Part shown: positions 1 through 61,862 of the stretch, in pieces
Position numbering within the stretch: position 1 is the stretch's first letter
Layout of the letters: every line of letters starts with the position of its first letter
Assembly (NCBI GenBank): GCA_944389545.1
Contig: CALXMT010000012.1
Coordinates: 1 to 61,862 of the forward strand
Direction of reading: 5' to 3'
DNA: 61,862 bases
DNA from: an uncultured Kiritimatiellota bacterium
Lineage (GTDB): Bacteria; Verrucomicrobiota; Kiritimatiellia; RFP12; DVOR01
The notes under the pieces: model-generated
The model's input: the letters and a program-made list of their open reading frames with translations, nothing else
The model's database searches: none
What the model was told of the DNA's origin: nothing
Position numbers and translations under genes: made by a program

Positions 1-109
1 CCCCTCCTTTTCCGTTCCCCTCAATTATTTTTCTCTACCCCCAAAAATATAGTTGACTGCATCTCCTGAATCTCCTGCTGGGGCGTCCCGGTGATATCGG
101 GGAAGTCTT

Positions 110-275
110 CCGCAAAGACGCCAGTGCGCGCGAAGCCAGATGGGCTAACGCCGGTCGCTTTGCGGGCTGAACGCCCGCTGATTGCTCCCTCCCGCCCATC
201 GTCTTCGCGCTTGGTCGACTCCCGCGTCGACCTTTGGCACGTCGCAGACGTGCCGGGGTGCAGGAAAGGGGCGCT
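110..275 (+). repeat. 166-bp intergenic repeat, copy 1
   Basis: Aligns without gaps to 2051-2216, with about five mismatches by eye; the first 100 bases also match 43001-43100. It includes an internal dyad (GCGGGC/GCCCGC) and ends by entering a GGGGCGCT hairpin whose length differs between copies 1 and 2. No convincing reading frame; function unknown. Confidence 0.85.
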
Positions 276-292
276 CCGCCGGAGCGCCCCTT
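266..292. repeat. 12-bp-stem hairpin in the -35 position
   Basis: AAGGGGCGCTCC, loop GCC, then the exact reverse complement ending in CTT. It occupies the place where a -35 box would sit relative to the TATACT at 297-302. The equivalent hairpin in repeat copy 2 has only a 7-bp stem, so the stem is variable within a constant context. Confidence 0.75.
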
Positions 293-302
293 ATGCTATA
301 CT
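292..302 (+). promoter_or_regulatory. Extended -10 promoter TATGCTATACT
   Basis: TATGCTATACT lies 18 bases before the ATG at 321. The same word, or TATGCTATAG, lies just upstream of three other genes in the window (26450-26460 minus, 30381-30391, 38586-38596), which supports a promoter role. No recognisable -35 box is present because a hairpin occupies that position. Confidence 0.6.
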
Positions 303-320
303 GTAGGCAAGGAGTTCGGC

Positions 321-1895
321 ATGGAAGAAGAGAAAATCGCGCAGGGAACCTATGACTTCCGCATTATGCGGGAGGATGGATTCCGTTATGTGGACAAGAC
401 CGCATTGCTCTATCCGCTCATCACGCGTGGGCGGGATGCCTTCTTTTTCATCTCCCGTCCGCGGCGCTTCGGCAAGTCGCTCATGCTCTCGACGTTGGAG
501 TATCTCTTCCAAGGCCGCCGTGACCTCTTCAAGGGCCTCGCCATCGATCGGATGGACTACGACTGGGAATCTTACCCCGTTCTCCACTTCAACTTCGGCA
601 CGATGGACGTGGAGACGTTCGACACTTTCAATTCAGGTTTTGTGGCACGTGTCCAAGAAGTGATTGAGGATGCCAAAGCCACTTATAATCCCACCCTAGC
701 CCCGAACGACAACTTCTCACGCGCTATCAAGGCCCTTGCACGGGAGCGCGGCAAGCCCGTGGTTATCCTCATTGACGAGTACGACGCGCCTGTTGGTCAC
801 GCGCTGAACGACATCGCCAAGGCCAAGGCCATCCGCGCCAAACTTTCCGCCTTTTACGGCGAAATCAAGAACAACGTCGGCAACATCCGCTTCATGATGA
901 TGACCGGTGTGACGCGGTTCACGCAGCTCTCCGTCTTCTCGGCGCTCAACAACCTCACCGACCTGACGATGGATAGTCGCTATGCCACGCTCCTTGGTTA
1001 CACCGATGAGGAGCTGGGCGCCAACTTCAGCAAGACGTTGCACCGCCATGCCGAAGTTATGGGCCTTTCCTACGAGGATTACCGCGAAAAGCTTCGCTGG
1101 TGGTACAACGGTTACCGTTTCTCTCCGGATTGCGAGGAGAAAGTCTACAATCCCTTTGCCATTGGGCAAACCCTCGGCGCATTGAAGCGTCGCTTCATCG
1201 GCACCTGGATTTCCACCGGCCAGACTTCCACCGTCATCAACTACTTCACAAACAACCAACTCGTCGAGAAGGACTACGAGAACGTCGAGGATGTCTTTGA
1301 GGAAGACCTGGACGTCTGCGGTTTGGAAAACATCCGCCCCATCGCCATGCTCTACCAAGGCGGCTACCTCACCATCAAAGATTTCCAAGACGGAGTCTTC
1401 ACGCTTGGCATCCCGGACGAAGAGGTCCGCCGTGCCTTCAACGCCCAGCTCGTCAAAAAATTTGCACAGAAGGAAGACAACCACTATCTCAGCATGGTCA
1501 GCCGGGCCTTGAAGCAGGCCGACTTCGACACCTTCTTCGGCAATCTCTCCGACCTCTACGCCCATCTCATCTACGGCCCCAAAGAAGAGCGCGTGCAGGA
1601 ATTCTCTTTCCAACGCATCCTCTACGTACTGCTGACCGCCAGTGGTTTCTTCCGCGTCACCGCCGAAGACCGCCAGGCCCACGGTCGCGCAGACCTCGTT
1701 GCCGAGACCCCCGAGCGCGTCTTTGTCTTCGAACTCAAGGTTGACGGCACGCCCCAAGAGGCCATCGAACAAATCAAGGAAAAGGGTTACGCCGAGCCCT
1801 ACCGCCACAGCGGCAAAGAGGTCCACCTCATCGGCCTCTCCTTCGATGGTCAGACCCGCCACCTCACCGGCACCGCCGCCGATCGGCTCGACTGA
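321..1895 (+). CDS. AAA-ATPase-like protein with C-terminal PD-(D/E)XK nuclease-like domain
   Basis: 524 residues. The ATG at 321 is chosen because AAGGAG lies about 7 bases upstream; the frame is open further upstream but only through repeat DNA. Residues 1-330 match the AAA-ATPase_like family (PF09820 type): a Walker A-like SRPRRFGKS near residues 45-53 and a Walker B ILIDEYDAP near 149-157. The C-terminal third carries a PDDEXK_9-type motif: GRADLV near 455 followed by VFVFELK near 468-474. Such proteins occur in large paralogous sets in gut anaerobes; their role is not established, and defence or mobile-element functions are only suspected. It stands alone, and a module hairpin starts about 15 bases after the stop. 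The family call is firm; the function is unknown. Confidence 0.85.
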   Translation: MEEEKIAQGTYDFRIMREDGFRYVDKTALLYPLITRGRDAFFFISRPRRFGKSLMLSTLEYLFQGRRDLFKGLAIDRMDYDWESYPVLHFNFGTMDVETFDTFNSGFVARVQEVIEDAKATYNPTLAPNDNFSRAIKALARERGKPVVILIDEYDAPVGHALNDIAKAKAIRAKLSAFYGEIKNNVGNIRFMMMTGVTRFTQLSVFSALNNLTDLTMDSRYATLLGYTDEELGANFSKTLHRHAEVMGLSYEDYREKLRWWYNGYRFSPDCEEKVYNPFAIGQTLGALKRRFIGTWISTGQTSTVINYFTNNQLVEKDYENVEDVFEEDLDVCGLENIRPIAMLYQGGYLTIKDFQDGVFTLGIPDEEVRRAFNAQLVKKFAQKEDNHYLSMVSRALKQADFDTFFGNLSDLYAHLIYGPKEERVQEFSFQRILYVLLTASGFFRVTAEDRQAHGRADLVAETPERVFVFELKVDGTPQEAIEQIKEKGYAEPYRHSGKEVHLIGLSFDGQTRHLTGTAADRLD

Positions 1896-2050
1896 TTTCC
1901 ACGAAGACACAAGGGGCGGCGTTGCCGCCCCGGAGAACAGAAAACAGAGAACGGAGCGTGCAGGCGCGAAGCGCCAAACCTTCCACGGCCACAGAACGCC
2001 CCTGCGGGGCGACTGGCGAAGCCTCTGTGCAAGTGGCGAGTTTCCCTTTC

Positions 2051-2216
2051 CCGCAAAGACGCCAGTGCGCGCGAAGCCTGATGGGCTAACGCCGGTCGCT
2101 TTGCGGACTAAACGCCCGCTGATCGCTCCCTCCCGCCCATCGTCTTCGCGCTTGCTCGACTCCCGCGTCGACCTTTGGCACGTCGCAGACGTGCCGGGGT
2201 GCAGGAAAGGGGCGCT
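2051..2216 (+). repeat. 166-bp intergenic repeat, copy 2
   Basis: Gap-free match to 110-275. The 27 bases upstream (2024-2050) are also shared with copy 3 at 42974-43000. Its terminal hairpin is GGGGCGC/TTT/GCGCCCC, shorter than the one ending copy 1. Confidence 0.85.
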
Positions 2217-2700
2217 TTGCGCCCCGGAGAACGGAGAACAGAGCGTGCAGGCCCAAAGGGCCAAACCTTCCACGGCCACGGAGAACAGAACGCGCGACAA
2301 GCGCGCGACTGGCAAGCCACTGTACGTAAGAGCATAGCCGCTGCTTTCTACCGCGTCGTTCAGTTGGCACGTCCATCGGACGTGCCGGGGGTGCAGGGGA
2401 GATTGGAAGCTTGGAAGTTTAGAGGTTTGGAGGCTTGGCTTTCTCGGTGGGGCTCCGCCCCACACCCCTACAATTCCTCCGTCGCCCGTTTACCGGGCGC
2501 TCTGTTCTCCGTGGCCGTGGAAGGTTTGCGGCTTCGCCGCTGCACGCTCTGTTCTCCGTTCTCCGGGGCGGCATTAGCCGCCCCTCCCCTGCCAGGGCGT
2601 GGGGCAGCGCCCCACACTTTCCAATCAGCTAATTTTCTTTGTGCCCTTTGCGGTCCTTTGTGTTCTTTGTGGTAAAACATTCTGGCAGTCAGCCGGCGGC

Positions 2701-2993
2701 AGCCGGCCCCTAATCGGCTCCAATCTGCGTAATCGGCGGTTTCTTTTGCGACGTCTTCTCAAGCGTCGCGGTAGGACATATAGGACGTATAGGACATATA
2801 GGACGGGGCGGCTAATGCCGCCCTGTATGCACAGTGACCTCTTCGTCGCCCCGTAGGGGCGTTCCGTTCTCCGTTCTCCGTGGCCGTGGAAGGTTTGCCC
2901 TTCGGGCTGCACGCTCTGTTCTCCGGGGTGGCGAAAGCCGCCCCTTGGTTCTTCGTGCTCTTCGTGTCAGCCCCGCAGGGCAAACCCTTCACA
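2701..2993. repeat. Intergenic block duplicated 55 kb away
   Basis: Almost identical to about 57970-58231: the same order of CGGCCCCTAATCGG, AAGCGTCGCGGTAGGACATA, GGCGGCTAATGCCGCC, a CGCCCC hairpin, heptamers, GGGGYGGC/GCCGCCCC and CAGCCCCGCAGGGCAAACC. This copy has one extra module (about 2880-2925, the GTGGAAGGTTTG...TGCACGC hairpin), replaced in the other copy by plain heptamers. Confidence 0.8.
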
Positions 2994-3094
2994 CGCTTCC
3001 ACCGCCCCGCCCGTCGCCCCGCAGGGGCGCTCTGTGGCCGTGGAAGGTTTGGCGCTTCGCGCCTGCACGCTCCGTTCTCTGTTCTCCGTTCTCC

Positions 3095-3137
3095 AGAGAA
3101 AAAGGGGGCGCGGCATCGCCGCGTCCCCTTTTTCTCT
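3095..3137. repeat. 20-bp-stem hairpin upstream of the lipoprotein gene
   Basis: Arms 3095-3114 and 3118-3137 around loop ATC, complementary at 19 of 20 positions plus one G-T. It begins AGAGAAAAAGGGGG and so grows out of the GAGAACG heptamer tract on its left. As a + strand terminator its tail would be T5 followed by CTCT, so it could stop upstream transcription, but it has the same layout as the other module hairpins. Confidence 0.7.
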
Positions 3138-3200
3138 TGCACGCTTGCCTCCAATGTGCTACTTTATCAATGTATGCTTGAGTCAAGAAAGAGGATTTCT

Positions 3201-3917
3201 ATGCGGATAGCGTGGCTTCCGCATGCGGCGAAAAGAATCGCCGCGTGCGCCTTGTTTGCCTTTGGAACCTTGATTTTGCAAGGGTGCGGCGACGATTCCG
3301 AATCTGCGGCGGGGGCCCCTGCGGCGCCCACGAAAGACGTCGCGCCCGCGCCCGACCCCTACGCGGCGCTCGACGCGAAGTTCCCCGAAGGCCGCCCCAA
3401 ACCCTCCTCCGTGGAGGAGCGCGGGCAAGATTCTGACTACCAGGCGGCCCTCCAGGTTCTCCAAGACGAGACCTTCCGTCTGAACCAGGCCGTCGCCGCC
3501 GCGCAGGCCGAGGTCGACGCCTTCCGCGCCCAGTACGCCAAGGACGCCACCCGCCGCTTCGGCCACGCGCCCTCCGAGGCGGATCTCGACGCCTCCCTCG
3601 CCAACCACGCCCACTATCAGAAGCTCGCCCAAGCCCTCGCCGATGCCCAGGCCGCCGTTGCCGCCAACCGCGCCAAGGCCCGCGCGCTCATCAACGAGAA
3701 GCGCTTCGGCCAGACCCAGGCCTACGATGCCCTTCGCCGCGAGGCCGATGCCGCGGCCCTCGCCGCCGGTGTCCCCCTGCGCAACGACACCCCGCAACCC
3801 GCCCCCGCCGCCCCGGCCAAACCCGCCGCCGCGCCGACCGGCAAACCTGCCGTTTCCGTCACCCCGCAGGCCCTCTCCGAGGCCACGGGCATCCCGCTGG
3901 TCCCTTCGGACCGTTAA
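3201..3917 (+). CDS. Small secreted lipoprotein, unknown function
   Basis: 238 residues. The ATG at 3201 follows AAGAGGA at a normal distance. Residues 1-30 form a lipoprotein signal: MRIAWLPHAAKR, a hydrophobic stretch, then the lipobox LQGC with the lipidated Cys near residue 29. After a Pro/Ala-rich linker, residues 70-180 are Ala/Gln/Asp-rich and probably helical or coiled-coil; the tail is Pro/Ala-rich again (about 200-225). No catalytic motif is visible and the family was not recognised. The stop lies 37 bases before the ATG of the 4286-residue secreted protein, so the two are probably one transcription unit and the lipoprotein may be a chaperone or anchor for it; that is inference. The G-D-D after the Cys would suggest inner-membrane retention under the E. 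coli +2 rule, which may not apply here. Confidence 0.8.
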   Translation: MRIAWLPHAAKRIAACALFAFGTLILQGCGDDSESAAGAPAAPTKDVAPAPDPYAALDAKFPEGRPKPSSVEERGQDSDYQAALQVLQDETFRLNQAVAAAQAEVDAFRAQYAKDATRRFGHAPSEADLDASLANHAHYQKLAQALADAQAAVAANRAKARALINEKRFGQTQAYDALRREADAAALAAGVPLRNDTPQPAPAAPAKPAAAPTGKPAVSVTPQALSEATGIPLVPSDR

Positions 3918-3954
3918 CCCCTTTCAGAGAACCCTCCCCACGAGGCAACACGGT

Positions 3955-6900
3955 ATGAAAATCAAACAAACCTTCCTGATCGCCATCGGCGCAGTCTTGG
4001 GACTCTTTGGCATGGGCCAGGCCTATGCCCAAAGCTTGTCCGGAGTTCACATCCAGAGTATCACCGTGAGTCCGGCCAGTGGGGACACCTCGCAACCGCT
4101 CGCCGTGGGTGACCGGGTTTACTTCGATGTCAAGCTCACGAACACCGGAGCCCTTAACATCACGGGGAACAGCCTCAACCCGGACCTGGCGTCCACGGGC
4201 CAACGGCCTTACCTCCAGCTGAACATGAACCTCAAGGGGACTAGCCAGAAGAACGGCATCTCCCTGGAAACGGACGAGCCCGAGTCGGAGACGACCAACA
4301 CCGCCGTCGCCTTCTACCAAGGCCCGGTCGGCAATGACCCGTTGGCCATGCGCTTCGTCTATGTGGTCCGTCCCGGCGACCTCTCCGCCGACCTGACCTA
4401 CGCCGTCAATGGGAACAATCAGCCCATCTTCAGCGACAACATCAACCGTCTCGCCCTCTCCGTGATCTCGTCCGGCACGGTTCCCTCCTACCAGAGCCTC
4501 TCCGCCTCGGTTCTCACCTTCGCCAGCGATCCTAACGATAAGCCTGAGGACGACCCTGGTAACACCAATCCCGATGTCGCCGTCAACGGTTACACCCTCA
4601 CCGTCGGCGATGTCCGAACCAATAATGAAGGCGTTCTCTACCAGGGCGTCAACCCCGCCACCCTCGCCTTGCCCGATGGCGCCGCCGTCTCCACCTTCGC
4701 CACCTCCCAGCTCGCCACCGCATGCCGCTTCTGGGTCGAATATAATGACGGCGGCACCTGGAAGCAGGTCCCCGCCGGCGTCACCTCTATGACCCGCGAC
4801 AACGCGCAGATCAAGCAGGGCGACGTCACCGCCGCCCTCGCCGCTCCCTTTAATAATACGTACTCCGCCACCGTCCGCGGCCCCACCACCTCCACCTTCA
4901 CCGAGCAGAAGCTCTTCCTCAACATCCCGCGCAACAACGCCTATCCTGCCGATGGTCAGATTCGCCTCTGCTACGGCGTCCCGCCCACCAACAACACCAC
5001 CAAGACCACCTATTCTTGGTGGGAATACACCCTCACGGCGACCCCGCTCATCACTGACGGCGCCTCCAACCTGGGCTATGCCGTCAGCAACTCCGCCCTC
5101 GATCGCAACAGCGACATCACCCTCTCCGGGTGCTCCGCCTCGTCTGGCTTGAATAACGTCACCATCGACGGCGGTGCCGGCAACACCGGCGTCATCATCG
5201 CCAGCGCCGGCGACGCCTTCACCATCTCCATCGCTAAGAACGCCAACGTCATTGCGGACAACTCCCCGCTCTACGCCGTCATCGAACCCCTCTCCACGAA
5301 CACCCTCGGCATCACCGCCGATCGCTACTACGTCCCCATCGACGTCACCGGCGCCACCACCGCCAACGCCACCTTCTCTGTTCCCGATAACGTCACCTCC
5401 GGCCAGTCGGTCTTCTTCCGTATCTGGGTGCCTCAGTTGGAAACCCTGACCCAGGGCACCGGCACCATCGATGTGCCCTTCTACCTCCAGGTCGACACCA
5501 CCGCCCACAGCGAATACATCACCATCACCGGCACCGCCTACTCCGGCGAGGAATACTACACCCCGCTCCCGACGGTCGAGGGTGACAACACCACCGCGCC
5601 GCTCAACTATCTCACCTACACCCTCTCCTTCGACGAGGCCTCCGAGGATGCCCGCAACGTGGTGGTCTATCCCGTCGGCGAGGACGCCGACGGCAACTAC
5701 GTCCGCATCGACGACTCCTTCACCTATGCCGATGGTCGCAAGCCCTTCGACGTCATCTCGGAATACATCCGTGTCCAAGGCACCGCCGCCGTCAGCTCCT
5801 CCGCCGATGCCGATTATGTGGTGCGCGTGAATGCCAACGCCACCTCCGGCACCTTCGTGGTCGCCCTGATCAACGACTTCCCCGCCAACTACATGGGCGG
5901 CACCGCCTCTTCTGGCGGCACCACCATCACCGTCCCCAACACCCCGATCCTGGTTGCCAAGACCAGCGACCGCAACGGCAACATCACCGGTGAGAATGAC
6001 GACAGCACCGTGCTGGAAATCACCACCGAGAACCGTGCCCCCACCATCCGCGGTGCTTACGGTCCCAACAACGCCGCCGTCAACCAGGCCGCCACGTGGA
6101 ACTTCACCGTCAATGACGTCGCCTCCGACTACCTCATTGCCCGCCTCTCTTATGGTGACAACAACACCGACACGAAGCTCTACGTCGATGAGGCTCGGAT
6201 GGAGGCCATCATGGGCGCGACCGCTTGGGCGGAGCGCCGGACGGCCTTGATGCAGCAGTACCAGCTGGAAGAGGACGACATCCTCGACCGCTCCACCACC
6301 GGTGCCGAGCAGATCTCCTTCACCCACACCTATACCTCCGGCACCACCGCCAGCTGGTTCTTCACCGTCATCGACTCCAGCGGCGTCCACTCCGACACCG
6401 ATGGCGTGGTCACGCTGGAATCCTCCCAGACCTTCCGCTTCTACGTCCTCTACACGCCCACGCTCCCCGGCTTCGGCTACGTCCAGTTCTCCCCCTCCGA
6501 TGGCAATGACGAGTGGGGCTGGAGCAAGAACCTCACCTTCACCGCCCTGCCCAGGAACGGCGTCACTTCCGCCACCTTCGAGGCCTTCCCCTTCAGGGCC
6601 GGCGACACCCGCTTCACCGGTGTGGACAACTTCCCCACGGCCTCTCTGAGCCGCACCAAGGACTCCTTCTTCTATCGGTGGGAGAACTACGATCAAGCCG
6701 CCGCCGGCGGTGGCACCACCACTATTGTCCCCCAAGGCCGCGAGTACGAGAACCCCATCACCATCAACCGTGTCCAACAGGGCGCCGGTGGCGGTGAGGG
6801 CAACACTGCCGCCGATTGGCAGGACATCACCCTCCAGGTCATCTTCGTCGCCGAATATCACCCCGGTGACGCCATCGACAGCTCGGTCTCCGCGCCTCAG

Positions 6901-9900
6901 CGCGCCAATGCCGCCCGCCTCGGCGACTACAACCAGGATGGCGTGCCGGATGGCTGGATCCTGAACGCCCTCGGCGACACCGACAACTCCCGCGCCATGG
7001 TCGAGGGCGGCACCGTGACCGTCCCCGAAGGCGACGGCCTCCCCGCCATCGGCTGGGTTGACAACATCTACCGTTACGGCGCCGCCGCCGGTGGCCGCCC
7101 CAACGGCTCCTTCGCCGTCGAGGCCAACAACTTCACCGCCAAGATGCGCGTCCGTGGTCGCGACGATGCCCTCAACGCCGCCATCCGCAACCAGATCGAC
7201 AAGGACGGCATCCCCGCCGGTGAGTGGATCTCCAACGTCCAGTGGGTCATCGCCGTCCGTCCCGAGGTCGTCGGCGAGGAGCCGGACGACTTCTCCGGCC
7301 TGAACGTCGGCACCTACGACAACACCTCCTCCACCTACACCCCCGCCTGGCGCACCATCCGCCTCTACACCGGCTCCGCCGCCAGCGTCACCTACACCGG
7401 CAACCGCATCCCGTACACCGCCACGACCCTCGCCAACGATACCGATTGGCACGTCGTGATGGACGAGGACGGTTACGCCATTCAGGCGAACAACACGGAA
7501 GGCCAGCCCTACCGTTACACCACCGTCTACGTCAACGTCAACGCGGATGATCCCGACTACGAGACCTTCCGTGTGGTCTACTCCTCCGAGCCTTGGGGCT
7601 ATCAGCAGACCTCCTACGTCTACCTCGACGAGAACAACCAGGAAATCCGCGACGACAACGACAACCCCATCTTCGACCCCACCCGCGTCGTCCAGACGGT
7701 GCAGAACGGCAACCCCGTCTTCGATGCCCAGGGCAACCCCGTCTACAATCGTCTGCAGCGTAACGGCAACCTCGTCACCGAGACCTTCTGGACCGCAGGT
7801 TCTGAAGTCGCTGGCGTGCCCTTCCCCTATGCCACCGACCCGGGCGAGACCGGCAACATCAGCGAGCTCCAGGGTCAAGTCTGGGCCATCGATGGTCAGT
7901 ACCACTTCACCGACACCCGTGTCGCCGGTGGTATGCTCGTTGACGAGCCCTTCTTCCACAACCGCTACATCGAGGACGGCACGATGACGCCTCGCCTGAC
8001 CTCTTGGCTCGAGCGTTTCCCCAACCTCGACACCAATGATCAGGACAACGACGGTCTGCCCAACGGCTATGAGTACTACTTCTGGTACTACGCCAGCCGC
8101 ATTGCCTACGGCTCCGCCTTCACCATCACCGACGAGGATGGCAACATCGTCCAGCAGCAGCTGAACACCGCCATCTGGCCGGCCATCGATATGCGCAAAC
8201 GCACCGGCGCCAACACGGGCAACGGCTTCACCCTCGGTCGCCGCTTCAACAACGCCTACAACCCCGACCAGGGCCTCACCCAGGGCAACTTCTGGACGCC
8301 CATCCCGGCCTCCGACGTCCTCGCCGCCTTCCATCCCCTCATGGGCGGCAACCCCGGCGCCACCGACACCGACAACGACGGCCTCTCCAACCTGGAAGAG
8401 TTTACCCTCGGCACCAACCCCATCGACTGCGACACCGACGGCGACGGCATGCCCGACGGCTTCGAGGCCGCCTTCGAGGGCCTCAATCCCCTCACCAACG
8501 ACGCCAACGGCAACCCCGACGGCGACTACTACGCCACCGCCACCCTCGAGCTCCATCCCGAGTATCACCACCTCTTCGTGCCGGTGCTGAAGGAAGGCGC
8601 GGTCAACGTCGCCAACGGCCGCCGCGTGGTCTATGACTACGAGGCCTCCGCCTTCTACTCCGTCGCGGAAGCCGACTTCGGCGAGCTCATTGCCGGCGAC
8701 GCCTTGGTCGCCCTCAACGCCTCCCTCGCCGACGTCCAGGCTTGGACCGATGACGTCAAGTTCGCCTCCATCGTCCGGACCGTGACGCTGAGCGACTTCG
8801 ACCTCTATCAGGCCCTCGGCTTCAATCCGAACACTGGCTGGTACGGCAGCCGTCCCACGGGCGCCAACACCCCCAAGTTCTCGGTCTGCCAGCCCGTGAA
8901 CACCGCGCCCTTCACCAACGTCCAGGAGTTCAACGCCGCCGTCCGCAGCGTCAATCGCTCCCCCGATGGTGAGGACATCGAGATCGCCACCTTCATCTCC
9001 CGCGCCAAGGAGACCTCCAACCCCACCAAGGCCGACACCAACGACGACGGCATCCCCGACGGCTGGTCCAACTACGTCGGCTTCTCCACCGCCCGCGCCG
9101 CCGGCGTCGACCAGGACGGCGACGGCCTGACCGCCGTCCAGGAGTTCCAGTGCCGCGTCGCCAACCTCCTCGTTGACGACCCCAACAAGGCGGAAGGCAC
9201 CTGGCCCGAGACCCTCAAGAGCGTCACCCACGAAATCGGCGGCGCCACCTGGGCCAACAAGCTCCTGCCCACCGACCCGTGGGATCCCGACACCGATGGC
9301 GACACCGTCATCGACGGTGACGAAGGCCTCTACTTCCTCTACGGCACCACCTCTGATGCCAGCTATCTCGGCGGCGGCGGTGACCCCAACACCGTCGACA
9401 CCGACGGCGACGGCATCATGGACGGTTGGGAATTCCGTTACGGCATTGCCGCCGACGCGCAGGCCCGTGCTGTCGCAGAAGACGGCATCCGGGATGAGGC
9501 GACCATCACCGCCATGGTCGAGGAGCTCACCGTCTTCGCCCCTGACCCGACCTCCACCAACGATCGCTCTGTCGACTACGACCGTGACGGCCTGACCAAC
9601 TATCAGGAATACCTCACCGGCATCCTGCGTCACTTCCGTTACGACCTCGGCACCCAGGCCGCCCGCCTCTACGCGGACAAGCCCGGCGCCTTCACGATGA
9701 ACAACGCGACCGGCACCATCTCCGAGTGGAGGGAATATCCGGATGTCTACAACGCCATCGAGGATCTCGGCTGGTCCAACGGCGTGCCCTCCCACACCTA
9801 CGCCAACGTCATCGAGGGTGAGGCCGACAATCCGCGCCGTGAACCCGTCGTCGTGAACGCCATTAAGCAGCAGTGGGCCGCCAACATCCAGCCCACCCGC

Positions 9901-12900
9901 CAGACGAGCCTCAGCGTCTCCCCCGTGGATGACCCCGCGGCCATCGTCTCCGCCTTCAACCGCAAGTGGACCTCCACCATCCTCGTGCCCACCGGCACCC
10001 AGCCCGGCGCCCAGGCCGACATCGCGGCCCTCGCCAGTGAGCTCGACATGGCCTACCTGCGTCTGCAGCAGGGCCAGCAGGTGCCCACCGCCACCGTCAT
10101 CTACCTCGTCACCCGCCTCGACCTCCTCACCGAGAACCTCCATGTGGATGACACGGCCCTGCCCAACCTGGTGACTGAGGTGCAGACCATCTGGGCTGCC
10201 CGCCGCAACCAGCTCCTCCGCGCCTTCAACATCGGCATGCAGGGCGATCAGCCCGTTCCCGCCGGCACGGAGGTCGACCCCGCCTACACCGGCATGGCCG
10301 AGCGCACCAAGGATTTGGGCGGCACCGCCGTCTTCAATCAGACCTCCGACTTCGAAGGCCCTGCCACGGGGAACGCTCAGAACGCCTACGAGGCCGCGCT
10401 CGTTGCGGCCACCACCCCCGGCATCCAGCAGCAGTACCGCGCGGCCATCCGTGGCCTGAACGGCGGCATCCTCATCAACGACGGCGCGGCCTACCGGGCC
10501 GACCGCGGCAACGCCTTCGTCGCCCCCGTCGGCTACCACCCCTCCCTCCGCCACTACACCGACGGCTCCGCCGTGGGCGCGGAGGACGGCTACCGGATCA
10601 TGGCCGTTGACTTCGGCACCCGCATGCCGACCGCCGGCGTCGATGCCGCCATCGCCTCCATGGAAGGTATGTCGCCCTTCTTCAACGACATCGTCGCCTG
10701 GGATCCCTTCGTCACCACCAACCCCATCGTCGCCGACTCCGACGCCGACGGCATGGATGACTACTGGGAAATCTTCCACGGTCTGAACCCCGTCCTCGGC
10801 GACTACTCCAACCTCGCCTACGGCAACGCCTCCACGGGCTTCACCAACTACTCCATCGACAAGGTGCACGACGTCTACCTCGGCTCCAACGGCCAGGGCT
10901 TCACCACCGACAAGATCGAGGGCGACGTGGAGGCCATCCCCGAGCGCAACAACCTCTTCTTCGTCGATGTGCTCGACCAGGCCCCGACCATGGAGAACGC
11001 CTTCGTCAACCCCGAGATGGAGAAGAACGCCGTCACCGGTTACGATTACTACAGCTATCCGTGGTTGGCCGGTGCGCCCTTCGCTGACCCCGATGGCGAC
11101 GGCCTCATCAACTCCGAAGAAGCCGTCAACCCCAACGGCAACACCGAGCGCTACGGCACCGACCCCTCCCCGCTGTGGATGACCGACCCCGACAACCCCA
11201 ACTCCCTCGTCACCCGCTTCTACGGCGGCGCCAACGCCACCCTCCGCATCGCCCTCGAGAAGTGGCGCGCCACGGAGCTCCCCAACGTTGAGGAAGGCCA
11301 CGAGGTTGACGCGGAGAACGCCGCCATCGGCGCCTACAACCCCAACGAGACCTTCCCCTACGTCAACTATCCCGGCGAGGATTATCCCGGCACCTTCGCG
11401 GCCTTCTTCCCCTACGAAATCAACGAAGGCTTCGATACCGACGGCGACGGCATCCCCGACAAGGTCGAGCTCGAGTCCAACGGCGGCAACCGCGGCGACC
11501 CGCAGTCTCTGCGCACGCCCTCTCGCCAGCAGGTCGCCTACTTCGGCGGCAACGGCGCCATGCAGTCCATGGCCGAGGTCCACTTCGGCCCCTACGCCCT
11601 GCAGACCTTCACCCTCGAGTGCTGGGTCAAGCCCGATGCCACGCAGGGCGGCGCCTATCAGCCTGACGCCAACGTGGATGCCAAGGAGGTCATCCTCATC
11701 GATCGTCCTTGGCGCTTCTACGAGACCAACGAGAGTGACAGCGGCGATAAGCTCAGCCCCATCCGCCATAACTTCCGCCTCGGCCTCACGGTCGCCGCGG
11801 ACGGCACGCTGACGCCCTTCGCCGACTACACCTCCGCCGGCACCACCGGCACCGCCAATGGCGGCACGCCCGTCTTCTCCAAGAAGGCCTCCGGCTCGCC
11901 CATCTCCGCCGGCAAGTGGAGCCACCTCGCCGTGACCTACAACGGTTCCACCCTCACCGTCTACGTCAACGGCGCCGCCGCCGGCACCGCCCAGGCGAGC
12001 CTCATCCCCGCCAACGGCCTCATTTCCGTGGCCGACAGCGACCCCAACGACGTCCAGCGCTACACCTATCGTCCCGCGCCCATCCTCATCGGCGCCGGCC
12101 CTGCCGACAACGCGTGGGTCGCCGATCTTGCCGCCGCGCCTGGCAACACCACCGTTGAGCGCTTCTATGCCGGCCGTTACAGCGGCTACATCGATGAGGT
12201 CCGCATCTGGAATGGCGTCCGCACCGCCGGCGAGATTTCCGGCAACATGAGCAAGACCTTCTCCCAGGTCGACCTCCTGCAGCAGCGCTACAACGTCTTC
12301 GCCGCTCGCTTCCGCGGTGCCGGCCTCTTCGAGACCAACACCCCCGCCGAGCTCCTCGCCATGTACACCTTCGAGGATCTCCTCGCCGGCACCCTCGGCG
12401 ACGAGCCGAAGAAGAACACCGATCCCGAGACCTCCGCGGAGAAGCCCTACCTGGACAAGAACGGCAACCCCGTCGCCAGCGCGGACGAGGCCGCCAAGGA
12501 GCCCGACACCAAGCCCGTCGAGACCTATCCCGGCGAAAAGACCGTTGGTGGCGCTGACGTCCCCGGCTCGCTCCTCTACCGCCGCGGCAATTACCCGACG
12601 CAGACCGAGAAGGACGCCTACACCGTCCTCCCGGAGGTGGACGAGGTCTACACCTCTTACTACGCGAAGAACTATCCTGCGGCCCTCCTCTGGCAGTATG
12701 CCGCGACCAACGTCCTCGAGTGCGTGCCGATGGCCCACAGCACCATCGCCCACCTCCCGCTGGCTGACGTCGAGCGCACTTCGACCAACCTGCTCCTGGC
12801 CGAGACCACCACGAACGGCTCGCCTGACCTCCTCCTGCCCTCCGGCAGCGCCCTCAACGTCAAGCCCGCCGACAGCGTCTACTGGACGCCCTACGGCGCC

Positions 12901-15900
12901 GGCCTGCGCGAAGGCGCCTCCGCCACCCAGATCTATCCCGTGAAGGCGACCGGCAACCCCTACGCCTATCGCTACCACGCCACGATCTTCTTCGACGTGC
13001 CCACCTACCGCAACCTCACCGGTTACTCCACGCAGGTGCCCGCCGACCTCCTCATCTTCGGCGACGTCTTCGCCAGGTACGATGAGTCCACGTGGGCTGA
13101 TGGCTCTCCCTCCACCGAGCCTGACACCGGCGATGACGACCAGGGTGGCAGCGGCGTCACCGGCGACGGCTCCCTCGAGTGGTTCGAGCACGGCTCCAAG
13201 GATGCCGTCGACACCGCCGATGGCGAGCTCTCCAAGGGCGGCGAGTACCTCGAGAACGAGATTGGCCGCGGCCAGAATACCGACACCGACCAGGACCTCA
13301 TGCCCAACTGGTGGGAGAACCACTACGGCCTCGACCCCGAGGACCCCACCGGCGACAACGGCCCCCACGGCGACCCCGATGGCGACTACCTCACCAACTA
13401 CGCCGAGTGGCTCGCCCGCTCCAACCCCAACAATCCCTCCACCGCCGGCAACGGCGTCCCGGACTTCCACATCCCGATCTGGGCCCGCCGCGGTCGTCCC
13501 ACCTTCGGTCTCCTCTACACCGACAATGACTTCATGGAGGATCACTGGGAGGCCAACTACGCCAACGAGCACCTCACCGTTGACCGCAACGACGCCTACG
13601 CCGATGCCGACAGCGACGGCTGGAGCAACTGGGCCGAGGCGCGCGCCAACTTCCGCACCGGGCGCCACTCCACCAACCCGCTCTCGGACACCTCCATCAC
13701 CGCGAACGGCAACTTCCTCAACGAGTTCCCGACCCCGGCCATCCGCCTGACCGTCGACTACTTCGGCGACCAGAACGTCTACACCAACGTCACCGCCGAC
13801 ACCAAGATTGTTGTCCACGGCTACACCGCCGACGGCAACAACTCCTCCCCTGACGTCACCTACGAACTCCCGCTCACCACCAGCCGTGCCGAAGGCGACG
13901 CGGGGGCTCTCGGCGGCAACGTCGCACAGGAGATGGGCAACTGGCGCTCCGGCACCCTCGCCGGCTATGTCCACATGGGCAACGTCGTCCCCGGCTCCTT
14001 CCAGATTGCCTACAGCTACGTCAGCCCCGTCTCCAGCGACGTGGTGGACACCAGCCTCAAGCCCACCTTCTACGTCACCGACCGTTCGCCTGACGGCACC
14101 AGCGCCGCCACCGGCCAGCTCTACATCGTCAGCGCGACCCTCGATGGCGCCGACGGCGGTTACTACGAATCCTTCGGCGAGGATCCTATCGGCACGATCG
14201 ACTACGCCACCGGCGCCTACACCGTCGACTTCGGCGCCACCAGCCCCGCGGCCGAGGCTTGGGAAGACGGCGTCTTCTCCGCCCTCCGCCCGGTCGAGTT
14301 CGAGGAAGGTGAGCTCCCCGTCGCCAACGTCGGCGCCACCTTGGTCCAGGAGCCGACCACCGGCGCCTACTTCGAGCGCTACGACTTCCCGTTCACCGCC
14401 TTCAACGGCAACCTCACCGCCCGTTATGCCCTCCAGGCCGGCGCGAGCAACACCTTCACCCTCGTCCAGCCCGACTCCGGCCACATCAAGGAAGGCATCA
14501 ACAACTTCTTCGTCTTCGTCGACTTCAACGGAGATGACTACTGGAACCGCGGTGAGCCCGCCGGCGTTCCCGACCAGCATGACGTCGACATCGGCTTCGA
14601 CCAGGTGAACCGCACCCTCCACGTCCAGCTCACCGAGGTCGCGCCTCCCGGAGCCCTCCGCTTCGATGTCGGCACCGTCCTCAAGAGCCTCACGGACGCG
14701 CTTTATCAGGGCACCACCACCGATGACCAGAACATGACCTCCACCGTCCCCAACGGCTACTACGACAACGGCCAGGCGATGCTGGATCCCACGGACTTCC
14801 TCGGCATCATCGGCACCGACACCACGAAGCCCGCCACCCTTATTGTGACGCTCTTCTCCTACACCGGCACCGGCACCGGTGACACCGAGACGCAGCAGCC
14901 CAATACGGAAGTCTTCCGTAAGCCTTATAACAAGAATAAGCCTTACATCTCCGAAGACGAGATTTATGCCAAAAATCCCAACGGCATCGAGCCGCCCGAA
15001 TCGCCCTCCATCACCGCCGCCAAGTATCTGATCTACCTGGTTCCGCAGGGCAAGGAAGCGTCCATTCCTCAGCTCACCGATTACTGCATCGGTGCGGTGA
15101 CGAACACCTTCAACGCCATGGATGGCTCCCTCACCACCTTGGTGCCCGCCTCCGAGGGTGGCATTCAGGGCGGCACCTACCGCTACAACACCGAAGTCAC
15201 CTTCGCGTGGAAGAGCAACGTCCAGGTGCCGAACTTCACCCTCACCATTCGGAAGACCCACGATGTCCACGGAGAGCCCGTCAAGGGCACGCCCACCGTC
15301 TTCTCCCGCACCATCCGCGGCGTCTCCGCTTACGCCAAGGATATCGGCTCCGACGGCACCGAGCAGTTCCGCTACCGCTACGTCCTCCCGCGTGGCATCG
15401 GCGAGCTCGCCGGCGACGTCCTCTTCGGCAACGGTCAGTATAAATATGAGCTCCTGCTCAATCCGTACTCCGGCGAGGAGCAGACGCTGACGGGCACCTT
15501 CAACATCGCCCTCCGCGAGTCCGGTGACCCGAAGAGCGTTGACTACGTGGACCTCCGCGAGGATCCCACCGCCAACGTCTCCACCCCGGCCAACACCGAG
15601 GACTCCTACTACGTCCGTGCCAAGATCCACTACACCGGCGTCCTCAAGGAGACCGACGACTTCAATGGTGCCAAGATCATCGTTGAGGCCCACTACTCCG
15701 GCTCCTTCAATGGTGATCCCATCGCCGCCAACTCCGACCTCCTCGTCTACGACGATGAAGATGGAGAGGCCGCGGAGCTCAACCGCACCATCAAGATGAG
15801 CAAGGCCAACACCTACAACACCACCGTCGCCGGTCCCGATGGTGAGCCGGTGGAGAACCCCGCCTTCTTCTCCACCGACTTCGATGTCGAGGTGCGTGGC

Positions 15901-16815
15901 CTGCCCAGCGACCGCGCGGTCTACCTCGTCGCCTTCCTTGACCTGGATGGCGATGGCCAGCGCGACCGTTGGGAGCCGTGGGGCTACGCCACCCAGGGCC
16001 AGGGCGCCGCCGGCGGGTACTACTTCGACCCCGCCCCCATCACCCCTGTCCGCTCCGGCTTCGCCACCAACGTGGACTTCTACATCCAGGACGTCGACGT
16101 CGACAACGACAAGCTCGCCGACAGCTACGAGTGGAAGAGCGCCGGGTTCCCCTCCGACAAGTTCGAGGACTGGAACGAGAACCTCACCGGCGGCTCCAAC
16201 GCCCAGGCCGGTCAGGCCCTCTGGACCAAGAACAAGGCCGGCAGGCTCGCCCTCACCGCCTACGGCGCCCAGATGTACGGTCTCAAGATCGTCTCCGTCG
16301 AGCCCGAGACCGGCGCGGTCGTCGCCGAGGGCATGCCCGAGAACCTCGAGGTCTTCCGCGACTTCATCGCGATCCTCGGCGAAGACACCGCCCTCAACGT
16401 CCTCAACGCCTTGAGCCAGAATGGCTGCACCGACTGCGAGCTCCAGGTCACCGACATGGACTTCGATGGTGAGAACATCACCTTCACCTGGGACGTCGTC
16501 GGCGTCTCCGAGTCCGGCGCCGCCACCGCCCTGGCCGACCAGCCCGTCTCCGTCGTGGAGGCCCTCGCCAAGGCTGTGAGCAACGCCAAGTACGCCATCT
16601 ACGGCAAGACCAGCCTCGATGACGCGACCTGGACCCTCGTCCGCACCGAGCAGGTCAAGGGTTCCACCAGCAACGTCAACGGCAAGCCCACCGCCACCCT
16701 CTCCATCAGCGAGGCCACCACGACCCTCGCCAATGAGGGTGCCTCCGAAGGCCAGGCGCCCAAGTTCTTCAAGGTGATTCTCTCCACCGAGGAGAACCCC
16801 GCCAAGACCCTCTGA
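3955..16815 (+). CDS. Giant secreted protein with TSP3-like calcium motifs and a LamG domain (4286 aa)
   Basis: The ATG at 3955 has GAGG 9 bases upstream and begins a clear Sec signal, MKIKQTFLIAIGAVLGLFG with cleavage after AYA. Much of the chain looks like beta-sandwich repeats. About a dozen Asp-rich motifs of the DxDxDGxxDxxE type (thrombospondin type 3/EF-hand-like) are spread over residues about 1360-4050, for example DTDGDGMPDGFE near 1500, DTDGDGIMDGWE near 1815 and DTDGDGIPDKVE near 2492. A LamG/concanavalin-like domain spans about 2530-2760 (FTLECWVKPDA, WSHLAVTYNG, GYIDEVRIWNG). The last 80 residues contain GKTSLDDATW and FFKVILS, a pattern also ending the other giant protein. Likely exported and surface-exposed, possibly an adhesin or polymer-binding scaffold. 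A strong terminator follows. No transmembrane anchor or LPXTG-type signal is evident. Confidence 0.9.
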   Translation: MKIKQTFLIAIGAVLGLFGMGQAYAQSLSGVHIQSITVSPASGDTSQPLAVGDRVYFDVKLTNTGALNITGNSLNPDLASTGQRPYLQLNMNLKGTSQKNGISLETDEPESETTNTAVAFYQGPVGNDPLAMRFVYVVRPGDLSADLTYAVNGNNQPIFSDNINRLALSVISSGTVPSYQSLSASVLTFASDPNDKPEDDPGNTNPDVAVNGYTLTVGDVRTNNEGVLYQGVNPATLALPDGAAVSTFATSQLATACRFWVEYNDGGTWKQVPAGVTSMTRDNAQIKQGDVTAALAAPFNNTYSATVRGPTTSTFTEQKLFLNIPRNNAYPADGQIRLCYGVPPTNNTTKTTYSWWEYTLTATPLITDGASNLGYAVSNSALDRNSDITLSGCSASSGLNNVTIDGGAGNTGVIIASAGDAFTISIAKNANVIADNSPLYAVIEPLSTNTLGITADRYYVPIDVTGATTANATFSVPDNVTSGQSVFFRIWVPQLETLTQGTGTIDVPFYLQVDTTAHSEYITITGTAYSGEEYYTPLPTVEGDNTTAPLNYLTYTLSFDEASEDARNVVVYPVGEDADGNYVRIDDSFTYADGRKPFDVISEYIRVQGTAAVSSSADADYVVRVNANATSGTFVVALINDFPANYMGGTASSGGTTITVPNTPILVAKTSDRNGNITGENDDSTVLEITTENRAPTIRGAYGPNNAAVNQAATWNFTVNDVASDYLIARLSYGDNNTDTKLYVDEARMEAIMGATAWAERRTALMQQYQLEEDDILDRSTTGAEQISFTHTYTSGTTASWFFTVIDSSGVHSDTDGVVTLESSQTFRFYVLYTPTLPGFGYVQFSPSDGNDEWGWSKNLTFTALPRNGVTSATFEAFPFRAGDTRFTGVDNFPTASLSRTKDSFFYRWENYDQAAAGGGTTTIVPQGREYENPITINRVQQGAGGGEGNTAADWQDITLQVIFVAEYHPGDAIDSSVSAPQRANAARLGDYNQDGVPDGWILNALGDTDNSRAMVEGGTVTVPEGDGLPAIGWVDNIYRYGAAAGGRPNGSFAVEANNFTAKMRVRGRDDALNAAIRNQIDKDGIPAGEWISNVQWVIAVRPEVVGEEPDDFSGLNVGTYDNTSSTYTPAWRTIRLYTGSAASVTYTGNRIPYTATTLANDTDWHVVMDEDGYAIQANNTEGQPYRYTTVYVNVNADDPDYETFRVVYSSEPWGYQQTSYVYLDENNQEIRDDNDNPIFDPTRVVQTVQNGNPVFDAQGNPVYNRLQRNGNLVTETFWTAGSEVAGVPFPYATDPGETGNISELQGQVWAIDGQYHFTDTRVAGGMLVDEPFFHNRYIEDGTMTPRLTSWLERFPNLDTNDQDNDGLPNGYEYYFWYYASRIAYGSAFTITDEDGNIVQQQLNTAIWPAIDMRKRTGANTGNGFTLGRRFNNAYNPDQGLTQGNFWTPIPASDVLAAFHPLMGGNPGATDTDNDGLSNLEEFTLGTNPIDCDTDGDGMPDGFEAAFEGLNPLTNDANGNPDGDYYATATLELHPEYHHLFVPVLKEGAVNVANGRRVVYDYEASAFYSVAEADFGELIAGDALVALNASLADVQAWTDDVKFASIVRTVTLSDFDLYQALGFNPNTGWYGSRPTGANTPKFSVCQPVNTAPFTNVQEFNAAVRSVNRSPDGEDIEIATFISRAKETSNPTKADTNDDGIPDGWSNYVGFSTARAAGVDQDGDGLTAVQEFQCRVANLLVDDPNKAEGTWPETLKSVTHEIGGATWANKLLPTDPWDPDTDGDTVIDGDEGLYFLYGTTSDASYLGGGGDPNTVDTDGDGIMDGWEFRYGIAADAQARAVAEDGIRDEATITAMVEELTVFAPDPTSTNDRSVDYDRDGLTNYQEYLTGILRHFRYDLGTQAARLYADKPGAFTMNNATGTISEWREYPDVYNAIEDLGWSNGVPSHTYANVIEGEADNPRREPVVVNAIKQQWAANIQPTRQTSLSVSPVDDPAAIVSAFNRKWTSTILVPTGTQPGAQADIAALASELDMAYLRLQQGQQVPTATVIYLVTRLDLLTENLHVDDTALPNLVTEVQTIWAARRNQLLRAFNIGMQGDQPVPAGTEVDPAYTGMAERTKDLGGTAVFNQTSDFEGPATGNAQNAYEAALVAATTPGIQQQYRAAIRGLNGGILINDGAAYRADRGNAFVAPVGYHPSLRHYTDGSAVGAEDGYRIMAVDFGTRMPTAGVDAAIASMEGMSPFFNDIVAWDPFVTTNPIVADSDADGMDDYWEIFHGLNPVLGDYSNLAYGNASTGFTNYSIDKVHDVYLGSNGQGFTTDKIEGDVEAIPERNNLFFVDVLDQAPTMENAFVNPEMEKNAVTGYDYYSYPWLAGAPFADPDGDGLINSEEAVNPNGNTERYGTDPSPLWMTDPDNPNSLVTRFYGGANATLRIALEKWRATELPNVEEGHEVDAENAAIGAYNPNETFPYVNYPGEDYPGTFAAFFPYEINEGFDTDGDGIPDKVELESNGGNRGDPQSLRTPSRQQVAYFGGNGAMQSMAEVHFGPYALQTFTLECWVKPDATQGGAYQPDANVDAKEVILIDRPWRFYETNESDSGDKLSPIRHNFRLGLTVAADGTLTPFADYTSAGTTGTANGGTPVFSKKASGSPISAGKWSHLAVTYNGSTLTVYVNGAAAGTAQASLIPANGLISVADSDPNDVQRYTYRPAPILIGAGPADNAWVADLAAAPGNTTVERFYAGRYSGYIDEVRIWNGVRTAGEISGNMSKTFSQVDLLQQRYNVFAARFRGAGLFETNTPAELLAMYTFEDLLAGTLGDEPKKNTDPETSAEKPYLDKNGNPVASADEAAKEPDTKPVETYPGEKTVGGADVPGSLLYRRGNYPTQTEKDAYTVLPEVDEVYTSYYAKNYPAALLWQYAATNVLECVPMAHSTIAHLPLADVERTSTNLLLAETTTNGSPDLLLPSGSALNVKPADSVYWTPYGAGLREGASATQIYPVKATGNPYAYRYHATIFFDVPTYRNLTGYSTQVPADLLIFGDVFARYDESTWADGSPSTEPDTGDDDQGGSGVTGDGSLEWFEHGSKDAVDTADGELSKGGEYLENEIGRGQNTDTDQDLMPNWWENHYGLDPEDPTGDNGPHGDPDGDYLTNYAEWLARSNPNNPSTAGNGVPDFHIPIWARRGRPTFGLLYTDNDFMEDHWEANYANEHLTVDRNDAYADADSDGWSNWAEARANFRTGRHSTNPLSDTSITANGNFLNEFPTPAIRLTVDYFGDQNVYTNVTADTKIVVHGYTADGNNSSPDVTYELPLTTSRAEGDAGALGGNVAQEMGNWRSGTLAGYVHMGNVVPGSFQIAYSYVSPVSSDVVDTSLKPTFYVTDRSPDGTSAATGQLYIVSATLDGADGGYYESFGEDPIGTIDYATGAYTVDFGATSPAAEAWEDGVFSALRPVEFEEGELPVANVGATLVQEPTTGAYFERYDFPFTAFNGNLTARYALQAGASNTFTLVQPDSGHIKEGINNFFVFVDFNGDDYWNRGEPAGVPDQHDVDIGFDQVNRTLHVQLTEVAPPGALRFDVGTVLKSLTDALYQGTTTDDQNMTSTVPNGYYDNGQAMLDPTDFLGIIGTDTTKPATLIVTLFSYTGTGTGDTETQQPNTEVFRKPYNKNKPYISEDEIYAKNPNGIEPPESPSITAAKYLIYLVPQGKEASIPQLTDYCIGAVTNTFNAMDGSLTTLVPASEGGIQGGTYRYNTEVTFAWKSNVQVPNFTLTIRKTHDVHGEPVKGTPTVFSRTIRGVSAYAKDIGSDGTEQFRYRYVLPRGIGELAGDVLFGNGQYKYELLLNPYSGEEQTLTGTFNIALRESGDPKSVDYVDLREDPTANVSTPANTEDSYYVRAKIHYTGVLKETDDFNGAKIIVEAHYSGSFNGDPIAANSDLLVYDDEDGEAAELNRTIKMSKANTYNTTVAGPDGEPVENPAFFSTDFDVEVRGLPSDRAVYLVAFLDLDGDGQRDRWEPWGYATQGQGAAGGYYFDPAPITPVRSGFATNVDFYIQDVDVDNDKLADSYEWKSAGFPSDKFEDWNENLTGGSNAQAGQALWTKNKAGRLALTAYGAQMYGLKIVSVEPETGAVVAEGMPENLEVFRDFIAILGEDTALNVLNALSQNGCTDCELQVTDMDFDGENITFTWDVVGVSESGAATALADQPVSVVEALAKAVSNAKYAIYGKTSLDDATWTLVRTEQVKGSTSNVNGKPTATLSISEATTTLANEGASEGQAPKFFKVILSTEENPAKTL

Positions 16816-16824
16816 GCCGAGGGC

Positions 16825-16865
16825 AAAAAAAGAGGGGACCGCCTCCGCGGCCCCCTCTTTTTTTT
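16825..16865 (+). terminator. Rho-independent terminator of the giant-gene operon
   Basis: A-rich arm AAAAAAAGAGGGG pairs with CCCCTCTTTTTTT, with an inner CCGC/GCGG extension, followed by an uninterrupted T run. It starts 10 bases after the stop. Unlike the module hairpins it has a proper T tract. Confidence 0.92.
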
Positions 16866-17266
16866 GTTAGCTGATTGGCTGATTAGCTGATTGGCTGATT
16901 GGTGCGCCCCTGCGGGGGAGGGGCGCTGACGCGCCCCGGAGAACGGAGAACGGAGAACGGAAAACAGAGCGCCGGCAAGCGGGCGACCAGCGAAGTCGAT
17001 GAAAAGCGTGGAATGTTTTTGGGAAAACACGAAGGACACGAAGAGCCACAAAGACACACGAAGCACGCCGCAAAGGGAAACGCAGATTCCGCAGATTTGT
17101 GCAGATTTTGGGCGTGCTGGCGCACGCCTTTTTATTGGATGGTGGCTGACGCCACTTGCACAGCGGGTTGTCCGTCGCGCGTTTACGCGCGTTCCTGTAT
17201 CTCCTGCATCTCCTGAATCTCCTGAGGGGTGCTCAGTGCTTTTTGGGGTGGCTCAGCCGCCCCTCA

Positions 17267-17452
17267 GAGAGACCCTATAGGGGTCGACCTCAGACCCTTA
17301 AGGGTTTCGACCCCGACCCTTATAGGGTCTCACCCTCGACCCCTATAGTGGTTGACCTCGGACCCTTATAGGGTCTCAAAAAGACCCCTTAAGCGCTTCT
17401 CCAAATGCCCCTTTTTGGCCTCCAGAAGGTACTATATAATAAGGTAGGGGCG
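17267..17452. repeat. Five-palindrome TATAG element, copy 1
   Basis: Five GACCC..TATA..GGGTC-like palindromes at about 17271-17285, 17293-17308, 17315-17329, 17338-17354 and 17361-17375; centres are 22-24 bases apart, about two helical turns. A less conserved stretch follows, then ACTATATAATAAGGTAGGGGCG-like sequence (17431-17452) with a TATAAT at 17435-17440. Same architecture at 57071-57266 downstream of the other giant gene. Possible operator array, structured RNA or cruciform region. Confidence 0.7.
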
Positions 17453-17758
17453 ATTGCGCCTCGGGAAGCTTGGAAGTTTAGAGGCTTGGAGGCTTGGTTT
17501 GATTGGGTGGGGCGCGGCAAGCGCGCGACAAAGAGGGCGTTGGACAGAGCTGATGTGTTTCTAGGAATCACGAAGGACACGAAGGACCACAAAGGCACAC
17601 GAAGATTGCCGGATAGGCGTTCTAGAGGAGTGCCCTGCACAACGTCTTCACCGTCGCCCTGCAGGGGCGCTCCTGTATCTCCTGCATCTCCTGTGCGCCT
17701 TATGGCGACGCGGTAGGACATATAGGACAAGGGGCGCTGACGCGCCCCAGAGAACAGA

Positions 17759-17792
17759 GCGTGCAGGCGCAAAGCGCCAAACCTTCCACGGC
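17759..17792 (+). repeat. GTGCA-hairpin module, GGCGC/GCGCC stem
   Basis: Frame GCGTGCA-[stem]-AAACCTTCCACGGC with stem GGCGC, loop AAA and GCGCC. The next copy 14 bases downstream has the same frame but a different, equally complementary stem. Other copies read at about 1955, 2242, 30210, 31301, 33263, 42897 and 61807 on the + strand, and inverted at about 2511, 2881, 3034, 18029, 21104, 21422, 38196 and 57512. Confidence 0.85.
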
Positions 17793-17805
17793 CACGGAGA
17801 ACAGA

Positions 17806-17839
17806 GCGTGCAGCGGCGAAGCCGCAAACCTTCCACGGC
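17806..17839 (+). repeat. GTGCA-hairpin module, GCGGC/GCCGC stem
   Basis: Same 34-base frame as 17759-17792, but stem GCGGC, loop GAA and GCCGC: two arm positions changed and both compensated in the other arm. This adjacent pair is the clearest case of stem covariation in the window. Confidence 0.85.
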
Positions 17840-18113
17840 TACAGAGCGCCCCTGCGGGGCGACAAAGTGACGGATGGCCTCTCGTGGAAGATTAATCCTG
17901 CGGGGCTCCACCGAAAGACTCCCAAACCCAAAGCATGGCGTGCGAAGCCCGCCATGCCCTTACAGGCCTCCGGGCCGTGCGTGCGCCTTTGCGCACGCAC
18001 GGCCCGCCCCAGCGTCGCCTTCTTAGCCGTGGAAGGTTTGGCGCTTCGCGCCTGCACGCTCCGTTCTCTGTTTTCCGTTCTCTGGGGCGGCCTTGCCGCC
18101 CCCAAAAAAGGGC

Positions 18114-18142
18114 TTGACGGCGGGGGCGGAATGGCGTATTAT
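18114..18142 (+). promoter_or_regulatory. Promoter of the aromatic amino acid leader
   Basis: -35 TTGACG (18114-18119), 17-bp spacer, -10 TATTAT (18137-18142). The expected start, about 18149, lies only a few bases before the leader-peptide ATG at 18153, so the leader would be translated from a nearly leaderless transcript. This is the best -35/-10 pair in the window. Confidence 0.75.
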
Positions 18143-18152
18143 AAGTGACATC

Positions 18153-18215
18153 ATGAATCGTTACTTTAGCTTTGGCTTTTACTTTGGACCGCGCGCCGCT
18201 CGGCCCTCCCGGTGA
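18153..18215 (+). CDS. Phe/Tyr-rich attenuator leader peptide (20 aa)
   Basis: Twenty codons ATG to TGA: begins MNRYFSFGFYF and continues GPRAARPSR. Six of codons 4-11 are Phe or Tyr, and all four Phe codons are TTT although the surrounding genes use TTC almost exclusively. It lies between a strong promoter and an intrinsic terminator, upstream of DAHP synthase, the entry enzyme for Phe/Tyr synthesis: the classical layout of ribosome-mediated attenuation. A ribosome stalled at codons 9-11 would leave 18198-18205 free to pair with 18247-18254 (antiterminator); one that reaches the TGA would cover that segment and let the terminator form. No Shine-Dalgarno is seen, which fits the very short 5-prime UTR. 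What is inferred: actual translation and regulation. The peptide probably has no function beyond sensing charged tRNA(Phe)/tRNA(Tyr). Confidence 0.75.
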   Translation: MNRYFSFGFYFGPRAARPSR

Positions 18216-18254
18216 TTGCCCAGGCAAAGCAAAGGGATTTCCGAACGGCCGCGC
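18198..18254 (+). promoter_or_regulatory. Proposed antiterminator pairing
   Basis: GCTCGGCC (18198-18205, end of the leader peptide) can pair with GGCCGCGC (18247-18254, first arm of the terminator) at seven of eight positions. The two structures are mutually exclusive, as an attenuator requires. Confidence 0.55.
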
Positions 18255-18278
18255 TCCCCTCCAGGGTGTGCGGCTTTT
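18248..18278 (+). terminator. Attenuator terminator before DAHP synthase
   Basis: GCCGCGCTCCC, loop CTCCA, GGGTGTGCGGC: an 11-position stem with one U-U mismatch and one G-U, then TTTT. A further partial pairing of GAA with TTC flanks the base. It lies 33 bases after the leader stop and 21 bases before the DAHP synthase ATG, so it can only act as a conditional terminator. Confidence 0.75.
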
Positions 18279-18299
18279 CGTCAAAAAAGGAAGACTACG

Positions 18300-19325
18300 A
18301 TGATCATCATCATGAAACCCACGGCCACCCAGGCCGACGTGCAGACCATCTGCGACTGGATCACCTCGCTCCGATACCAGCCTCGCGTGACCACGGGCTC
18401 CGATCAGACCATCATCGCCTGCATCGGCAGCGAAATCAACCCGCAGACCGTCGAGCAGTTGGAAGCGCTCCCCACCGTCCAGGAAATCATTCACGTGAGC
18501 AAGAAATACAAGCTCGTCTCTCGCGACTTCAAGCACGAGGACACGATCGTCGACATCAAAGGCACCAAGATCGGCGGCGGGAACATCCCCGTCCTCGCCG
18601 GCCCCTGCGCCGTGGAGAGCTATGACCAGTTCCACGCCGTGGTGGCGGATCTGGTGGCGCTGGGCATCACCGTCATCCGCGCGATGGTCTACAAGCCCCG
18701 TACCTCGACCTACGACTTCCAGGGCCTGAAGGAAGAGGGCATCCGCGTCCTCCGCGAGGTGAAGCACGACTTCCCGCAGATCGCCTACATCACCGAGGTC
18801 CCCGGCCCCAACCAGCTCGAGGCCCTCATGGATGTGACTGACGTCTTCCAGGTGGGCGCGCGCAACTCTCAGAACTACGACCTGCTCGAGCGTCTGGGCA
18901 AGGCCGGCAAGCCCGTCATCCTCAAGCGCGGCATCGCCGGCACCGTTGAGGAGTGGCTGCAGAGCGCCGAGTACCTCATGGCCAACGGCTGCAAGGACGT
19001 CATCCTCTGCGAGCGCGGCATCCGCACCTACGAGACCATCACCCGCAACTGCCTGGACCTGGGTGCGCTGGCCGCCACCAAGCGTCTGACCCACCTGCCC
19101 ATCGTGGCCGACCCCTCGCACGGCGGCGGCAAGTTGGAGCTCGTGGTGCCTCTGTCCCGCGCCGCCCTCGGCGCCGGCTGCGACGGCCTCTTGGTCGAGA
19201 CCCATCCCGACCCGAAGCACGCCTTCTCCGACGCCGCCCAGCAGATCCCCTCCGCCCAGTTCGGCGAGTATCTCCAGGCCATCAAGCCCTGGCTTGACCT
19301 GGCCCAGGCCACGCGCCGCGCTTGA
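18300..19325 (+). CDS. aroF: 3-deoxy-7-phosphoheptulonate (DAHP) synthase, AroF type with N-terminal regulatory domain
   Basis: 341 residues. Condenses phosphoenolpyruvate and erythrose 4-phosphate, the first step of the shikimate pathway. The ATG at 18300 is preceded by AAGGAAG 6 bases away; a second ATG four codons later fits less well. Residues 1-75 form the ferredoxin-like/ACT-like regulatory domain of the Thermotoga-type enzyme, which in that family mediates feedback inhibition by Tyr or Phe. The catalytic barrel shows GPCAVES near 101, VYKPRTSTYDFQGL near 130-143 and DPSHGGGKLELV near 274, all standard for the KDO8P synthase/DAHP synthase type I-beta group. Transcription is probably controlled by the Phe/Tyr leader upstream. 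The gene ends in a palindrome with the TGA in its loop. About 260 bases of module repeats separate it from the pathway gene that follows. Confidence 0.95.
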   Translation: MIIIMKPTATQADVQTICDWITSLRYQPRVTTGSDQTIIACIGSEINPQTVEQLEALPTVQEIIHVSKKYKLVSRDFKHEDTIVDIKGTKIGGGNIPVLAGPCAVESYDQFHAVVADLVALGITVIRAMVYKPRTSTYDFQGLKEEGIRVLREVKHDFPQIAYITEVPGPNQLEALMDVTDVFQVGARNSQNYDLLERLGKAGKPVILKRGIAGTVEEWLQSAEYLMANGCKDVILCERGIRTYETITRNCLDLGALAATKRLTHLPIVADPSHGGGKLELVVPLSRAALGAGCDGLLVETHPDPKHAFSDAAQQIPSAQFGEYLQAIKPWLDLAQATRRA

Positions 19326-19351
19326 GCGCGGCGCGCGGAGCGCTCAAGCGC
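19312..19351. repeat. Gene-end palindromes at the DAHP synthase stop
   Basis: CGCGCCGCGC (19312-19321, last codons), loop TTGA containing the stop, and GCGCGGCGCG (19326-19335). The stop-containing word GCGCTTGAGCGC (19319-19330) then recurs inverted as GCGCTCAAGCGC at 19340-19351. There is no T tract, so it is not a standard terminator. Confidence 0.8.
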
Positions 19352-19589
19352 TCCGGCTGATTGGCTGATTGGCTGATTGGAACGCCCTGGCGGGCGACGG
19401 ATAACGTCCCCGCCACCACAATTGGCCAGTCGGCCTCTCCGGCTGATTGGCTGATTGGGATGCCCTGGCGGGCGACGGACGAAGTCTCGTCCATCCAGTC
19501 AGCCAATCGGCAAGACAGTTGAATCGTCGCCCGCTTTGCGGGCGTGTCTAATCAGCTAATCAGCTAATCAGCTTTCTATGGAGACGACC
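19326..19589. repeat. Short repeat gap between the aromatic genes
   Basis: After the gene-end palindromes come GATTGGCT octamers (19358-19379, 19443-19457 and TAATCAGC units at 19549-19572) alternating with CGCCC/GGGCG hairpins (about 19382-19397, 19461-19476, 19527-19544). No gene. Confidence 0.8.
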
Positions 19590-21005
19590 ATGACGCTCTA
19601 TTATCTCGGTCCCGAGGAAACCTTCTCTCACCGCGCCGCCACCCGCATGGCCAAGCCCGGCGAGACCCTCACCCCTTGCGCCGACTTCCGTGAGGTCTTC
19701 CGCAAGACCGCCGCCGACCCGGATGCCGCCGCCGTCGTCCCCTTCGAGAACACCACCCAGGGCAACGTGACCGAGGTGATGGACCTGTTGGCCGCCACGC
19801 CCACGTTGCGGGCCGTCGCCTGCCGCGCCGTCCCCGTCCACCAGCACCTCCTCTCCAAGGACCTCACCACGCCCATCACGCGGATCCTCTCCAAGGCCGA
19901 GGCCCTCGCCCAGTGCCGCGCCACCCTCGCGCGCATCTATCCCGGCATCCCGCTGGTGCCCGTCTCCTCCACGGCCGAGGCCGCCCGCCTGGCCGCCTGC
20001 GACCCCGTCTCCGCGGCCGTCGCCGGCGAGACCACCGCCAAGCGCTACGGCCTCGTCCTCCGCCGCCCCGACGTGCAGGACGCCACCGGCAACACCACGC
20101 GTTTCTTCCGCCTGGAGACCCACCGCCCCGAAGACGCCCACGGCGGCCCCGCCGACCTGCCCCCCACCCACGCCCTCCTTTACGCCACCATCGACGACCG
20201 CCCCGGCTCCCTCCTCGAGCTCCTCACCCCCCTGCGCGGCATCGACCTCACCCTCATCCAGTCCCGCCCCATCCCCGGTGAGAAGTGGAAATACGCCTTC
20301 TTCCTGGAGCTCCTCATCGGCGCCAGCAGCCAGCCCCTCGCCGCCGTCCTCGGCGCCCTCAAAGGCGTCGCCCGCGAGGTCCGTCTCCTCGGCTCCTATT
20401 CCATCACCACCCAGTCCACCGTCCCCGACGACGCCGGCACCACGGCCCTCTCCTCCCTCCGCGCCATGATCGCGGACATCGATTCCTCGCTCCTCACCGC
20501 CTTCGCCGCGCGCTCCCGTTTCCGTCTCAACCCTGGCCTCTACGCCCACGCCGAGGCCATCGACATCGACACCCTCGCCAAGGCCTTCGCCCACGGCGAC
20601 GCCACCGCGCAGACCCGCGCCCTCCGCCGCTTCTACCTCACCACCGTCGTCCCCTATCTCGCCCTCCCCGGCGACGACCCCGAGCCTCGCGAGGCCCTCC
20701 ACGCCGACTCCGACGCCATCGCCGCCCTCGCGCGCCGTTTCCGTTTCGCCGCCCGCATCATCGCCCGCAAACGCGTCGAGCAGGCCCCGTCCCTCCGCGC
20801 CGCCGCCGAGACCGGCGACCCGGCCAAGGTCGAGGCCGCTCTCCTCAACGAAGCCGTCGAGCAACGTGTCCTCGAGCGTGCCCAGACCTACGCCCTCCGT
20901 GAGGGCCTCACCGAGCAGCACGCCAAGCAACTCTCCTGGCTCTACCGCGACTATCTCCTCCCGGTCTCCCGTCTCATCCAGGTCCACCTTGTCCTCGACC
21001 AGTAG
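19590..21005 (+). CDS. pheA: Prephenate dehydratase - ACT - chorismate mutase fusion
   Basis: 471 residues. The ATG at 19590 is preferred over that at 19578 because GGAG sits 6 bases before it and the product then starts MTLYYLGPEETFSHRAA, as dehydratases do. Residues 1-178 are the dehydratase (prephenate to phenylpyruvate), with the family motif TTRFF near 170-174. Residues about 192-270 are an ACT domain (DRPGSLLELL; QSRPIPGEKWKYAFFLEL, the ESRP-like Phe-binding region). From about residue 290 comes a helical domain with LRAMIADIDSSLL and RSRFRLNPGLY, resembling chorismate mutase of the longer eukaryotic-like AroQ type rather than the 90-residue E. coli domain; that assignment is less certain. 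Domain order is the reverse of E. coli PheA (mutase first). The last two codons and stop form one arm of a 16-bp palindrome. Confidence 0.88.
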   Translation: MTLYYLGPEETFSHRAATRMAKPGETLTPCADFREVFRKTAADPDAAAVVPFENTTQGNVTEVMDLLAATPTLRAVACRAVPVHQHLLSKDLTTPITRILSKAEALAQCRATLARIYPGIPLVPVSSTAEAARLAACDPVSAAVAGETTAKRYGLVLRRPDVQDATGNTTRFFRLETHRPEDAHGGPADLPPTHALLYATIDDRPGSLLELLTPLRGIDLTLIQSRPIPGEKWKYAFFLELLIGASSQPLAAVLGALKGVAREVRLLGSYSITTQSTVPDDAGTTALSSLRAMIADIDSSLLTAFAARSRFRLNPGLYAHAEAIDIDTLAKAFAHGDATAQTRALRRFYLTTVVPYLALPGDDPEPREALHADSDAIAALARRFRFAARIIARKRVEQAPSLRAAAETGDPAKVEAALLNEAVEQRVLERAQTYALREGLTEQHAKQLSWLYRDYLLPVSRLIQVHLVLDQ

Positions 21006-21031
21006 GCGCTCCGGGGGAGCGCCTACTGGTC
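20997..21031. repeat. 16-bp gene-end palindrome at the pheA stop
   Basis: GACCAGTAGGCGCTCC (20997-21012) includes the last two codons and the TAG stop; after loop GGG the exact reverse complement follows (21016-21031). All 16 positions pair. GATTGGCT octamers follow rather than a T tract. Confidence 0.9.
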
Positions 21032-21640
21032 GGCTGATTGGCTGATTAGCTGATTGGCTGATTGGAGCGCCCCTGCGGGGCGACGGGCGGGGCAATGGGC
21101 AGAGGTGGAAGGTTTGGCCCTTTGGGCCTGCACGCTCTGTTCTCCGTTCTCCGGGGCGCAAAGCGCCCCTTCCCTGCACCCCCGGCACGTCTGCGACGTG
21201 CCAATAAGCACGCCCCACAGGAGATTCAGGAGATGCAGGAGATTCAGGAGCGCCCCTACGGGCGAAGGTGAAAACGTTGTGCAGGGCGCTTCTCTGGAGT
21301 ACCTATCTGGCAGTCTTCGTGAACCTTCGTGGTCCTTCGTGTCCTTCGTGTTTTTCTCAAAACTTTTCACATCTGCCTATCGCCTCGCCCGTCGCGCGCT
21401 TGTCGCGCGTTCTGTTCTCCGTGGCCGTGGAAGGTTTGGCCCTTTGGGCCTGCACGCTCTGTTCTCCGTTCTCCGTTCTCTGGGGCGGCATCAGCCGCCC
21501 CTTGGTCCTTTGTGTTCTTTGTGATAGCCCCGCAGGGCAAACCTTCCACGCTACTCTAGTGACGAAATCCGGCGGCGGCAGAATAATGCTTGCATGGGGG
21601 AGGAAAATGGGGCATACTGAAGGGAACGAAAGGATTGGGT
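21006..21640. repeat. Intergenic repeat mosaic before the sulfatase
   Basis: GATTGGCT octamers (21034-21065), CGCCCC hairpin, reversed GTGCA hairpin (about 21104-21138, stem GGCCC/GGGCC), GGGGCGC/GCGCCCC, GGCACGTC/GACGTGCC, ATCTCCTG-type repeats inverted (21220-21252), CTTCGTGTC tandem (21313-21356), a second reversed composite unit (21395-21500) and CAGCCCCGCAGGGCAAACC-like sequence. No gene; CATACT at 21613-21618 may be a -10 box. Confidence 0.75.
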
Positions 21641-23470
21641 ATGGTTTCACGCAGAGCGTTTCTTGGATTGTTGGGCGCAGGGGTTGGGGCGATGGCCGCC
21701 GGGCCGGCGCAGGCCGCGCAGACGGCGCAGGGCAAGGGCAAGCGTCCGAACATCGTCCTCTTCATGGTCGACGACATGGGGTGGCAGGACACCTCCGTGC
21801 CTTTCTATTACGAAGACGGCAAGGCGGTGCGCACGCGGCTGAACAAGCGCTACGCCACGCGCACGCCCAACATGGAGCGTCTGGCCAAGCAGGGCATGCT
21901 CTTCACCGACGCCTACGCCTGCGCGGTCTGCTCCCCCACGCGCTGTTCGCTGATGAGCGGCATGAACGCCGCCCGCCACCGCGTCACCGACTGGACGCTG
22001 GGCGTGGATCAGCAGAGCCGTTTCGGCGCGCACGGCGAGGGGCTCTATCCGCCCCGTTGGTCGGCCAACGGCCTTCAGCCGCCCGGCACCCAGGCCAAGG
22101 GCGTCTGCCAGCCGCCGTGGCGCACGGGGGCGGACGGCAAGTTCTATCAGCCGGCCCTGGACGCGCCCGGCGGGAACGCCTACGACCTCAAGATGCCCTT
22201 CACCAACGCGCTCACCTTCCCGCAACTCTTGCAGGACGCGGGCTATCACACCATCCATGTGGGCAAGGCGCACTGGGGCAGTGGCTCGGGACAGTACAAT
22301 CAGCAGGACTCCAAGGCCCCCACCACGCCCGGCGCAGACCCGCGCCGTTTCGGCTTCGACGTGAACATCGCCGGCTGTGAGGTCGGCGGGCCCAAGAACT
22401 ACCGCGGCGACGCGCACTACGGCAACAAGGGTTACTCCCAGTTCGCCACGCCCGGCCTCGACGAGAACGGTTACTACCAGGACAACGTCTTCCTCACCGA
22501 CGCCCTCACCGACATGGCCCTGCGCGAACTCGAGCGTTCCCACGCCGCCGCTCCCGACCGCCCCTTCTACCTCTATATGGCGCACTACGCCATCCATTCG
22601 CCCCTCGACAACGGCCGCGCCTGGGACGCCTCGCGCTCCGACGACCCCAACGTGGCGAAGGACGCGCGCAACCCCAACCCCAACGATGGCCTGAAGTGGG
22701 ACCCCATGGAGCGCAACTACTCCACCCTCATCCAGGGCATGGACGACTCGCTGGGCAAACTGCTCGACAAGCTCGACGCCTTGGGCGAGACCGAGAACAC
22801 CCTCTTCATCTTCATGGCCGACAACGGCGGGCTCTCCATCTCCGGCCGCCTCAAGGCCGCCAACGCCCCCGCCCGCGCCGGCAAGGGCTCCTGCTACGAG
22901 GGCGGCACCCGCGAGCCCCTCATCGTCCGCTGGCCCGGCAAGATCCGCCCCGGCGCCGTCTGCCACGAGCCCGTCATCATCGAGGACTTCTACCCCACCA
23001 TCCTCCACGCCGCGGGCGTCCCTCCGCCCAAGGCCCTCGCCGTCACCCCCGCCGGCGTCCACGACGACGGCCCCCTCCGCCAAGTGCTCGACGGCGAGAC
23101 CTTCCTGCCCGTCCTCCTCGGCCGCCGCGCCACCGTCCGCGCAGACGGCGCCGACCGCCCGCTCCTCTGGCACTATCCCAACTTCTGGGGCGAGGGCATC
23201 CCCGGCCCCGAATACCACTTCTACACCACCCTCCGCCTGGGCCGCTGGAAGCTCATCTACCAGCACCCCGACCAATCCTTCGAGCTCTACGACCTGCGCA
23301 CCGACATCGGCGAACGCCGCAACCTCGCCGACCAACGGCCCGGTCTGGTGGACAAACTCCGCAAGGAGATGGCCCGCCTCCTCCGCGAGCGGGGCGCCCA
23401 GATGCCGCGTATCGGCAGTCCCGACGGCAAGCCCGTCCCCTTCCCTGACGAGGTCGTCCTCGCCCGCTGA
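21641..23470 (+). CDS. Tat-exported sulfatase
   Basis: 609 residues. The ATG at 21641 follows AAAGGA and puts a twin-arginine signal at the N-terminus (SRRAFLGLLGAG, with cleavage expected near AQA, residue 26). This is a type I (formylglycine) sulfatase, hydrolysing sulfate esters, probably of host or plant sulfated glycans. Visible motifs: NIVLFMVDDMGWQD with the metal Asp pair at 44-45; CSPTR with Cys97 as the residue converted to formylglycine; ADNGG near 395 as the second metal site. Length is typical. The maturase (anaerobic anSME or FGE) is not in the window. Its TGA overlaps the next ATG by one base, so the SEDS protein downstream is translationally coupled. Substrate cannot be told from sequence alone. 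Confidence 0.93.
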   Translation: MVSRRAFLGLLGAGVGAMAAGPAQAAQTAQGKGKRPNIVLFMVDDMGWQDTSVPFYYEDGKAVRTRLNKRYATRTPNMERLAKQGMLFTDAYACAVCSPTRCSLMSGMNAARHRVTDWTLGVDQQSRFGAHGEGLYPPRWSANGLQPPGTQAKGVCQPPWRTGADGKFYQPALDAPGGNAYDLKMPFTNALTFPQLLQDAGYHTIHVGKAHWGSGSGQYNQQDSKAPTTPGADPRRFGFDVNIAGCEVGGPKNYRGDAHYGNKGYSQFATPGLDENGYYQDNVFLTDALTDMALRELERSHAAAPDRPFYLYMAHYAIHSPLDNGRAWDASRSDDPNVAKDARNPNPNDGLKWDPMERNYSTLIQGMDDSLGKLLDKLDALGETENTLFIFMADNGGLSISGRLKAANAPARAGKGSCYEGGTREPLIVRWPGKIRPGAVCHEPVIIEDFYPTILHAAGVPPPKALAVTPAGVHDDGPLRQVLDGETFLPVLLGRRATVRADGADRPLLWHYPNFWGEGIPGPEYHFYTTLRLGRWKLIYQHPDQSFELYDLRTDIGERRNLADQRPGLVDKLRKEMARLLRERGAQMPRIGSPDGKPVPFPDEVVLAR

Positions 23471-24795
23471 TGGCCGCCCCGCGCAAACGCAAACCCGCCC
23501 CGGTCAAGCGGCGCCGACGCTCCGACGCACCGGCCAAGCCCGCACGCGGCAAATCCGGACGTGACGCCGGCGGCGCCGGCGGGGGCGGGGTCTTCCTGTT
23601 GTCCGTCGCCGGGGTCCTCGCCGCCGCCTTTCCCATCCTGCGCGACGGCGCCTTCCTGGGGCCCTTCGTGCTGTGGGGCGCGGCCACCGCGCTCGCTTGG
23701 TGGTGGAGCCGACCGCCCCGTTTCACCGGCGACCGCGTCCTCGTCGCCCTCACCTGCCTCTTGCTGGGGCTGGGCGTCGCGATGCAGGCGCGGCTGGGCA
23801 CGTGGGCGGAGAGTTGGGGGGCGTGGCGGGCCTACGCGCCGCTCCTCGCCGGTCTGGCGGTCTTTCTGGGGTGTCTGCGTTGGCTCACGCCCGGGGCGTT
23901 GACCCGCGCCCTGCCGCCGTTGCGCTGGGTGCTGTGGCTCTTGGCCGTGGGCGTCATCGCCGTGCTCTTCTGCTTTGGCCGGCCCTACCGCGGCGGACTC
24001 TTCCTGCCCGGGCAGATCAACCCCACCGAGTTGGCTAAGGTCGCCCTCGTGGCCTTTGCCGCCGCGTGGCTCCCGCGCCATGCCGAGGGCCTCTCGCGGA
24101 CGCTCTGCGGCGTGCCCTTCCCGCCGTTGCGCGATGCCGCCGCGCTCGCCTTCGCGTGGGGTGTGCCGCTCGTGGGCGCCGTGCTCGTGCGCGACCTGGG
24201 GCTGGCCCTCATCCTCTGCGTCACCGCCTGCTTCCTGCTCACCGCGCTCACGCGCCGTCCCGCCTGGCTCGTCTTCGGCCTCGCCGCCGCCGTCACCGCC
24301 GCCTATCTCCTGCACGGCGTCAGCGACCACACCGCCACCCGTTTCGACGTCTGGCTCGACCCCTTCGTCGACCCCATCGGCAAGGGTTGGCAGATCGGCC
24401 AGGCCCTCAGCGCGCAATACGCCGGCGGTCTCTGGGGCGTGGGCGTGGGCCAAGGCCTACCCGAGACCGTCCCCATCGTCGCCAACGACTTTGTCTACGC
24501 CGCCGTCGCCGAGGAGTGGGGCCTCATCGGCTGCGGACTTCTGCTCTTGCTCTACTGGCTGTGGCTTCTCCGTCTCGCCCGCGTGGGCGCCGACGCCCAG
24601 AGCCCCGTGCTCGGACTGCTCGGGTCCGGCGCCGCCGCCCTCCTCGGCACGCAGATCCTCCTCAACATCGCCGGCGTCACCAAGGCCCTCCCCATGACCG
24701 GCATCACCCTCCCGCTCCTCTCGCAAGGCGGCTTCTCCCTCCTCTCCGTCCTCCTCCTCCTCGGCCTCGCCGTCGCCGCCTCAAAGGGGCGCTAG
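23470..24795 (+). CDS. SEDS-family peptidoglycan polymerase (FtsW/RodA-like)
   Basis: 441 residues. Begins at the ATG overlapping the sulfatase stop (TGATG). A basic, Gly-rich cytoplasmic N-terminus of about 38 residues is followed by roughly ten hydrophobic segments. Family signatures: GQINPTELAKVA near 179-190, VRDLGLALIL near 239-248 containing the catalytic-type Asp, VANDFVYAAVAEEWGLIG near 337-354, and GVTKALPMTGITLPLLSQGG near 401-420, the strongest SEDS hallmark. The family polymerises lipid II into glycan strands with a class B penicillin-binding protein, which is not next to this gene. FtsW and RodA cannot be separated here; coupling to a sulfatase is unusual and may be chance. The stop borders a hairpin. 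Confidence 0.9.
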   Translation: MAAPRKRKPAPVKRRRRSDAPAKPARGKSGRDAGGAGGGGVFLLSVAGVLAAAFPILRDGAFLGPFVLWGAATALAWWWSRPPRFTGDRVLVALTCLLLGLGVAMQARLGTWAESWGAWRAYAPLLAGLAVFLGCLRWLTPGALTRALPPLRWVLWLLAVGVIAVLFCFGRPYRGGLFLPGQINPTELAKVALVAFAAAWLPRHAEGLSRTLCGVPFPPLRDAAALAFAWGVPLVGAVLVRDLGLALILCVTACFLLTALTRRPAWLVFGLAAAVTAAYLLHGVSDHTATRFDVWLDPFVDPIGKGWQIGQALSAQYAGGLWGVGVGQGLPETVPIVANDFVYAAVAEEWGLIGCGLLLLLYWLWLLRLARVGADAQSPVLGLLGSGAAALLGTQILLNIAGVTKALPMTGITLPLLSQGGFSLLSVLLLLGLAVAASKGR

Positions 24796-24812
24796 GGCGG
24801 CTGCGCCGCCCT
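24794..24812. repeat. 8-bp hairpin starting in the SEDS gene stop codon
   Basis: AGGGCGGC, loop TGC, GCCGCCCT. The first two bases are the AG of the TAG stop. GGAGAACGGAGAACAGAG heptamers follow directly, so this is the terminal hairpin of a composite unit abutting the gene. Confidence 0.7.
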
Positions 24813-25741
24813 GGAGAACGGAGAACAGAGAACGGAGAACAGAAGCGCCCCTGCGGGGCGACCGGCGAAGCCGTAATCCAGTCGGCGTCAGCCGCCGTCC
24901 TATAGGTCCTATTCGTCCTATTCGTCCTACCGCGTCGCCTGAAACAACCAAAGAAACCGCCGATTACGCAGATTAAAGCCGATTAGGGGCCGGCTCCCGC
25001 CGTCAGGACGATCAAGGGAACCGCAGATTGCGCAGATTTGGAGCAGATTAAGGGCGTGCTAGCGCACGCAGGACTGCCAGAGTGATTGAAAAATAACAAA
25101 GGACACGAAGGGGATTGGATAATTGGGGGCTTGGAAGATGTGGGGCGCTGCCCCACGCCCCGGCAGGGGAGGGGCGCCGTTGGCGCCCCGGAGAACAGAG
25201 AACGGAGAACAGAGAACGGAGCGCCCCTGTGGGCGACAAAGAAATCGCTGAGCAAAGAAGCCAAGCCTCCAAGCCTCCAAACTTCCAAGCTTCCAATTGC
25301 CCCTGCTCCCCCGGCACGTCTGCGACGTGCCAACTAGCACGATGGAATAACGCTGAAGAAAGCCAAGCCTCCAAGCCTCTAAACTTCCAAGCTTCCACTT
25401 GCCCCTGCACCCCCGGCACGTCTGCGACGTGCCAAAGGACGACGCGGTAGGACATATAGGACGTATAGGACATATAGGACGGCGGCTGACGCCGCTTGGA
25501 CAACGGCTTGTCCGTCGCGCGTTTACGCGCGCTCCTGTATCTCCTGTATCTCCTGAATCTCCTGTACGGCCTTTGAGGCTTTCTGCGAAGCCACAGAAAC
25601 GCAAGGGATGGGCACGGTAGTGAGGCCCGCAGGGCTGAACGGTGAAGTGCCCAGGCCCTTGCGTTCCTTCGTGTCTTCGTGGAAAAGGGCCTGGCGCCCC
25701 GTCAAAAAAGGTTCTGGCCGGCGGCGGGGTAGAGGGCAGAC
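24796..25741. repeat. Intergenic repeat mosaic before the NYN gene
   Basis: Hairpin, heptamers and CGCCCC hairpin (24794-24862); CCTATTCGTC-type tandem; CCGATTACGC-type tract; hairpin GCGTGC/TAGC/GCACGC (25054-25069); GGGGCGCC heptamer unit; two CTTCCAAG tandems each followed by GGCACGTC/GACGTGCC (25315-25333 and 25415-25433); AGGACATAT tandem; GCGCGTTTACGCGC hairpin; ATCTCCTG tandem; and the first copy of the 32-bp direct repeat (25704-25735). No gene. Confidence 0.75.
25704..25735. repeat. 32-bp direct repeat, distal copy
   Basis: Matches 26483-26514 at 31 of 32 positions. In the other copy this sequence is the last ten codons and stop of the SDR gene (minus strand LYPAAGQNLF). The two copies bracket the NYN gene and its promoter. 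Confidence 0.85.
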
Positions 25742-26368
25742 TTACCAGTGTGGAGGCTTGCGTACGGCTCGACCGTGCATGGTCTGACATGGATTGGGCA
25801 ACTGACAAACACGTGGCAAAGTTCTCCAAATGCGAGTATAGGCGGAAGCTGCGGTTTGTAGGGCTTTACAGTCGCGTGTCTGGGGATTGAAGACCAGAAC
25901 TTCAAATCCGAGGGCTCTCACGCATTTGACCGGGGTTGCGAGATCGGAGTCTCCGCTGACGAGAATAAATGTTTCCGCTTTGTGTTCGTAAGCATCCGCA
26001 AGCATACCACAAGCGATATTGACATCAGTCCCCTTTTCTTCCGCTTTGAGGACTTGGACGAAAGGAGGAGGAGGGTTCGCGTTGGGCATTGTTTTGGTGG
26101 AAAGAAGATAGAAGCCTTCCTCAATGGAGAGACGGGGCTCTTTTCCTGCGAGCGCCTCGAGATAGGCCGCTTGGCTTGCCATTCCGTGTGGATCGTTTGG
26201 ATTTGGCTTGATTCTAGCGGTGAAATAACGGATTTGGCGGACTTCTCGTTGACGTCCGGCGAGTCGGTCGGCGAAGGCTCCTAAATCAAGCCAGCGCCAA
26301 GGGGTATTTCTTAGAAGGCCATAGTAAAGATTAAAGCCGTCAACATAAACAATGGTTGGCTTGAGCAT
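25742..26368 (-). CDS. NYN-domain (LabA/DUF88-like) putative RNase
   Basis: 208 residues. The ATG at 26368 is preceded by AAGGAAC at 5 bases. The NYN fold is a PIN-like nuclease fold; visible acidic residues are Asp in VYVDGFNLYYG near 9, Asp in KGTDVNIACGMLADAY near 114 and the pair in SGDSDLATPVK near 139-141, the usual metal-binding set. The likely role is metal-dependent RNA cleavage, but members also act in regulation and defence. The gene lies between 32-bp direct repeats, one being the 3-prime end of the neighbouring SDR gene, so it looks like an inserted cassette. A perfect intrinsic terminator stands between its promoter and its RBS. No integrase or transposase accompanies it. Confidence 0.82.
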   Translation of the reverse strand: MLKPTIVYVDGFNLYYGLLRNTPWRWLDLGAFADRLAGRQREVRQIRYFTARIKPNPNDPHGMASQAAYLEALAGKEPRLSIEEGFYLLSTKTMPNANPPPPFVQVLKAEEKGTDVNIACGMLADAYEHKAETFILVSGDSDLATPVKCVRALGFEVLVFNPQTRDCKALQTAASAYTRIWRTLPRVCQLPNPCQTMHGRAVRKPPHW

Positions 26369-26380
26369 GGCACGTTCCTT

Positions 26381-26408
26381 AAAAAAAGAGCCGCCACAGG
26401 GGCGGCTC
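26381..26408 (-). terminator. Intrinsic terminator in the NYN gene 5-prime UTR
   Basis: On the minus strand GAGCCGCC, loop CCTGT, GGCGGCTC, then T7; the AAGGAAC RBS and ATG follow at once. All eight pairs match. It may end transcripts from the SDR gene, but a promoter also lies between that gene and it, so it could act as an attenuator. Confidence 0.85.
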
Positions 26409-26449
26409 GACCCGTTTCGCCTTGACTACTCCGGTGGATTACGGCACAA

Positions 26450-26478
26450 AGTATAGCATAACGTGTGACTGGTTACAA
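26450..26478 (-). promoter_or_regulatory. Promoter of the NYN gene
   Basis: Minus strand -35 TTGTAA (26478-26473), 17-bp spacer, -10 TATACT (26455-26450) within TATGCTATACT. The predicted start near 26443 gives a leader of about 75 bases that contains the terminator. Confidence 0.6.
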
Positions 26479-26480
26479 GA

Positions 26481-27134
26481 TTAAAAAAGATTCTGGCCGG
26501 CGGCGGGGTAGAGGATTTGGCCGGTGAGGGAGGGGACGGAGAGGAGGAGGGTGACGCAGGCGTGGAGGTCGGCGAGGGTGGGGCGGGGGGTGAGGCATTC
26601 GCCGGCCTTTTCGCTGTGGGCGGGATCGGGCGGGGGGAGGACGGGGCCGGGGGCGATGGCGTTGACGCGGGTGCCGGCGGCGCGGCCCCAGGCGAGGGCG
26701 GTGCGGCGGAACCAGTCGGTGAGGGCGCGCTTGGCGGCGAGGTAGGGGCGGAGGGGCGCGGGGTCGTCGGCGGCGTCGTGGGCGACGCGGGCGTCGAGGA
26801 AGAGGATGTGTTGGGCGTGCGGGAAGCGGGCGTGGAGGGCTTCGGCGAGGGCGATGGGGCCGAGGGCGTTGGCGCGGAGGAGGCGGTCGGGGTCGGCGGC
26901 GGGGCCGATTTGGAAGAGGCCGGCGAGGTGGAGGATGGCGTCGGGCGCGGGGTCGGCGGGGAGGGCGTCTACGGTGGGGTGGGGGTCGAAGGCGGGGTCG
27001 GCGAAGTCGCCGTAGTCAGCGCGGGTGAGGATGCGGACGGTGTGGCCGTCTGCGCGGAGGCGGGGCTCAAGCCCGGTGCCGATGCGACCGGGACCGGTTA
27101 GTAATAGGTGCAGGGGAGGACAGTGGAGGGGCAT
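26481..27134 (-). CDS. NAD(P)-dependent SDR-family oxidoreductase
   Basis: 217 residues, starting at ATG 27134; no clear RBS is visible and heptamer repeats lie directly upstream. Residues 8-16 (LLLTGPGRIG) resemble the Rossmann dinucleotide-binding turn. YLAAKRALTDWF near residues 135-146 has the YxxxK catalytic pair, and NAIAPGPV near 162-169 is the standard SDR segment after the active site, as in pteridine reductase-like and folM-like enzymes. A typical SDR is about 250 residues, so this one is compact. Substrate unknown. Its final codons (LYPAAGQNLF) and stop form one copy of the 32-bp direct repeat that flanks the NYN gene. Not obviously co-transcribed with infC, which lies 430 bases upstream. 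Confidence 0.75.
   Translation of the reverse strand: MPLHCPPLHLLLTGPGRIGTGLEPRLRADGHTVRILTRADYGDFADPAFDPHPTVDALPADPAPDAILHLAGLFQIGPAADPDRLLRANALGPIALAEALHARFPHAQHILFLDARVAHDAADDPAPLRPYLAAKRALTDWFRRTALAWGRAAGTRVNAIAPGPVLPPPDPAHSEKAGECLTPRPTLADLHACVTLLLSVPSLTGQILYPAAGQNLF
26483..26514. repeat. 32-bp direct repeat, SDR gene copy
   Basis: Encodes the C-terminal end of the SDR protein on the minus strand. Differs from 25704-25735 at one base. The spacing between copies is 779 bases. Confidence 0.85.
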
Positions 27135-27564
27135 GGTCGGGAAAGGGGAGAACGGAGAACAGAGAACGGAGAACGGAGGGGCGGCTAGCGCCGCCCCAGA
27201 GAACAGAGAACAGAAAACAGAGAACAGAGGCGCCCCTGCGGGGCGACGGAGGGAGCGGTGGGGAGGGGCGGCACAAATCGCACAGGAGATTCAGGAGATA
27301 CAGGAGATTCAGGAGCGCGCGTGAACGCGCGACGGATAGGCTGCGGTACAAAGCGGCGAAGCCGCCGTCCTAGTCGTCCTATATGTCCTATAGGTCCTAC
27401 CGCGTCGCTTTCCAATCTTCCTCTCAGCGTCCATTTGTTGGCATCGGGCGGAAAAATACGCTGGGGAAACCGTGATAGTCTCCCCAGCGTGTATTTGTCG
27501 CCCTTCGGGCGGCCAAGCTTCTAAGCTTCCAAACTTCCAAGCTTCCGGCTAAGGGCGGATGCCC
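27135..27564. repeat. Intergenic repeat mosaic between the SDR gene and infC
   Basis: Heptamers (27148-27178), GGGGCGGCTAGCGCCGCCCC-type hairpin, more heptamers, CGCCCC hairpin, CAGGAGATT tandem (27282-27312), GCGCGCGTGAACGCGC hairpin, CCTATATGT tandem, two ACGCTGGGGA-like words in inverted arrangement (about 27460-27490) and CTTCCAAG units before the infC end. No gene is seen; rpmI and rplT, which usually follow infC, are absent. Confidence 0.75.
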
Positions 27565-27570
27565 TTAGCC
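27547..27570. repeat. 10-bp gene-end palindrome at the infC stop
   Basis: GGCTAAGGGC, loop, GCCCTTAGCC. On the minus strand the last codon GGC and stop TAA form the proximal arm. There is no T tract; CTTGGAAG units follow. Confidence 0.85.
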
Positions 27571-28230
27571 TTGGGTTGGGGACAAGCCAAGCGTATGAGG
27601 CTGGGTGGGGGAGAGGCCGGGGGTGGGCTTGGGGGCCGGCTGTTGGGGTTGCTCGGCCTTGCGGGCACCGCCCTTGGTGGACTTGGGGGCGAGGAGGGCG
27701 GAGAGGTCGCGGCCGACGAGTTTGGGGGCTTGCTCGACGGTGGTCTTTTCGGCGCAGAGGGAGATGACGTTTTCGATCATCTCGATGCCGAGCTCGCGGT
27801 GGGCGTTTTCACGGCCACGGAACTTGAGGGAGATTTTGACCTTGTTGCCCTGCTCGATGAAGCCGAGGATTTCCTTGACCTTGCGGTTGAGGTCGCCGAC
27901 GTCGGTGCCGGAGTGGAACTTGATTTCCTTGACTTGGGTGGCCTTGGCGTTTTTGCGGGCCTGCTTCTGGCGGATGGACTCTTCGTAGCGGAACTTGCCG
28001 TAGTCCATGATTTTGCAGAGCGGGGGCTGCGCGGTGGGATTGATCTCAACGAGGTCGAGCTCCATGGATTCGGCGAGTGACTGGGCCTTGCGGGTGGGCA
28101 TGGTGCCAAGCATTTTGCCGGTGGGGTCGACGACGCGGACCTCGGGCACGCGGATTTTGTAGTTGGTGCGGATGAAGGAGGCGGCTTTGCGGCCGTTCTG
28201 CTCCTGCCGGGGTTTGGGGGGTAGTGCCAA
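27565..28230 (-). CDS. infC: Translation initiation factor IF-3
   Basis: 221 residues. Start taken as TTG at 28230 because AGGAG lies 8 bases before it; IF-3 genes often use rare start codons, which allows autoregulation. IF-3 binds the 30S subunit and checks the start codon and initiator tRNA. Family segments are clear: IRTNYKIRVPEVRVVDPTGKMLG near 20-42, LDLVEINPTAQPPLCKIMDYGKFRYE near 57-83, and VKISLKFRGRENAHRELG near 129-146. The C-terminus has an unusual tail of about 45 residues with a duplicated GLSPTQ. It follows thrS by 42 bases, the common thrS-infC order, but rpmI-rplT are missing downstream. The stop lies inside a palindrome. Confidence 0.95.
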   Translation of the reverse strand: MALPPKPRQEQNGRKAASFIRTNYKIRVPEVRVVDPTGKMLGTMPTRKAQSLAESMELDLVEINPTAQPPLCKIMDYGKFRYEESIRQKQARKNAKATQVKEIKFHSGTDVGDLNRKVKEILGFIEQGNKVKISLKFRGRENAHRELGIEMIENVISLCAEKTTVEQAPKLVGRDLSALLAPKSTKGGARKAEQPQQPAPKPTPGLSPTQPHTLGLSPTQG

Positions 28231-28272
28231 GGTGGCGGCTCCTGTTGGGGTTTCCTGTTGTTGTGTGAAGGG

Positions 28273-30015
28273 TTAGGGCTGTTCGGCGATCTCGGCGCGG
28301 AGGAGGTTGATGAAGGCCTCCGGGGTCATGGTGCCGAGGTCGCCCTTCTCGCGGCTGCGGACGGCGACCAGGCCGGCCTCGGCCTCGCGCCCGCCGATGA
28401 CGAGCATGTAGGGGGTCTTGGCGAGGGTGGCCTTGCGGATCTTGGCGCCGATCTTGTCGTTGTCCCAGTTGCCCTCGGCGCGGAGGTCGGCGGCCTGGAG
28501 TTTGGCGAGGACCTCTTGCGCGAAGGGGAGCTGGGCGTCGGTGATGTTGAGGACGGCGGCCTGGACGGGGGCGAGCCAGGTGGGGAAGGCGCCGGCGTAG
28601 TGCTCGATGAGGATGCCGAAGAAGCGCTCGAGGGAGCCGAGGAGGGCGCGGTGGACCATGTAGGGCTGGTGCTCCTTGCCGTCTTCGCCGGTGTAGGTGA
28701 GGTGGAAGCGCTCGGGGAGGTTGAAGTCGAACTGGATGGTGCCGAGCTGCCACTCGCGGCCGAGGGCGTCCTTGATCTTCATGTCGATCTTGGGGCCGTA
28801 GAAGGCGCCGCCGCCTTCGTCGACCTCGTAGGCGAGGCCTTCGCTCTCGAGGGCGTGGCGGAGGGAGTTGGTGGCCTGCTCCCACTTGGCGGGGTCGCCG
28901 ACGGCCTTCTCGGGCTTGGTGGAGAGGTAGGCCGAGATGTCGGTGAAGCCGAAGCGGCGGAGGATCTTGAGGCAGAAGCGCACGGTGAAGCGGATCTCGT
29001 CCTCAATCTTCTCGGGGGCGCAGAAGATGTGCGCGTCGTCCTGCGTGAAGCCGCGGACGCGGAAGAGGCCGTGGCGGACGCCGTCCTTCTCGTAGCGATA
29101 GACGGTGCCGAGCTCGGCCCAGCGGAGGGGCAGGTCGCGGTAGCTGTACTTCTTGAAGAGGTAGGCCTGGATGTGGAAGGGGCAGTTCATCGGCTTGACG
29201 TAGTAGGCCTCCTGCGAGGTCTTGTCGCCGTCGCCCTCGGTCACGCTCATGGCCGGGAACATGCTGTCTTTGTAGAAGCCCAGGTGGCCGGAGGTCTCCC
29301 AGAGGTTGGAGCGGCCGATGTGGGGGGTGAAGAGCATCTCGTAGCCGTGGCGGAAGTGCTCCTTGCGCCAGTAGTCCTCGATGGCGACGCGGATGCGGGC
29401 GCCCTTGGGGAGCCAGTGGGCGAGGCCGGGGCCGACGCTCTCGGTGATGGTGAAGAGCTCGAGCTCCTTGCCCAGCTTGCGGTGGTCGCGGCGCTTGGCC
29501 TCTTCCAGGCGCTTGACGATGGCGTCGAGCTCCTTCTGCGAGGCGGCGGCGATGCCGTAGACGCGCTGGAGCATCTTGTTGTGCTCGTCGCCGCGGTAGT
29601 AGCTGCCGGCCACGCTCATGAGCTTGACGGCGCCGATGCACCCGCTGTGCTCCACGTGGGGGCCGCGGCAGAGATCAACGTAGTCGCCGGTGCGGTAGAT
29701 GGAGATGGGCGCGCCCTCGGGGATGTCGGCCAGACGCTCCAGTTTGTAGGGCTGATCCTTGAAGAGTTCCTTGGCCTGGTCGCGCGTGAGTTCCTCGCGC
29801 ACAAAGGGAAGCTTGGCGCCGATGAGCTTGCGCACGGCCTTCTCGATGGCCGGGAAGTCCTCCGCGCTCAAGCGGTGGGGCAGGTCAAAATCATAATAAA
29901 AGCCGTCGTCGGTCGCCGGACCGATGTCAATCTTCACATCTTCGAACAACGAGCACACCGCCGAGGCCACCAAGTGGGCCGCGCTGTGCCGGATCTCTTC
30001 AATCGTTGCGCTCAT
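28273..30015 (-). CDS. thrS: Threonyl-tRNA synthetase lacking the TGS domain
   Basis: 580 residues. Start ATG 30015 with AAGGAG 6 bases upstream. Charges tRNA(Thr). The protein starts directly in the editing (N2) domain with HSAAHLVASA near 11; the usual 60-residue N-terminal TGS domain of about 640-residue bacterial enzymes is missing, and the upstream DNA cannot encode it. The catalytic core has MNCPFH near 275-280 (zinc Cys/His site), RVRGFTQDDAHIFC near 307-320 (motif 2 region) and motif 3 within MVHRALLGSLERF near 454-466. The anticodon-binding domain is at about 480-580. It is followed by infC and probably co-transcribed with it. Own promoter TATAAT about 25 bases before the ATG. Confidence 0.97.
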   Translation of the reverse strand: MSATIEEIRHSAAHLVASAVCSLFEDVKIDIGPATDDGFYYDFDLPHRLSAEDFPAIEKAVRKLIGAKLPFVREELTRDQAKELFKDQPYKLERLADIPEGAPISIYRTGDYVDLCRGPHVEHSGCIGAVKLMSVAGSYYRGDEHNKMLQRVYGIAAASQKELDAIVKRLEEAKRRDHRKLGKELELFTITESVGPGLAHWLPKGARIRVAIEDYWRKEHFRHGYEMLFTPHIGRSNLWETSGHLGFYKDSMFPAMSVTEGDGDKTSQEAYYVKPMNCPFHIQAYLFKKYSYRDLPLRWAELGTVYRYEKDGVRHGLFRVRGFTQDDAHIFCAPEKIEDEIRFTVRFCLKILRRFGFTDISAYLSTKPEKAVGDPAKWEQATNSLRHALESEGLAYEVDEGGGAFYGPKIDMKIKDALGREWQLGTIQFDFNLPERFHLTYTGEDGKEHQPYMVHRALLGSLERFFGILIEHYAGAFPTWLAPVQAAVLNITDAQLPFAQEVLAKLQAADLRAEGNWDNDKIGAKIRKATLAKTPYMLVIGGREAEAGLVAVRSREKGDLGTMTPEAFINLLRAEIAEQP

Positions 30016-30039
30016 GTTTGCTCCTTGAAACAACCACGC

Positions 30040-30045
30040 ATTATA
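30040..30045 (-). promoter_or_regulatory. -10 box of thrS
   Basis: Minus strand TATAAT at 30045-30040, about 25 bases before the ATG. The expected -35 position (about 30063-30068) coincides with the base of a hairpin, as at several promoters here. Confidence 0.6.
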
Positions 30046-30065
30046 CAGGATTTGGGTGCGATTGC

Positions 30066-30100
30066 GCAAATGGGTGGGTGCAATGCGCCCACCCATTTGC
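30066..30100. repeat. 13-bp hairpin upstream of thrS
   Basis: GCAAATGGGTGGG (30066-30078), nine-base loop, and its exact reverse complement (30088-30100). Sits at or just above the -35 position of the thrS promoter. Confidence 0.8.
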
Positions 30101-30380
30101 TTGGAAGTTTGGAAGCTTAGAGGCTTGGAAGCTTGGAGGAGCCCCGGAGGTTTGGGCCTGAGCTGTCGCCTCCGGCGACGATGTGACCGGACGCTGCGCG
30201 GCACCCGCCGTGCAGGCGCGAAGCGACAAACCTTCCACGGCTAAGGCGCTGAAGACCCACAAAGAGCACAAAGACTGTCAGTGTGGGAAACCGCCGATTA
30301 CGCCGATTGGAGCCGATTAGGGGCCGGCTACCGCCGGCTTCCAAACTTCCAACAAAATAAATCTTGCCCCCCCCTTCTGT

Positions 30381-30391
30381 TATGCTATAGT
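30381..30391 (+). promoter_or_regulatory. Extended -10 promoter TATGCTATAGT
   Basis: Same word as at three other promoters in the window. Lies 50 bases before the PEP-CTERM gene ATG, leaving a leader containing the inverted repeat CGGGCAC/GTGCCCG near 30403-30417. Confidence 0.55.
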
Positions 30392-30441
30392 AGCAACAGT
30401 CTCGGGCACGGTGCCCGGGATGTAAATTGGGAACAAGAGAC

Positions 30442-31167
30442 ATGAAACGCATGCTTTTCGCAGTGGCCCTCGCCACACTCACCCTCGGCGCCGCACAGGC
30501 CTCCACGTTGGACTGGGGTGTTCTTGGGGCCGTCAAGGGTTGCACCTCCATGGGCACGAAGACCTCCGGCGGCGAACAGGCCGTTGCCCTCGGTAACTCC
30601 GCATCTTGGACCGTCCTCTGCAAGGTCTCCTCCGGGACCGTCAATGCATATGTCGGTGGTCATTACTATCCCTCCTTCGTCGGCGTCGCGACATCGACGG
30701 GCGGTACTGATGAGGTAGGCAAGCGTGGAAATCCCTACCGTTTCAACGCCGATATGTCCTCCGGGGCTCACACCACCGGCAACATTGGTATTGTCGGGGG
30801 GACGCAGAGCGAGGGGGTGGAGGCCGTGGCCTACAAGGGCAACACGACCTACGAGATGGTGATTTCCTATACCGCCGGGGCGAATGGTGGTGCCGGGACG
30901 TTGAACTTCTACCTGAACGGCGTGCTTTATGGTACCGCTTCCGGTTTCGATGCAGACATCCAGTACATCAGCTGGGGCAAGCAGGGGATGAACTCCAACC
31001 AGAGCCTCTTTGCCGGCGGCAACACTCCGACCTTGGACATCGCCTATGTCGAAGGCCTGGATTACGAAGGCGTGCAGGAGGCGATTGCCGCCCTGCCTGA
31101 GCCGACGGCGCTGGCGCTGTTGGCGCTGGGTGTGGCCGGGTTGGCCCTCCGCCGCCGCGTGGCCTAA
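30442..31167 (+). CDS. PEP-CTERM sorting-domain protein
   Basis: 241 residues. ATG 30442 gives a Sec signal, MKRMLFAVALATLTLGAAQA; a weak AAGAGA lies upstream. The mature region is Gly/Ser/Thr-rich, with LNFYLNGVLYGTASGF near 170-185 resembling the strand pattern of LamG/concanavalin-like sandwiches. The C-terminus is a textbook PEP-CTERM tail: LPEPTALALLALGVAGLALRR followed by a short basic end. In that system an exosortase (EpsH/XrtA type) recognises the PEP motif and processes the protein at the membrane, usually for delivery to extracellular polysaccharide. No exosortase gene is in the window. It has its own promoter and terminator, so it is monocistronic. Confidence 0.9.
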   Translation: MKRMLFAVALATLTLGAAQASTLDWGVLGAVKGCTSMGTKTSGGEQAVALGNSASWTVLCKVSSGTVNAYVGGHYYPSFVGVATSTGGTDEVGKRGNPYRFNADMSSGAHTTGNIGIVGGTQSEGVEAVAYKGNTTYEMVISYTAGANGGAGTLNFYLNGVLYGTASGFDADIQYISWGKQGMNSNQSLFAGGNTPTLDIAYVEGLDYEGVQEAIAALPEPTALALLALGVAGLALRRRVA

Positions 31168-31190
31168 GGCCTCCGCCAGTTTGCAAAAAA

Positions 31191-31215
31191 AGCCCCGGAT
31201 TCCCGGGGCTTTTTG
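31191..31215 (+). terminator. Rho-independent terminator of the PEP-CTERM gene
   Basis: AGCCCCGG, loop ATTC, CCGGGGCT, then T5. Also preceded by A7, so it may work in both directions. It lies 23 bases after the stop. Confidence 0.92.
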
Positions 31216-31651
31216 TTGTCTCGTGGGGCCTTCCCGGCCACCCCTCAAACTCCTCTTCGCGGACCCTTAGAGGGGTGGCTGACGCCACCCCGGAGAACGG
31301 AGCGTGCAGGCCCGGAGGGCCAAACCTTCCACGGCCACAGAGAACGGAGAACAGAACGCCCCCTTCTCCACGAAGACACGAAGGAACGCAAGGGCCTGGG
31401 CACTTCACCGTTCGGCCCTCCGGGCCTCACTACCGTGCCCATCCTTTGCGTTTCTGGCGTTTCCTCGGAGAATCGCACGTGTTGGAAACCGCCGATTCCG
31501 CAGATTAAAGCCGATTAGGGGCCGGCTCCCGCCGGCAGGACGCCCAGGGAAGCTTGGAAGTTTAGAGGCTTAGAGGTTTGGACGGGGCTTTCTCCGTCGC
31601 CCCGCAGGGGCGTTCCGTTCTCCGTTCTCTGTTCTCTGTTCTCTTGGAGGG
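31216..31651. repeat. Intergenic repeat mosaic after the PEP-CTERM gene
   Basis: Composite unit starting with GGGGTGGC/TGAC/GCCACCCC (31272-31291), heptamers and a GTGCA hairpin with stem GGCCC/GGGCC (about 31301-31334); CACGAAGGA tract; a palindromic CGGCCCTCCGGGCC segment; CCGATTCCGC tract; CTTGGAAG tandem; CGCCCC hairpin; GTTCTCC heptamers running to the next stop codon. No gene. Confidence 0.75.
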
Positions 31652-33052
31652 TTACCGGAGGTAATCCTCCAGACCATCGGAGATGGCGCGGAGGGTTTCG
31701 GAGGTGAAGAGGGCGTCGTTGGCTTCGAGCTGGGTTTTGCGCTTGCAGAGGAGGGCGTAGTAGTCGTTGAGGAGGGATTTGAGGGAGTCGGGGGCGTCGG
31801 TGCGGAGGTAGGAGACGAGGGCCCAGGCGACGGCGTAGTGGTCGCCGATGGAGCCGGAGTAGAACTCCTCTTGGCTCATGTCGAGGAGTTTGCGGAGGCC
31901 GGTGGGGGAGCGGAGGGCGACGGCTTGGCGGGCTTGGGCGCGGCGGCGGGAGGGGCCGGGGACGGCGCGGCCGCCCTTGACGGTGAAGGTCTCGAAGAAG
32001 GTGGCGTGGCCTTCGTTGAACCAGATGGGGACGGCGGCGTTGCCGGGGGTGATGAGGAAGAGGTATTGGTGCCAGCCTTCGTGGAAGGTGATGGAGCGGA
32101 TGTCTTCGCGGCGGCGCTCGCGGTCGTCTTCCCCGGAGTCGCCCATGACAACGAGTTCGCGCTCGAGGGAGGAGAAGTGGCCGCTGGACCACTCCATGCC
32201 CTTGCCGGAGTGGGCGCGGTACTCGTCGGGATTGGCGAAGACGCGGATGACGCTGGTGGGGATCTTGGTACCTTTGGGCTCGGGGAGGGCCTGGGTGTAG
32301 GCGGCGCGGATGGCGGTCATGTCGGCCAGGAGGGTGTCGAGCCACTTGCGGTCGCGTTTGGGGAGGTCGGTGTGGAGGCGGTAGGGGGGCTTGTCGAGGG
32401 TGATCCAGCCGCCGGCGGCCTGGGCGGTGCCGGAGAGGCCGCGGCCTGCGGAGGCGAAGCCGGCGAGGGCGCGTTGGAGCGGAGTGCGCCAACGAGCGGG
32501 CGGGTCTTCGGAGGGGGTGATGATGAGGGCGTAGGGCTGCAGGGGGGTGTCTTTCAGGAAGAAGACGAGGACGGCGGCGTTACCGGCTTCGGCGAACTGG
32601 GCTAGGCGGATGCCGCCGACGGGCCGCAGGGCCTGGGGCTTGCCGCAGGTGGCGCCGGTCCATTCGCCGATCCACATGCCCAGGGCGGAGGGCTTGAGGG
32701 TGCCGGTCCGCTCCTGCACCTTGTCGTATTCCTCGCGGGTGACGAGGGTGCGGGGATAGGGACCGCCGCGGCGGGACTTGGGCGCGACGAGTTCGTAACG
32801 GTTGCCGTCTTTGTCGGCCCAGGCGCCGAGGCGCTGGTCGCGGCGCCAGAGTTGCTCGGGGTCGAAGGCGTCGAACTCAATGACGGAGCCGTCTGGCTTC
32901 TGGCTCATGAAACGGTAGGATTCCAACGGCGGGGTGGGGGTGGCCTCCACGCCCTTGGGCAGGCGGATGCGAATCGGCTCGCACGCGACATTCTCGGAGA
33001 ATTGGGGCACGGCGGCATACGCCGCCGTGAGAGAACAGAGAACAGTGAACAG
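31652..33052 (-). CDS. Secreted HExxH metallopeptidase-like protein (DUF1570-like), start uncertain
   Basis: Up to 466 residues. No ATG/GTG with an RBS is available; the best coherent start is CTG at 33052, giving MFTVLCSLTAAYAA then VPQ, a plausible short signal peptide. That stretch is itself heptamer-repeat DNA plus a 9-bp hairpin, so the original 5-prime end may have been replaced; if none of these starts works the gene is a pseudogene. From VPQFSENVACEPIRI onward the protein looks normal. HEGWH at residues 324-328 and NEG with Glu near 347 make a gluzincin-type zinc site (HExxH plus downstream Glu), the arrangement in DUF1570 proteins of planctomycetes and relatives. Probably an envelope or extracellular peptidase; the substrate is unknown. 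Its stop is followed directly by heptamers. Confidence 0.6.
   Translation of the reverse strand: MFTVLCSLTAAYAAVPQFSENVACEPIRIRLPKGVEATPTPPLESYRFMSQKPDGSVIEFDAFDPEQLWRRDQRLGAWADKDGNRYELVAPKSRRGGPYPRTLVTREEYDKVQERTGTLKPSALGMWIGEWTGATCGKPQALRPVGGIRLAQFAEAGNAAVLVFFLKDTPLQPYALIITPSEDPPARWRTPLQRALAGFASAGRGLSGTAQAAGGWITLDKPPYRLHTDLPKRDRKWLDTLLADMTAIRAAYTQALPEPKGTKIPTSVIRVFANPDEYRAHSGKGMEWSSGHFSSLERELVVMGDSGEDDRERRREDIRSITFHEGWHQYLFLITPGNAAVPIWFNEGHATFFETFTVKGGRAVPGPSRRRAQARQAVALRSPTGLRKLLDMSQEEFYSGSIGDHYAVAWALVSYLRTDAPDSLKSLLNDYYALLCKRKTQLEANDALFTSETLRAISDGLEDYLR
33008..33029. repeat. 9-bp hairpin inside the apparent signal-peptide coding region
   Basis: CACGGCGGC, loop ATAC, GCCGCCGTG, followed on the + strand by AGAGAACAGAGAACAG heptamers: the usual terminal hairpin of a composite unit, but here overlapping the start of a gene instead of its end. 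Confidence 0.75.
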
Positions 33053-33588
33053 GAGGGGCGCTACGCGCCCCGGAGAACGGAGAACAGAGAACGGAGAACG
33101 GAGCGCCCCTGCGGGGCGACGGGCGGGGGTGCTGTGCAGAGCGGCGTCAGCCGCCGTCCTAGAGGTCCTAGTTGTCCTATATGTCCTACCGCGTTGCCAC
33201 AAGGCGCACAGGAGATGCAGGAGATGCGGGGGCGCTGCGCGCCCCGGAGAACGGAGAACAGAGCGAGCAGCGGCGAAGCCGCAAACCTTCCACGGCCACA
33301 GAGAACAGAACGCGCGCAAGCGCGCGACGGAGAAGTTGAGGGGGTGTGGGGCGAAGCCCCTCCCAATCAAGCCAAGCCTCCAAGCCTCTAAGTTTCCAAA
33401 CTTCCACAGGAGATTCAGGAGATGCAGGAGCGCGCGTGAACGCGCGACGGATAGGCCGCTGGGCAAATGGCGTTTCATAGAGTATGTTTCTCCTTGCATT
33501 CCGATTCCTTTGTCGCCCCATAGGGGCGCCTCTGTTCTCTGTTCTCCGTTCTCTGTTCTCTGGTGAAGTTTCACTGAGCGCCCCGCGC
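33053..33588. repeat. Intergenic repeat mosaic upstream of the metallopeptidase-like gene
   Basis: GGGGCGC/GCGCCCC hairpin (33055-33072), heptamers, CGCCCC hairpin, CCTAGAGGT tandem, CAGGAGATG tandem, a composite unit with GTGCA hairpin variant GCGAGCA (33263-33296) and a CGCGCG hairpin, CTTCCAAG tandem, GCGCGCGTGAACGCGC, CGCCCC hairpin, heptamers, then the gene-end palindrome of the phosphatase. No gene, and no promoter recognised for the metallopeptidase-like gene. Confidence 0.75.
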
Positions 33589-33603
33589 TCAGTGAAACTT
33601 CAC
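33563..33603. repeat. 19-bp gene-end palindrome at the phosphatase stop
   Basis: Arms 33563-33581 and 33585-33603, loop CCC, all 19 positions complementary. On the minus strand the last four codons and stop (VKFH, TGA) plus GCGC form the proximal arm; the distal arm is their exact inverted copy. AGAGAACAGAG heptamers follow. The strongest example of its kind in the window. Confidence 0.95.
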
Positions 33604-34779
33604 CGCCACATCCTTCACATATTGGGAGCGGAGGACGTCGGCGAGCTCCTTGACGATGTTGCGGCGGATGTCCAGGGCCATGGGGAGATTGGGGTCTTGG
33701 TGGGCGGGGTTGATGGCGGTGCCGACGTCGATGCGGATTTGGTCGGAGGCGAGGAGGAGGTCGCGCATTTTGGTGGCGGGGTTGACGCGGGCGTCTGGGC
33801 CGGGGTTGCGGAGGAGCTCGATGACTTTGGAGAGGGTGACGCAGCCTTCGGTGACGAGGTCGATGCCGGGGATTTCGGAGCCGGCGGGGACCTCGGGGTC
33901 GAGGGCGGTGAGGGGGGTGTCGATGGGGCGGTCGAGCTCGCGGGCGATGAGGTCTGCGGTGGAGCCGCCGGAGACGATGACGGAGACGCCGGGCTGTGTG
34001 GCGAGGGCGGCGTAGGCGGCGTCTTGCGTGCGGTCGAAGGGGCAGCCGGTGAGCATCTGGGTGACGCGCGGGCGGCGGTAGTGGAGCATGGCGGCGGTGG
34101 TGTCGTCGCCGGCGCGGCCGCCGTCGAGGCGGGTGGCGCGGTCGGCCGCGCCCTTGCAGAGGACGTGCGAGCCGACGTCCGGGGCGATGCGGATGGCCTC
34201 GCGGAGCCAGGGGACGACGCGCTCGAGGCCTTGGCCGAAGGGGGTGTCGGGGGCGCCGAGGCCGGCCTGGGTGATGCCGTCGGAACAGAAGAAGAGGCGG
34301 TCGCCCAGGCCCATCGTGAAGGTGGAGTAGGAGAGGGTGCGGCCTTCCCAGCGGGGGAGGGTGTAGGGCGTGCGCGCGATGGGGCGGGGCGTGTCGCCGT
34401 GGAGGAGGGTGGCCGGCGGGTTCTCGTATTCGATCATGCGGACCTCGCCGCGGGGGTCGGCGCGGATCATGGTGAAGGTGGAATAGGAGATGTGCCGGTC
34501 GGGGCAGATGGGCAGGGCGTCCATGATGAGCGTGGCGGCGCGGCGGAGGCCGAGGGCGGCGCGCATGTAGGCCATGGCCATGGTGGCGGTGAGGCTGGCG
34601 CAGACGTTGGCCTGCTGGCCGCTGCCGAGGCCGTCGGTGAGCACGGCCACCACCGAGCCGTCGGGCAGGCGCTCGCTGAGGAAGACGTCGCCGCTGCAGA
34701 CCTTGCGGAACTTGCGGCGGTTGAACCAATCCACCTCGATGAAGGGGGGCGGGGCCCCGTCTTGCGGTGCCTGGCTCAT
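33589..34779 (-). CDS. SpoIIE-type PP2C serine/threonine phosphatase
   Basis: 396 residues. Start ATG 34779 overlaps the stop of the hydrogenase-like gene (ATGA), indicating translational coupling. The N-terminal 240 residues show the PP2C/SpoIIE metal-binding segments: VLTDGLGSGQQA near 47-58, FFCSDGITQAG near 165-175 and GRAGDDTTAAML near 225-236. Such phosphatases dephosphorylate Ser/Thr on anti-anti-sigma factors or similar switches. Residues about 240-396 form an extra domain not recognised, with VIVSGGSTADLIARELDRP. In clostridia and other anaerobes this phosphatase is encoded next to sensory [FeFe]-hydrogenase-like proteins, matching the operon here, so it is the probable output of an H2 or redox signalling pathway. 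The gene ends in a 19-bp palindrome. Confidence 0.87.
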   Translation of the reverse strand: MSQAPQDGAPPPFIEVDWFNRRKFRKVCSGDVFLSERLPDGSVVAVLTDGLGSGQQANVCASLTATMAMAYMRAALGLRRAATLIMDALPICPDRHISYSTFTMIRADPRGEVRMIEYENPPATLLHGDTPRPIARTPYTLPRWEGRTLSYSTFTMGLGDRLFFCSDGITQAGLGAPDTPFGQGLERVVPWLREAIRIAPDVGSHVLCKGAADRATRLDGGRAGDDTTAAMLHYRRPRVTQMLTGCPFDRTQDAAYAALATQPGVSVIVSGGSTADLIARELDRPIDTPLTALDPEVPAGSEIPGIDLVTEGCVTLSKVIELLRNPGPDARVNPATKMRDLLLASDQIRIDVGTAINPAHQDPNLPMALDIRRNIVKELADVLRSQYVKDVAVKFH

Positions 34780-36497
34780 GGGCCGTCCTCCGAATCGATG
34801 GGCGCGAACATCTCCACCGCGGAGTCGAGGATCAGCTCGCTTTCGGCGGCGTTGCGGCCGAGCATGAAGGCGATTTCCTGGACGGTCTTGGCGGTGTTGG
34901 TGACGACGGTGCGGGCCTTCTCGATGAGGGCGCGGCGGTTCTGCTCGCTCTCGGTGACGTCGAGGATGAGCGCGCCGATGACCTCGTGCACGTCCACGTT
35001 GAAGATGGTGAGGGAGAAGAGGCGGCCATCGATCTCCACCGTGCGGCGGATGATCTCCTCGCCGGTCTCGAGGACCTTCTGGAAGAGCTGGGTCTGGGGG
35101 ATGAGGCGGCCGAGGTCGGCGTCGCGCAGGCCGGGCTTGGCGTCGTAGGCCAACTTCACGGCGTCGCCCAGGAGCTCGGCGAAGCGCTCGTTGCACTCGA
35201 TGACGCGGAGTTGCTTGTCGGCCACCACCAGGCCGTAGGGCAGGGCGCGGTCGATGGCGGAGCTCTGCTTGAGGGCGATTTGGCGCATGCGGCTGACGCA
35301 CATCTGCGGCTCGGCGTTGCCGGCCAGGATGGCGCAGGCCAGGGCGCGGCAGGAGTCGTAGCCGCAGCCGGCGCAGTTGAGTTCGTCCTGCGGGGTGTAC
35401 TTGCCCAGCGTGTGGAGCGTGGCCTGGATCTGCTCCTCCGTGAAGTCGGCCGCGGCGGCGGGCTGGGGACGGTAGTGGCGACCCACGTCGGGCTTGTCCT
35501 CGGGGTCGTCCGGGCCGGTCTTCTTGGCGTGGCGGAGCACGTCGAGCATGCCGCCGGCGGCGCACTTGACGCGCGTCTTGGGGCCGCAGACGCACCCGCC
35601 GGGACAGGCCAGCGCCTCGATGAAGACGGGCTGCTCCAGGGTCTTGGGGTCGAGGGTGTCGAGCATGGTGCGCAGGGTGTTCACGCCCGTCAGGGTCATG
35701 GGCTGGAGCTCGTCGTCGGGCGCCAAGGCGCGGAAGTTGCGCTCCACGCTCCGCAACATGCCGCCCTCGATGGGGTAGTAGGCGCCGTCGCCCGGCAGAC
35801 GGTACTCCGGGTCGGGCTCGCAGGTGTTGGGGTCTTCCACGCCGGCCATGAGCATCCAGCGGCGGAGCTCCTCGAAGGTCAGGGCCGCGGTCAGGAGGTC
35901 GGGCTGCAGGTCGCTCTCGTGCTTCTTGCCCACGCAGGGCCCCACGAAGACGATCGGCGCGTCGGGGAACTCGCGCCGCAAGGCTTTGCTGTGCGCGATG
36001 ATGGGCGAATCCACAGGCGTGAGATAGGCCGAGAAACGCGGGTGATAGCGCTGGATGAGCTCCACCACCACCGGACACGCCGAAGAAATCTGCAGACGGT
36101 GCCCCGTGCTCTTCGCCATCAGCTCCGCCACCCGGCGCGAGACGATGTTGGCGCCCACCGCTGTCTCCCGCATCCGCGCGAAACCCAGCCGCTTCATCGC
36201 CGTGGAGAAGCGCGCGGGATCCACGCCGGGGAACTCCGAGGCGAAGCTCGGCGCCACCGAGAGAATCACGTCCTTGCGCGCGCCCACCAGGTTGCGCACC
36301 GCCATCAGGTCGTCGCGCACCATCTTGGCGTGGTTCGGACACGTGCCCACGCACGTCCCGCAGAAGATGCACGCCTCCGGGATGACCACCGCATGGTCGT
36401 TCTCCACGCGGATGGCCTTCACCGGGCACCGCCGCACGCACTTGTAGCAGTCGCGGCACTGGGCCTCAACGGAATAAACCGGCGCCAACGCATTCAT
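34776..36497 (-). CDS. Sensory [FeFe]-hydrogenase-like iron-sulfur protein with PAS domain
   Basis: 573 residues. Two 4Fe-4S ferredoxin motifs are at the N-terminus (Cys14/17/20/24 and Cys43/46/49/53). The H-cluster signatures follow in sensory-type form: SSACPV with Cys141, PCVGKKHE at 187-194, and EALACPGGCVCGP with Cys298 and Cys302. A further iron-sulfur motif, NCAGCGYDSC with a later Cys, lies near 365-392, then a PAS domain (GLVVADKQLRVIECNERFAELLG) at about 410-500 and a helical tail. This order is known for group C hydrogenase-like proteins thought to sense H2 or redox state rather than to turn over H2 in bulk. It starts one base after the ferredoxin stop and overlaps the phosphatase start: a tight three-gene operon. 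Maturases HydEFG are not in the window. Sensing is inferred from family context. Confidence 0.9.
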   Translation of the reverse strand: MNALAPVYSVEAQCRDCYKCVRRCPVKAIRVENDHAVVIPEACIFCGTCVGTCPNHAKMVRDDLMAVRNLVGARKDVILSVAPSFASEFPGVDPARFSTAMKRLGFARMRETAVGANIVSRRVAELMAKSTGHRLQISSACPVVVELIQRYHPRFSAYLTPVDSPIIAHSKALRREFPDAPIVFVGPCVGKKHESDLQPDLLTAALTFEELRRWMLMAGVEDPNTCEPDPEYRLPGDGAYYPIEGGMLRSVERNFRALAPDDELQPMTLTGVNTLRTMLDTLDPKTLEQPVFIEALACPGGCVCGPKTRVKCAAGGMLDVLRHAKKTGPDDPEDKPDVGRHYRPQPAAAADFTEEQIQATLHTLGKYTPQDELNCAGCGYDSCRALACAILAGNAEPQMCVSRMRQIALKQSSAIDRALPYGLVVADKQLRVIECNERFAELLGDAVKLAYDAKPGLRDADLGRLIPQTQLFQKVLETGEEIIRRTVEIDGRLFSLTIFNVDVHEVIGALILDVTESEQNRRALIEKARTVVTNTAKTVQEIAFMLGRNAAESELILDSAVEMFAPIDSEDGP

Positions 36498-36498
36498 C

Positions 36499-36744
36499 TC
36501 ACGCCTCCTCCCCGAAAGCCTCGGACAAGAGGTCCGGCACCGACTGCGGCGTCACCTCGCTGTGGCACACCCCGTCAATCCAGATGTTGGGTCCCTCCCC
36601 GCACTTCCCGCCGCAACGGCACCCCTTCAGCTCCACATCCGCCGTGTGCCCATGCACCGTCAGCCACGTGCGCACGGCCTCCAGGTTCTTGTTGTTCCCG
36701 CGCGAGAAGCACGAGCTGCCCATGCAAATCGTCACCTTCACCAT
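36499..36744 (-). CDS. Thioredoxin-like [2Fe-2S] ferredoxin
   Basis: 81 residues. ATG 36744 follows AAGGAG at about 9 bases. Cys residues in CMGSSC (7 and 12) and CRCGGKC (42-48) match the C-x4-C ... C-x3-C spacing of NuoE/HydC-like 2Fe-2S domains (CxxxxC and CxxxC). Probably electron partner of the hydrogenase-like sensor encoded one base downstream; electron transfer is inferred. First gene of the three-gene operon. A GGGGCGC/TGGC/GCGCCCC hairpin preceded by a run of A lies just upstream (about 36799-36823). Confidence 0.88.
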   Translation of the reverse strand: MVKVTICMGSSCFSRGNNKNLEAVRTWLTVHGHTADVELKGCRCGGKCGEGPNIWIDGVCHSEVTPQSVPDLLSEAFGEEA

Positions 36745-36884
36745 AGGGTCTCTCTCCTTTGACTTCTAGTTTATCCCATCTTCTGCCCCCCGCGCAAGAA
36801 AAAAAGGGGCGCTGGCGCGCCCCGCTGATTAGCTGATTGGCTGATTGGAATCGCCCCTGTGGGGCGACCGGCGAAGCCGCCGAA
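36745..36884. repeat. Short intergenic repeats between the ferredoxin and Sel1 genes
   Basis: Contains the ferredoxin gene upstream region (minus TAAACT near 36772 may be a -10 box), the hairpin GGGGCGC/GCGCCCC (36806-36823), GATTGGCT octamers and a CGCCCC/TGT/GGGGCG hairpin that reaches the Sel1 gene stop. Confidence 0.7.
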
Positions 36885-38033
36885 TCACTCGTTGGCTTGC
36901 AACTCCAACAAGAGGCCTCCCGCCTCCCGGTCGCCTTGCTCGATGGCCTTCCGCAACCACACCTTCGCCTGCTCCGTCGAACGCCTCACGCCCCGGCCAT
37001 AGGCATAGCACGCGCCAAGGGCCCGTTGCGCCTGGGCATCCCCCTGCTCCGCGGCCTTGCGGAGCCACTTCACGGCCTCCTTGTCGGACCGCCTCACGCC
37101 TTCTCCATAGAGATAGCACATGCCGAGGTTGCACTGCGCCAAAAGGTCCCCTTGCTCCGCGGCCTTGCGCCACCACTTGACCGCCTCCTCATACGACTGC
37201 GCCGTGCCTTGGCCGGTGTAACACTGCCAGCCCAGATTGGTCTGCGCCTGGGCCACCCCCTGTTCCGCGGCTTTACGGAACCACTTTGCGGCCTCTGCGT
37301 TGGACTGTTTCACGCCTTGACCACTGGTGTAACACAGTGCGAGGTTGGTTTGCGCCTGGGCATCCCCCTGCTCCGCCGCCTTGCGATACCACTTGGCCGC
37401 CTCTTCATCGGACTGCTTCACGCCTTGGCCCTTGTCGTAATAGAAAGCGAGGTTGGTCTGCGCCTGGGCATTCCCCTGTTCCGCGGCCTTGCGCCACCAC
37501 TTGGCCGCCTCTTCATAGGACTGCTTCACGCCTTGGCCCTTCTGATAATACAGCGCGAGGTTGAATTGCGCTTCCAGGACTCCCTGTTCCGCCGCTTTAA
37601 GGAACCACTTCGCGGCCTCCTCATAGGATTGTTCAACGCCCTCCCCATCCGCATAGAAGACCCCCACTTCATATTGGGCCTGTGCGATGCCCTGCTCCGC
37701 GGCCTTGCGGTACCACTTGACGGCCTCTGCGTCAGACCGCTCCACGCCTCGGCCGTTGTAATAAGAGAGGCCAAGGTTGAACTGCGCCTCGGCGTACCCT
37801 TGCTCCGCGGATTTGCGGAACCACTTCAGCGCCTCTTCATAAGACTGCGCCACGCCTTCGCCGGTGGCGTAGCAGGTGCCAAGGTTGTTTTGCGCTTCGG
37901 CGTCACCCTGTTCCGCAGCCTCGCGATAGCGCGCGGCCTGCTCGGCGGGGGACAGGCCCTCTTCGGGCGCCGCGACGGAGACGGCCCCCCAGAGGCAAAC
38001 CAAAAGCAACGCAACAAAACGGACTCTCTTCAT
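36885..38033 (-). CDS. Secreted Sel1-repeat (TPR-like) protein
   Basis: 382 residues. ATG 38033 with GGAGG 6 bases upstream. Sec signal MKRVRFVALLLVCLWGAVSVAA. Residues about 38-362 are nine complete 36-residue Sel1-like repeats, each of the form AEQGxAxAQxNLGxxY..GxGVxxSxxEAxKWxRKA, followed by a partial tenth. Sel1 repeats are helical solenoids that bind other proteins; in bacteria they often sit in the periplasm or act in signalling. The repeats are highly alike at DNA level too, so the gene is probably prone to gain or loss of units. No enzymatic domain. Promoter TATACT lies about 24 bases before the ATG. The partner is unknown. Confidence 0.92.
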   Translation of the reverse strand: MKRVRFVALLLVCLWGAVSVAAPEEGLSPAEQAARYREAAEQGDAEAQNNLGTCYATGEGVAQSYEEALKWFRKSAEQGYAEAQFNLGLSYYNGRGVERSDAEAVKWYRKAAEQGIAQAQYEVGVFYADGEGVEQSYEEAAKWFLKAAEQGVLEAQFNLALYYQKGQGVKQSYEEAAKWWRKAAEQGNAQAQTNLAFYYDKGQGVKQSDEEAAKWYRKAAEQGDAQAQTNLALCYTSGQGVKQSNAEAAKWFRKAAEQGVAQAQTNLGWQCYTGQGTAQSYEEAVKWWRKAAEQGDLLAQCNLGMCYLYGEGVRRSDKEAVKWLRKAAEQGDAQAQRALGACYAYGRGVRRSTEQAKVWLRKAIEQGDREAGGLLLELQANE

Positions 38034-38056
38034 GCTAACCTCCAACGGACAGAGAC

Positions 38057-38062
38057 AGTATA
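38057..38062 (-). promoter_or_regulatory. -10 box of the Sel1 gene
   Basis: Minus strand TATACT at 38062-38057, with a weak TTGTAT 17 bases upstream (38085-38080). Confidence 0.5.
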
Positions 38063-38585
38063 CTCGATTGGAAGTGAGAATACAATGCACCTCAATGGAA
38101 GCTTGGAGGCTTGGAGGCTTGGTTTTCTCGGTGGGGCTCCGCCCCACACCCTACAACTTCTCCGTCGCGCGCTTGTCGCGCGTTCTGTTCTCCGTGGCCG
38201 TGGAAGGTTTGGCCCTCCGGGCCTGCACGCTCTGTTCTCCGTTCTCCGGGGCGGCATTAGCCGCCCCTCCCCTGCCGGGGCGTGGGGCAGTGCCCCACAC
38301 CCCTCCAATCAGCCAATCCGCTAATTATCCAATCCTCTTTGTGTCCTTCGTGTCCTTTGTGATTTCTAAAAACACTGGCAGTCAGCGTGCGCTAGCACGC
38401 CGCCCCCCTCTGTGTCCCTCTGTCCTCTCTGTGCTCCTCTGTGTCCTCCGTAATCTGCGGTTCCTTTTGCGGCGTGCTTTGTGAACCTTCGTGGTTCTTT
38501 GTGGTTCTTCGTGTCAGCCCCGCAGGGCAAACCTCCCACACACTCCCATCGCCCCGCCCGGTGCGCACAGCGTCCCTAGATTTGC

Positions 38586-38596
38586 TATGCTATAGG
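38586..38596 (+). promoter_or_regulatory. Extended -10 TATGCTATAGG abutting a start codon
   Basis: Ends one base before the ATG at 38598. If TATGCT is the -10 hexamer, transcription would start at or next to the ATG, giving a leaderless mRNA. Confidence 0.5.
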
Positions 38597-38597
38597 T

Positions 38598-40232
38598 ATG
38601 TGCAAGTGGCTGACACTGTTGATTGGGCTGTCTTTGGGAGCGGTGGCGTGGGGGACGCCGAACGCGGAGGGGGAGGCGCATTTCCGTTTCGGGCCTTTCT
38701 TTGAGTGGCGGTCGGAGGACGCGCTGGGCATGACGCGTTTCGCCATCCGGCCTTTCTACGCCTGGGAGCAGTCGACGCTGAACCCCGCGGATGAGGACAT
38801 GGAGATCGCTTGGCCGCTGACTCACTTCAGTTGGCGGGGGGACGCGCGGCAGTGGCGTCTCATCTGGAGCTTCTGGTGGGAGCGTGACCGGACGGAGCGG
38901 ACGTCGCGGGACTACTCCTTTGCCATTCCGCCGCTCTGGGTGAATGGGCGGATGGACGAGACGGACAACTATTGGGGGCTCTTCCCGATTTGGGGCCGGA
39001 TGCCGCGCGTCTTCCTGCTGGAGGATTTCCAGTGGCGTCTCTTCCCGCTGTGGATGCGCTACCGCACGGGCGGCACACAGGGCGTCTATCGCGACTACTT
39101 CCTCTGGCCCTTCCTCTCGCTGAAGTACGACGCGGACCGAACGCGTTGGGCGCTCTGGCCGCTCTACGGCACCAAGCGCGAGCGGGGGGTGGACTCGCGG
39201 TTCGTCCTCTGGCCCTTCTGGAACGACCGCACCTTCACGGCGCCGAACCACCGCGGCTCGGCCTGGATGCTCTGGCCGCTGTGGGAAAGCGTGGACGCGG
39301 ACACCGAGTGGGGTGGGGGCTTCTTGTCGCCCTTCTTCCAGTGGCGGCACACCTCCGACGGTGCCTTCCTGTTGCGGTGCCCGTGGCCGCTCTTTGAGCG
39401 CTACTCCGACGCGCGTGAGAGCACGTGGAAGTCGTGGCGCTTCTGGGGGATGACGACGCGTGGGTCGCGCGCGGGGTGGTGGTTCCTCCATCCCATCGTG
39501 GTGAGCGAACGCCAGCACACGGTCAATCGTTACACCTTCCACCGTCGTTTCTGGCCCTTCTACGTGGAGGAGGAAACCCACGGCTATGACGCGCGGGGCA
39601 ACAGTCACCTGGAGTCGAGCCACTTCCGCATCTGGCCGCTCTTCGCTAGCGACTACACCGAGCAAGAGGGCCTGCGCCGCCGCTCGCTGATTCTCTTCCC
39701 CATCCGCGACGTGCCCGCCATCGAGCGCAACTGGTCGCCCTTCTGGACCTTCTACACCGCCACGCAGAAACCGGGCGAGAAGGAGGTGCTCCACGAACTC
39801 TTCTGGGGCCTTATCTGGTGGCACACCGAGGCCGCGCCGCCCGAGTCGTCCGCCCCGCCGCCCCCGCCGGAGGCCGAGAAGCCCATGCCCCTCCTCGCCC
39901 CCTTGGCCGCAGACTTCGACCGGGGAGATTTTACCGCGAAGACGGTTTTGCGTGGAAACCCTGCGGGCTCCATCGCTCCCGTTGGTCGCGCCGCCCTTGG
40001 GATTTCCACGCTATTGTGTTCTTGGAGGGGCTTTGCCCCATATTCAGGCTTTTTATCTCAAGGCGCGAAACGGAGGGCGGCGGTCGCGGTCAGCGGCGAA
40101 GCCGCAGAGCGACCGATGGAGCCCGAAGCGGTTCGCGCCACCCCTTGCGTCTTTGCGGTCCTAAAGTCCCACGGACAGGATTGGGCGGGGGTGCACACCC
40201 AAGTTGGAGGGTTCGATGACAGTCTTGCATGA
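38598..40232 (+). CDS. Secreted aromatic/proline-repeat protein, possibly outer-membrane
   Basis: 544 residues, family not recognised. The ATG at 38598 starts a Sec signal (MCKWLTLLIGLSLGAVAWG). Residues 28-430 are dominated by about 16 short units with an aromatic-Pro-aromatic core, for example FGPFFEW, FAIRPFYAW, WGLFPIWG, WRLFPLWM, YFLWPFLS, WALWPLYG, WMLWPLWE and FRIWPLFA, spaced 15-35 residues. Alternating aromatic and polar residues suggest beta strands and perhaps a membrane-inserted sheet or barrel. A Pro-rich linker (ESSAPPPPPEAE near 416-427) leads to a tail of about 110 residues that looks like read-through of non-conserved DNA. It overlaps mlaE by 17 bases, so it may be the first gene of the Mla operon and an outer-membrane partner; that role is inference. 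Confidence 0.65.
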   Translation: MCKWLTLLIGLSLGAVAWGTPNAEGEAHFRFGPFFEWRSEDALGMTRFAIRPFYAWEQSTLNPADEDMEIAWPLTHFSWRGDARQWRLIWSFWWERDRTERTSRDYSFAIPPLWVNGRMDETDNYWGLFPIWGRMPRVFLLEDFQWRLFPLWMRYRTGGTQGVYRDYFLWPFLSLKYDADRTRWALWPLYGTKRERGVDSRFVLWPFWNDRTFTAPNHRGSAWMLWPLWESVDADTEWGGGFLSPFFQWRHTSDGAFLLRCPWPLFERYSDARESTWKSWRFWGMTTRGSRAGWWFLHPIVVSERQHTVNRYTFHRRFWPFYVEEETHGYDARGNSHLESSHFRIWPLFASDYTEQEGLRRRSLILFPIRDVPAIERNWSPFWTFYTATQKPGEKEVLHELFWGLIWWHTEAAPPESSAPPPPPEAEKPMPLLAPLAADFDRGDFTAKTVLRGNPAGSIAPVGRAALGISTLLCSWRGFAPYSGFLSQGAKRRAAVAVSGEAAERPMEPEAVRATPCVFAVLKSHGQDWAGVHTQVGGFDDSLA

Positions 40233-41001
40233 GCCGGTCGATGGGGCCGTGCGGGCCTTCTTCGCCGCGATCGGGCGCACGGCGCGCCTGGTCGGCGCGG
40301 CGCTGGCGGGGTTTCCCGCGGTGCTGACGCGGCGGGATTGCCGGCACACCTTCGCGCGGCAACTCTTCATTGTGGGCATCGGCACGTTGGCCGTGGCCAC
40401 GGTGGTGGCCCTCTTCACGGGGATGATCCTCAGTCTGCAGCTGGGCATCGCCTTCCGTCAGCTCTCGCTGGAGGGGATGGTCTCCACCACGATGTCCTAT
40501 GCCATGCTGCGCGAGATGGGGCCCTTCATGACGGGCATCATCCTGGCCGCCTGCGTGGGCAGCGCCATGGCCGCCCAGCTCGGCACCATGACCGTCAACG
40601 ACGAGATCGCCGCGCTGGAGATGATGAGCGTGGACCCCGTGCGCTTCCTGGTGGTGCCGCGCCTCTGGGCCATGACGCTGATGGCGCCCATCCTCTCCTT
40701 CTATACGTGCATCCTCGCCTTCCTCGGCGGCGCCCTCGTCGGCTACACCCAGCTGAACATCCCCTTCCTGCAGTTCATCCAGGGCGTGCTCGACGCCGCC
40801 GAGATGAAAGACCTCTACGTGGGCCTCCTCAAGGCCGCCGTCTTCGGCATCCTCGTCAGCGGCATCTCCTGCTCCGTCGGCTTCGCCACCACCCAGGGTG
40901 CCGCGGGCGTCGGCGCCTCCACCCGCCGCGCGGTCATCTACTCCTTCCTCGCCATCCTCATCGGCGGCTACTTCATCACCAGGTGCTTCTATGTCCTCTG
41001 A
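40216..41001 (+). CDS. mlaE: MlaE-type ABC transporter permease
   Basis: 261 residues. ATG 40216 with GGAGG 5 bases upstream. Integral membrane subunit of the MCE-type lipid transporter that moves phospholipids between inner and outer membranes. Five or so hydrophobic segments; family-typical stretches include LREMGPFMTGIILAACVGSAM near 98-118, AALEMMSVDPVRFLVVPR near 131-148 and a C-terminal GFATTQGAAGVGASTRRAV near 224-242. It overlaps the preceding aromatic-repeat gene by 17 bases and its own stop lies 8 bases inside the ATPase gene, so translation is coupled. MlaB and MlaC homologues are absent from the window. Confidence 0.93.
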   Translation: MTVLHEPVDGAVRAFFAAIGRTARLVGAALAGFPAVLTRRDCRHTFARQLFIVGIGTLAVATVVALFTGMILSLQLGIAFRQLSLEGMVSTTMSYAMLREMGPFMTGIILAACVGSAMAAQLGTMTVNDEIAALEMMSVDPVRFLVVPRLWAMTLMAPILSFYTCILAFLGGALVGYTQLNIPFLQFIQGVLDAAEMKDLYVGLLKAAVFGILVSGISCSVGFATTQGAAGVGASTRRAVIYSFLAILIGGYFITRCFYVL

Positions 41002-41752
41002 GTCCGAACCCGCCGTCTCCTTCGAGGGCGTCGCCAAATCCTTCGGCGCGCGCCGGGTGCTCGAGTGCCTGGACCTCTCCGTGGCCCGCGGCGAGATTCT
41101 CGCCGTCATCGGCCCCTCCGGCACTGGCAAATCCGTCACCCTCCGCCTGGCCTCCGGGCAACTCTTCCCCACCGCCGGCACCATCCGCCTGTTGGGCGAG
41201 GACCTCTCCGCGCTGACCGCCGACGCCCTGTCGCGCCTCCGCCGCCGCGTCGGCTTCCTCTTCCAGGGCGGCGCCTTGCTCGGCTGGAAGACCCTCGCCG
41301 AAAACGTCGCCCTCCCCCTCGTCGAACGCGACCGCCTGCCGCCCGCCGACATCGAGGCCCGCGTCCGCGCCGCCCTCGCCGAGGTCGGCCTCGCCGACGC
41401 CGGCGACCTCTATCCCGCCGAGGTCTCCGGCGGCATGGTCAAGCGCGCCGCCTTCGCCCGCGCCATCATCGAAGACCCCGAAGTCCTCTTCTTTGACGAG
41501 CCCACCTCCGGGCTCGACCCCGTCATGTCGCGCACCGTCGATGGCCTCATCGCCCGCATCGGGCGCAACCGCCACGCCGCCTGCCTCGTCGTCACGCACG
41601 ACCTCGCCGGCGCCCTCCGCTACGTCGACCGCATCGCCTTCCTGAAAGGCGGCCGCTTCCTCCAAGTCGCCTCCCCGCGCGAACTCCTCGCCCACCCGCA
41701 CCCCGAGGTCCGCGCCTTCCTTGAAGCCCAAAGTCTGGAGCCCACCCCATGA
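40991..41752 (+). CDS. mlaF: MlaF-type ABC transporter ATP-binding protein
   Basis: 253 residues. ATG 40991 overlaps the end of mlaE by 11 bases; no separate RBS is needed if coupled. ATPase of the MCE lipid transporter. Motifs: Walker A GPSGTGKS near 40-47, Q-loop FLFQGGALLGW near 88-98, signature VSGGMVKRAAFARA near 146-159 (the SGGM-KR form typical of Mla/Ttg2A ATPases), Walker B VLFFDEPTSGLDP near 166-178, and switch His in VVTHD near 199-203. Length is normal. Its stop overlaps the ATG of mlaD (ATGA). Confidence 0.95.
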   Translation: MSSESEPAVSFEGVAKSFGARRVLECLDLSVARGEILAVIGPSGTGKSVTLRLASGQLFPTAGTIRLLGEDLSALTADALSRLRRRVGFLFQGGALLGWKTLAENVALPLVERDRLPPADIEARVRAALAEVGLADAGDLYPAEVSGGMVKRAAFARAIIEDPEVLFFDEPTSGLDPVMSRTVDGLIARIGRNRHAACLVVTHDLAGALRYVDRIAFLKGGRFLQVASPRELLAHPHPEVRAFLEAQSLEPTP

Positions 41753-42861
41753 GCGCCAAATCCCAATCCCGCCTCCCCGACCTACTCACCGGCCTCTTCG
41801 TCCTCGCCGTCGTCGCCCTGCTGGCCTTCTTCACCATCGTCATCAGCGGCGTCGACATCCTACGTGGCCGACACGACGTCCTCCGCGAAGCCCGCTTCGA
41901 GAGCGTCGGCACCCTCCGCGCGCAAGACCCCGTCACCGTCCGCGGCATGAAGGTCGGCACCGTCCAATCCCTCTGCCTCGCCCAGGACCACGTTATCGTC
42001 ACCTTCTCCATCGATGCCAACGTCCCCCTCCGGGCCGACGCCCACGCCGTCGTCGCCTCCACCTCCGTCCTCGGCGGCTCCGCCCTCGCCCTCGACCAAG
42101 GCGCCTCCCCCGAGCCCCTCCCCGAAGGCGCCGTCCTCCCCGGCCGCGCCCCCAACGACGTCATGGACGAGCTCGGCCAACTCCTCTCCGACCTCCGCCA
42201 ATCCTTCGACCCCGCCGACGTCCGCACCCTCATCGTCAACCTCCGCGGCGCCTCCGCCAACCTCGCCGACATCACCGGCCGCATCCGCTCCGGCGAAGGC
42301 CTCCTCGGCCAACTCTTGAACGACGACGCCCCCCTCGCCACCGACCTCGAGGCCACCGTCGCCAACCTCCGCCAGGCCTCCGCCTCTCTCAACGACCCCG
42401 ACACCACCCTCGGCGCCCTCCTCGCCAAGGACTCCACCCTCGTCACCGACCTCCAGACCACCGCCGCCAACCTCCGCGACGTCTCCCAGCGCCTCACCGA
42501 CGGCCAGGGCCTCCTCGGCAAACTCCTCGCCGAAGACGACAAGACCTACGAAGACCTCCAGGCCACCCTCGCCAACCTCAACGCCGCCACCGCCGCCCTC
42601 AACAACCCCAACGCCCCCCTCGGCAAACTCATCGGCGGCGACTCCACCCTCATCGCCGACCTCGAGGCCACCGCCGCCAACCTCCGCGCCATCACCCAAA
42701 AGACCAACGACGGCCAAGGCACCCTCGGCAAACTCGTCAACGACCAAGCCCTCGCCGACGAAGCCGAAGCCGCCATCAAAGACGTCCGCCAGATTATCGA
42801 CAATATGCGCGACACCGCCCCCATCACCTCCTTCACCTCCCTCTTCTTCGGCGGCCTGTAA
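41749..42861 (+). CDS. mlaD: MCE-domain protein, MlaD-like
   Basis: 370 residues. ATG 41749 overlaps the mlaF stop. One N-terminal membrane helix (about 10-33) anchors it in the inner membrane; the MCE domain (about 40-118) binds lipid and forms the ring on top of MlaE. E. coli MlaD ends at about 180 residues, but here a long periplasmic tail continues with about five 32-36-residue repeats of the form ATxANLRxASxxLNDxxxxLGxLL, likely helical. Such a tail could form a tube or needle across the periplasm, as in PqiB/LetB-like or Mce proteins, which would fit the absence of a MlaC shuttle; this is inference. The stop is followed immediately by a GGGGCGC/TGGC/GCGCCCC hairpin. Confidence 0.93.
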   Translation: MSAKSQSRLPDLLTGLFVLAVVALLAFFTIVISGVDILRGRHDVLREARFESVGTLRAQDPVTVRGMKVGTVQSLCLAQDHVIVTFSIDANVPLRADAHAVVASTSVLGGSALALDQGASPEPLPEGAVLPGRAPNDVMDELGQLLSDLRQSFDPADVRTLIVNLRGASANLADITGRIRSGEGLLGQLLNDDAPLATDLEATVANLRQASASLNDPDTTLGALLAKDSTLVTDLQTTAANLRDVSQRLTDGQGLLGKLLAEDDKTYEDLQATLANLNAATAALNNPNAPLGKLIGGDSTLIADLEATAANLRAITQKTNDGQGTLGKLVNDQALADEAEAAIKDVRQIIDNMRDTAPITSFTSLFFGGL

Positions 42862-42973
42862 GGGGCGCTGGCGCGCCCCGGAGAACGGAAAACAGAGCGT
42901 GCAGGCGCGAAGCGCCAAACCTTCCACGGCCACGGAAAACAGAACGCGCGGCAAGCGCGCGACCGGCAAAGCC

Positions 42974-43100
42974 GCTGTGCAAGTGGCGAGTTTCTCTTTC
43001 CCGCGAAGACGCCAGTGCGCGCGAAGCCAGATGGGCTAACGCCGGTCGCTTTGCGGGCTGAACGCCCGCTGATCGCTCCCTCCCGCCCATCGTCTTCGCG
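42974..43100 (+). repeat. 166-bp repeat, partial copy 3
   Basis: Matches 2024-2150, then diverges. In front of it, copies 2 and 3 share the same order of modules but the CGCCCC/TGC/GGGGCG hairpin of copy 2 is replaced by CGCGCG/GCAAG/CGCGCG. Confidence 0.85.
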
Positions 43101-43610
43101 CCTTGTGGCCTTTTCTACAGAAAAGGGTCGGGGCGTGGGGCAACGCCCCACCAAAACGCCAATCAGCGAATCAGCGGGGCGCGTCAGCGCCCGTCGCCCC
43201 GTAGGGGCGCTCCTGCATCTCCTGCATCTCCTGAATCTCTTGTGGTCGTCTTGATGGCACGTCGCAGACGTGCCGGGGGTGCAGGGAGAACTTCTCCCCT
43301 GCCGGGGCGTGGGGCAGCGCCCCACACCCTTCAATCCCCTAATCAGCCAAAATCCCTTTGTGTCCTTTGTGTCCTTTGTGATTTCCAAAAAACACTGGAG
43401 TCTTGCCGGCGGTAGCCGGCCCCTAATCGGCTCCAATCGGCGTAATCGGCGGTTCCCCATTTCCTGCCTTCTTTGTGAGCCTTCGTGGTTCTTCGTGGTT
43501 CTTCGTGTCAGCCCCGCAGGGCAAACCTCCCACTCTCTCCCAGCGCTCTGCCCATCGCTCTCTTCGTCGCGCGCTTGTCGCGCGCTCTGTTCTCTGTTCT
43601 CTGTTCTCTG

Positions 43611-43655
43611 TTTTTTTGCGTTGGGGGCGCCTCTCGCGCCCCCAACGCAAAAAAA
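43611..43655. repeat. 20-bp perfect hairpin upstream of the pseudopilin operon
   Basis: Arms 43611-43630 (T7 then GCGTTGGGGGCGC) and 43636-43655 (its exact reverse complement ending in A7), loop CTCTC. T on the left and A on the right means neither strand gets the usual 3-prime T tract outside the stem, although the paired T run could itself serve. It ends 26 bases before the -10 box. Confidence 0.85.
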
Positions 43656-43681
43656 TCCTTCCATCTTGTCGCTGTTTCCTC

Positions 43682-43687
43682 TATACT
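43682..43687 (+). promoter_or_regulatory. -10 box of the pseudopilin-giant operon
   Basis: TATACT 25 bases before the ATG. No good -35; the position is directly next to the 20-bp hairpin. Confidence 0.55.
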
Positions 43688-43712
43688 ATTCTCAACGTAC
43701 GAGGTTTCGCAA

Positions 43713-44855
43713 ATGACAAAAGTCGCGCGTAAGTTAGGCTTCACGTTGATCGAACTGCTTGTGGTCATCGTGATTGTGGGCATTCTGGCCGCCACGTTGG
43801 TGCCGGTGATCGGGCGTGCGCTCGGTTTCGGTGACGCCGCGGTGGCCACGAACAATTTGCGCAACCTGGGCCAGGCGGCCCTGGCGTATAAGTCCGAGCA
43901 CGGCGCGTGGCCCGCCGCCGGCGGCGTCTTTACGGAATTTTCCAGCTATGCCAATGGGACGCGCGAAGAGCGCTACGGCCGCTCCCGCGGCTGGGTCTAT
44001 TTCGAGCACGACTGCCCCCGCGCCGAGGACCCCAACGGCGACAAGGTCGGCGACGGCAACCACCAGCAGGGCGGCGACCTCGCCGGCATCGGCATGGTCG
44101 ACGCGAACGGCAACCTCCAGGGCGACGAGGTCAACGAGTCCGGCGTCTGCATCTGCTTCGATTCCCGCCGCGACGAGGGCGGCCTCAACGCCGTCCCCGC
44201 AGCCTGGGCCGACAAGAAGGACGAAGGCAAGTTCTCCGACGGCCAGGTGGCCATCATGAACGGCGCCCTCTATGAATATCTGAACAAGAACCTCGACGCC
44301 TACACCAACCCCGCCTTCAAGACACGCGCCGTGGAGCTGAAGCGCGTCGACACCGAGGACGAGGTCGTCCGCGCCTATGCCATGAACGTCATCGCCGGCG
44401 CCGATCAGGACCTCTACGAAGACGATTATTACCAGGACGCCGGCTACGAGCAGATCTACTGCTGCGGCGGCAAGACCCAGCACAAGGCCATCCGCCTGGG
44501 CGCCACCTCCCTCCGCCCCCGCACCGGCGAGGGCGACGACGAGCGCCAGGAGGCCTCCCCCGCCAACACCGTCCTCTTCGTGGAGCTCGACCTCGACGAC
44601 GAGCAAATCGCCCAGCAGAACGGCCTGGCCGGCGACCAGGTGTGGGACTGGGACGAGCACGATGAGTGCATGGGCTTCAACCACGACGACGGCGGCGCGT
44701 GGATCGCCTACGTCTGCTTCGGCGATGGCCGTGTGGAGACCATCCGCGACCCTTCTTCTGACCCCGACAGCCCCGACACGAGCGCACGCGAGAAAGTCTC
44801 TAAGTATTATGGCTCCGGTGGGTTGAACCGAAATGGCTCGCCAGATGGGAAATGA
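43713..44855 (+). CDS. Type II secretion/type IV pilin-like protein with N-methylation signal
   Basis: 380 residues. ATG 43713 with GAGG about 8 bases upstream. Short basic leader then GFTLIELLVVIVIVGILAATLVPVIG: the class III (prepilin) signal, with cleavage expected between Gly and Phe and the +5 Glu present. The rest is a large globular domain rich in Asp and Gly, longer than a classic major pilin. Proteins of this plan are numerous in Lentisphaerae, Kiritimatiellae and planctomycetes (DUF1559-like and relatives) and are probably pseudopilins or surface fibres. Cysteines near 143, 145 and the CC pair near 246-247 could form disulfides. It ends three bases before the giant secreted gene, so the two are one operon; the pilin may help export or display the giant protein, which is inference. 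Confidence 0.88.
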   Translation: MTKVARKLGFTLIELLVVIVIVGILAATLVPVIGRALGFGDAAVATNNLRNLGQAALAYKSEHGAWPAAGGVFTEFSSYANGTREERYGRSRGWVYFEHDCPRAEDPNGDKVGDGNHQQGGDLAGIGMVDANGNLQGDEVNESGVCICFDSRRDEGGLNAVPAAWADKKDEGKFSDGQVAIMNGALYEYLNKNLDAYTNPAFKTRAVELKRVDTEDEVVRAYAMNVIAGADQDLYEDDYYQDAGYEQIYCCGGKTQHKAIRLGATSLRPRTGEGDDERQEASPANTVLFVELDLDDEQIAQQNGLAGDQVWDWDEHDECMGFNHDDGGAWIAYVCFGDGRVETIRDPSSDPDSPDTSAREKVSKYYGSGGLNRNGSPDGK

Positions 44856-44858
44856 CGC

Positions 44859-47800
44859 ATGATGAAACGCTTCCGAATTTGGGCGCTTGCAACAGTGGCG
44901 GTGGGACTTCTTGGAGGCCCCGCCGCTTGGGCGCAACAGGACGACAACATCGTCCAAGCAGACAGGGTGCTCTACGCCGTCTCTCTGCTCGACGCCACGA
45001 CCAATGAAAACGTGACCACCGCCAATGGCCAGCCCGCCACCGACGAGAGTTCGCGCGTCCGCGTCAAGGTCACCCTCTCCATCCCGCGCACGGGCACGAC
45101 TTACGGCATGCCGACCTACGCCAGGCCCTCCCGCCTGATGTTCCGCCCCCACAAAGGCCCCGAAACCGCCTTCGACGGCTCCATCCTCCTGACGCGCGAC
45201 GCGCCCTATGACACGAATAGCGCCTCCGCCTCCGGCTTCTATCCCATGCCGCAGACCGGCGACACGCACTACGACCTTGTCGAAAGCGGCGATCCCACCC
45301 CCTCCTACGTCGCCCCGGCCGACCAGACCTCCACCGTCAACCCCGCCCGCTGGGAGTGCACCTACCTCAGCGTCAACACCTACGACCTCAACGCGGTTGA
45401 CAACCCCGTCAACCCCTTCCTCGTCTCCTTGATGAACGGCCAGAGCACCTACGAGTGGTACGTCGCGGGCACCTACGGTATCGGCTCCTTTACCCGCGTC
45501 TCCGACATCCAGGACGCCGGCCGCAAGCAGACCTTCACCGACCCCCGCGTCTGGACCCCGCACGAAGGGGGCGACATGGACAGCGAAGGCGTCGCGTTTG
45601 ACTGGGCCGACGGCCTCCAGCTCGGCACCCTCAACCGTTGGGGCTCCATCTACCGTTGGACCCTGGGCGTCATGCCCGGTGACACCACGTGGGAAATTCA
45701 CGGCGGCGTCATCGGCGACACCGCCAACGGCGTGGGCGGCGTCCAGCTCCTCGGCATGCCCGGCACCGCCGCCGCGGACCACTCCGGCGACCCCCGCCTA
45801 GTCTCCCCCATTTATCCCGACGGCATCTCCTCCATCTCCTTCGATGCCGCCCTCGCTACCGACATGGCCGATCAGACCCTCCGCGTCGAGGTCCAGCCCT
45901 CTGGCGGCACTTGGACGCTCGTGGGCGAGGGGGAGGATTCCCCCGCCGGCGTCATCACGCCCACTGTCAACCTCCGCTCCTATACCGTCGCCATTCCCGC
46001 CGACCTCGGCACCGCCAATTGTCGCTTCCGCATCGTCCGTGACACCTCCTACCAGGGCGGCAGTCAGGATCAGTTCGTCATTACCATCAAAAACCTGATT
46101 GTACGCTCCGCCTCGCCCTCCGCCTCCTTCGATGCGGCCCCCGTCGTCAGCCCCAACCCCCTCTATGCCCCCACCGGCGGCACCTGGACGCTCACCCTGA
46201 AGGCCGAGGGCGCCGGCGACGCCACCAACGTCCCCCGCGGCTACGAGGCCGACATTCAGCTCCGCCGCCGCGCCAATGGCGACACGACCGCCCAGTGGTA
46301 CTCCGCCGCCAACGTCTCGGTCTCCAGGCCCAACGCCACCACCGGCGCGAGCAACCTCACCGCCACCTTCTCCCCCGTCACCCTGACCACCGGCAACGAC
46401 GGCTCCACCAACGTCACCGAGAACGCCTTCGCACTCAGCAACGGCCGAATCACCGGCGCCCTCCCCGGCGTCTATGACGTCAAGCTGAATTACGGCATCC
46501 TCGGCTCCTTCCTCGCCGGACGCGACATCATCGACCAGCGCGAGTCCGTCACCGGCGAAATCTCCGTCTACACCGTTCAGGTCGAGAACCCCGACTACGA
46601 CCCCGCGGACTCCAATAGCGAGGAGTTTCTCACCGAGTATCATCCCATGGTCGCCGACCTCCGCGAGCAGGAGACCGCGCGCGAAGGCGTCACCCTCCGC
46701 CTCTTCTACCGCAGTGGCGATGAAGGGTCCTACTACAGCTTCCTCACGCTCGACGTGCCCATGCTCCCCGACGCCCACAACCCGAAACTGTGGCGTGCCG
46801 ACCTCTCCCGCGTCCTCCGCGAGGCCACCGAGAGCAATGGCTCCCGCGACACCACCGCCGTCTACGTCTGGGCCCCCAATGAACTCTTCGAGCCGCCCAC
46901 CGATGGTGCGACCGGCCACCGCGAGACCGGCACCGAAGGCTACCTCGCCTTCCGCGTCTTCGCCACTGCCCCCGATGGCACGGTGAACTGGCTCGGCACC
47001 GGCACCGGCAACACCTCCATGCCCACCCCCCTCAACGCCGTCCCCGCCACCTCCGCCAAGTTGGTCACCACCACGGACGAGGACTCGACCGCCCCCGTCG
47101 TCACCCCCCTCGACATCCCCAATTCCCACATCTCCGTCGCCATCGACTTCTCCGCCTCTGATACCGAGCCTGCCATCTCCCTCGTCGGCTCCTACTGCCA
47201 GGACTTCAACACCTGGTATGCCGCCGCCGGCTCCGACAACGATGGCTTCGGCGACTCCGACTTCCGCGAGGACGTCAATCGTTGCACGGCCAACTTCAAT
47301 GTCCGGACGTGGGGCACGAACGACACCACCGGCGACCGCACCATCGTCGCCGGCTGGATTCCCGATGAGGGCCCCTTTGCCGAGACCTCTGCCTTCACCG
47401 ACTCCTTCGCCGTTGCCCGCACCCAGACACAGTCGGAGTCTTCCATCTATAAATACTTCTACAATAACACCGCCGACCGTGCCAGCGGGAACAACTTCCG
47501 CCAGTGGGGCGCCTCCAGCGATGCCGCCGGTTATCGTTACCTCCAGCTGGATAAGCAGGTGACGTCGTGGTCGCGCTATTTTGAGCTGAGCAGGGAGACC
47601 GAGGTTGTCCTCCGCCGGGATGCGTCCCGCTTGGGTGACGGCACCTGGATGCCCAATGCCATGGTGCGCCTCACGCCCGGCGACGAGATGAGCCCCAATA
47701 CCAATGCGAACCTGAACGGCATCGGCACCGTCACCATTTCCTACTCCCTCTCCATGCCGTACAACATGAACTATCGCGCCAAACTGAGAGGAGCCGATGG

Positions 47801-50800
47801 ACTCCTCTCCGGCTATGGCCTCGCCGCGGGCATCGACACCTCGGGCTTCACCACCTCCTGCGCGCCCTCCGGCGTCTCCGTCTCCTACTATCTCGAAAGC
47901 GCGTCTATCACCTACGAACTCCGCCTCACCCAGATTTGGGACTTCACCACGTCCGTGGACACCAAGCCCCAAGAGCGTGTCGTCGTTGAGATGTACAGTT
48001 GGAACGGCGGGCGTGCCGAGCGCCTCGCCCTGAATCCGATTGCCGGCGAAACGGGAACAATCTACTCGCGCTTCGTGACGGATGTCAACACCCTGGCCGG
48101 CAACTCCTTCGCCTTCTGGGTCGATGCGAATGGTTACCTGCGCGCCGGCCGTCTCTCCTCCGCCAACAACAGTGGCACTTACAACAGCACCTTTGCGCGT
48201 TCCAATGCGACCGTCACCGTCCCGCAGGATGGCTTCACCTTTGCCATCGGCACGGCGGAGTGTGCCCCCACCTTCCGTTATTTGCGGACGACCGCTTCGC
48301 GGTCCGACACCTTCTCCGGCAACGGCATCGGCACCAATGTGACGATTGAGCAACCCTCGGTGCCCACGTGGGGCGTGGGTTGGTCTGTCAATGAAGAGAC
48401 GAGTGGCGGCACGATTCGCCTCTCCCGCAACAAGCCTTCGGTCACCCAGGGCGGCCAGCTGCGCCTCGATCTCACCCAACAAGGGGCGACAATCGATGGC
48501 GGCCGGACGTTGCAGGCGCCCACCTTTGGCACAATGACCACCTCCACCGTCACCCTCGGCCGCGCCAATGCCGACTTCACGATCTCCTGCATCTACCCCG
48601 AGGGGGCGAACGAGGCCAACGACATCTCCGGCATCTTCGTTGACGATATCACCGTCTCCTCCTGGTGCGGCGACGATACGAACCGCAACGGCGAAACGCA
48701 CGTCCCCGTCAACACCAACGCAGGCTTCGGCGGCGAGGATGCCGCCGGCGAGGGCTTCTCCGCCGTTGGCGTCTGGGTGCGCCCGCGCGATGACGCCGAG
48801 CTGGACGTCAATCAGTGGAGTTACACCGGCGAGCAGGTCCTCCTCATGCAGCGCTCCCGCCAGAACACCTCGCGCACGTTGGCAGGTGAAGTGACCGTCG
48901 ATGGCGTCACCACCACCGCGGCCTCTCTGGCCCTCTACTTCCCCTGGAGCGATGGCGGCTATGGCCCCGTCACCTTCGATTACTGCATCCCCCCGCGTGC
49001 GGGCACCGCCGGCGAGCCCGTCACCCTCATGTTGCAGTACAGCGAATTCGCGGACCGCACCACCAACTTCCTGGAGAATACCACTGACGCCACCTCGGGC
49101 TGGGAGAATGTCGCCTCCATCACGCTGGACGATGTCTCCGGCGCCTGGTCCTCCGTTTCCGTCATCCCGCGCATCGATGGTGAGGAAATCGTCGGCGGCG
49201 AGGGCACCCTCCGCCTGGTCATGGTCATCCCCGATGCCCAGAGCGACAACCTCAACTACGACCCCTACGTCTACATCGACAACGTCGTTGTCACCGACAA
49301 CCGCGCGGGCGTCCTCGCCTCCTGGACCGCCGGCAACGCCCGCCTCACCTCCACCCCCGTCGACCTCCTCTATTGGAAGGATCGCCAGGCCGCCGAGAAC
49401 CTCACCACCGAGGCCGGCGACACCCTGACCCAAGACACCTTCGCCGAGAAGGCCGCCCTCACCACCGCCTTCCAGTTCAACAACACCACCACCGAGCAGC
49501 TCACCGATTCCTACATCGATTCGCCCCTCCTGGATGCCGGTGTCGGTGTCGGCCGCGTCTCCTTCGCCGCCCGCCTCTCCGCGCAGAACGCCAAGCCCGT
49601 CCGCCTCTACATCTCCGGCACCAAGGCCGAGAAGGCCGCCGAGTCCTTGGCCGCCGATGACTTCTCCATCCTCACCTACGTCGACATCGAGAACACCGTC
49701 TACACCGCCTTCGATCTCGACCTCTCCAAGATCACCTTCCTTGAGGGCGACTTCACCTACCGCGACATCCGCCGCCTGCGCCTCTGGGTCGCCCCCAATG
49801 GCCTCGCGCCCGCGGATTACACCGGCGGCTATGACCGCGTCCTCATCGACCGCCTCTCCATCAGCGACCCCGTCTCCCCCAACCTCCGCATCACGGACGT
49901 CGCCTTCTCCAACGTCGCCGGCAACAAACTCCCCGAAGAGTTCGTCTCCACCTCGCCGCTCTCCCAGCCCGTCTCCGGCGCCCCCGTCCTCCGCGTCTGC
50001 GCCACCGTCGGCAACCGCCAGCTCGTGAAGGACGACACCGTCCGCGTCTTCTTCACCTACATCACCACCGACGCCTCCACCCTCCGCGACACCTCCAATT
50101 CCTACACGGACGTCTTCAACAATTCCTTCACCGGCTCCGCGGATAGTCCCATCTACCGGTGGAAGGGTAGCGCCGAGGAGTGGGCCATCTCCTCCTGGTT
50201 CGACACCGTTGCCAATCCTATCGATCCCGCCGTTGTCGGCCCGGATGCTGACTGGGAGGACTCCTACCCGAACACCATCGAACTCGAGCTCGGCGATGAC
50301 CCCAACGACCGCGAGCGCTTCTATGGCGACCTCTCCGAAGAGGGCATCGCCGGCCTCCCCGAAAACTCCCTCGTCCGCTACGTCGTCTGGGCCGTCTACC
50401 AGGGCGACCAGCTTGACGCCGAGGGCAATCCCACCGACGAGTGGTTCATGTCCGTCATCAGCGCCTCCGACTACAAGGAGCCCGCGTGGTACTTCCCCCG
50501 CAGCCTCAACAAGGAAATCCGCGACGCCCACAACGCCGCCCACGAGGACGACGAGGAGGCCCAGGTCGGCACCGAGTGCTTCTCCCCCTACTTCTGGATG
50601 TACTCCTGCGTCCCCGGCGAAGTCTTCCTCAACGAACTGAACTTCACCGACAACTCCACCAACCCCCTGCTTTCCGCCTTCGCGGAAATCTGCGTCCCCG
50701 TCGGCGTCGATCTCTCCGCCTGGCGCTTCGCCAGCACGGGGTTCGGCAACAACGGCACCACGGAGCTCTCCGGCATTTACGCCGTTCCGACGACCTATAA

Positions 50801-53800
50801 CGAAAACAATCTGGACGCCCCGGACAACGGCGTCGTCCCCGCCAAGCGTGTGGCCAACACCTCCGCCAGCCGCACCTTCTACACCATCCACGACTCCAAC
50901 TTCGCCCCCACCTATCGCACGGCGGGTAGCAGTACGCCGCCCTCGGCCAACGGGGTGAACTACAAGAATGCCGGCTGGGATGCCCAGACCAGTGTCGCGG
51001 ACCAAGTCTTCGCGACCGCCTCCTCTAACGGTGCCACCTCCGCTCTCCTCTATCGTCCCACCGGCGGCGCCGAGCACATCGTCATCTTCAGCAACGCCCT
51101 CGCGAACAGCGCCAGCAGCACCACCCTCCGGGATGCGCTGATCCGACTCCGCGATGCTTATTACAACGCCTACTCCGCAAACGGCTTCGCCGTCGATTCC
51201 GCCACGGAAGGCACCGACTCGGATACCGGCCTCGCCATTCAATCCCCTTGGTATCAGACCTTCCTGGACACCACGTGGGAACAGGAGAAGGCCAACTTCG
51301 CCGATGATCGCATCTCTGCGCTTGCCCACGCCAGCCGCCTCACCGTGGCCGACACCTTCTATGCCGTCAATGGCCGTTACAACGCCACGGACGCCGCGGC
51401 CCTCCCGACCTGGGTCTACGAGCGTAACGCCGACGCCGCCCGCTCCGTCTCCATCGCCACCCTCGACATGGGCGGCAAGTGGGTCTCCCGCCGCAACGAT
51501 GTCACGGGCGTGGGCGTGAACGGCCCCGGCGACCTCACCCACATCCTCACCGGCGATTGGCCTGACGACTTCAACTTTAACCCCACCGAGCAGTCCCGCC
51601 CCGCGCCCCCCGTGAGCGTCGAGGGGCAGATGACCGTGGATGACCCCAATGACAAGAATCCCGTCCAGGTCACCCCGCGCCAGGTCAATCCCGATCAGTA
51701 CATCCTGCAGTACTCCGGCCTCACCCAGTGCGGCGTCGTCTCCTCCATCACCGGCGCCGGCACCCACACCCTTTACCTCCCCCAGAAGGCCAACGCCACC
51801 GAGACCCGCCGCGGCGGCAACGAGCGTGTCTCCTGGTCGGTCGATGCCTCCGGCCACCCCACCGCCACCCTCACCTACGACGCCTTGCCCTTCCACCACC
51901 TCACCGGCCTCAAGGTCCGTATGCTCGATTCCGCCTCCGGCAAGTACCTCATCGAGGGCACGCAGACGGTCGATGGCCGCACGCTCCCCGGCCTCGCCTC
52001 CCAGATCGATATCCCCGCCGATGACCTCGACTTCGATGAAATCACCGAAGACTTCTGGGTCCCCGTCAACTTGCCCGCCGACACGACCACCTTCGACATC
52101 GCGGCCACCCTCTACAACTTGGCCGCCCCCGACGACACGGAGACCCGCTATCTCTTCGAGGCCCAGGCCACCTTCAAGTTCGATTCCACCGACCCCGACG
52201 CCCGCGCCCTCATCACCGGCGTCCGCCCCTGCACCGCCCTCCCCGAGGAGACCGCCGACGGCTCCGCGCCCACCGTCTCCGCCCGCCGCAACCAGCCTTG
52301 GCGCGGCAGCGGCTTCGGCTTCGAGGCCGACTATGACGCCGACCTCCTGGAGCAGCGGAACCTCTCCCTCGAGGCCGTCCTCGTCTTCTATCCCGACCCC
52401 GGACACCGTGCCGACTGGGGCCTGAACGCCGCTTGGGTCGGCGCCAACTACACCGACCCCAACTACACCAATCCCGACGACCCCACGGCTCCCGCGCCCG
52501 TCCTCTCCCTCGAAGGCCTCTCCTTCGCGGAAGCCTCCACGCAGATTTCCACCATCCTCAAGCCCGCCTACGGCACCCGCGTCGTCCAGCTCAATCCCAA
52601 CGATGGCCGCTTTGCCGATGCCTCCCGCGTCGGTATCCTCGGCACGACTTATTCTGCGTCGGGTGACACGACCAATGGCGGCGGCCTCGAACCTGCCATC
52701 CCCTATGTTGCCTGGGGCGTCTATCGCGCCACCTTCCAGACCGACTCCGGCTCCGGCTCCGTTGACTTCCTTGTCCGCCAGGCCATGCCCGGCGAGGCCT
52801 CCTCCACCGGTGTCACGCCCTTCGTCTATCCCTCCTGGTACGCGCCGCTCCAGGACTTCAACACCACTGGCGTTCTGCCCGCCTCGCCTTACTTCTACCT
52901 CTACTCCACGCCGCCCGAGTCCGCCTGGATCAACGAGGTGAACATCGTCAACCCCACCGGTGACTCCACCTCCATCGCCGCCGAGGTCGTCATGCCTATC
53001 CTGCGCGACGGCATCATCAACGGCGACGTCCCCGTCCCCCAGACCACCCCCGACGGTTGGGCCGTCCGAACCTACGACTCCGCCGGCGCGCAGGCCGGCA
53101 CCGCCAGCCTTGAGCCCACTGTCGACGCCGAAAGCGCACCTCAGTCCGGCTCCTCCTCCTACGCCTACTACACCGCCACCCTCACGGCCTCCAACGACCT
53201 TCGCGCCTACGTTCTCCATCGTCCTTGCGGTGCGGCTGAAGGCGGCGTCTGGCTCTCCGCCGACGCGCGCGGCAACACCGCCGTCAACGGCCCGACCTTT
53301 GACCCCGCCAACTGGCTGTCCCCCGGCGGCAGTGGCAACGTCTTCAACGGCGTCACCGATTCCACCGGCACGCCCGGCTCCGTCCAGCTCGTTGGCCAGC
53401 TTGTTGAAAACGGCGCCGACGTGGCTCCCTCTCGCCGCGGTATCTCCTCCGTCGCCGCCGAGCGCAACCAATGGGCCTTCCGCACCGCCACCCTCGGTGA
53501 GGACAACCTCGACGAGAATGGCAACCCCATCTGGCCCGATTCCGATCCCGAATGGAACCAGGTCGCCTTCACCATCGCCCTCCGCAACGCCACCTATGGC
53601 TCCGGCCTCTGCGGCACCTGGATCAATGGCTACTTCAGCTCCGAGAACGTCACCGGCCGCACCGAAACCACCACGGTGACCGCCTCCGGCCAGGACTGGA
53701 TCTATGCCGAGCTCAACAATGGCCACGTCTTCTCCTTCAAGCCGCGCACCGGCTACTGTTTCGACTCCATCGCCCTCCCGCCCGATCTCATCGGCCACGT

Positions 53801-56800
53801 CATGCTCATCGGCGCCTCCGGTGGTGTCCTCACGGAAGACACTGTCTCGAACACCTACAAACGTTACATCCAGGAGCGCGACGCCGCCGACAATCCCGCC
53901 ACCGTCACCACCGGCACCTGGCTCACCCTCGGCGGCCGCGCCACCGTGGATGAGGCGACCGGCGTCATCACCTTCAACCGCGATTACGATGAGGACGGCG
54001 CCGACGGCGACGAGACCTTCGCCGACCAGGACGACTTCGTTGTCACCCTCCTCTTCGTTGACGAGCCCGCCTCCGCCACCAACGCCATCACCGTCTCCTT
54101 CGCCCAGGGCGAAACCGGCGCCGGCGCCTGGCTCGCCACCCAGACCTTCTTCGCCATCGATGAGGACGGTACTCCCATCAGCGAAAAGGGCGGCGAGACC
54201 ATCGACTTCCCCATCTGGGACGATGCGGAAGGCAACGCCCGCGGTGAGCACAAGGATGTCCACGGCTGGCTCTATCAGCCCCTCGTCGGCGACAAGCTCG
54301 GCATGTCCGTCGTCCTCGATCCCTCCCGCGGCCTCATCGGCGGCGGCCGCAACGGCCTCGGCGATGCCCAGGCGGTCTGCTACGACCTGGCCGAGGGCAA
54401 CACCCAGCTCTACCTCGTCTGGTCTCTCATCCCCGCCTCGACCGTCTCGGCCGCCGACCCCACCGGCTCCCAGGCCTCCCAGGCCAATACCGACTTCTAC
54501 AACCAGTGGAGCCTCACCAGCTGGCTCGGCGCCACGCCCTCCGTCGGCGAGGGCCTCACCACCTCCCTCTCCACCATCCGGCAGAACCTCGCCCGTAAGT
54601 ATGACCCCACCGGCACGCAGTCCTACTGCATCGATGCCGGCGTCGTCCCGCTCGAGTTCATCGGCTTCCGCGACCCCGACCTCGTCGTCTCCGAGGATGC
54701 GGCCAATGGCGGTATCCTCGAGACGGATCCCGACTACACCGACGAGGACTTCCTCGCCAACGCCCGCCTCGCCTTCCGCACCATGACCGCCGAGCACTTC
54801 GCCGCCGGTGGCTTCGATCAGTCCGGCTTCGCCGATGGCCTCGCCCCCTTCACCCAGACCATCGACATGACTGACGAGACGGTCTGGCAGAATGGCGCCG
54901 TCCTCCGCTTCGCCATCGTCGTCGCCCGCGACGACACCGTCTACGACGCCCAGGGCATCGCCAACTTCACCTCCGATGGCTTCGAGGGCTACTGCCCCTG
55001 GTACGTCCCCGACGACCAGGCCAACATCAACGCCCACGCCATCAAGCGCGAGGCCGGCGTCTCCCCCTATGCCTGGATCTATGGCATCGCCCCCGATGGC
55101 GTCTGGCTCAACGAGTTCCGCCCCACCCGCAGGAACGCGAATGGCAAGGATCTCCTCTCCTTCGGCATCGAGCTCGCCATGGAGGCTTCCCCCATCGCCG
55201 TCATGCACGGCACCGAGGGTGAGACCCCCGATTATAAGGACCCCGCCACCGTCACCCCCTCGGGCAACAATTACTACCTCCGTCCCAAGCACTCCCTCGA
55301 TGGCTGGAGCATCGCCGTCAAGGTCGCCCCCCTGCCCCTCACGACGGATCCCCTCGATGTTCCCCTTGCGTGGACGAACGTCACCACCAACATCGAGCTC
55401 AAGGGCTGGGTTCCCTATCGCCGCCTCTTCCCCAATGCCGCGGATCCCGCCGTCTATGACACGGACTACTACGTCATCGGTGACACCCGCATCGGTCCCA
55501 CCTATCCTCACGGCTTCTTCCAAAACATCTCCTCGAGTGAGACGCCCAACTTCATCTCCCATCGCTACACGGAAAGCAGCAAGAACGGTTTCTGCTGGTA
55601 CCCCGCCCAAGACCCGCTCGCCCTCGCCAACATCCCCGAAGCGGCCCGTACCTTCGCCGAAGTCTACAAAAACGGCACCCTCTATGCCATTCAGCTCGTC
55701 CGCGACAACGGCGTCGTCGCCGATGAGGTCCTCCTCTGCGACTATCGCGCCGATGCCGATGTCAGCACTGTTGAAGCGTGCCTCCAGCATGCTGTCACCA
55801 TTGAGAATGCCTCCCACACGGTCTCCACGGTCGTCCGCAGTATGCCCGTGAGCCGCCTGAGCGATACCGTGGAGAGTGCGGAGGTCGCCTATTCCAACAT
55901 GCTCGTGGCCTGCATTGACCACACTGATGCCAACAATCCTCGCGACTTGGGGACCAGCTGGAGCTACGATTCCTCCTCCACCCATCGCAACACCTTCTTC
56001 GGCGCCAACGGCGGTTGGTGGCTCGGAAACTGGGAGTTCGTCCAGCCCCGCACCGCCTTCCGGCTGTCGGCTTCCGATGCCGGGCGCATCCTGGCCCTCT
56101 CCGCACAGATCGTCGGCGGCGGCACCAGTGGACTCCTCTCCCTCGTGCATAATGGCACCGACTCCGCCACCGGCCGCGCCATCTCCTTCGTCGGCGCCCC
56201 CGGCGACAGCTACGCCCTCTCCGTCGCCCAGCCGTGGAACAAGGAGTGGTTCCGCCTCTCCTCCATCACCAAGAACGGTCAGCCCCTCGACGCCCAGGCC
56301 AAGCGCCTCACCACCTTCTCCGTCGCAGACGCCGGCACCCTCAGCGCCGATGCCTACTTCGCCATCGACAGCGGCCTCCTCGAGCGGGACACCGACTACG
56401 TCCTTACCCTCGTCTACTCCCCTGCCGCCGCCCGCCTCGACGCCTCCGGCGCGCTCGAGTCCGAGGACGATGGCTTCCTCGAGTGGGTCCTCCGGAACGA
56501 CCCTGATGCCATCCTCAAGCAGACCCAGGAAGACGGCGTCACCGCCTCCGAGAAGTACTGGCTCGGCTTCGACTCCGCCATCGAGGTCGCCGATGTCAAC
56601 CTGAACTTCACCGGCATCGGCACCTATGCGGAAGGCGATGAAGCTCTCGCCGCCGCCGAAGGGGCCGAGTCTCTCGAAGACGCCGATGGGGCCAAGACCG
56701 TCCCCACCGTCTCCATCGCCTTCACCAACAAGGGCGAGCCCATCACCGAGATCCGTGGCGACGGCGCCCTCCTCCTCCTCGGCAAAGTCAGCCTCGACGA

Positions 56801-56939
56801 CCCCGAGTGGCGCTACGTCAAGCGCCTCTACCCCAACGACCTCAACGGCGATCGCGTCCTCATCCTCTCCGACACCGACTGCAACTTCTTCCGTGCCGTC
56901 CTCCTCTCCGTCAAAGACGCCGAGGCCACAGGCCGCTGA
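44859..56939 (+). CDS. Giant secreted protein with three lamin-tail-like modules (4026 aa)
   Basis: Starts at ATG 44859 (a second ATG follows at once), three bases after the pseudopilin stop. Sec signal MMKRFRIWALATVAVGLLGGPAAWA then QQDD. Many beta-sandwich-like regions. A three-fold repeat is visible in the second half: an aromatic WY.P segment, then SPYFWMY, SPYFYLY or SPYAWIY, then a lamin-tail-domain-like start FLNELNF, WINEVNI or WLNEFRP. The Asn-Glu motifs fall near residues 1925, 2692 and 3418, about 750 residues apart. The C-terminus has GKVSLDDPEW and FFRAVLLS, matching the end of the 4286-residue protein. No enzyme motif and no TSP3 motifs of the kind seen in the other giant. Probably a surface or matrix protein. 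No T-tract terminator follows. Confidence 0.88.
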   Translation: MMKRFRIWALATVAVGLLGGPAAWAQQDDNIVQADRVLYAVSLLDATTNENVTTANGQPATDESSRVRVKVTLSIPRTGTTYGMPTYARPSRLMFRPHKGPETAFDGSILLTRDAPYDTNSASASGFYPMPQTGDTHYDLVESGDPTPSYVAPADQTSTVNPARWECTYLSVNTYDLNAVDNPVNPFLVSLMNGQSTYEWYVAGTYGIGSFTRVSDIQDAGRKQTFTDPRVWTPHEGGDMDSEGVAFDWADGLQLGTLNRWGSIYRWTLGVMPGDTTWEIHGGVIGDTANGVGGVQLLGMPGTAAADHSGDPRLVSPIYPDGISSISFDAALATDMADQTLRVEVQPSGGTWTLVGEGEDSPAGVITPTVNLRSYTVAIPADLGTANCRFRIVRDTSYQGGSQDQFVITIKNLIVRSASPSASFDAAPVVSPNPLYAPTGGTWTLTLKAEGAGDATNVPRGYEADIQLRRRANGDTTAQWYSAANVSVSRPNATTGASNLTATFSPVTLTTGNDGSTNVTENAFALSNGRITGALPGVYDVKLNYGILGSFLAGRDIIDQRESVTGEISVYTVQVENPDYDPADSNSEEFLTEYHPMVADLREQETAREGVTLRLFYRSGDEGSYYSFLTLDVPMLPDAHNPKLWRADLSRVLREATESNGSRDTTAVYVWAPNELFEPPTDGATGHRETGTEGYLAFRVFATAPDGTVNWLGTGTGNTSMPTPLNAVPATSAKLVTTTDEDSTAPVVTPLDIPNSHISVAIDFSASDTEPAISLVGSYCQDFNTWYAAAGSDNDGFGDSDFREDVNRCTANFNVRTWGTNDTTGDRTIVAGWIPDEGPFAETSAFTDSFAVARTQTQSESSIYKYFYNNTADRASGNNFRQWGASSDAAGYRYLQLDKQVTSWSRYFELSRETEVVLRRDASRLGDGTWMPNAMVRLTPGDEMSPNTNANLNGIGTVTISYSLSMPYNMNYRAKLRGADGLLSGYGLAAGIDTSGFTTSCAPSGVSVSYYLESASITYELRLTQIWDFTTSVDTKPQERVVVEMYSWNGGRAERLALNPIAGETGTIYSRFVTDVNTLAGNSFAFWVDANGYLRAGRLSSANNSGTYNSTFARSNATVTVPQDGFTFAIGTAECAPTFRYLRTTASRSDTFSGNGIGTNVTIEQPSVPTWGVGWSVNEETSGGTIRLSRNKPSVTQGGQLRLDLTQQGATIDGGRTLQAPTFGTMTTSTVTLGRANADFTISCIYPEGANEANDISGIFVDDITVSSWCGDDTNRNGETHVPVNTNAGFGGEDAAGEGFSAVGVWVRPRDDAELDVNQWSYTGEQVLLMQRSRQNTSRTLAGEVTVDGVTTTAASLALYFPWSDGGYGPVTFDYCIPPRAGTAGEPVTLMLQYSEFADRTTNFLENTTDATSGWENVASITLDDVSGAWSSVSVIPRIDGEEIVGGEGTLRLVMVIPDAQSDNLNYDPYVYIDNVVVTDNRAGVLASWTAGNARLTSTPVDLLYWKDRQAAENLTTEAGDTLTQDTFAEKAALTTAFQFNNTTTEQLTDSYIDSPLLDAGVGVGRVSFAARLSAQNAKPVRLYISGTKAEKAAESLAADDFSILTYVDIENTVYTAFDLDLSKITFLEGDFTYRDIRRLRLWVAPNGLAPADYTGGYDRVLIDRLSISDPVSPNLRITDVAFSNVAGNKLPEEFVSTSPLSQPVSGAPVLRVCATVGNRQLVKDDTVRVFFTYITTDASTLRDTSNSYTDVFNNSFTGSADSPIYRWKGSAEEWAISSWFDTVANPIDPAVVGPDADWEDSYPNTIELELGDDPNDRERFYGDLSEEGIAGLPENSLVRYVVWAVYQGDQLDAEGNPTDEWFMSVISASDYKEPAWYFPRSLNKEIRDAHNAAHEDDEEAQVGTECFSPYFWMYSCVPGEVFLNELNFTDNSTNPLLSAFAEICVPVGVDLSAWRFASTGFGNNGTTELSGIYAVPTTYNENNLDAPDNGVVPAKRVANTSASRTFYTIHDSNFAPTYRTAGSSTPPSANGVNYKNAGWDAQTSVADQVFATASSNGATSALLYRPTGGAEHIVIFSNALANSASSTTLRDALIRLRDAYYNAYSANGFAVDSATEGTDSDTGLAIQSPWYQTFLDTTWEQEKANFADDRISALAHASRLTVADTFYAVNGRYNATDAAALPTWVYERNADAARSVSIATLDMGGKWVSRRNDVTGVGVNGPGDLTHILTGDWPDDFNFNPTEQSRPAPPVSVEGQMTVDDPNDKNPVQVTPRQVNPDQYILQYSGLTQCGVVSSITGAGTHTLYLPQKANATETRRGGNERVSWSVDASGHPTATLTYDALPFHHLTGLKVRMLDSASGKYLIEGTQTVDGRTLPGLASQIDIPADDLDFDEITEDFWVPVNLPADTTTFDIAATLYNLAAPDDTETRYLFEAQATFKFDSTDPDARALITGVRPCTALPEETADGSAPTVSARRNQPWRGSGFGFEADYDADLLEQRNLSLEAVLVFYPDPGHRADWGLNAAWVGANYTDPNYTNPDDPTAPAPVLSLEGLSFAEASTQISTILKPAYGTRVVQLNPNDGRFADASRVGILGTTYSASGDTTNGGGLEPAIPYVAWGVYRATFQTDSGSGSVDFLVRQAMPGEASSTGVTPFVYPSWYAPLQDFNTTGVLPASPYFYLYSTPPESAWINEVNIVNPTGDSTSIAAEVVMPILRDGIINGDVPVPQTTPDGWAVRTYDSAGAQAGTASLEPTVDAESAPQSGSSSYAYYTATLTASNDLRAYVLHRPCGAAEGGVWLSADARGNTAVNGPTFDPANWLSPGGSGNVFNGVTDSTGTPGSVQLVGQLVENGADVAPSRRGISSVAAERNQWAFRTATLGEDNLDENGNPIWPDSDPEWNQVAFTIALRNATYGSGLCGTWINGYFSSENVTGRTETTTVTASGQDWIYAELNNGHVFSFKPRTGYCFDSIALPPDLIGHVMLIGASGGVLTEDTVSNTYKRYIQERDAADNPATVTTGTWLTLGGRATVDEATGVITFNRDYDEDGADGDETFADQDDFVVTLLFVDEPASATNAITVSFAQGETGAGAWLATQTFFAIDEDGTPISEKGGETIDFPIWDDAEGNARGEHKDVHGWLYQPLVGDKLGMSVVLDPSRGLIGGGRNGLGDAQAVCYDLAEGNTQLYLVWSLIPASTVSAADPTGSQASQANTDFYNQWSLTSWLGATPSVGEGLTTSLSTIRQNLARKYDPTGTQSYCIDAGVVPLEFIGFRDPDLVVSEDAANGGILETDPDYTDEDFLANARLAFRTMTAEHFAAGGFDQSGFADGLAPFTQTIDMTDETVWQNGAVLRFAIVVARDDTVYDAQGIANFTSDGFEGYCPWYVPDDQANINAHAIKREAGVSPYAWIYGIAPDGVWLNEFRPTRRNANGKDLLSFGIELAMEASPIAVMHGTEGETPDYKDPATVTPSGNNYYLRPKHSLDGWSIAVKVAPLPLTTDPLDVPLAWTNVTTNIELKGWVPYRRLFPNAADPAVYDTDYYVIGDTRIGPTYPHGFFQNISSSETPNFISHRYTESSKNGFCWYPAQDPLALANIPEAARTFAEVYKNGTLYAIQLVRDNGVVADEVLLCDYRADADVSTVEACLQHAVTIENASHTVSTVVRSMPVSRLSDTVESAEVAYSNMLVACIDHTDANNPRDLGTSWSYDSSSTHRNTFFGANGGWWLGNWEFVQPRTAFRLSASDAGRILALSAQIVGGGTSGLLSLVHNGTDSATGRAISFVGAPGDSYALSVAQPWNKEWFRLSSITKNGQPLDAQAKRLTTFSVADAGTLSADAYFAIDSGLLERDTDYVLTLVYSPAAARLDASGALESEDDGFLEWVLRNDPDAILKQTQEDGVTASEKYWLGFDSAIEVADVNLNFTGIGTYAEGDEALAAAEGAESLEDADGAKTVPTVSIAFTNKGEPITEIRGDGALLLLGKVSLDDPEWRYVKRLYPNDLNGDRVLILSDTDCNFFRAVLLSVKDAEATGR

Positions 56940-57070
56940 CCCGCCCCTCAGCTGATTGGCTGATTGGAAGGGGCGCGTCAGCGCCCCTTCTGTTCTCCGT
57001 TCTCTATTCTCTGGGGCGTGTCAGCGCCCCTTCCGTTCTCTGTTCTCTGGGGCGCTTCACCCGCCCTTCT

Positions 57071-57266
57071 GAGAGACCCTATAAGGGTCCGCCTCGGACC
57101 CTTAAGGGTTTCGACCCCGACCCCTATAGGGTCTCACCATCGACCCCTATAGTGGTCGACCACCGACCCTTATAGGGTCTCAAAAAGACCCCTTTAGCGC
57201 GGCCCAAAACACCCCTTTTGCCCCTCCGGAGACGTCCTGGATGTACTATATAATAAGGTAGGGGCG
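57071..57266. repeat. Five-palindrome TATAG element, copy 2
   Basis: Palindromes at about 57075-57089, 57097-57112, 57119-57133, 57142-57157 and 57165-57179, centres 21-24 bases apart. The intervening 60-70 bases differ from copy 1, then TACTATATAATAAGG and GTAGGGGCG return (57244-57266), with TATAAT at 57249-57254. It starts 132 bases after giant gene 2; copy 1 starts 452 bases after giant gene 1. Confidence 0.7.
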
Positions 57267-57969
57267 CTGACGCGCTGGAAGCTTGGAAATTTAGAGGCTT
57301 GGAGGCTTGGACAGGGCTTCGCCCATCGCGCGTTTACGCGCGCTCCTGCATCTCCTGTATCTCCTGCATCTCCTGTGGTCGTCTTAATGGCACGTCGCAG
57401 ACGTGCCGGGGGTGCAGGGGCAATTGGAAGTTTGGAAGTTTGGAGGCTTGGATGTTTGGTTTCTTTGCTCAGCGATTTCTTTGTCGCCCCATCGGGGCGC
57501 TCCGTTCTCCGTGGCCGTGGAAGGTTTGGCCCTCCGGGCCTGCACGCTCTGTTCTCCGTTCTCCGGGGCGCAAAGCGCCCCTCCCCTGCCGGGGCGTGGG
57601 GCAGCGCCCCACACCCCTCCAATCAACCAATTCGCTAATCATCCAATCCATTATTAATCCAATCCCCTTTGTGTCCTTCGTGTCCTTTGTGATTTCCAAA
57701 CACACTGGCAGTCAGCGTGCGCTAGCACGCCGCCCGTCTCTGTGACCCTCTGTATCCTCTGTGTCACTCTGTGTTCTTCCGAAATCTGCGTTTTCCCCAC
57801 ACTGGCAGTCTTCGTGTACCTTCGTGGTTCTTCGTGTCCTTTGTGAGTGCTGCGCAGCGGTCGGCTTCATCGCCGCCAAGGGCGGCGGCCCGGGCTTCAA
57901 CCTCCGGGGCTCCTCCAAGCTTCCAAGCCTCCAAACTTCTAAGCTTCCATTGTGCGTCCAGCCGGCGGT

Positions 57970-58231
57970 AGCCGGCCCCTAATCGGCTCCAATCGGCGTA
58001 ATCTGCGGTTCCTTTTGCGACGTCTTCTCAAGCGTCGCGGTAGGACATATAGGACGTATAGGACATATAGGACGGGGCGGCTAATGCCGCCCTGTATGCA
58101 CAGTGACCTCTTCGTCGCCCCGCAGGGGCGCTCTGTTCTCCGTTCTCCGTTCTCTGTTCTCCGGGGCGGCGAAAGCCGCCCCTTGGTCCTTCGTGTCCTT
58201 CGTGTCAGCCCCGCAGGGCAAACCTTTCACA
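57970..58231. repeat. Second copy of the duplicated intergenic block
   Basis: Near-identical to 2701-2993 but without the GTGCA-type hairpin module; plain GTTCTCC heptamers stand in its place. Its CGCCCC hairpin has loop GCA instead of GTA. Confidence 0.8.
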
Positions 58232-58258
58232 CCCTCCCTCAACCCCGCCTGTCGCGCG

Positions 58259-58289
<31 letters not shown>

Positions 58290-58290
58290 T

Positions 58291-58311
58291 GGGGCGGCCA
58301 GCGGCCGCCCC
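58291..58311. repeat. 9-bp hairpin in the -35 position of mraY
   Basis: GGGGCGGCC, loop AGC, GGCCGCCCC, next to GTTCTCC heptamers. Covers the expected -35 position for the TATACT at 58328. Confidence 0.75.
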
Positions 58312-58327
58312 TCGCCGCCCCTTTTGA

Positions 58328-58333
58328 TATACT
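58328..58333 (+). promoter_or_regulatory. -10 box of mraY
   Basis: TATACT nine bases before the ATG. The transcript would begin about three bases before the start codon, so mraY mRNA is probably leaderless; no RBS is visible. Confidence 0.55.
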
Positions 58334-58342
58334 ATCGGCATT

Positions 58343-59485
58343 ATGCTTTACCTCTTGAGCGAGTTTTTGGAACCCTTCTGGGGGCCGTTCCGTCTGTTCC
58401 GTTACCACACTGTGATGATGGGCGGCGGCGCCTTTTTGGCGGCGTTGCTGGTGTGGTTGTTTCTGCCGCGGCTGAAACGGTTTCTGCCGGTTGACCGCGG
58501 CAAGGCCGTGCGCCTGCCCGATGGCACGATGAAGACGATCGGCGCGGAAGGGAAGGCGGGCGGCAAACCCACGGGCGCGGGCGTGTTGATGGCCGTGCTC
58601 ACGTTGCCGGCCCTGCTGCTCTTCTTCCCCATCTATGCCTGGGAGTCGCTGTGGGATATTGGCGTGGTGGCGTGCGTCTTCCTCTGCATGATTTCGGGGT
58701 GGCTGGACGATCGCGCGGATCTGCCGTGGGGCGGCCTCAAGAAGGGCCTCTTCGACGCGGCGGTGGCGTTGCTCTGCGCCTTCCTGCTCTGCCGCGGCGA
58801 GGCGGTCTCGGTCTGGTGGCCCTTCTTCCAGACGGAGACGCTCATCCCCGTCTGGGCCTACGTCCCCATCGCGGGCCTGCTCCTCTTTGGCGCCATCAAC
58901 ACCACCAACTGCTCCGACGGCATTGACGGCCTGGCGGGTCTGCTCACGCTCCTCTCGCTCTTCGCGCTCGTCATCCTGCTCTACGTGGTGGTCGGCCATC
59001 GCACGGTGGCGGACTACCTGATCATCCCGCACAGCGATTCCGCGGCGAAGTGGGCCGTGCTGGCCTGCACCTTCATCGGCACGATGGGCGCCTATCTGTG
59101 GTACAACTGCTACCCCTCGAGTCTGCTGATGGGCGATGCGGGGTCGCGGATGTTCGGCATGGTCATCGGCGTCTCCGCGCTGGCCACGGGCAACCTCTGC
59201 GTCATCTTTGTGGTGGCGCCGATGATCGTGCTCAACGGCGGCCTGGGACTGGTCAAGCTCGCCTGCCTGCGCCTCCTCAAGGTCGCGGGGCACCCCGTGC
59301 CGCGGCCCAAACCCGGCGAGCCGCGCACCTTCCTGCAGCGCCTCTTCTTCTCGGTCACCTTCCCGTTGCACGACCATTGCCGGAGCGTCCTGCACTGGTC
59401 CGGGCAACAGGTCGTCATCCGCTTCCTTCTGCTCCAGGGACTCCTCCAGCCCATCCTCTTCCTCCTCTTCGTCAAGGTTCGCTGA
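58343..59485 (+). CDS. mraY: Phospho-N-acetylmuramoyl-pentapeptide transferase
   Basis: 380 residues, about ten hydrophobic segments. Makes lipid I from UDP-MurNAc-pentapeptide and undecaprenyl phosphate at the inner membrane. Active-site motifs of the family are present but altered in places: SGWLDDRADLP with Asp122-Asp123 (usually DDxxK; here the Lys position is Asp or Leu), NTTNCSDGIDGLAG with Asp192, LLMGDAGSRMFG with Asp265, and PLHDHCRS at 341-348 where most MraY have a His triplet. Length and topology fit MraY better than WecA. It is outside any dcw cluster and is followed by lspA after one base. The start is probably leaderless. Confidence 0.9.
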   Translation: MLYLLSEFLEPFWGPFRLFRYHTVMMGGGAFLAALLVWLFLPRLKRFLPVDRGKAVRLPDGTMKTIGAEGKAGGKPTGAGVLMAVLTLPALLLFFPIYAWESLWDIGVVACVFLCMISGWLDDRADLPWGGLKKGLFDAAVALLCAFLLCRGEAVSVWWPFFQTETLIPVWAYVPIAGLLLFGAINTTNCSDGIDGLAGLLTLLSLFALVILLYVVVGHRTVADYLIIPHSDSAAKWAVLACTFIGTMGAYLWYNCYPSSLLMGDAGSRMFGMVIGVSALATGNLCVIFVVAPMIVLNGGLGLVKLACLRLLKVAGHPVPRPKPGEPRTFLQRLFFSVTFPLHDHCRSVLHWSGQQVVIRFLLLQGLLQPILFLLFVKVR

Positions 59486-59486
59486 C

Positions 59487-60005
59487 ATGCGGAAATACCT
59501 CATCGCCTGTGCCGTCGCCCTCGCGGTCCTCGCCCTCGACCAAGCCACCAAACTGTGGGTGGTGGCCGACTTCCGGCCCGGGGAGAGCGTGGACGTCCTC
59601 TCGGTCTTTGCCCTCACCTACGTGCGGAACCAGGGCGCGGCGTGGGGCATGTTCCAGGGGGCCCAACTCTGGCTCGCCGGCGTCGGCGTCTTGGCCGTCG
59701 TCCTCTGCTTCGTCTTCTGGCGCAAAATCTTTGGCGACCATGCCTGGGCCGCGCCCGTCGCCGGGCTCCTCCTTGGCGGCATCATCGGCAACCTCATCGA
59801 CCGCGTCCGCCTGGGCTACGTCATCGACTTCCTCGACTTCCACTGGGGCGCCAGCCACTTCCCCTGCTTCAACATCGCCGATTCCGCGATTTGCATTGGA
59901 GTCTTTGCCTTGATCGTGTTGCAGTGGCTCTATGGAGAAAGTGGGGAGAACGGAGAACGGAAAACGGAGAACGGAGCGCCCCTGCGGGGCGACGGGCGAG
60001 ATTGA
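59487..60005 (+). CDS. lspA: Lipoprotein signal peptidase (signal peptidase II)
   Basis: 172 residues; ATG 59487 lies one base after the mraY stop. Four hydrophobic segments. Removes signal peptides from diacylated prolipoproteins such as the one encoded at 3201. Catalytic Asp pair: Asp114 in YVIDF and Asp132 in NIADSAI, 18 residues apart as in E. coli; GNLIDRVRLG and VRNQGAAWGMF are further conserved family segments. The natural C-terminus should be near residue 150. The final 20 or so residues (GENGERKTENG, then APLRGDG) are translated from GAGAACG heptamers and a CGCCCC hairpin, so the repeat has extended the gene. That tail is probably cytoplasmic and tolerated. Confidence 0.95.
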   Translation: MRKYLIACAVALAVLALDQATKLWVVADFRPGESVDVLSVFALTYVRNQGAAWGMFQGAQLWLAGVGVLAVVLCFVFWRKIFGDHAWAAPVAGLLLGGIIGNLIDRVRLGYVIDFLDFHWGASHFPCFNIADSAICIGVFALIVLQWLYGESGENGERKTENGAPLRGDGRD

Positions 60006-60037
60006 TGTTTTGAGATTTTCTCTGTGAGCCTCTGTGT

Positions 60038-60970
60038 ATGCCTCTGTGTTCCTCTGTGATCTCCCAATCTGACGGCGCCTCCACGGTAGTGCCGCAGACT
60101 TACTGCTTAGCAGGGGCGACGGCGTCCGGCAAGACGGCGGTGGCGCAGCTGTTGGCGGAGCGTCTGGGGGCGGCCATCCTCTCCGCCGACGCCATGCTTG
60201 TCTATCAAGGGATGGACATTGGCACGGCCAAACCCACGGTCGCGGAACGCGGTCAGGTGCCTTATTATGGCTTGGATGTGGTGACGCCAGGGGAACCCTT
60301 CTCCGCCGCCGCGTGGCTGGAAGAGGCCCATCGCGCCCAGGCCGTATCGCCCCGACTCATTGCCGTCGGCGGCACGGGGCTCTACTTCTCCGCGTTGTTG
60401 CGTGGGCTTGACCCCACGCCGCCCGCGAATCCCGCGCTCCGGGCGAGTCTGGAGGCGTTGCCGGCGGAGGAACTCCGCGCGCGCCTTGCCGCCCATGGGC
60501 AGACCGTCGCCGACACGGAGAATCCTCGGCGGTTGGTGCGCGCGCTGGAGATTCTGGGGCAGGGCGGCACCCTCCCGGCGGGGTGGGGGGAACGGGCGCG
60601 TCCGCGCTTGGTGGCCCTCACGTGGCCGCGCGAGGTGCTCCATCGTCGCATCGCCGAGCGGGTCGACGCCATGTATGCCGCGGGCTTGCTTGAGGAGGCG
60701 GAGTCGCTCCGGCGGCGTTGGCCCGCGTGGTCGCGTACCGCCGCCCAGGCCATCGGTTACGCCGAGGCCTTCGCCGTGCTCGATGGCACGCTGACCGAGG
60801 CCGCGGCCCGCGAACGCACCGTCGTCCGCACGCGCCAGTTGGCCCGCCGACAGGAGACCTATCTCCGCCACCAGTTTGACGTCGATTGGGTGCAGGCCGC
60901 GCCCGACGATGCTGTCGAAACCCTCGCCGGCCGCGTGGCCGAGAAATGGGGAGTGCCATGGGCAAAATGA
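60038..60970 (+). CDS. miaA: tRNA dimethylallyltransferase
   Basis: 310 residues from ATG 60038. Adds a dimethylallyl group to A37 of tRNAs reading UNN codons. Family motifs: P-loop GATASGKT near 26-33, LSADAMLVYQGMDIGTAKP near 48-66 (the usual DSMQVYRGMDIGTAKP), VGGTGLYFSALLRGL near 109-123 and ETYLRHQF near 282-289. The N-terminal 17 residues are unusual and come from CCTCTGTGT tandem DNA; GTG at 60089 would give VPQTYCLAGATASGKT, the normal start spacing for MiaA, and may be the true start, though no RBS is clear for either. The first 33 bases after lspA are also repeat. The last 13 bases overlap radC. Confidence 0.9.
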   Translation: MPLCSSVISQSDGASTVVPQTYCLAGATASGKTAVAQLLAERLGAAILSADAMLVYQGMDIGTAKPTVAERGQVPYYGLDVVTPGEPFSAAAWLEEAHRAQAVSPRLIAVGGTGLYFSALLRGLDPTPPANPALRASLEALPAEELRARLAAHGQTVADTENPRRLVRALEILGQGGTLPAGWGERARPRLVALTWPREVLHRRIAERVDAMYAAGLLEEAESLRRRWPAWSRTAAQAIGYAEAFAVLDGTLTEAAARERTVVRTRQLARRQETYLRHQFDVDWVQAAPDDAVETLAGRVAEKWGVPWAK

Positions 60971-61692
60971 CCGATCTTCCGCCCGAGGAGCGGCCGCGCG
61001 AACGTCTCCGCCGTTTGGGCCCCGAGGCGTTGACGGACGATGAGCTGCTCGCCATCATCTTCCGCACAGGCGTCAGCGGGTGCAATGTGCGCGAACTGGC
61101 GAAGCACTTCGTGGCCGAGCTCGGGACCGAAGGGCTCGCCAAACTGCGGCCCTACAATCACGATGAGTTCGTCGCCTTCGTGGCTCAGCACCGCGACACG
61201 CTCAAGGGCATCGGCGACGACAAGATTTCCACCCTGCTGGCAACCATCGAGTTCGGGCGGCGTGTCTTCGCCCCGGATAAGAAGGAGCTCGCCAAGCCGC
61301 TCTTGCTGGCCAGCGACATGGCGCGGCTCTTCTTTGGCTCCACCACGCGTTGCGTGCGCGAGGGCTTCTGGGCGCTCTTCCTGGACCATGGCCGCAGGCT
61401 CATCAAAGAGGAGCCCGACCTCATCACCTCGGGTCTGCGCGACCAGACGCTCATCGACGCCTCGGCGCTCTTCCGCCGCGCGATTCTCCTCAACGCCAGC
61501 TCGGTCATCGTGGCGCACAACCACCCTTCCGGCGACGTCACGCCCTCCCCGCGCGACATCGAAGCCACCGACGCCCTCGCCCGCGCCGGTCGCGTCATCG
61601 GCATCCCCCTGCGCGACCACATCATCCTCGGCCGCCCCGACATCGACCCCTCCTACCTCTCCCTCCGCGCCACCGGCCGTTGCACATTTTAG
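60958..61692 (+). CDS. radC: RadC-family JAMM/MPN protein
   Basis: 244 residues; ATG 60958 lies inside the end of miaA (13-base overlap), so the genes are coupled. An N-terminal helix-hairpin-helix-like region (PRERLRRLGPEALTDDELLAIIFRTG, residues 11-36) is followed by the MPN domain with the metal motif HNHPSGDVTPSPRD near 180-193 (HxHPSGDxxPSxxD) and upstream Glu residues. Once linked to DNA repair, RadC proteins have no settled function; a nuclease role is suspected. Length is standard. No gene-end palindrome: CTTGGAAG-type units start just after the stop. Confidence 0.95.
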   Translation: MGKMTDLPPEERPRERLRRLGPEALTDDELLAIIFRTGVSGCNVRELAKHFVAELGTEGLAKLRPYNHDEFVAFVAQHRDTLKGIGDDKISTLLATIEFGRRVFAPDKKELAKPLLLASDMARLFFGSTTRCVREGFWALFLDHGRRLIKEEPDLITSGLRDQTLIDASALFRRAILLNASSVIVAHNHPSGDVTPSPRDIEATDALARAGRVIGIPLRDHIILGRPDIDPSYLSLRATGRCTF

Positions 61693-61862
61693 TGGGAAGT
61701 TTGGAAGCTTGGAGGTTTGGAGGCTTGGAGGAGCCCCGGAGGTTTGGCCCCGGGCTGTCGCCTCCGGCGACGATGTGGCCGAAAGACAAAGACTGCCAGA
61801 ATGGGGCGTGCAGGTGCGAAGCACCAAACCTTCCACGGCTACCGCAGTCAACTATATTCCTC
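61693..61862. repeat. Repeat mosaic at the window end
   Basis: CTTGGAGG tandem (61696-61732), a GTCGCC/TCC/GGCGAC dyad (61757-61772) also present near 30162, a GTGCA hairpin with the otherwise unseen stem GGTGC/GCACC (61807-61840) and GCAGTCAACTATATT (61844-61858), the inverse of 46-60. No gene. Confidence 0.75.

Follow-up and report, generated by a model that had tools for sequence, protein, structure and literature searches.

The window analysed here, a stretch of 61,862 nt from an uncultured Kiritimatiellota bacterium, holds two neighboring 34-base hairpin modules that share their flanks and differ in their stems, each difference in one arm being matched in the other. The question raised by this locus is what the modules are and how the stems came to vary in this paired way. 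Our answer is that the module is probably a very small non-coding mobile element of 34 nt that enters S|A|A, where S is G or C, in place of one A.

The unit and its copies

The host genome, G000, is a Kiritimatiellota MAG of the genus Candidatus Spyradenecus, 2.53 Mb in size and 95.8% complete. The unit has the structure CGTGCA-[5-bp stem, 3-nt loop]-AAACCTTCCACGGCY, or, counting only the distance between the ends, CGTGCA-[13]-AAACCTTCCACGGCY. The ends are invariant and flank a variable but paired hairpin, and CGTG at one end is able to pair with CACG at the other. The preliminary description had correctly placed 2 adjacent 34-base copies here, although the true unit lies one base off from its 34-mer. 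About 250 copies are present in G000 and 110 in G003, a relative of the same genus; by the unit pattern, 4 other congeners have 1 to 8 copies and the rest have 0. Pattern counts over the whole of G000 are 261 for exact AAACCTTCCACGGC and 249 for GTGCA-N8..22-AAACCTTCCAC, and reversed-pattern controls across the same genome gave 0 matches. The analyses of units below are based on stretches amounting to 1.68 Mb of G000 and 1.02 Mb of G003, and all of the genomes are drafts. Six pattern matches in G048, from another family, were discarded as one unrelated repeat without the unit, and matches among viral contigs were set aside as chance, the pattern being too loose. The exact repeat GTGCATTCCACTTTTGCTCGCCCCAAACCTTCCAC at contig ends (G048:C24, C61 and C98; L037, L043, L049) is a chance match to the pattern and looks unrelated.

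Allowing 2 mismatches at most, AAACCTTCCACGGC was found 19 times in the window, as compared to a chance expectation of 0.46. AAACCTTCCAC occurs 18 times, and 17 of these are hairpin units distributed over both strands, in agreement with the count of at least 17 first given. The 2 adjacent units are both on the plus strand, one at 17760 to 17793 with stem GGCGC/GCGCC and loop AAA, and one at 17807 to 17840 with stem GCGGC/GCCGC and loop GAA, 2 heptamers downstream at a spacing of 47 = 33+14. Their host array of (A/G)GAGAAC(A/G) heptamers, at 17748 to 17854 (+), lies between the hairpins GGGGCGCTGACGCGCCCC, which ends at about 17750, and CGCCCCTGCGGGGCG. The combination GGCGC/GCGCC with GAA is found at 1957 to 1990 (+), 3036 to 3069 (-), 42898 to 42931 (+), and 18025 to 18058 (-), the last in a chimeric context with the heptamer on the left and a CACAAAG-type sequence on the right. 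GCGGC/GCCGC with GAA is found at 2513 to 2546 (-) and at 33264 to 33297 (+), where the 5' end is CGAGCA. GGCCC/GGGCC has the loop AAA at 2244 to 2277 (+), 21423 to 21456 (-), and 21101 to 21134 (-; the 3' end is altered after CCAC, with CTC for GGC), and the loop GGA at 31303 to 31336 (+), 38196 to 38229 (-), and 57513 to 57546 (-). The other 3, all with GAA, are a 32-nt unit with a 4-bp stem GCCC/GGGC at 2882 to 2913 (-), a unit with the recurrent mismatch GGCGC/GCGAC at 30209 to 30242 (+) whose orthologous locus in G003 is identical, and a GGTGC/GCACC unit at 61807 to 61840 (+) in the context GGGG|A|ACCG. The stems GGCGC, GGCCC, GCGGC, GGTGC, and GCCC with their complements, and loops that are mainly GAA, AAA, or GGA, were also found to hold genome-wide.

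The eighteenth AAACCTTCCAC belongs to a sister motif, AGCCCCGCAGGGC-AAACCTTCCAC at 21527 to 21549 (+), which is without the CGTGCA end and was left out of the unit count. This motif, AGCCCCGCAGGGC-AAACCTTCCACAC, recurs at L072, L078, L109, and other loci. It has AAACCTTCCAC beside a hairpin, but ends TTCGTGTCAG...CACAC, and is probably a different repeat.

Presence and absence between relatives

Syntenic regions of G000 and G003 were aligned at 90 to 98% identity and contain 16 clean indels of 15 to 400 nt, of which 7 are the unit with identical ends. In 5 of these 7, a lone A stands in place of the 34 nt; in another a C is left, and the last takes in an extra heptamer. S|A|A is the site at which the exact 34-nt unit is gained or lost, mostly by a swap for one A, a feature overlooked in the preliminary description. 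The base at position -1 to the unit is G or C at 190 of 191 distinct G000 sites, and the unit is followed by A at 190 of 191. When the unit was deleted and 20+20 nt of flank were joined, an existing sequence was recreated with an A between the flanks at 48 of 289 sites, with a G at 1, and with C, T, or no base at 0. Using flanks of 14+14 nt, 121 of the 289 sites were restored at the true boundaries, whereas shifting either boundary by up to 4 bases restored at most 9, save for shifts made equivalent by the 7-nt period. Both the indels and the deletion tests indicate that one base is replaced at unit sites, with no target-site duplication.

Intact empty arrays and unit-poor relatives lead us to infer that insertion, not loss, is the main direction. 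At the L288/L365 site the empty allele carries C, and the unit may have been lost there. At the one locus where G008 was compared as an outgroup, the array itself is missing.

Target arrays and neighboring units

Among 311 unit contexts, 225 are GAACRGA heptamers, in which the target reads GAG|A|ACRG, 44 are CAC|A|AAG, 10 are GGGG|A|ACCG, and 6 are AGCC|A|ATCAGC; in the relatives G005 and G006, the context is CTCC|A|A arrays. A single hairpin type can be found in several unrelated target contexts. The congener G008 has 148 heptamer matches versus approximately 9 units, so the arrays exist largely without units. Intergenic DNA in the window is a mosaic of many short tandem arrays (CACGAAGGA, GGCTGATTA, AGTTTGGAAGCTTGG, ATATAGGAC, AGGAGATAC); G+C-rich hairpins, likewise variable in paired fashion, lie between them.

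Adjacent units have the same orientation and are 40 or 47 nt apart (33+7k), or 45 if the first is a 32-nt unit, and in 13 of 16 adjacent pairs the hairpins are different. Given this spacing and the differing hairpins, the pair at 17760 to 17840 is best read as 2 probably independent insertions placed 2 heptamers apart, not as a duplication followed by drifting stems. One adjacent pair in G000 is a single unit in G003 (L075/L101).

A rival account is gene conversion, in which a few origins of the unit would have been followed by copying between dispersed near-identical arrays through homologous recombination, with no transposition enzyme. In its favor, repeated arrays hold most of the units (the 225 of 311 in heptamer context), and the last base of the unit, Y, tracks the array class, being T wherever the context is CAC or GGGG. 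Chimeric contexts at about 12 of 311 units show that recombination does occur at units, and G000 and G003 have wholly different intergenic blocks between flanking genes that are still over 90% identical. Against it stand the different hairpins in adjacent heptamers and the fact that the same exact ends with replacement of one A are found in at least 5 unrelated contexts, which requires several separate insertions at minimum. We consider conversion an unlikely explanation for the unit, and prefer the mobile element that replaces one A.

Covariation and the mutation pattern of the stems

The preliminary description had offered 2 explanations for paired stem changes, selection for a folded form or copying from arm to arm, and had proposed a statistical check of covariation. 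Using 58 distinct 33-mers, inner stem covariation is 0.239 versus 0.081 for shuffled sequences, a level reached in 0 of 500 shuffles, and the score falls to about 0.04 with the partners slid by one column. The outer CGTG/CACG pairs hardly vary, so the result applies to the inner stem. The DNA folding energy of the unit is no lower than that of shuffles, so the evidence for a fold is covariation, not energy. The covariation speaks for the folded form being under constraint in the copies that spread.

The claim that nearly all changes in one arm are matched in the other is true between the few abundant types, but not for rare private changes, which are mostly one-armed. By copy (n = 300), 220 stems are in 4 perfectly paired types, 71 are broken, 7 have a wobble, and 2 are further compensated; by type, private stem mutations are about 18 broken and 6 wobble versus 2 newly compensated. 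It had been suggested that finding unpaired changes as frequently as paired ones would speak against the paired pattern; here, private mutations are mostly unpaired and the abundant types covary. Nor are mismatched stems limited to the copy near 30210, the only one previously named as imperfect. A recurrent mismatch at pair 2 (GGCGC/GCGAC, GGCCC/GGGAC) accounts for 47 of the 300 copies, all among the 71 broken, and the corrected forms GTCGC or GTCCC are never seen among the 300. Loops are purine-N-A in 288 of 300 copies. About 9 orthologous filled pairs between G000 and G003 are identical. Where orthologues differ in place, the changes are in a single arm or the loop, including the unit at 18025 to 18058, whose G003 orthologue (L100) has the one-armed change GCGCC to ACGCC, and L297/L340, also one-armed; where the entire hairpin differs, the flanks are mostly altered too.

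Arm-to-arm copying, that is, template switching within the palindrome, would yield the matched two-arm differences seen between common stem types. The unpaired private changes, the 47 copies that keep a G-A mismatch without a corrected form, and the one-armed or flank-altering nature of the orthologue differences all argue against it, and we regard it as very improbable. One-armed private changes are what decay would produce in copies descended from a few source lineages. The G-A mismatch types have spread despite a broken pair, which, like the unremarkable folding energy, is a point against the mobile-element reading.

Search for a mover

The suggestion of a REP-associated tyrosine transposase is not supported, as neither G000 nor G003 gave a match to Y1_Tnp, with controls positive in 5 of 14 known genomes. 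The RVT_1 family of reverse transcriptases has 0 matches among 17 congeners, and a reverse transcriptase of this family was rejected as the mover on this basis, though one outside RVT_1 may yet be involved. IS110 has one match in G000 and none in G003, and was rejected as the mover since only G000 among the carriers has it. IS91 Y2_Tnp has no match, but the control genomes were equally silent. The absence of an enzyme, for Y1_Tnp in G000 and G003 and for RVT_1 in the 17 genomes, is a further point for gene conversion and one against the mobile-element reading; it comes from draft genomes and is not final.

A REP-like element moved by a Y1/HUH transposase would share with the unit its intergenic, palindromic character and hundreds of copies on both strands. 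Apart from having no Y1 transposase in the carriers, the unit's hairpin is not fused to a GTAG guide of the REP kind, and REPINs are inverted pairs (PMC3116915), whereas the unit is polymorphic as a single 34-mer and adjacent units are direct. We give this reading almost no credence.

Genes with AAA-ATPase_like/PDDEXK_9 domains (PF09820/PF08011) number 24 in G000 and 35 in G003, with few or none in most congeners. PF08011 nuclease genes are within 200 bp of units in 15 of 41 cases, versus 146 of 1659 for other genes. The number of PF08011 genes correlates with the number of units, but the number of heptamers correlates better. Gene duplication carries units along and clade history is shared, so we take the association only as a lead. 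Genes of this kind are found at 321 to 1895 of the window and at G003:C3:161300-173900 (L100), and some are in tandem with a spacing of about 1.8 kb and a unit in each gap.

Gene context

Units lie outside genes: when genes were called with a simple codon model (coding fraction about 73%), 0 of 202 G000 units fell inside one. There is no bias in orientation, with 53 units in the same and 63 in the opposite direction between tandem genes, 38 between convergent genes, and 33 between divergent genes. This location and lack of bias make a role in mRNA or termination unlikely, and it was rejected in the absence of a strand bias or fixed orientation to genes. Conserved flanks and a covarying stem could also reflect a functional RNA or a terminator within transcripts, but with no T-run or Rfam match at units, and units present or absent between close relatives, we dismiss this as scarcely plausible. 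A tRNA search found none. Elsewhere in the window, 33551 to 33620 (-) resembles the Rfam gyrA RNA (RF01740) at 34.5 bits (E = 6.6e-5), short of the gathering score, and 2 giant plus-strand ORFs of about 4,000 amino acids each are at 3955 to 16815 and 44967 to 56939.

Relation to known elements and proposed mechanism

Nostoc SDRs are reportedly very small mobile hairpin repeats of 21 to 27 nt with compensatory changes, often located in heptameric tandem repeats. Likened by description, the unit is also a very small mobile hairpin with compensatory changes in heptameric arrays, and in the manner of SDRs it is under 50 nt, dispersed, and exactly present or absent at orthologous sites. It differs in being 34 nt long, in belonging to Kiritimatiellota rather than cyanobacteria, and in its target S|A|A with one base replaced. 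SDR5 inserts precisely within HIP1 (PMC4390886). The yeast mitochondrial GC clusters (GC42) are short intergenic hairpin elements, polymorphic between relatives, with a putative AG target-site duplication (PMC4478555), and other mitochondrial hairpin elements include double-hairpin elements and the sponge RHE (PMC2800124). The unit is short and intergenic as these are, and polymorphic between relatives as GC42 is, but it is bacterial rather than organellar and replaces one base with no AG duplication. MITEs are likewise non-coding and dispersed with complementary ends, here CGTG/CACG, but the unit is far shorter, has no target duplication, and no parent transposon was found. The best-supported reading is that the Kiritimatiellota unit may work like the Nostoc SDRs and resemble mitochondrial GC clusters in kind.

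As we picture it, the 34-nt unit would take the place of one A at S|A|A sites, for the most part within short tandem arrays that already existed between genes. Its sources would have been a few copies that differed in their hairpins, so that the paired differences would now label the lineages able to be mobilised. Pairing in the stem is probably maintained by the need of the mobilised single strand to fold; the folded strand may be what is recognised, and a candidate host or helper enzyme would move it. An insertion enzyme, conversion between arrays, or both are all candidate routes of spread. A more specific and tentative proposal is that the hairpin might insert at S|A|A by a base-replacing reaction, the catalyst being either an enzyme so far unrecognised or the host's own replication and repair enzymes at work on the folded strand. 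If true, this would be transposition without duplication, reverse transcriptase, or known transposase.

Few mobile DNA units whose ends are exactly defined would be shorter than this one, which is polymorphic between the related genomes studied here. How short hairpins move is a long-standing question, both for the SDRs of cyanobacteria and for the GC clusters of mitochondria. The exact exchange of 34 nt for an A, the hundreds of copies, and sister genomes that bear the arrays and are poor in units make the question of the mover testable, since a candidate should be present in both G000 and G003.

Follow-up and report, generated by a model that had tools for sequence, protein, structure and literature searches.

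How does the end of a protein-coding gene, stop codon included, come to be followed by an exact inverted copy of itself? This question was raised by a SpoIIE-like phosphatase gene on the minus strand of the window, a stretch of 61,862 nt that constitutes contig C12 of a 2.53-Mb draft genome (G000). The palindrome that spans the stop of this gene (33562–33604, minus strand) was established by direct reading, inverted-repeat scans and comparison with orthologues, and has perfect 20-bp arms (33562–33581 and 33585–33604) around a 3-nt loop, which is ccc on the plus strand. On the gene strand it reads GGTGAAGTTTCAC TGA GCGC / ggg / GCGC TCA GTGAAACTTCACC, followed by GAGAACA units. The proximal arm consists of the codons GTG AAG TTT CAC TGA plus GCGC, and the distal arm is their inverted copy. 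An array of GAGAAC(A/G) units (33530–33562, minus strand, 33 bp) begins right at the distal arm, and the module ends in a 3′ hairpin of a fixed type, CGCCCC-nnn-GGGGCG (33514–33528, minus strand). The origin and upkeep of long perfect stems are an open question, to which template switching is one proposed answer, as it has been suggested both to create and to maintain hairpins (Monttinen and Loytynoja 2022, PMC8794818). Dozens of young, datable hairpins are available in the closely related genomes compared here, with one arm pinned by protein coding; with that arm fixed, one can read straight from the sequences how the copy arose, which way it ran and how it was maintained.

The sequence-only reading of the window had reported palindromes at further gene ends, and all of them were present where it had placed them, although the arms measured 20 bp rather than 19 at the phosphatase and 17 bp rather than 16 at pheA. 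Pfam confirmed the identities of the genes in the window (SpoIIE, PDT, DAHP_synth_1, IF3_N/IF3_C and FTSW_RODA_SPOVE), and no Rfam family matched anywhere in it. At pheA, a stop-spanning palindrome (CGACCAGTAGGCGCTCC / GGAGCGCCTACTGGTCG, 20996–21032, plus strand, arms 20996–21012 and 21016–21032, loop ggg) leads into an array of GCTGATTG units (21032–21065, plus strand) and then into a 3′ hairpin, CGCCCC-tgc-GGGGCG (21068–21082, plus strand), which was read directly and assigned to the fixed type from a survey of the modules. The DAHP synthase gene end carries an inner 10-bp palindrome around the stop (19312–19335, plus strand, loop ttga) and an outer 12-bp one (GCGCTTGAGCGC / GCGCTCAAGCGC, 19318–19351, plus strand, arms 19318–19329 and 19340–19351), the loop of which is 10 nt here and 3 nt in the congener G003; GCTGATTG units follow at 19355–19380 (plus strand). 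The infC palindrome (GGCTAAGGGC / GCCCTTAGCC, 27547–27570, minus strand, 10 bp) spans the TAA and precedes an array of GGAAGCTT units (27513–27546, minus strand), with a separate T-tract terminator downstream. The hairpin at the SEDS gene end (AGGGCGGC tgc GCCGCCCT, 24794–24812, plus strand) includes the AG of the TAG stop and adjoins a GGAGAAC array (24813–24843); taken alone it is weak, and its anatomy is the same as that of the others. As had been remarked from the letters, no T tract follows the stem at any of the reported palindromes, and arrays come next instead.

The frequency of such stems was estimated from sampled stretches of metagenome-assembled draft genomes (862 kb of G000, 794 kb of G003, 181 kb of G008, 240 kb of G007 and 160 kb of G005), the palindromes being checked by direct reading and inverted-repeat scans. 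Genes were called with a simple codon-usage script, by which a few gene ends may be wrong, and the G008 contigs were picked for holding arrays, so that rates for G008 are not genome averages. Perfect stop-spanning arms of at least 10 bp were found at 7 of 528 gene ends in G000 and at 8 of 512 in G003, compared to 0.25 expected in either sample when downstream sequences were exchanged between genes; stems of this kind are thus more frequent than chance. In all of the G000 and G003 cases the stem passes directly into an oligomer array, or a short vestige of such an array, with units of GAGAACR, GCTGATTG or GGAAGCTT, and the oligomer tract that was said always to follow the palindrome was present at all seven G000 stems. 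In the array-free congener G007, such an arm occurred at none of 136 gene ends, and its 240 kb held no perfect inverted repeat of at least 10 bp adjoining an array. Stop-spanning stems are rare, at approximately 1.5 % of gene ends, and several array-bearing gene ends have no stem of this kind or just a stock hairpin.

Attachment specifically at gene ends, as the sequence-only reading had proposed, was not upheld. Among 50 array-adjoining stems of at least 9 bp, 11 overlap a CDS end, 4 overlap a CDS start and 6 lie inside genes, while of the remainder 13 are no more than 60 nt from a gene end or start and 16 are more distant. Gene ends are simply one place where the junction falls, and a mechanism specific to them was rejected on this distribution. 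They are over-represented compared to gene starts, plausibly because selection removes repeats that lie ahead of genes. Beside GCTGATTG and TTGGAAGC arrays, some long stems are terminators with A/T tracts located ahead of the array, and a few ordinary terminators are therefore counted in these two classes.

Tandem arrays abound in the intergenic DNA. Their units measure 7, 8 or 9 nt and most total about 25 or 33 bp; the three unit sizes give nearly the same total length, as if length, rather than the number of units, were set. The two sides of the GAGAAC arrays differ. On the 5′ side a hairpin was found at 129 of 191 arrays, with 56 distinct arms of 6–20 bp and 22 stems of at least 10 bp, whereas the hairpins on the 3′ side (138 of 191, usually followed by ACGG) have 12 arms, 132 being exactly 6 bp and none of the 138 reaching 9 bp. 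It is thus the upstream hairpin that varies and faces the target, and GAGAAC arrays form a polar module with a target-copied hairpin on one end only. An upstream hairpin is absent from a third of the GAGAAC arrays, and the stock cores GGGGCGC and GGGGCGGC account for 55 of the 129, which indicates that the hairpin is often partly carried by the element rather than copied. Other array families differ in this respect, upstream hairpins being present at 21 of 37 GCTGATTG arrays, 17 of 89 TTGGAAGC arrays and hardly any of the CAGGAGATT and TAGGACATA arrays. The TAGGACATA arrays in the window (2772–2804, 25448–25480 and 58041–58073) have fixed flanks, usually GCGG before and mostly a GGCGGC-type hairpin afterwards, and almost never a target-copied hairpin upstream. 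A scan of 145 genomes from the order detected GAGAAC arrays in 5, which all belong to this genus, with pattern counts of 310 in G000, 145 in G003, 70 in G008, 8 in G001 and 7 in G005; the repeat module is limited to part of one Lentisphaeria genus.

Comparison of orthologues revealed which arm is the older. The phosphatase C-terminus, VKFH-stop, is kept among close congeners, and G005, G015, G006 and G007 are element-free at this position. Since the same C-terminus is conserved in congeners without the palindrome, the coding arm is ancestral and the distal arm new. The arm reads GGTGAAGTTTCACTGAGCGC/ggg/inverse in G000, GAAGTTTCACTGAGCGC/ctc/inverse in G008 and GAAGTTCCATTGAGGGGC/ggct/inverse in G003, which has the codons TTC CAT; each genome inverts its own codons (TTT CAC versus TTC CAT), and the inner cores and loops differ. 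The phosphatase distal arm is thus new and matched to the codons of each species. A site antisense to the 5′ part of the gene after the phosphatase behaves similarly (CACGGCGGC-atac-GCCGCCGTG, then GAGAAC units; 33008–33029, plus strand): in G003 it reads ACAGCTGC-gtac-GCAGCTGT, the synonymous change in the AAV codons being mirrored in the copy (ACGGCGGC/GCCGCCGT versus ACAGCTGC/GCAGCTGT), and in G008 and G005 the flank is present alone. The proposal that the distal arm is templated from the target therefore found support, as the copy tracks codon changes at both the phosphatase and the AAV site.

Sites between genes extend this pattern. A non-genic TTTTTTTGCGTTGGGGGCGC is copied as GCGCCCCCAACGCAAAAAAA (43611–43655, minus strand) ahead of a GAGAACA array (43585–43612), and G008 has the flank, TTTTTTTG, with the copy absent; a flank without its copy in a relative was also found at G003 C5 39122, making three such sites, with the AAV site, beyond the phosphatase. 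Another non-genic palindrome (GCAAATGGGTGGG / CCCACCCATTTGC, 30066–30100, plus strand) precedes an array of the TTGGAAGC family, and its G008 counterpart (AATAGGTGGGCGC / GCGCCCACCTATT) precedes a GAGAAC array, which is a different family; here AATGGG/CCCATT in G000 and G003 corresponds to AATAGG/CCTATT in G008. A mirrored change was seen at one further G008 site (GGGA/TCCC), and at the G008 L230 gene end and its G003 orthologue the stops differ and each palindrome copies its own. When orthologous stems were compared by eye, roughly six changes were mirrored and roughly four pairs broken, and several stems had been replaced wholesale but were still perfectly paired; arms thus change in concert between species.

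The expectation that the proximal arm is ancestral and the distal arm new was thus satisfied at the phosphatase, the AAV site, 43611 and G003 C5 39122, but failed at the inner DAHP synthase stem. This palindrome (CGCCGCGC/GCGCGGCG around the stop) is present in G005, and in similar form in G001, both of which lack arrays there, so its distal arm predates the array; for this one case, the sequence-only reading had itself named such a finding as evidence against its proposal. The infC palindrome is identical in G003 and G005, and G008 instead has GGGGCGC-ttt-GCGCCCC and a GAGAAC array. At pheA the inner hairpin is common to G000 and G003; G003 has only this inner part (GGCGCTCC/GGAGCGCC) and the G000 arm is 9 bp longer, a difference which suggests that some arm growth may be later than the arrival of the module.

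Taken together, we consider it probable (roughly 60 %) that the palindromes at gene ends are the points at which a polar repeat module joins its target on the upstream side, and that these junctions were made and kept perfect by template-switch, or snap-back, DNA synthesis. The hairpins appear to have been written by copying the adjoining DNA, since the copy follows codon changes between species, and intrastrand template switching is suggested by the reverse-complement copy, the 3–5 nt loop, the polarity from old to new sequence, the lengthening of arms and the concerted change. The module would run from a hairpin with a target-derived outer arm, through an array of 7–8 nt units (mostly about 25 or 33 bp), to a fixed 6-bp GC hairpin, usually followed by ACGG. 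The 3′ end of the target strand would fold onto itself through a loop of 3–5 nt and be extended by copying 7–20 nt of its own strand, including the last codons and the stop if the junction falls there, and synthesis would then run on into the array. Later intrastrand template switching would lengthen and re-copy the arm, and with repeated re-copying the two arms would evolve in concert. From these patterns we infer that snap-back took place, either at insertion or later, and that an enzyme supplied the array. It is possible, and we offer it only tentatively, that an undescribed polar, non-autonomous element joins its target by self-primed snap-back, each insertion writing a local inverted copy, an array of set length and a fixed hairpin. 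If the junction is made at insertion, this would point to a previously undescribed route by which repeats attach to DNA. The pattern would also mean that in these gut bacteria the stop codons and 3′ UTRs of housekeeping genes are being rewritten by a mutational process, not by regulation.

Selection on transcripts could also have produced such structures, if a stem across the stop protected mRNA 3′ ends or paused transcription and compensatory mutation kept it paired. The stems are indeed very stable (for the phosphatase a predicted −37.7 kcal/mol, z −8.1), 11 of the 50 long ones overlap a CDS end, and the paired changes between species look compensatory. However, like stems occur in antisense at gene starts, inside genes and in intergenic DNA, 20-bp stems seem beyond what such a role needs, and infC has a T-tract terminator of its own. 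Of 1544 stem pairs, 1524 were Watson–Crick, 2 were G-T, 10 were A-C and 8 were others; this gives no sign of selection on RNA of the array strand, although the test is only suggestive, given how few mismatches there are and given that the same numbers, read on the other strand, would amount to a G-U excess. Nor does transcript selection alone account for a new arm that exactly copies the old coding arm in each of three species whose cores differ. The protection of mRNA 3′ ends, which the sequence-only reading had entertained as its alternative, is therefore not favoured by the stems at starts and inside genes, the lack of G-U enrichment and the separate infC terminator, and we regard this explanation as unlikely.

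A conventional mobile palindrome, REP- or MITE-like, might instead bring both arms with it, its loop giving the gene its stop codon. Stock hairpins with TGA or TAA in the loop (GGGGCGC-TGAC-GCGCCCC and GGGCGGC-TAAC-GCCGCCC) do occur at some gene ends, where the element brought them, and at G000 C10 27342 the element has replaced the last codons of the gene. Yet a palindrome of this kind leaves unexplained why arms consist of conserved codons already found in relatives without the element. As a sole account it is refuted by the mirrored arms, whose differences between species follow those of the codons exactly, and we judge it improbable. Chance overlap of stops by ordinary intrinsic terminators without a U tract, a described class that is reported to be common in bacteria (PMC8355165), would account for stable GC stems near stops, but the genome has a clear T-tract terminator class 15–30 nt past stops that is distinct from the palindromes, and the palindromes go with arrays and are missing from the congener that has none, making this very unlikely. 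Snap-back chimeras arising in library preparation or assembly have to be considered for metagenome-assembled drafts; orthologous palindromes nevertheless lie at the same positions in separate assemblies that are collinear downstream (infC in G000, G003 and G005), and an artefact of this kind is hardly credible.

Cyanobacterial STRR are short tandem heptamer arrays. The GAGAACR arrays are of the same type, being dispersed 7-nt units in non-coding DNA, and are accompanied by families of 8 and 9 nt. The account of Beggiatoaceae TAACTGA repeats (PMC4679880) also concerns short tandem heptamer arrays. Both systems resemble ours in that arrays with units of about 7 nt are dispersed between genes, numerous per genome and phylogenetically patchy. 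They differ in that several unit families of 7–9 nt, mostly totalling about 25 or 33 bp, are found here with a target-derived hairpin upstream and a fixed one downstream; the abstract on the Beggiatoaceae repeats mentions no bracketing hairpins. REP and REPIN sequences (PMC3116915, PMC3733652) share the character of short, dispersed, non-autonomous palindromes outside genes, whereas the sequence of the REP palindrome is conserved and the arms here follow the target (56 distinct among 129). In Nematomorpha mitochondria (PMC6649704), perfect inverted repeats likewise include conserved coding sequence, but both arms code there, while here only the proximal arm does and an array follows. A further parallel is the correction of quasipalindromes by template switching (PMC8794818; work in E. 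coli and yeast), in which adjacent reverse-complement copying gives perfect hairpins in one event and arms stay identical through multi-base compensatory changes; the difference is that dozens of loci are involved here, at one end of a specific array, with conserved coding sequence, including stop codons, being copied. Searches for intergenic repeats returned no match for Kiritimatiell* and no relevant match for Lentisphaer*, and no description of target-copied hairpins at arrays was found in the searchable literature. Template-switch hairpins as such are known; none of the literature searched describes them as attached systematically to one side of a repeat module.

Candidate drivers were sought among the genes of these genomes. 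REP and REPIN palindromes are mobilized by RAYT, for which the Y1_Tnp model gave no match in G000, G003, G008, G005 or G001 while control genomes were positive. Reverse transcriptase (RVT_1), the enzyme expected if the hairpins were products of a retroelement, DGR or retron, was found in none of 17 congeners, the control being positive, although these genomes are 50–96 % complete and the absence is not absolute. Both were rejected as drivers, neither model having been found in array-bearing genomes. DDE_Tnp_1 transposases are present in G003 and G005 and, by this model, in neither G000 nor G008; the G003 copy examined has ends unlike those of the islands described below. Most differences between genomes were whole islands, and the comparison yielded no clean insertion of a single module opposite an unambiguous empty site. 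Terminal inverted repeats with target-site duplication were seen for these larger, sometimes array-carrying islands and not for the single hairpin–array–hairpin module. MITE-like islands bounded by AATASTGTCCGGRGAAA, with target duplications of 11 bp (e.g. GATTAACGGGC), lie at G000 C9 34638, C3 88629, C2 4819 and C2 161106; their ends number 35 in the G000 sample and 10 in that of G003, and some islands carry arrays as cargo. Furthermore, an island of about 500 bp with long terminal inverted repeats starting TTTCCACGAAGACACGAAGGAACGCAAGGG lies at approximately 81600–82140 of G003 C1, opposite G000 C10 39127, and is absent from G000.

Several minor observations concern coding sequence in the window. 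The end of a DUF1570 gene carries an imperfect 12-bp palindrome (31645–31671, minus strand), with its centre in the CDS end and the stop in the distal arm, adjoining a GAGAAC array. Because the centre lies within the coding sequence and the C-terminal residues are LEDYLR, compared to LDAYLR in relatives, copying may have altered the protein here. At 33008–33480 (minus strand), several hundred bases of arrays separate the ATG (ATGAAACGCC in G000) from the mature DUF1570 part. In G000 the frame appears open through these arrays, which may thus encode the region of the signal peptide; in G005 this region looks like a normal signal peptide. Orthologous sites are also present in G003 C5 and L077. 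Two giant genes occupy 3955–16815 and 44895–56939 (about 4,290 and 4,010 aa), the first of which matches Laminin_G_3 and TSP3. Finally, tandem repeats of 108 bp at 36945–37916 overlap a predicted gene on the minus strand and probably encode a repeat protein.
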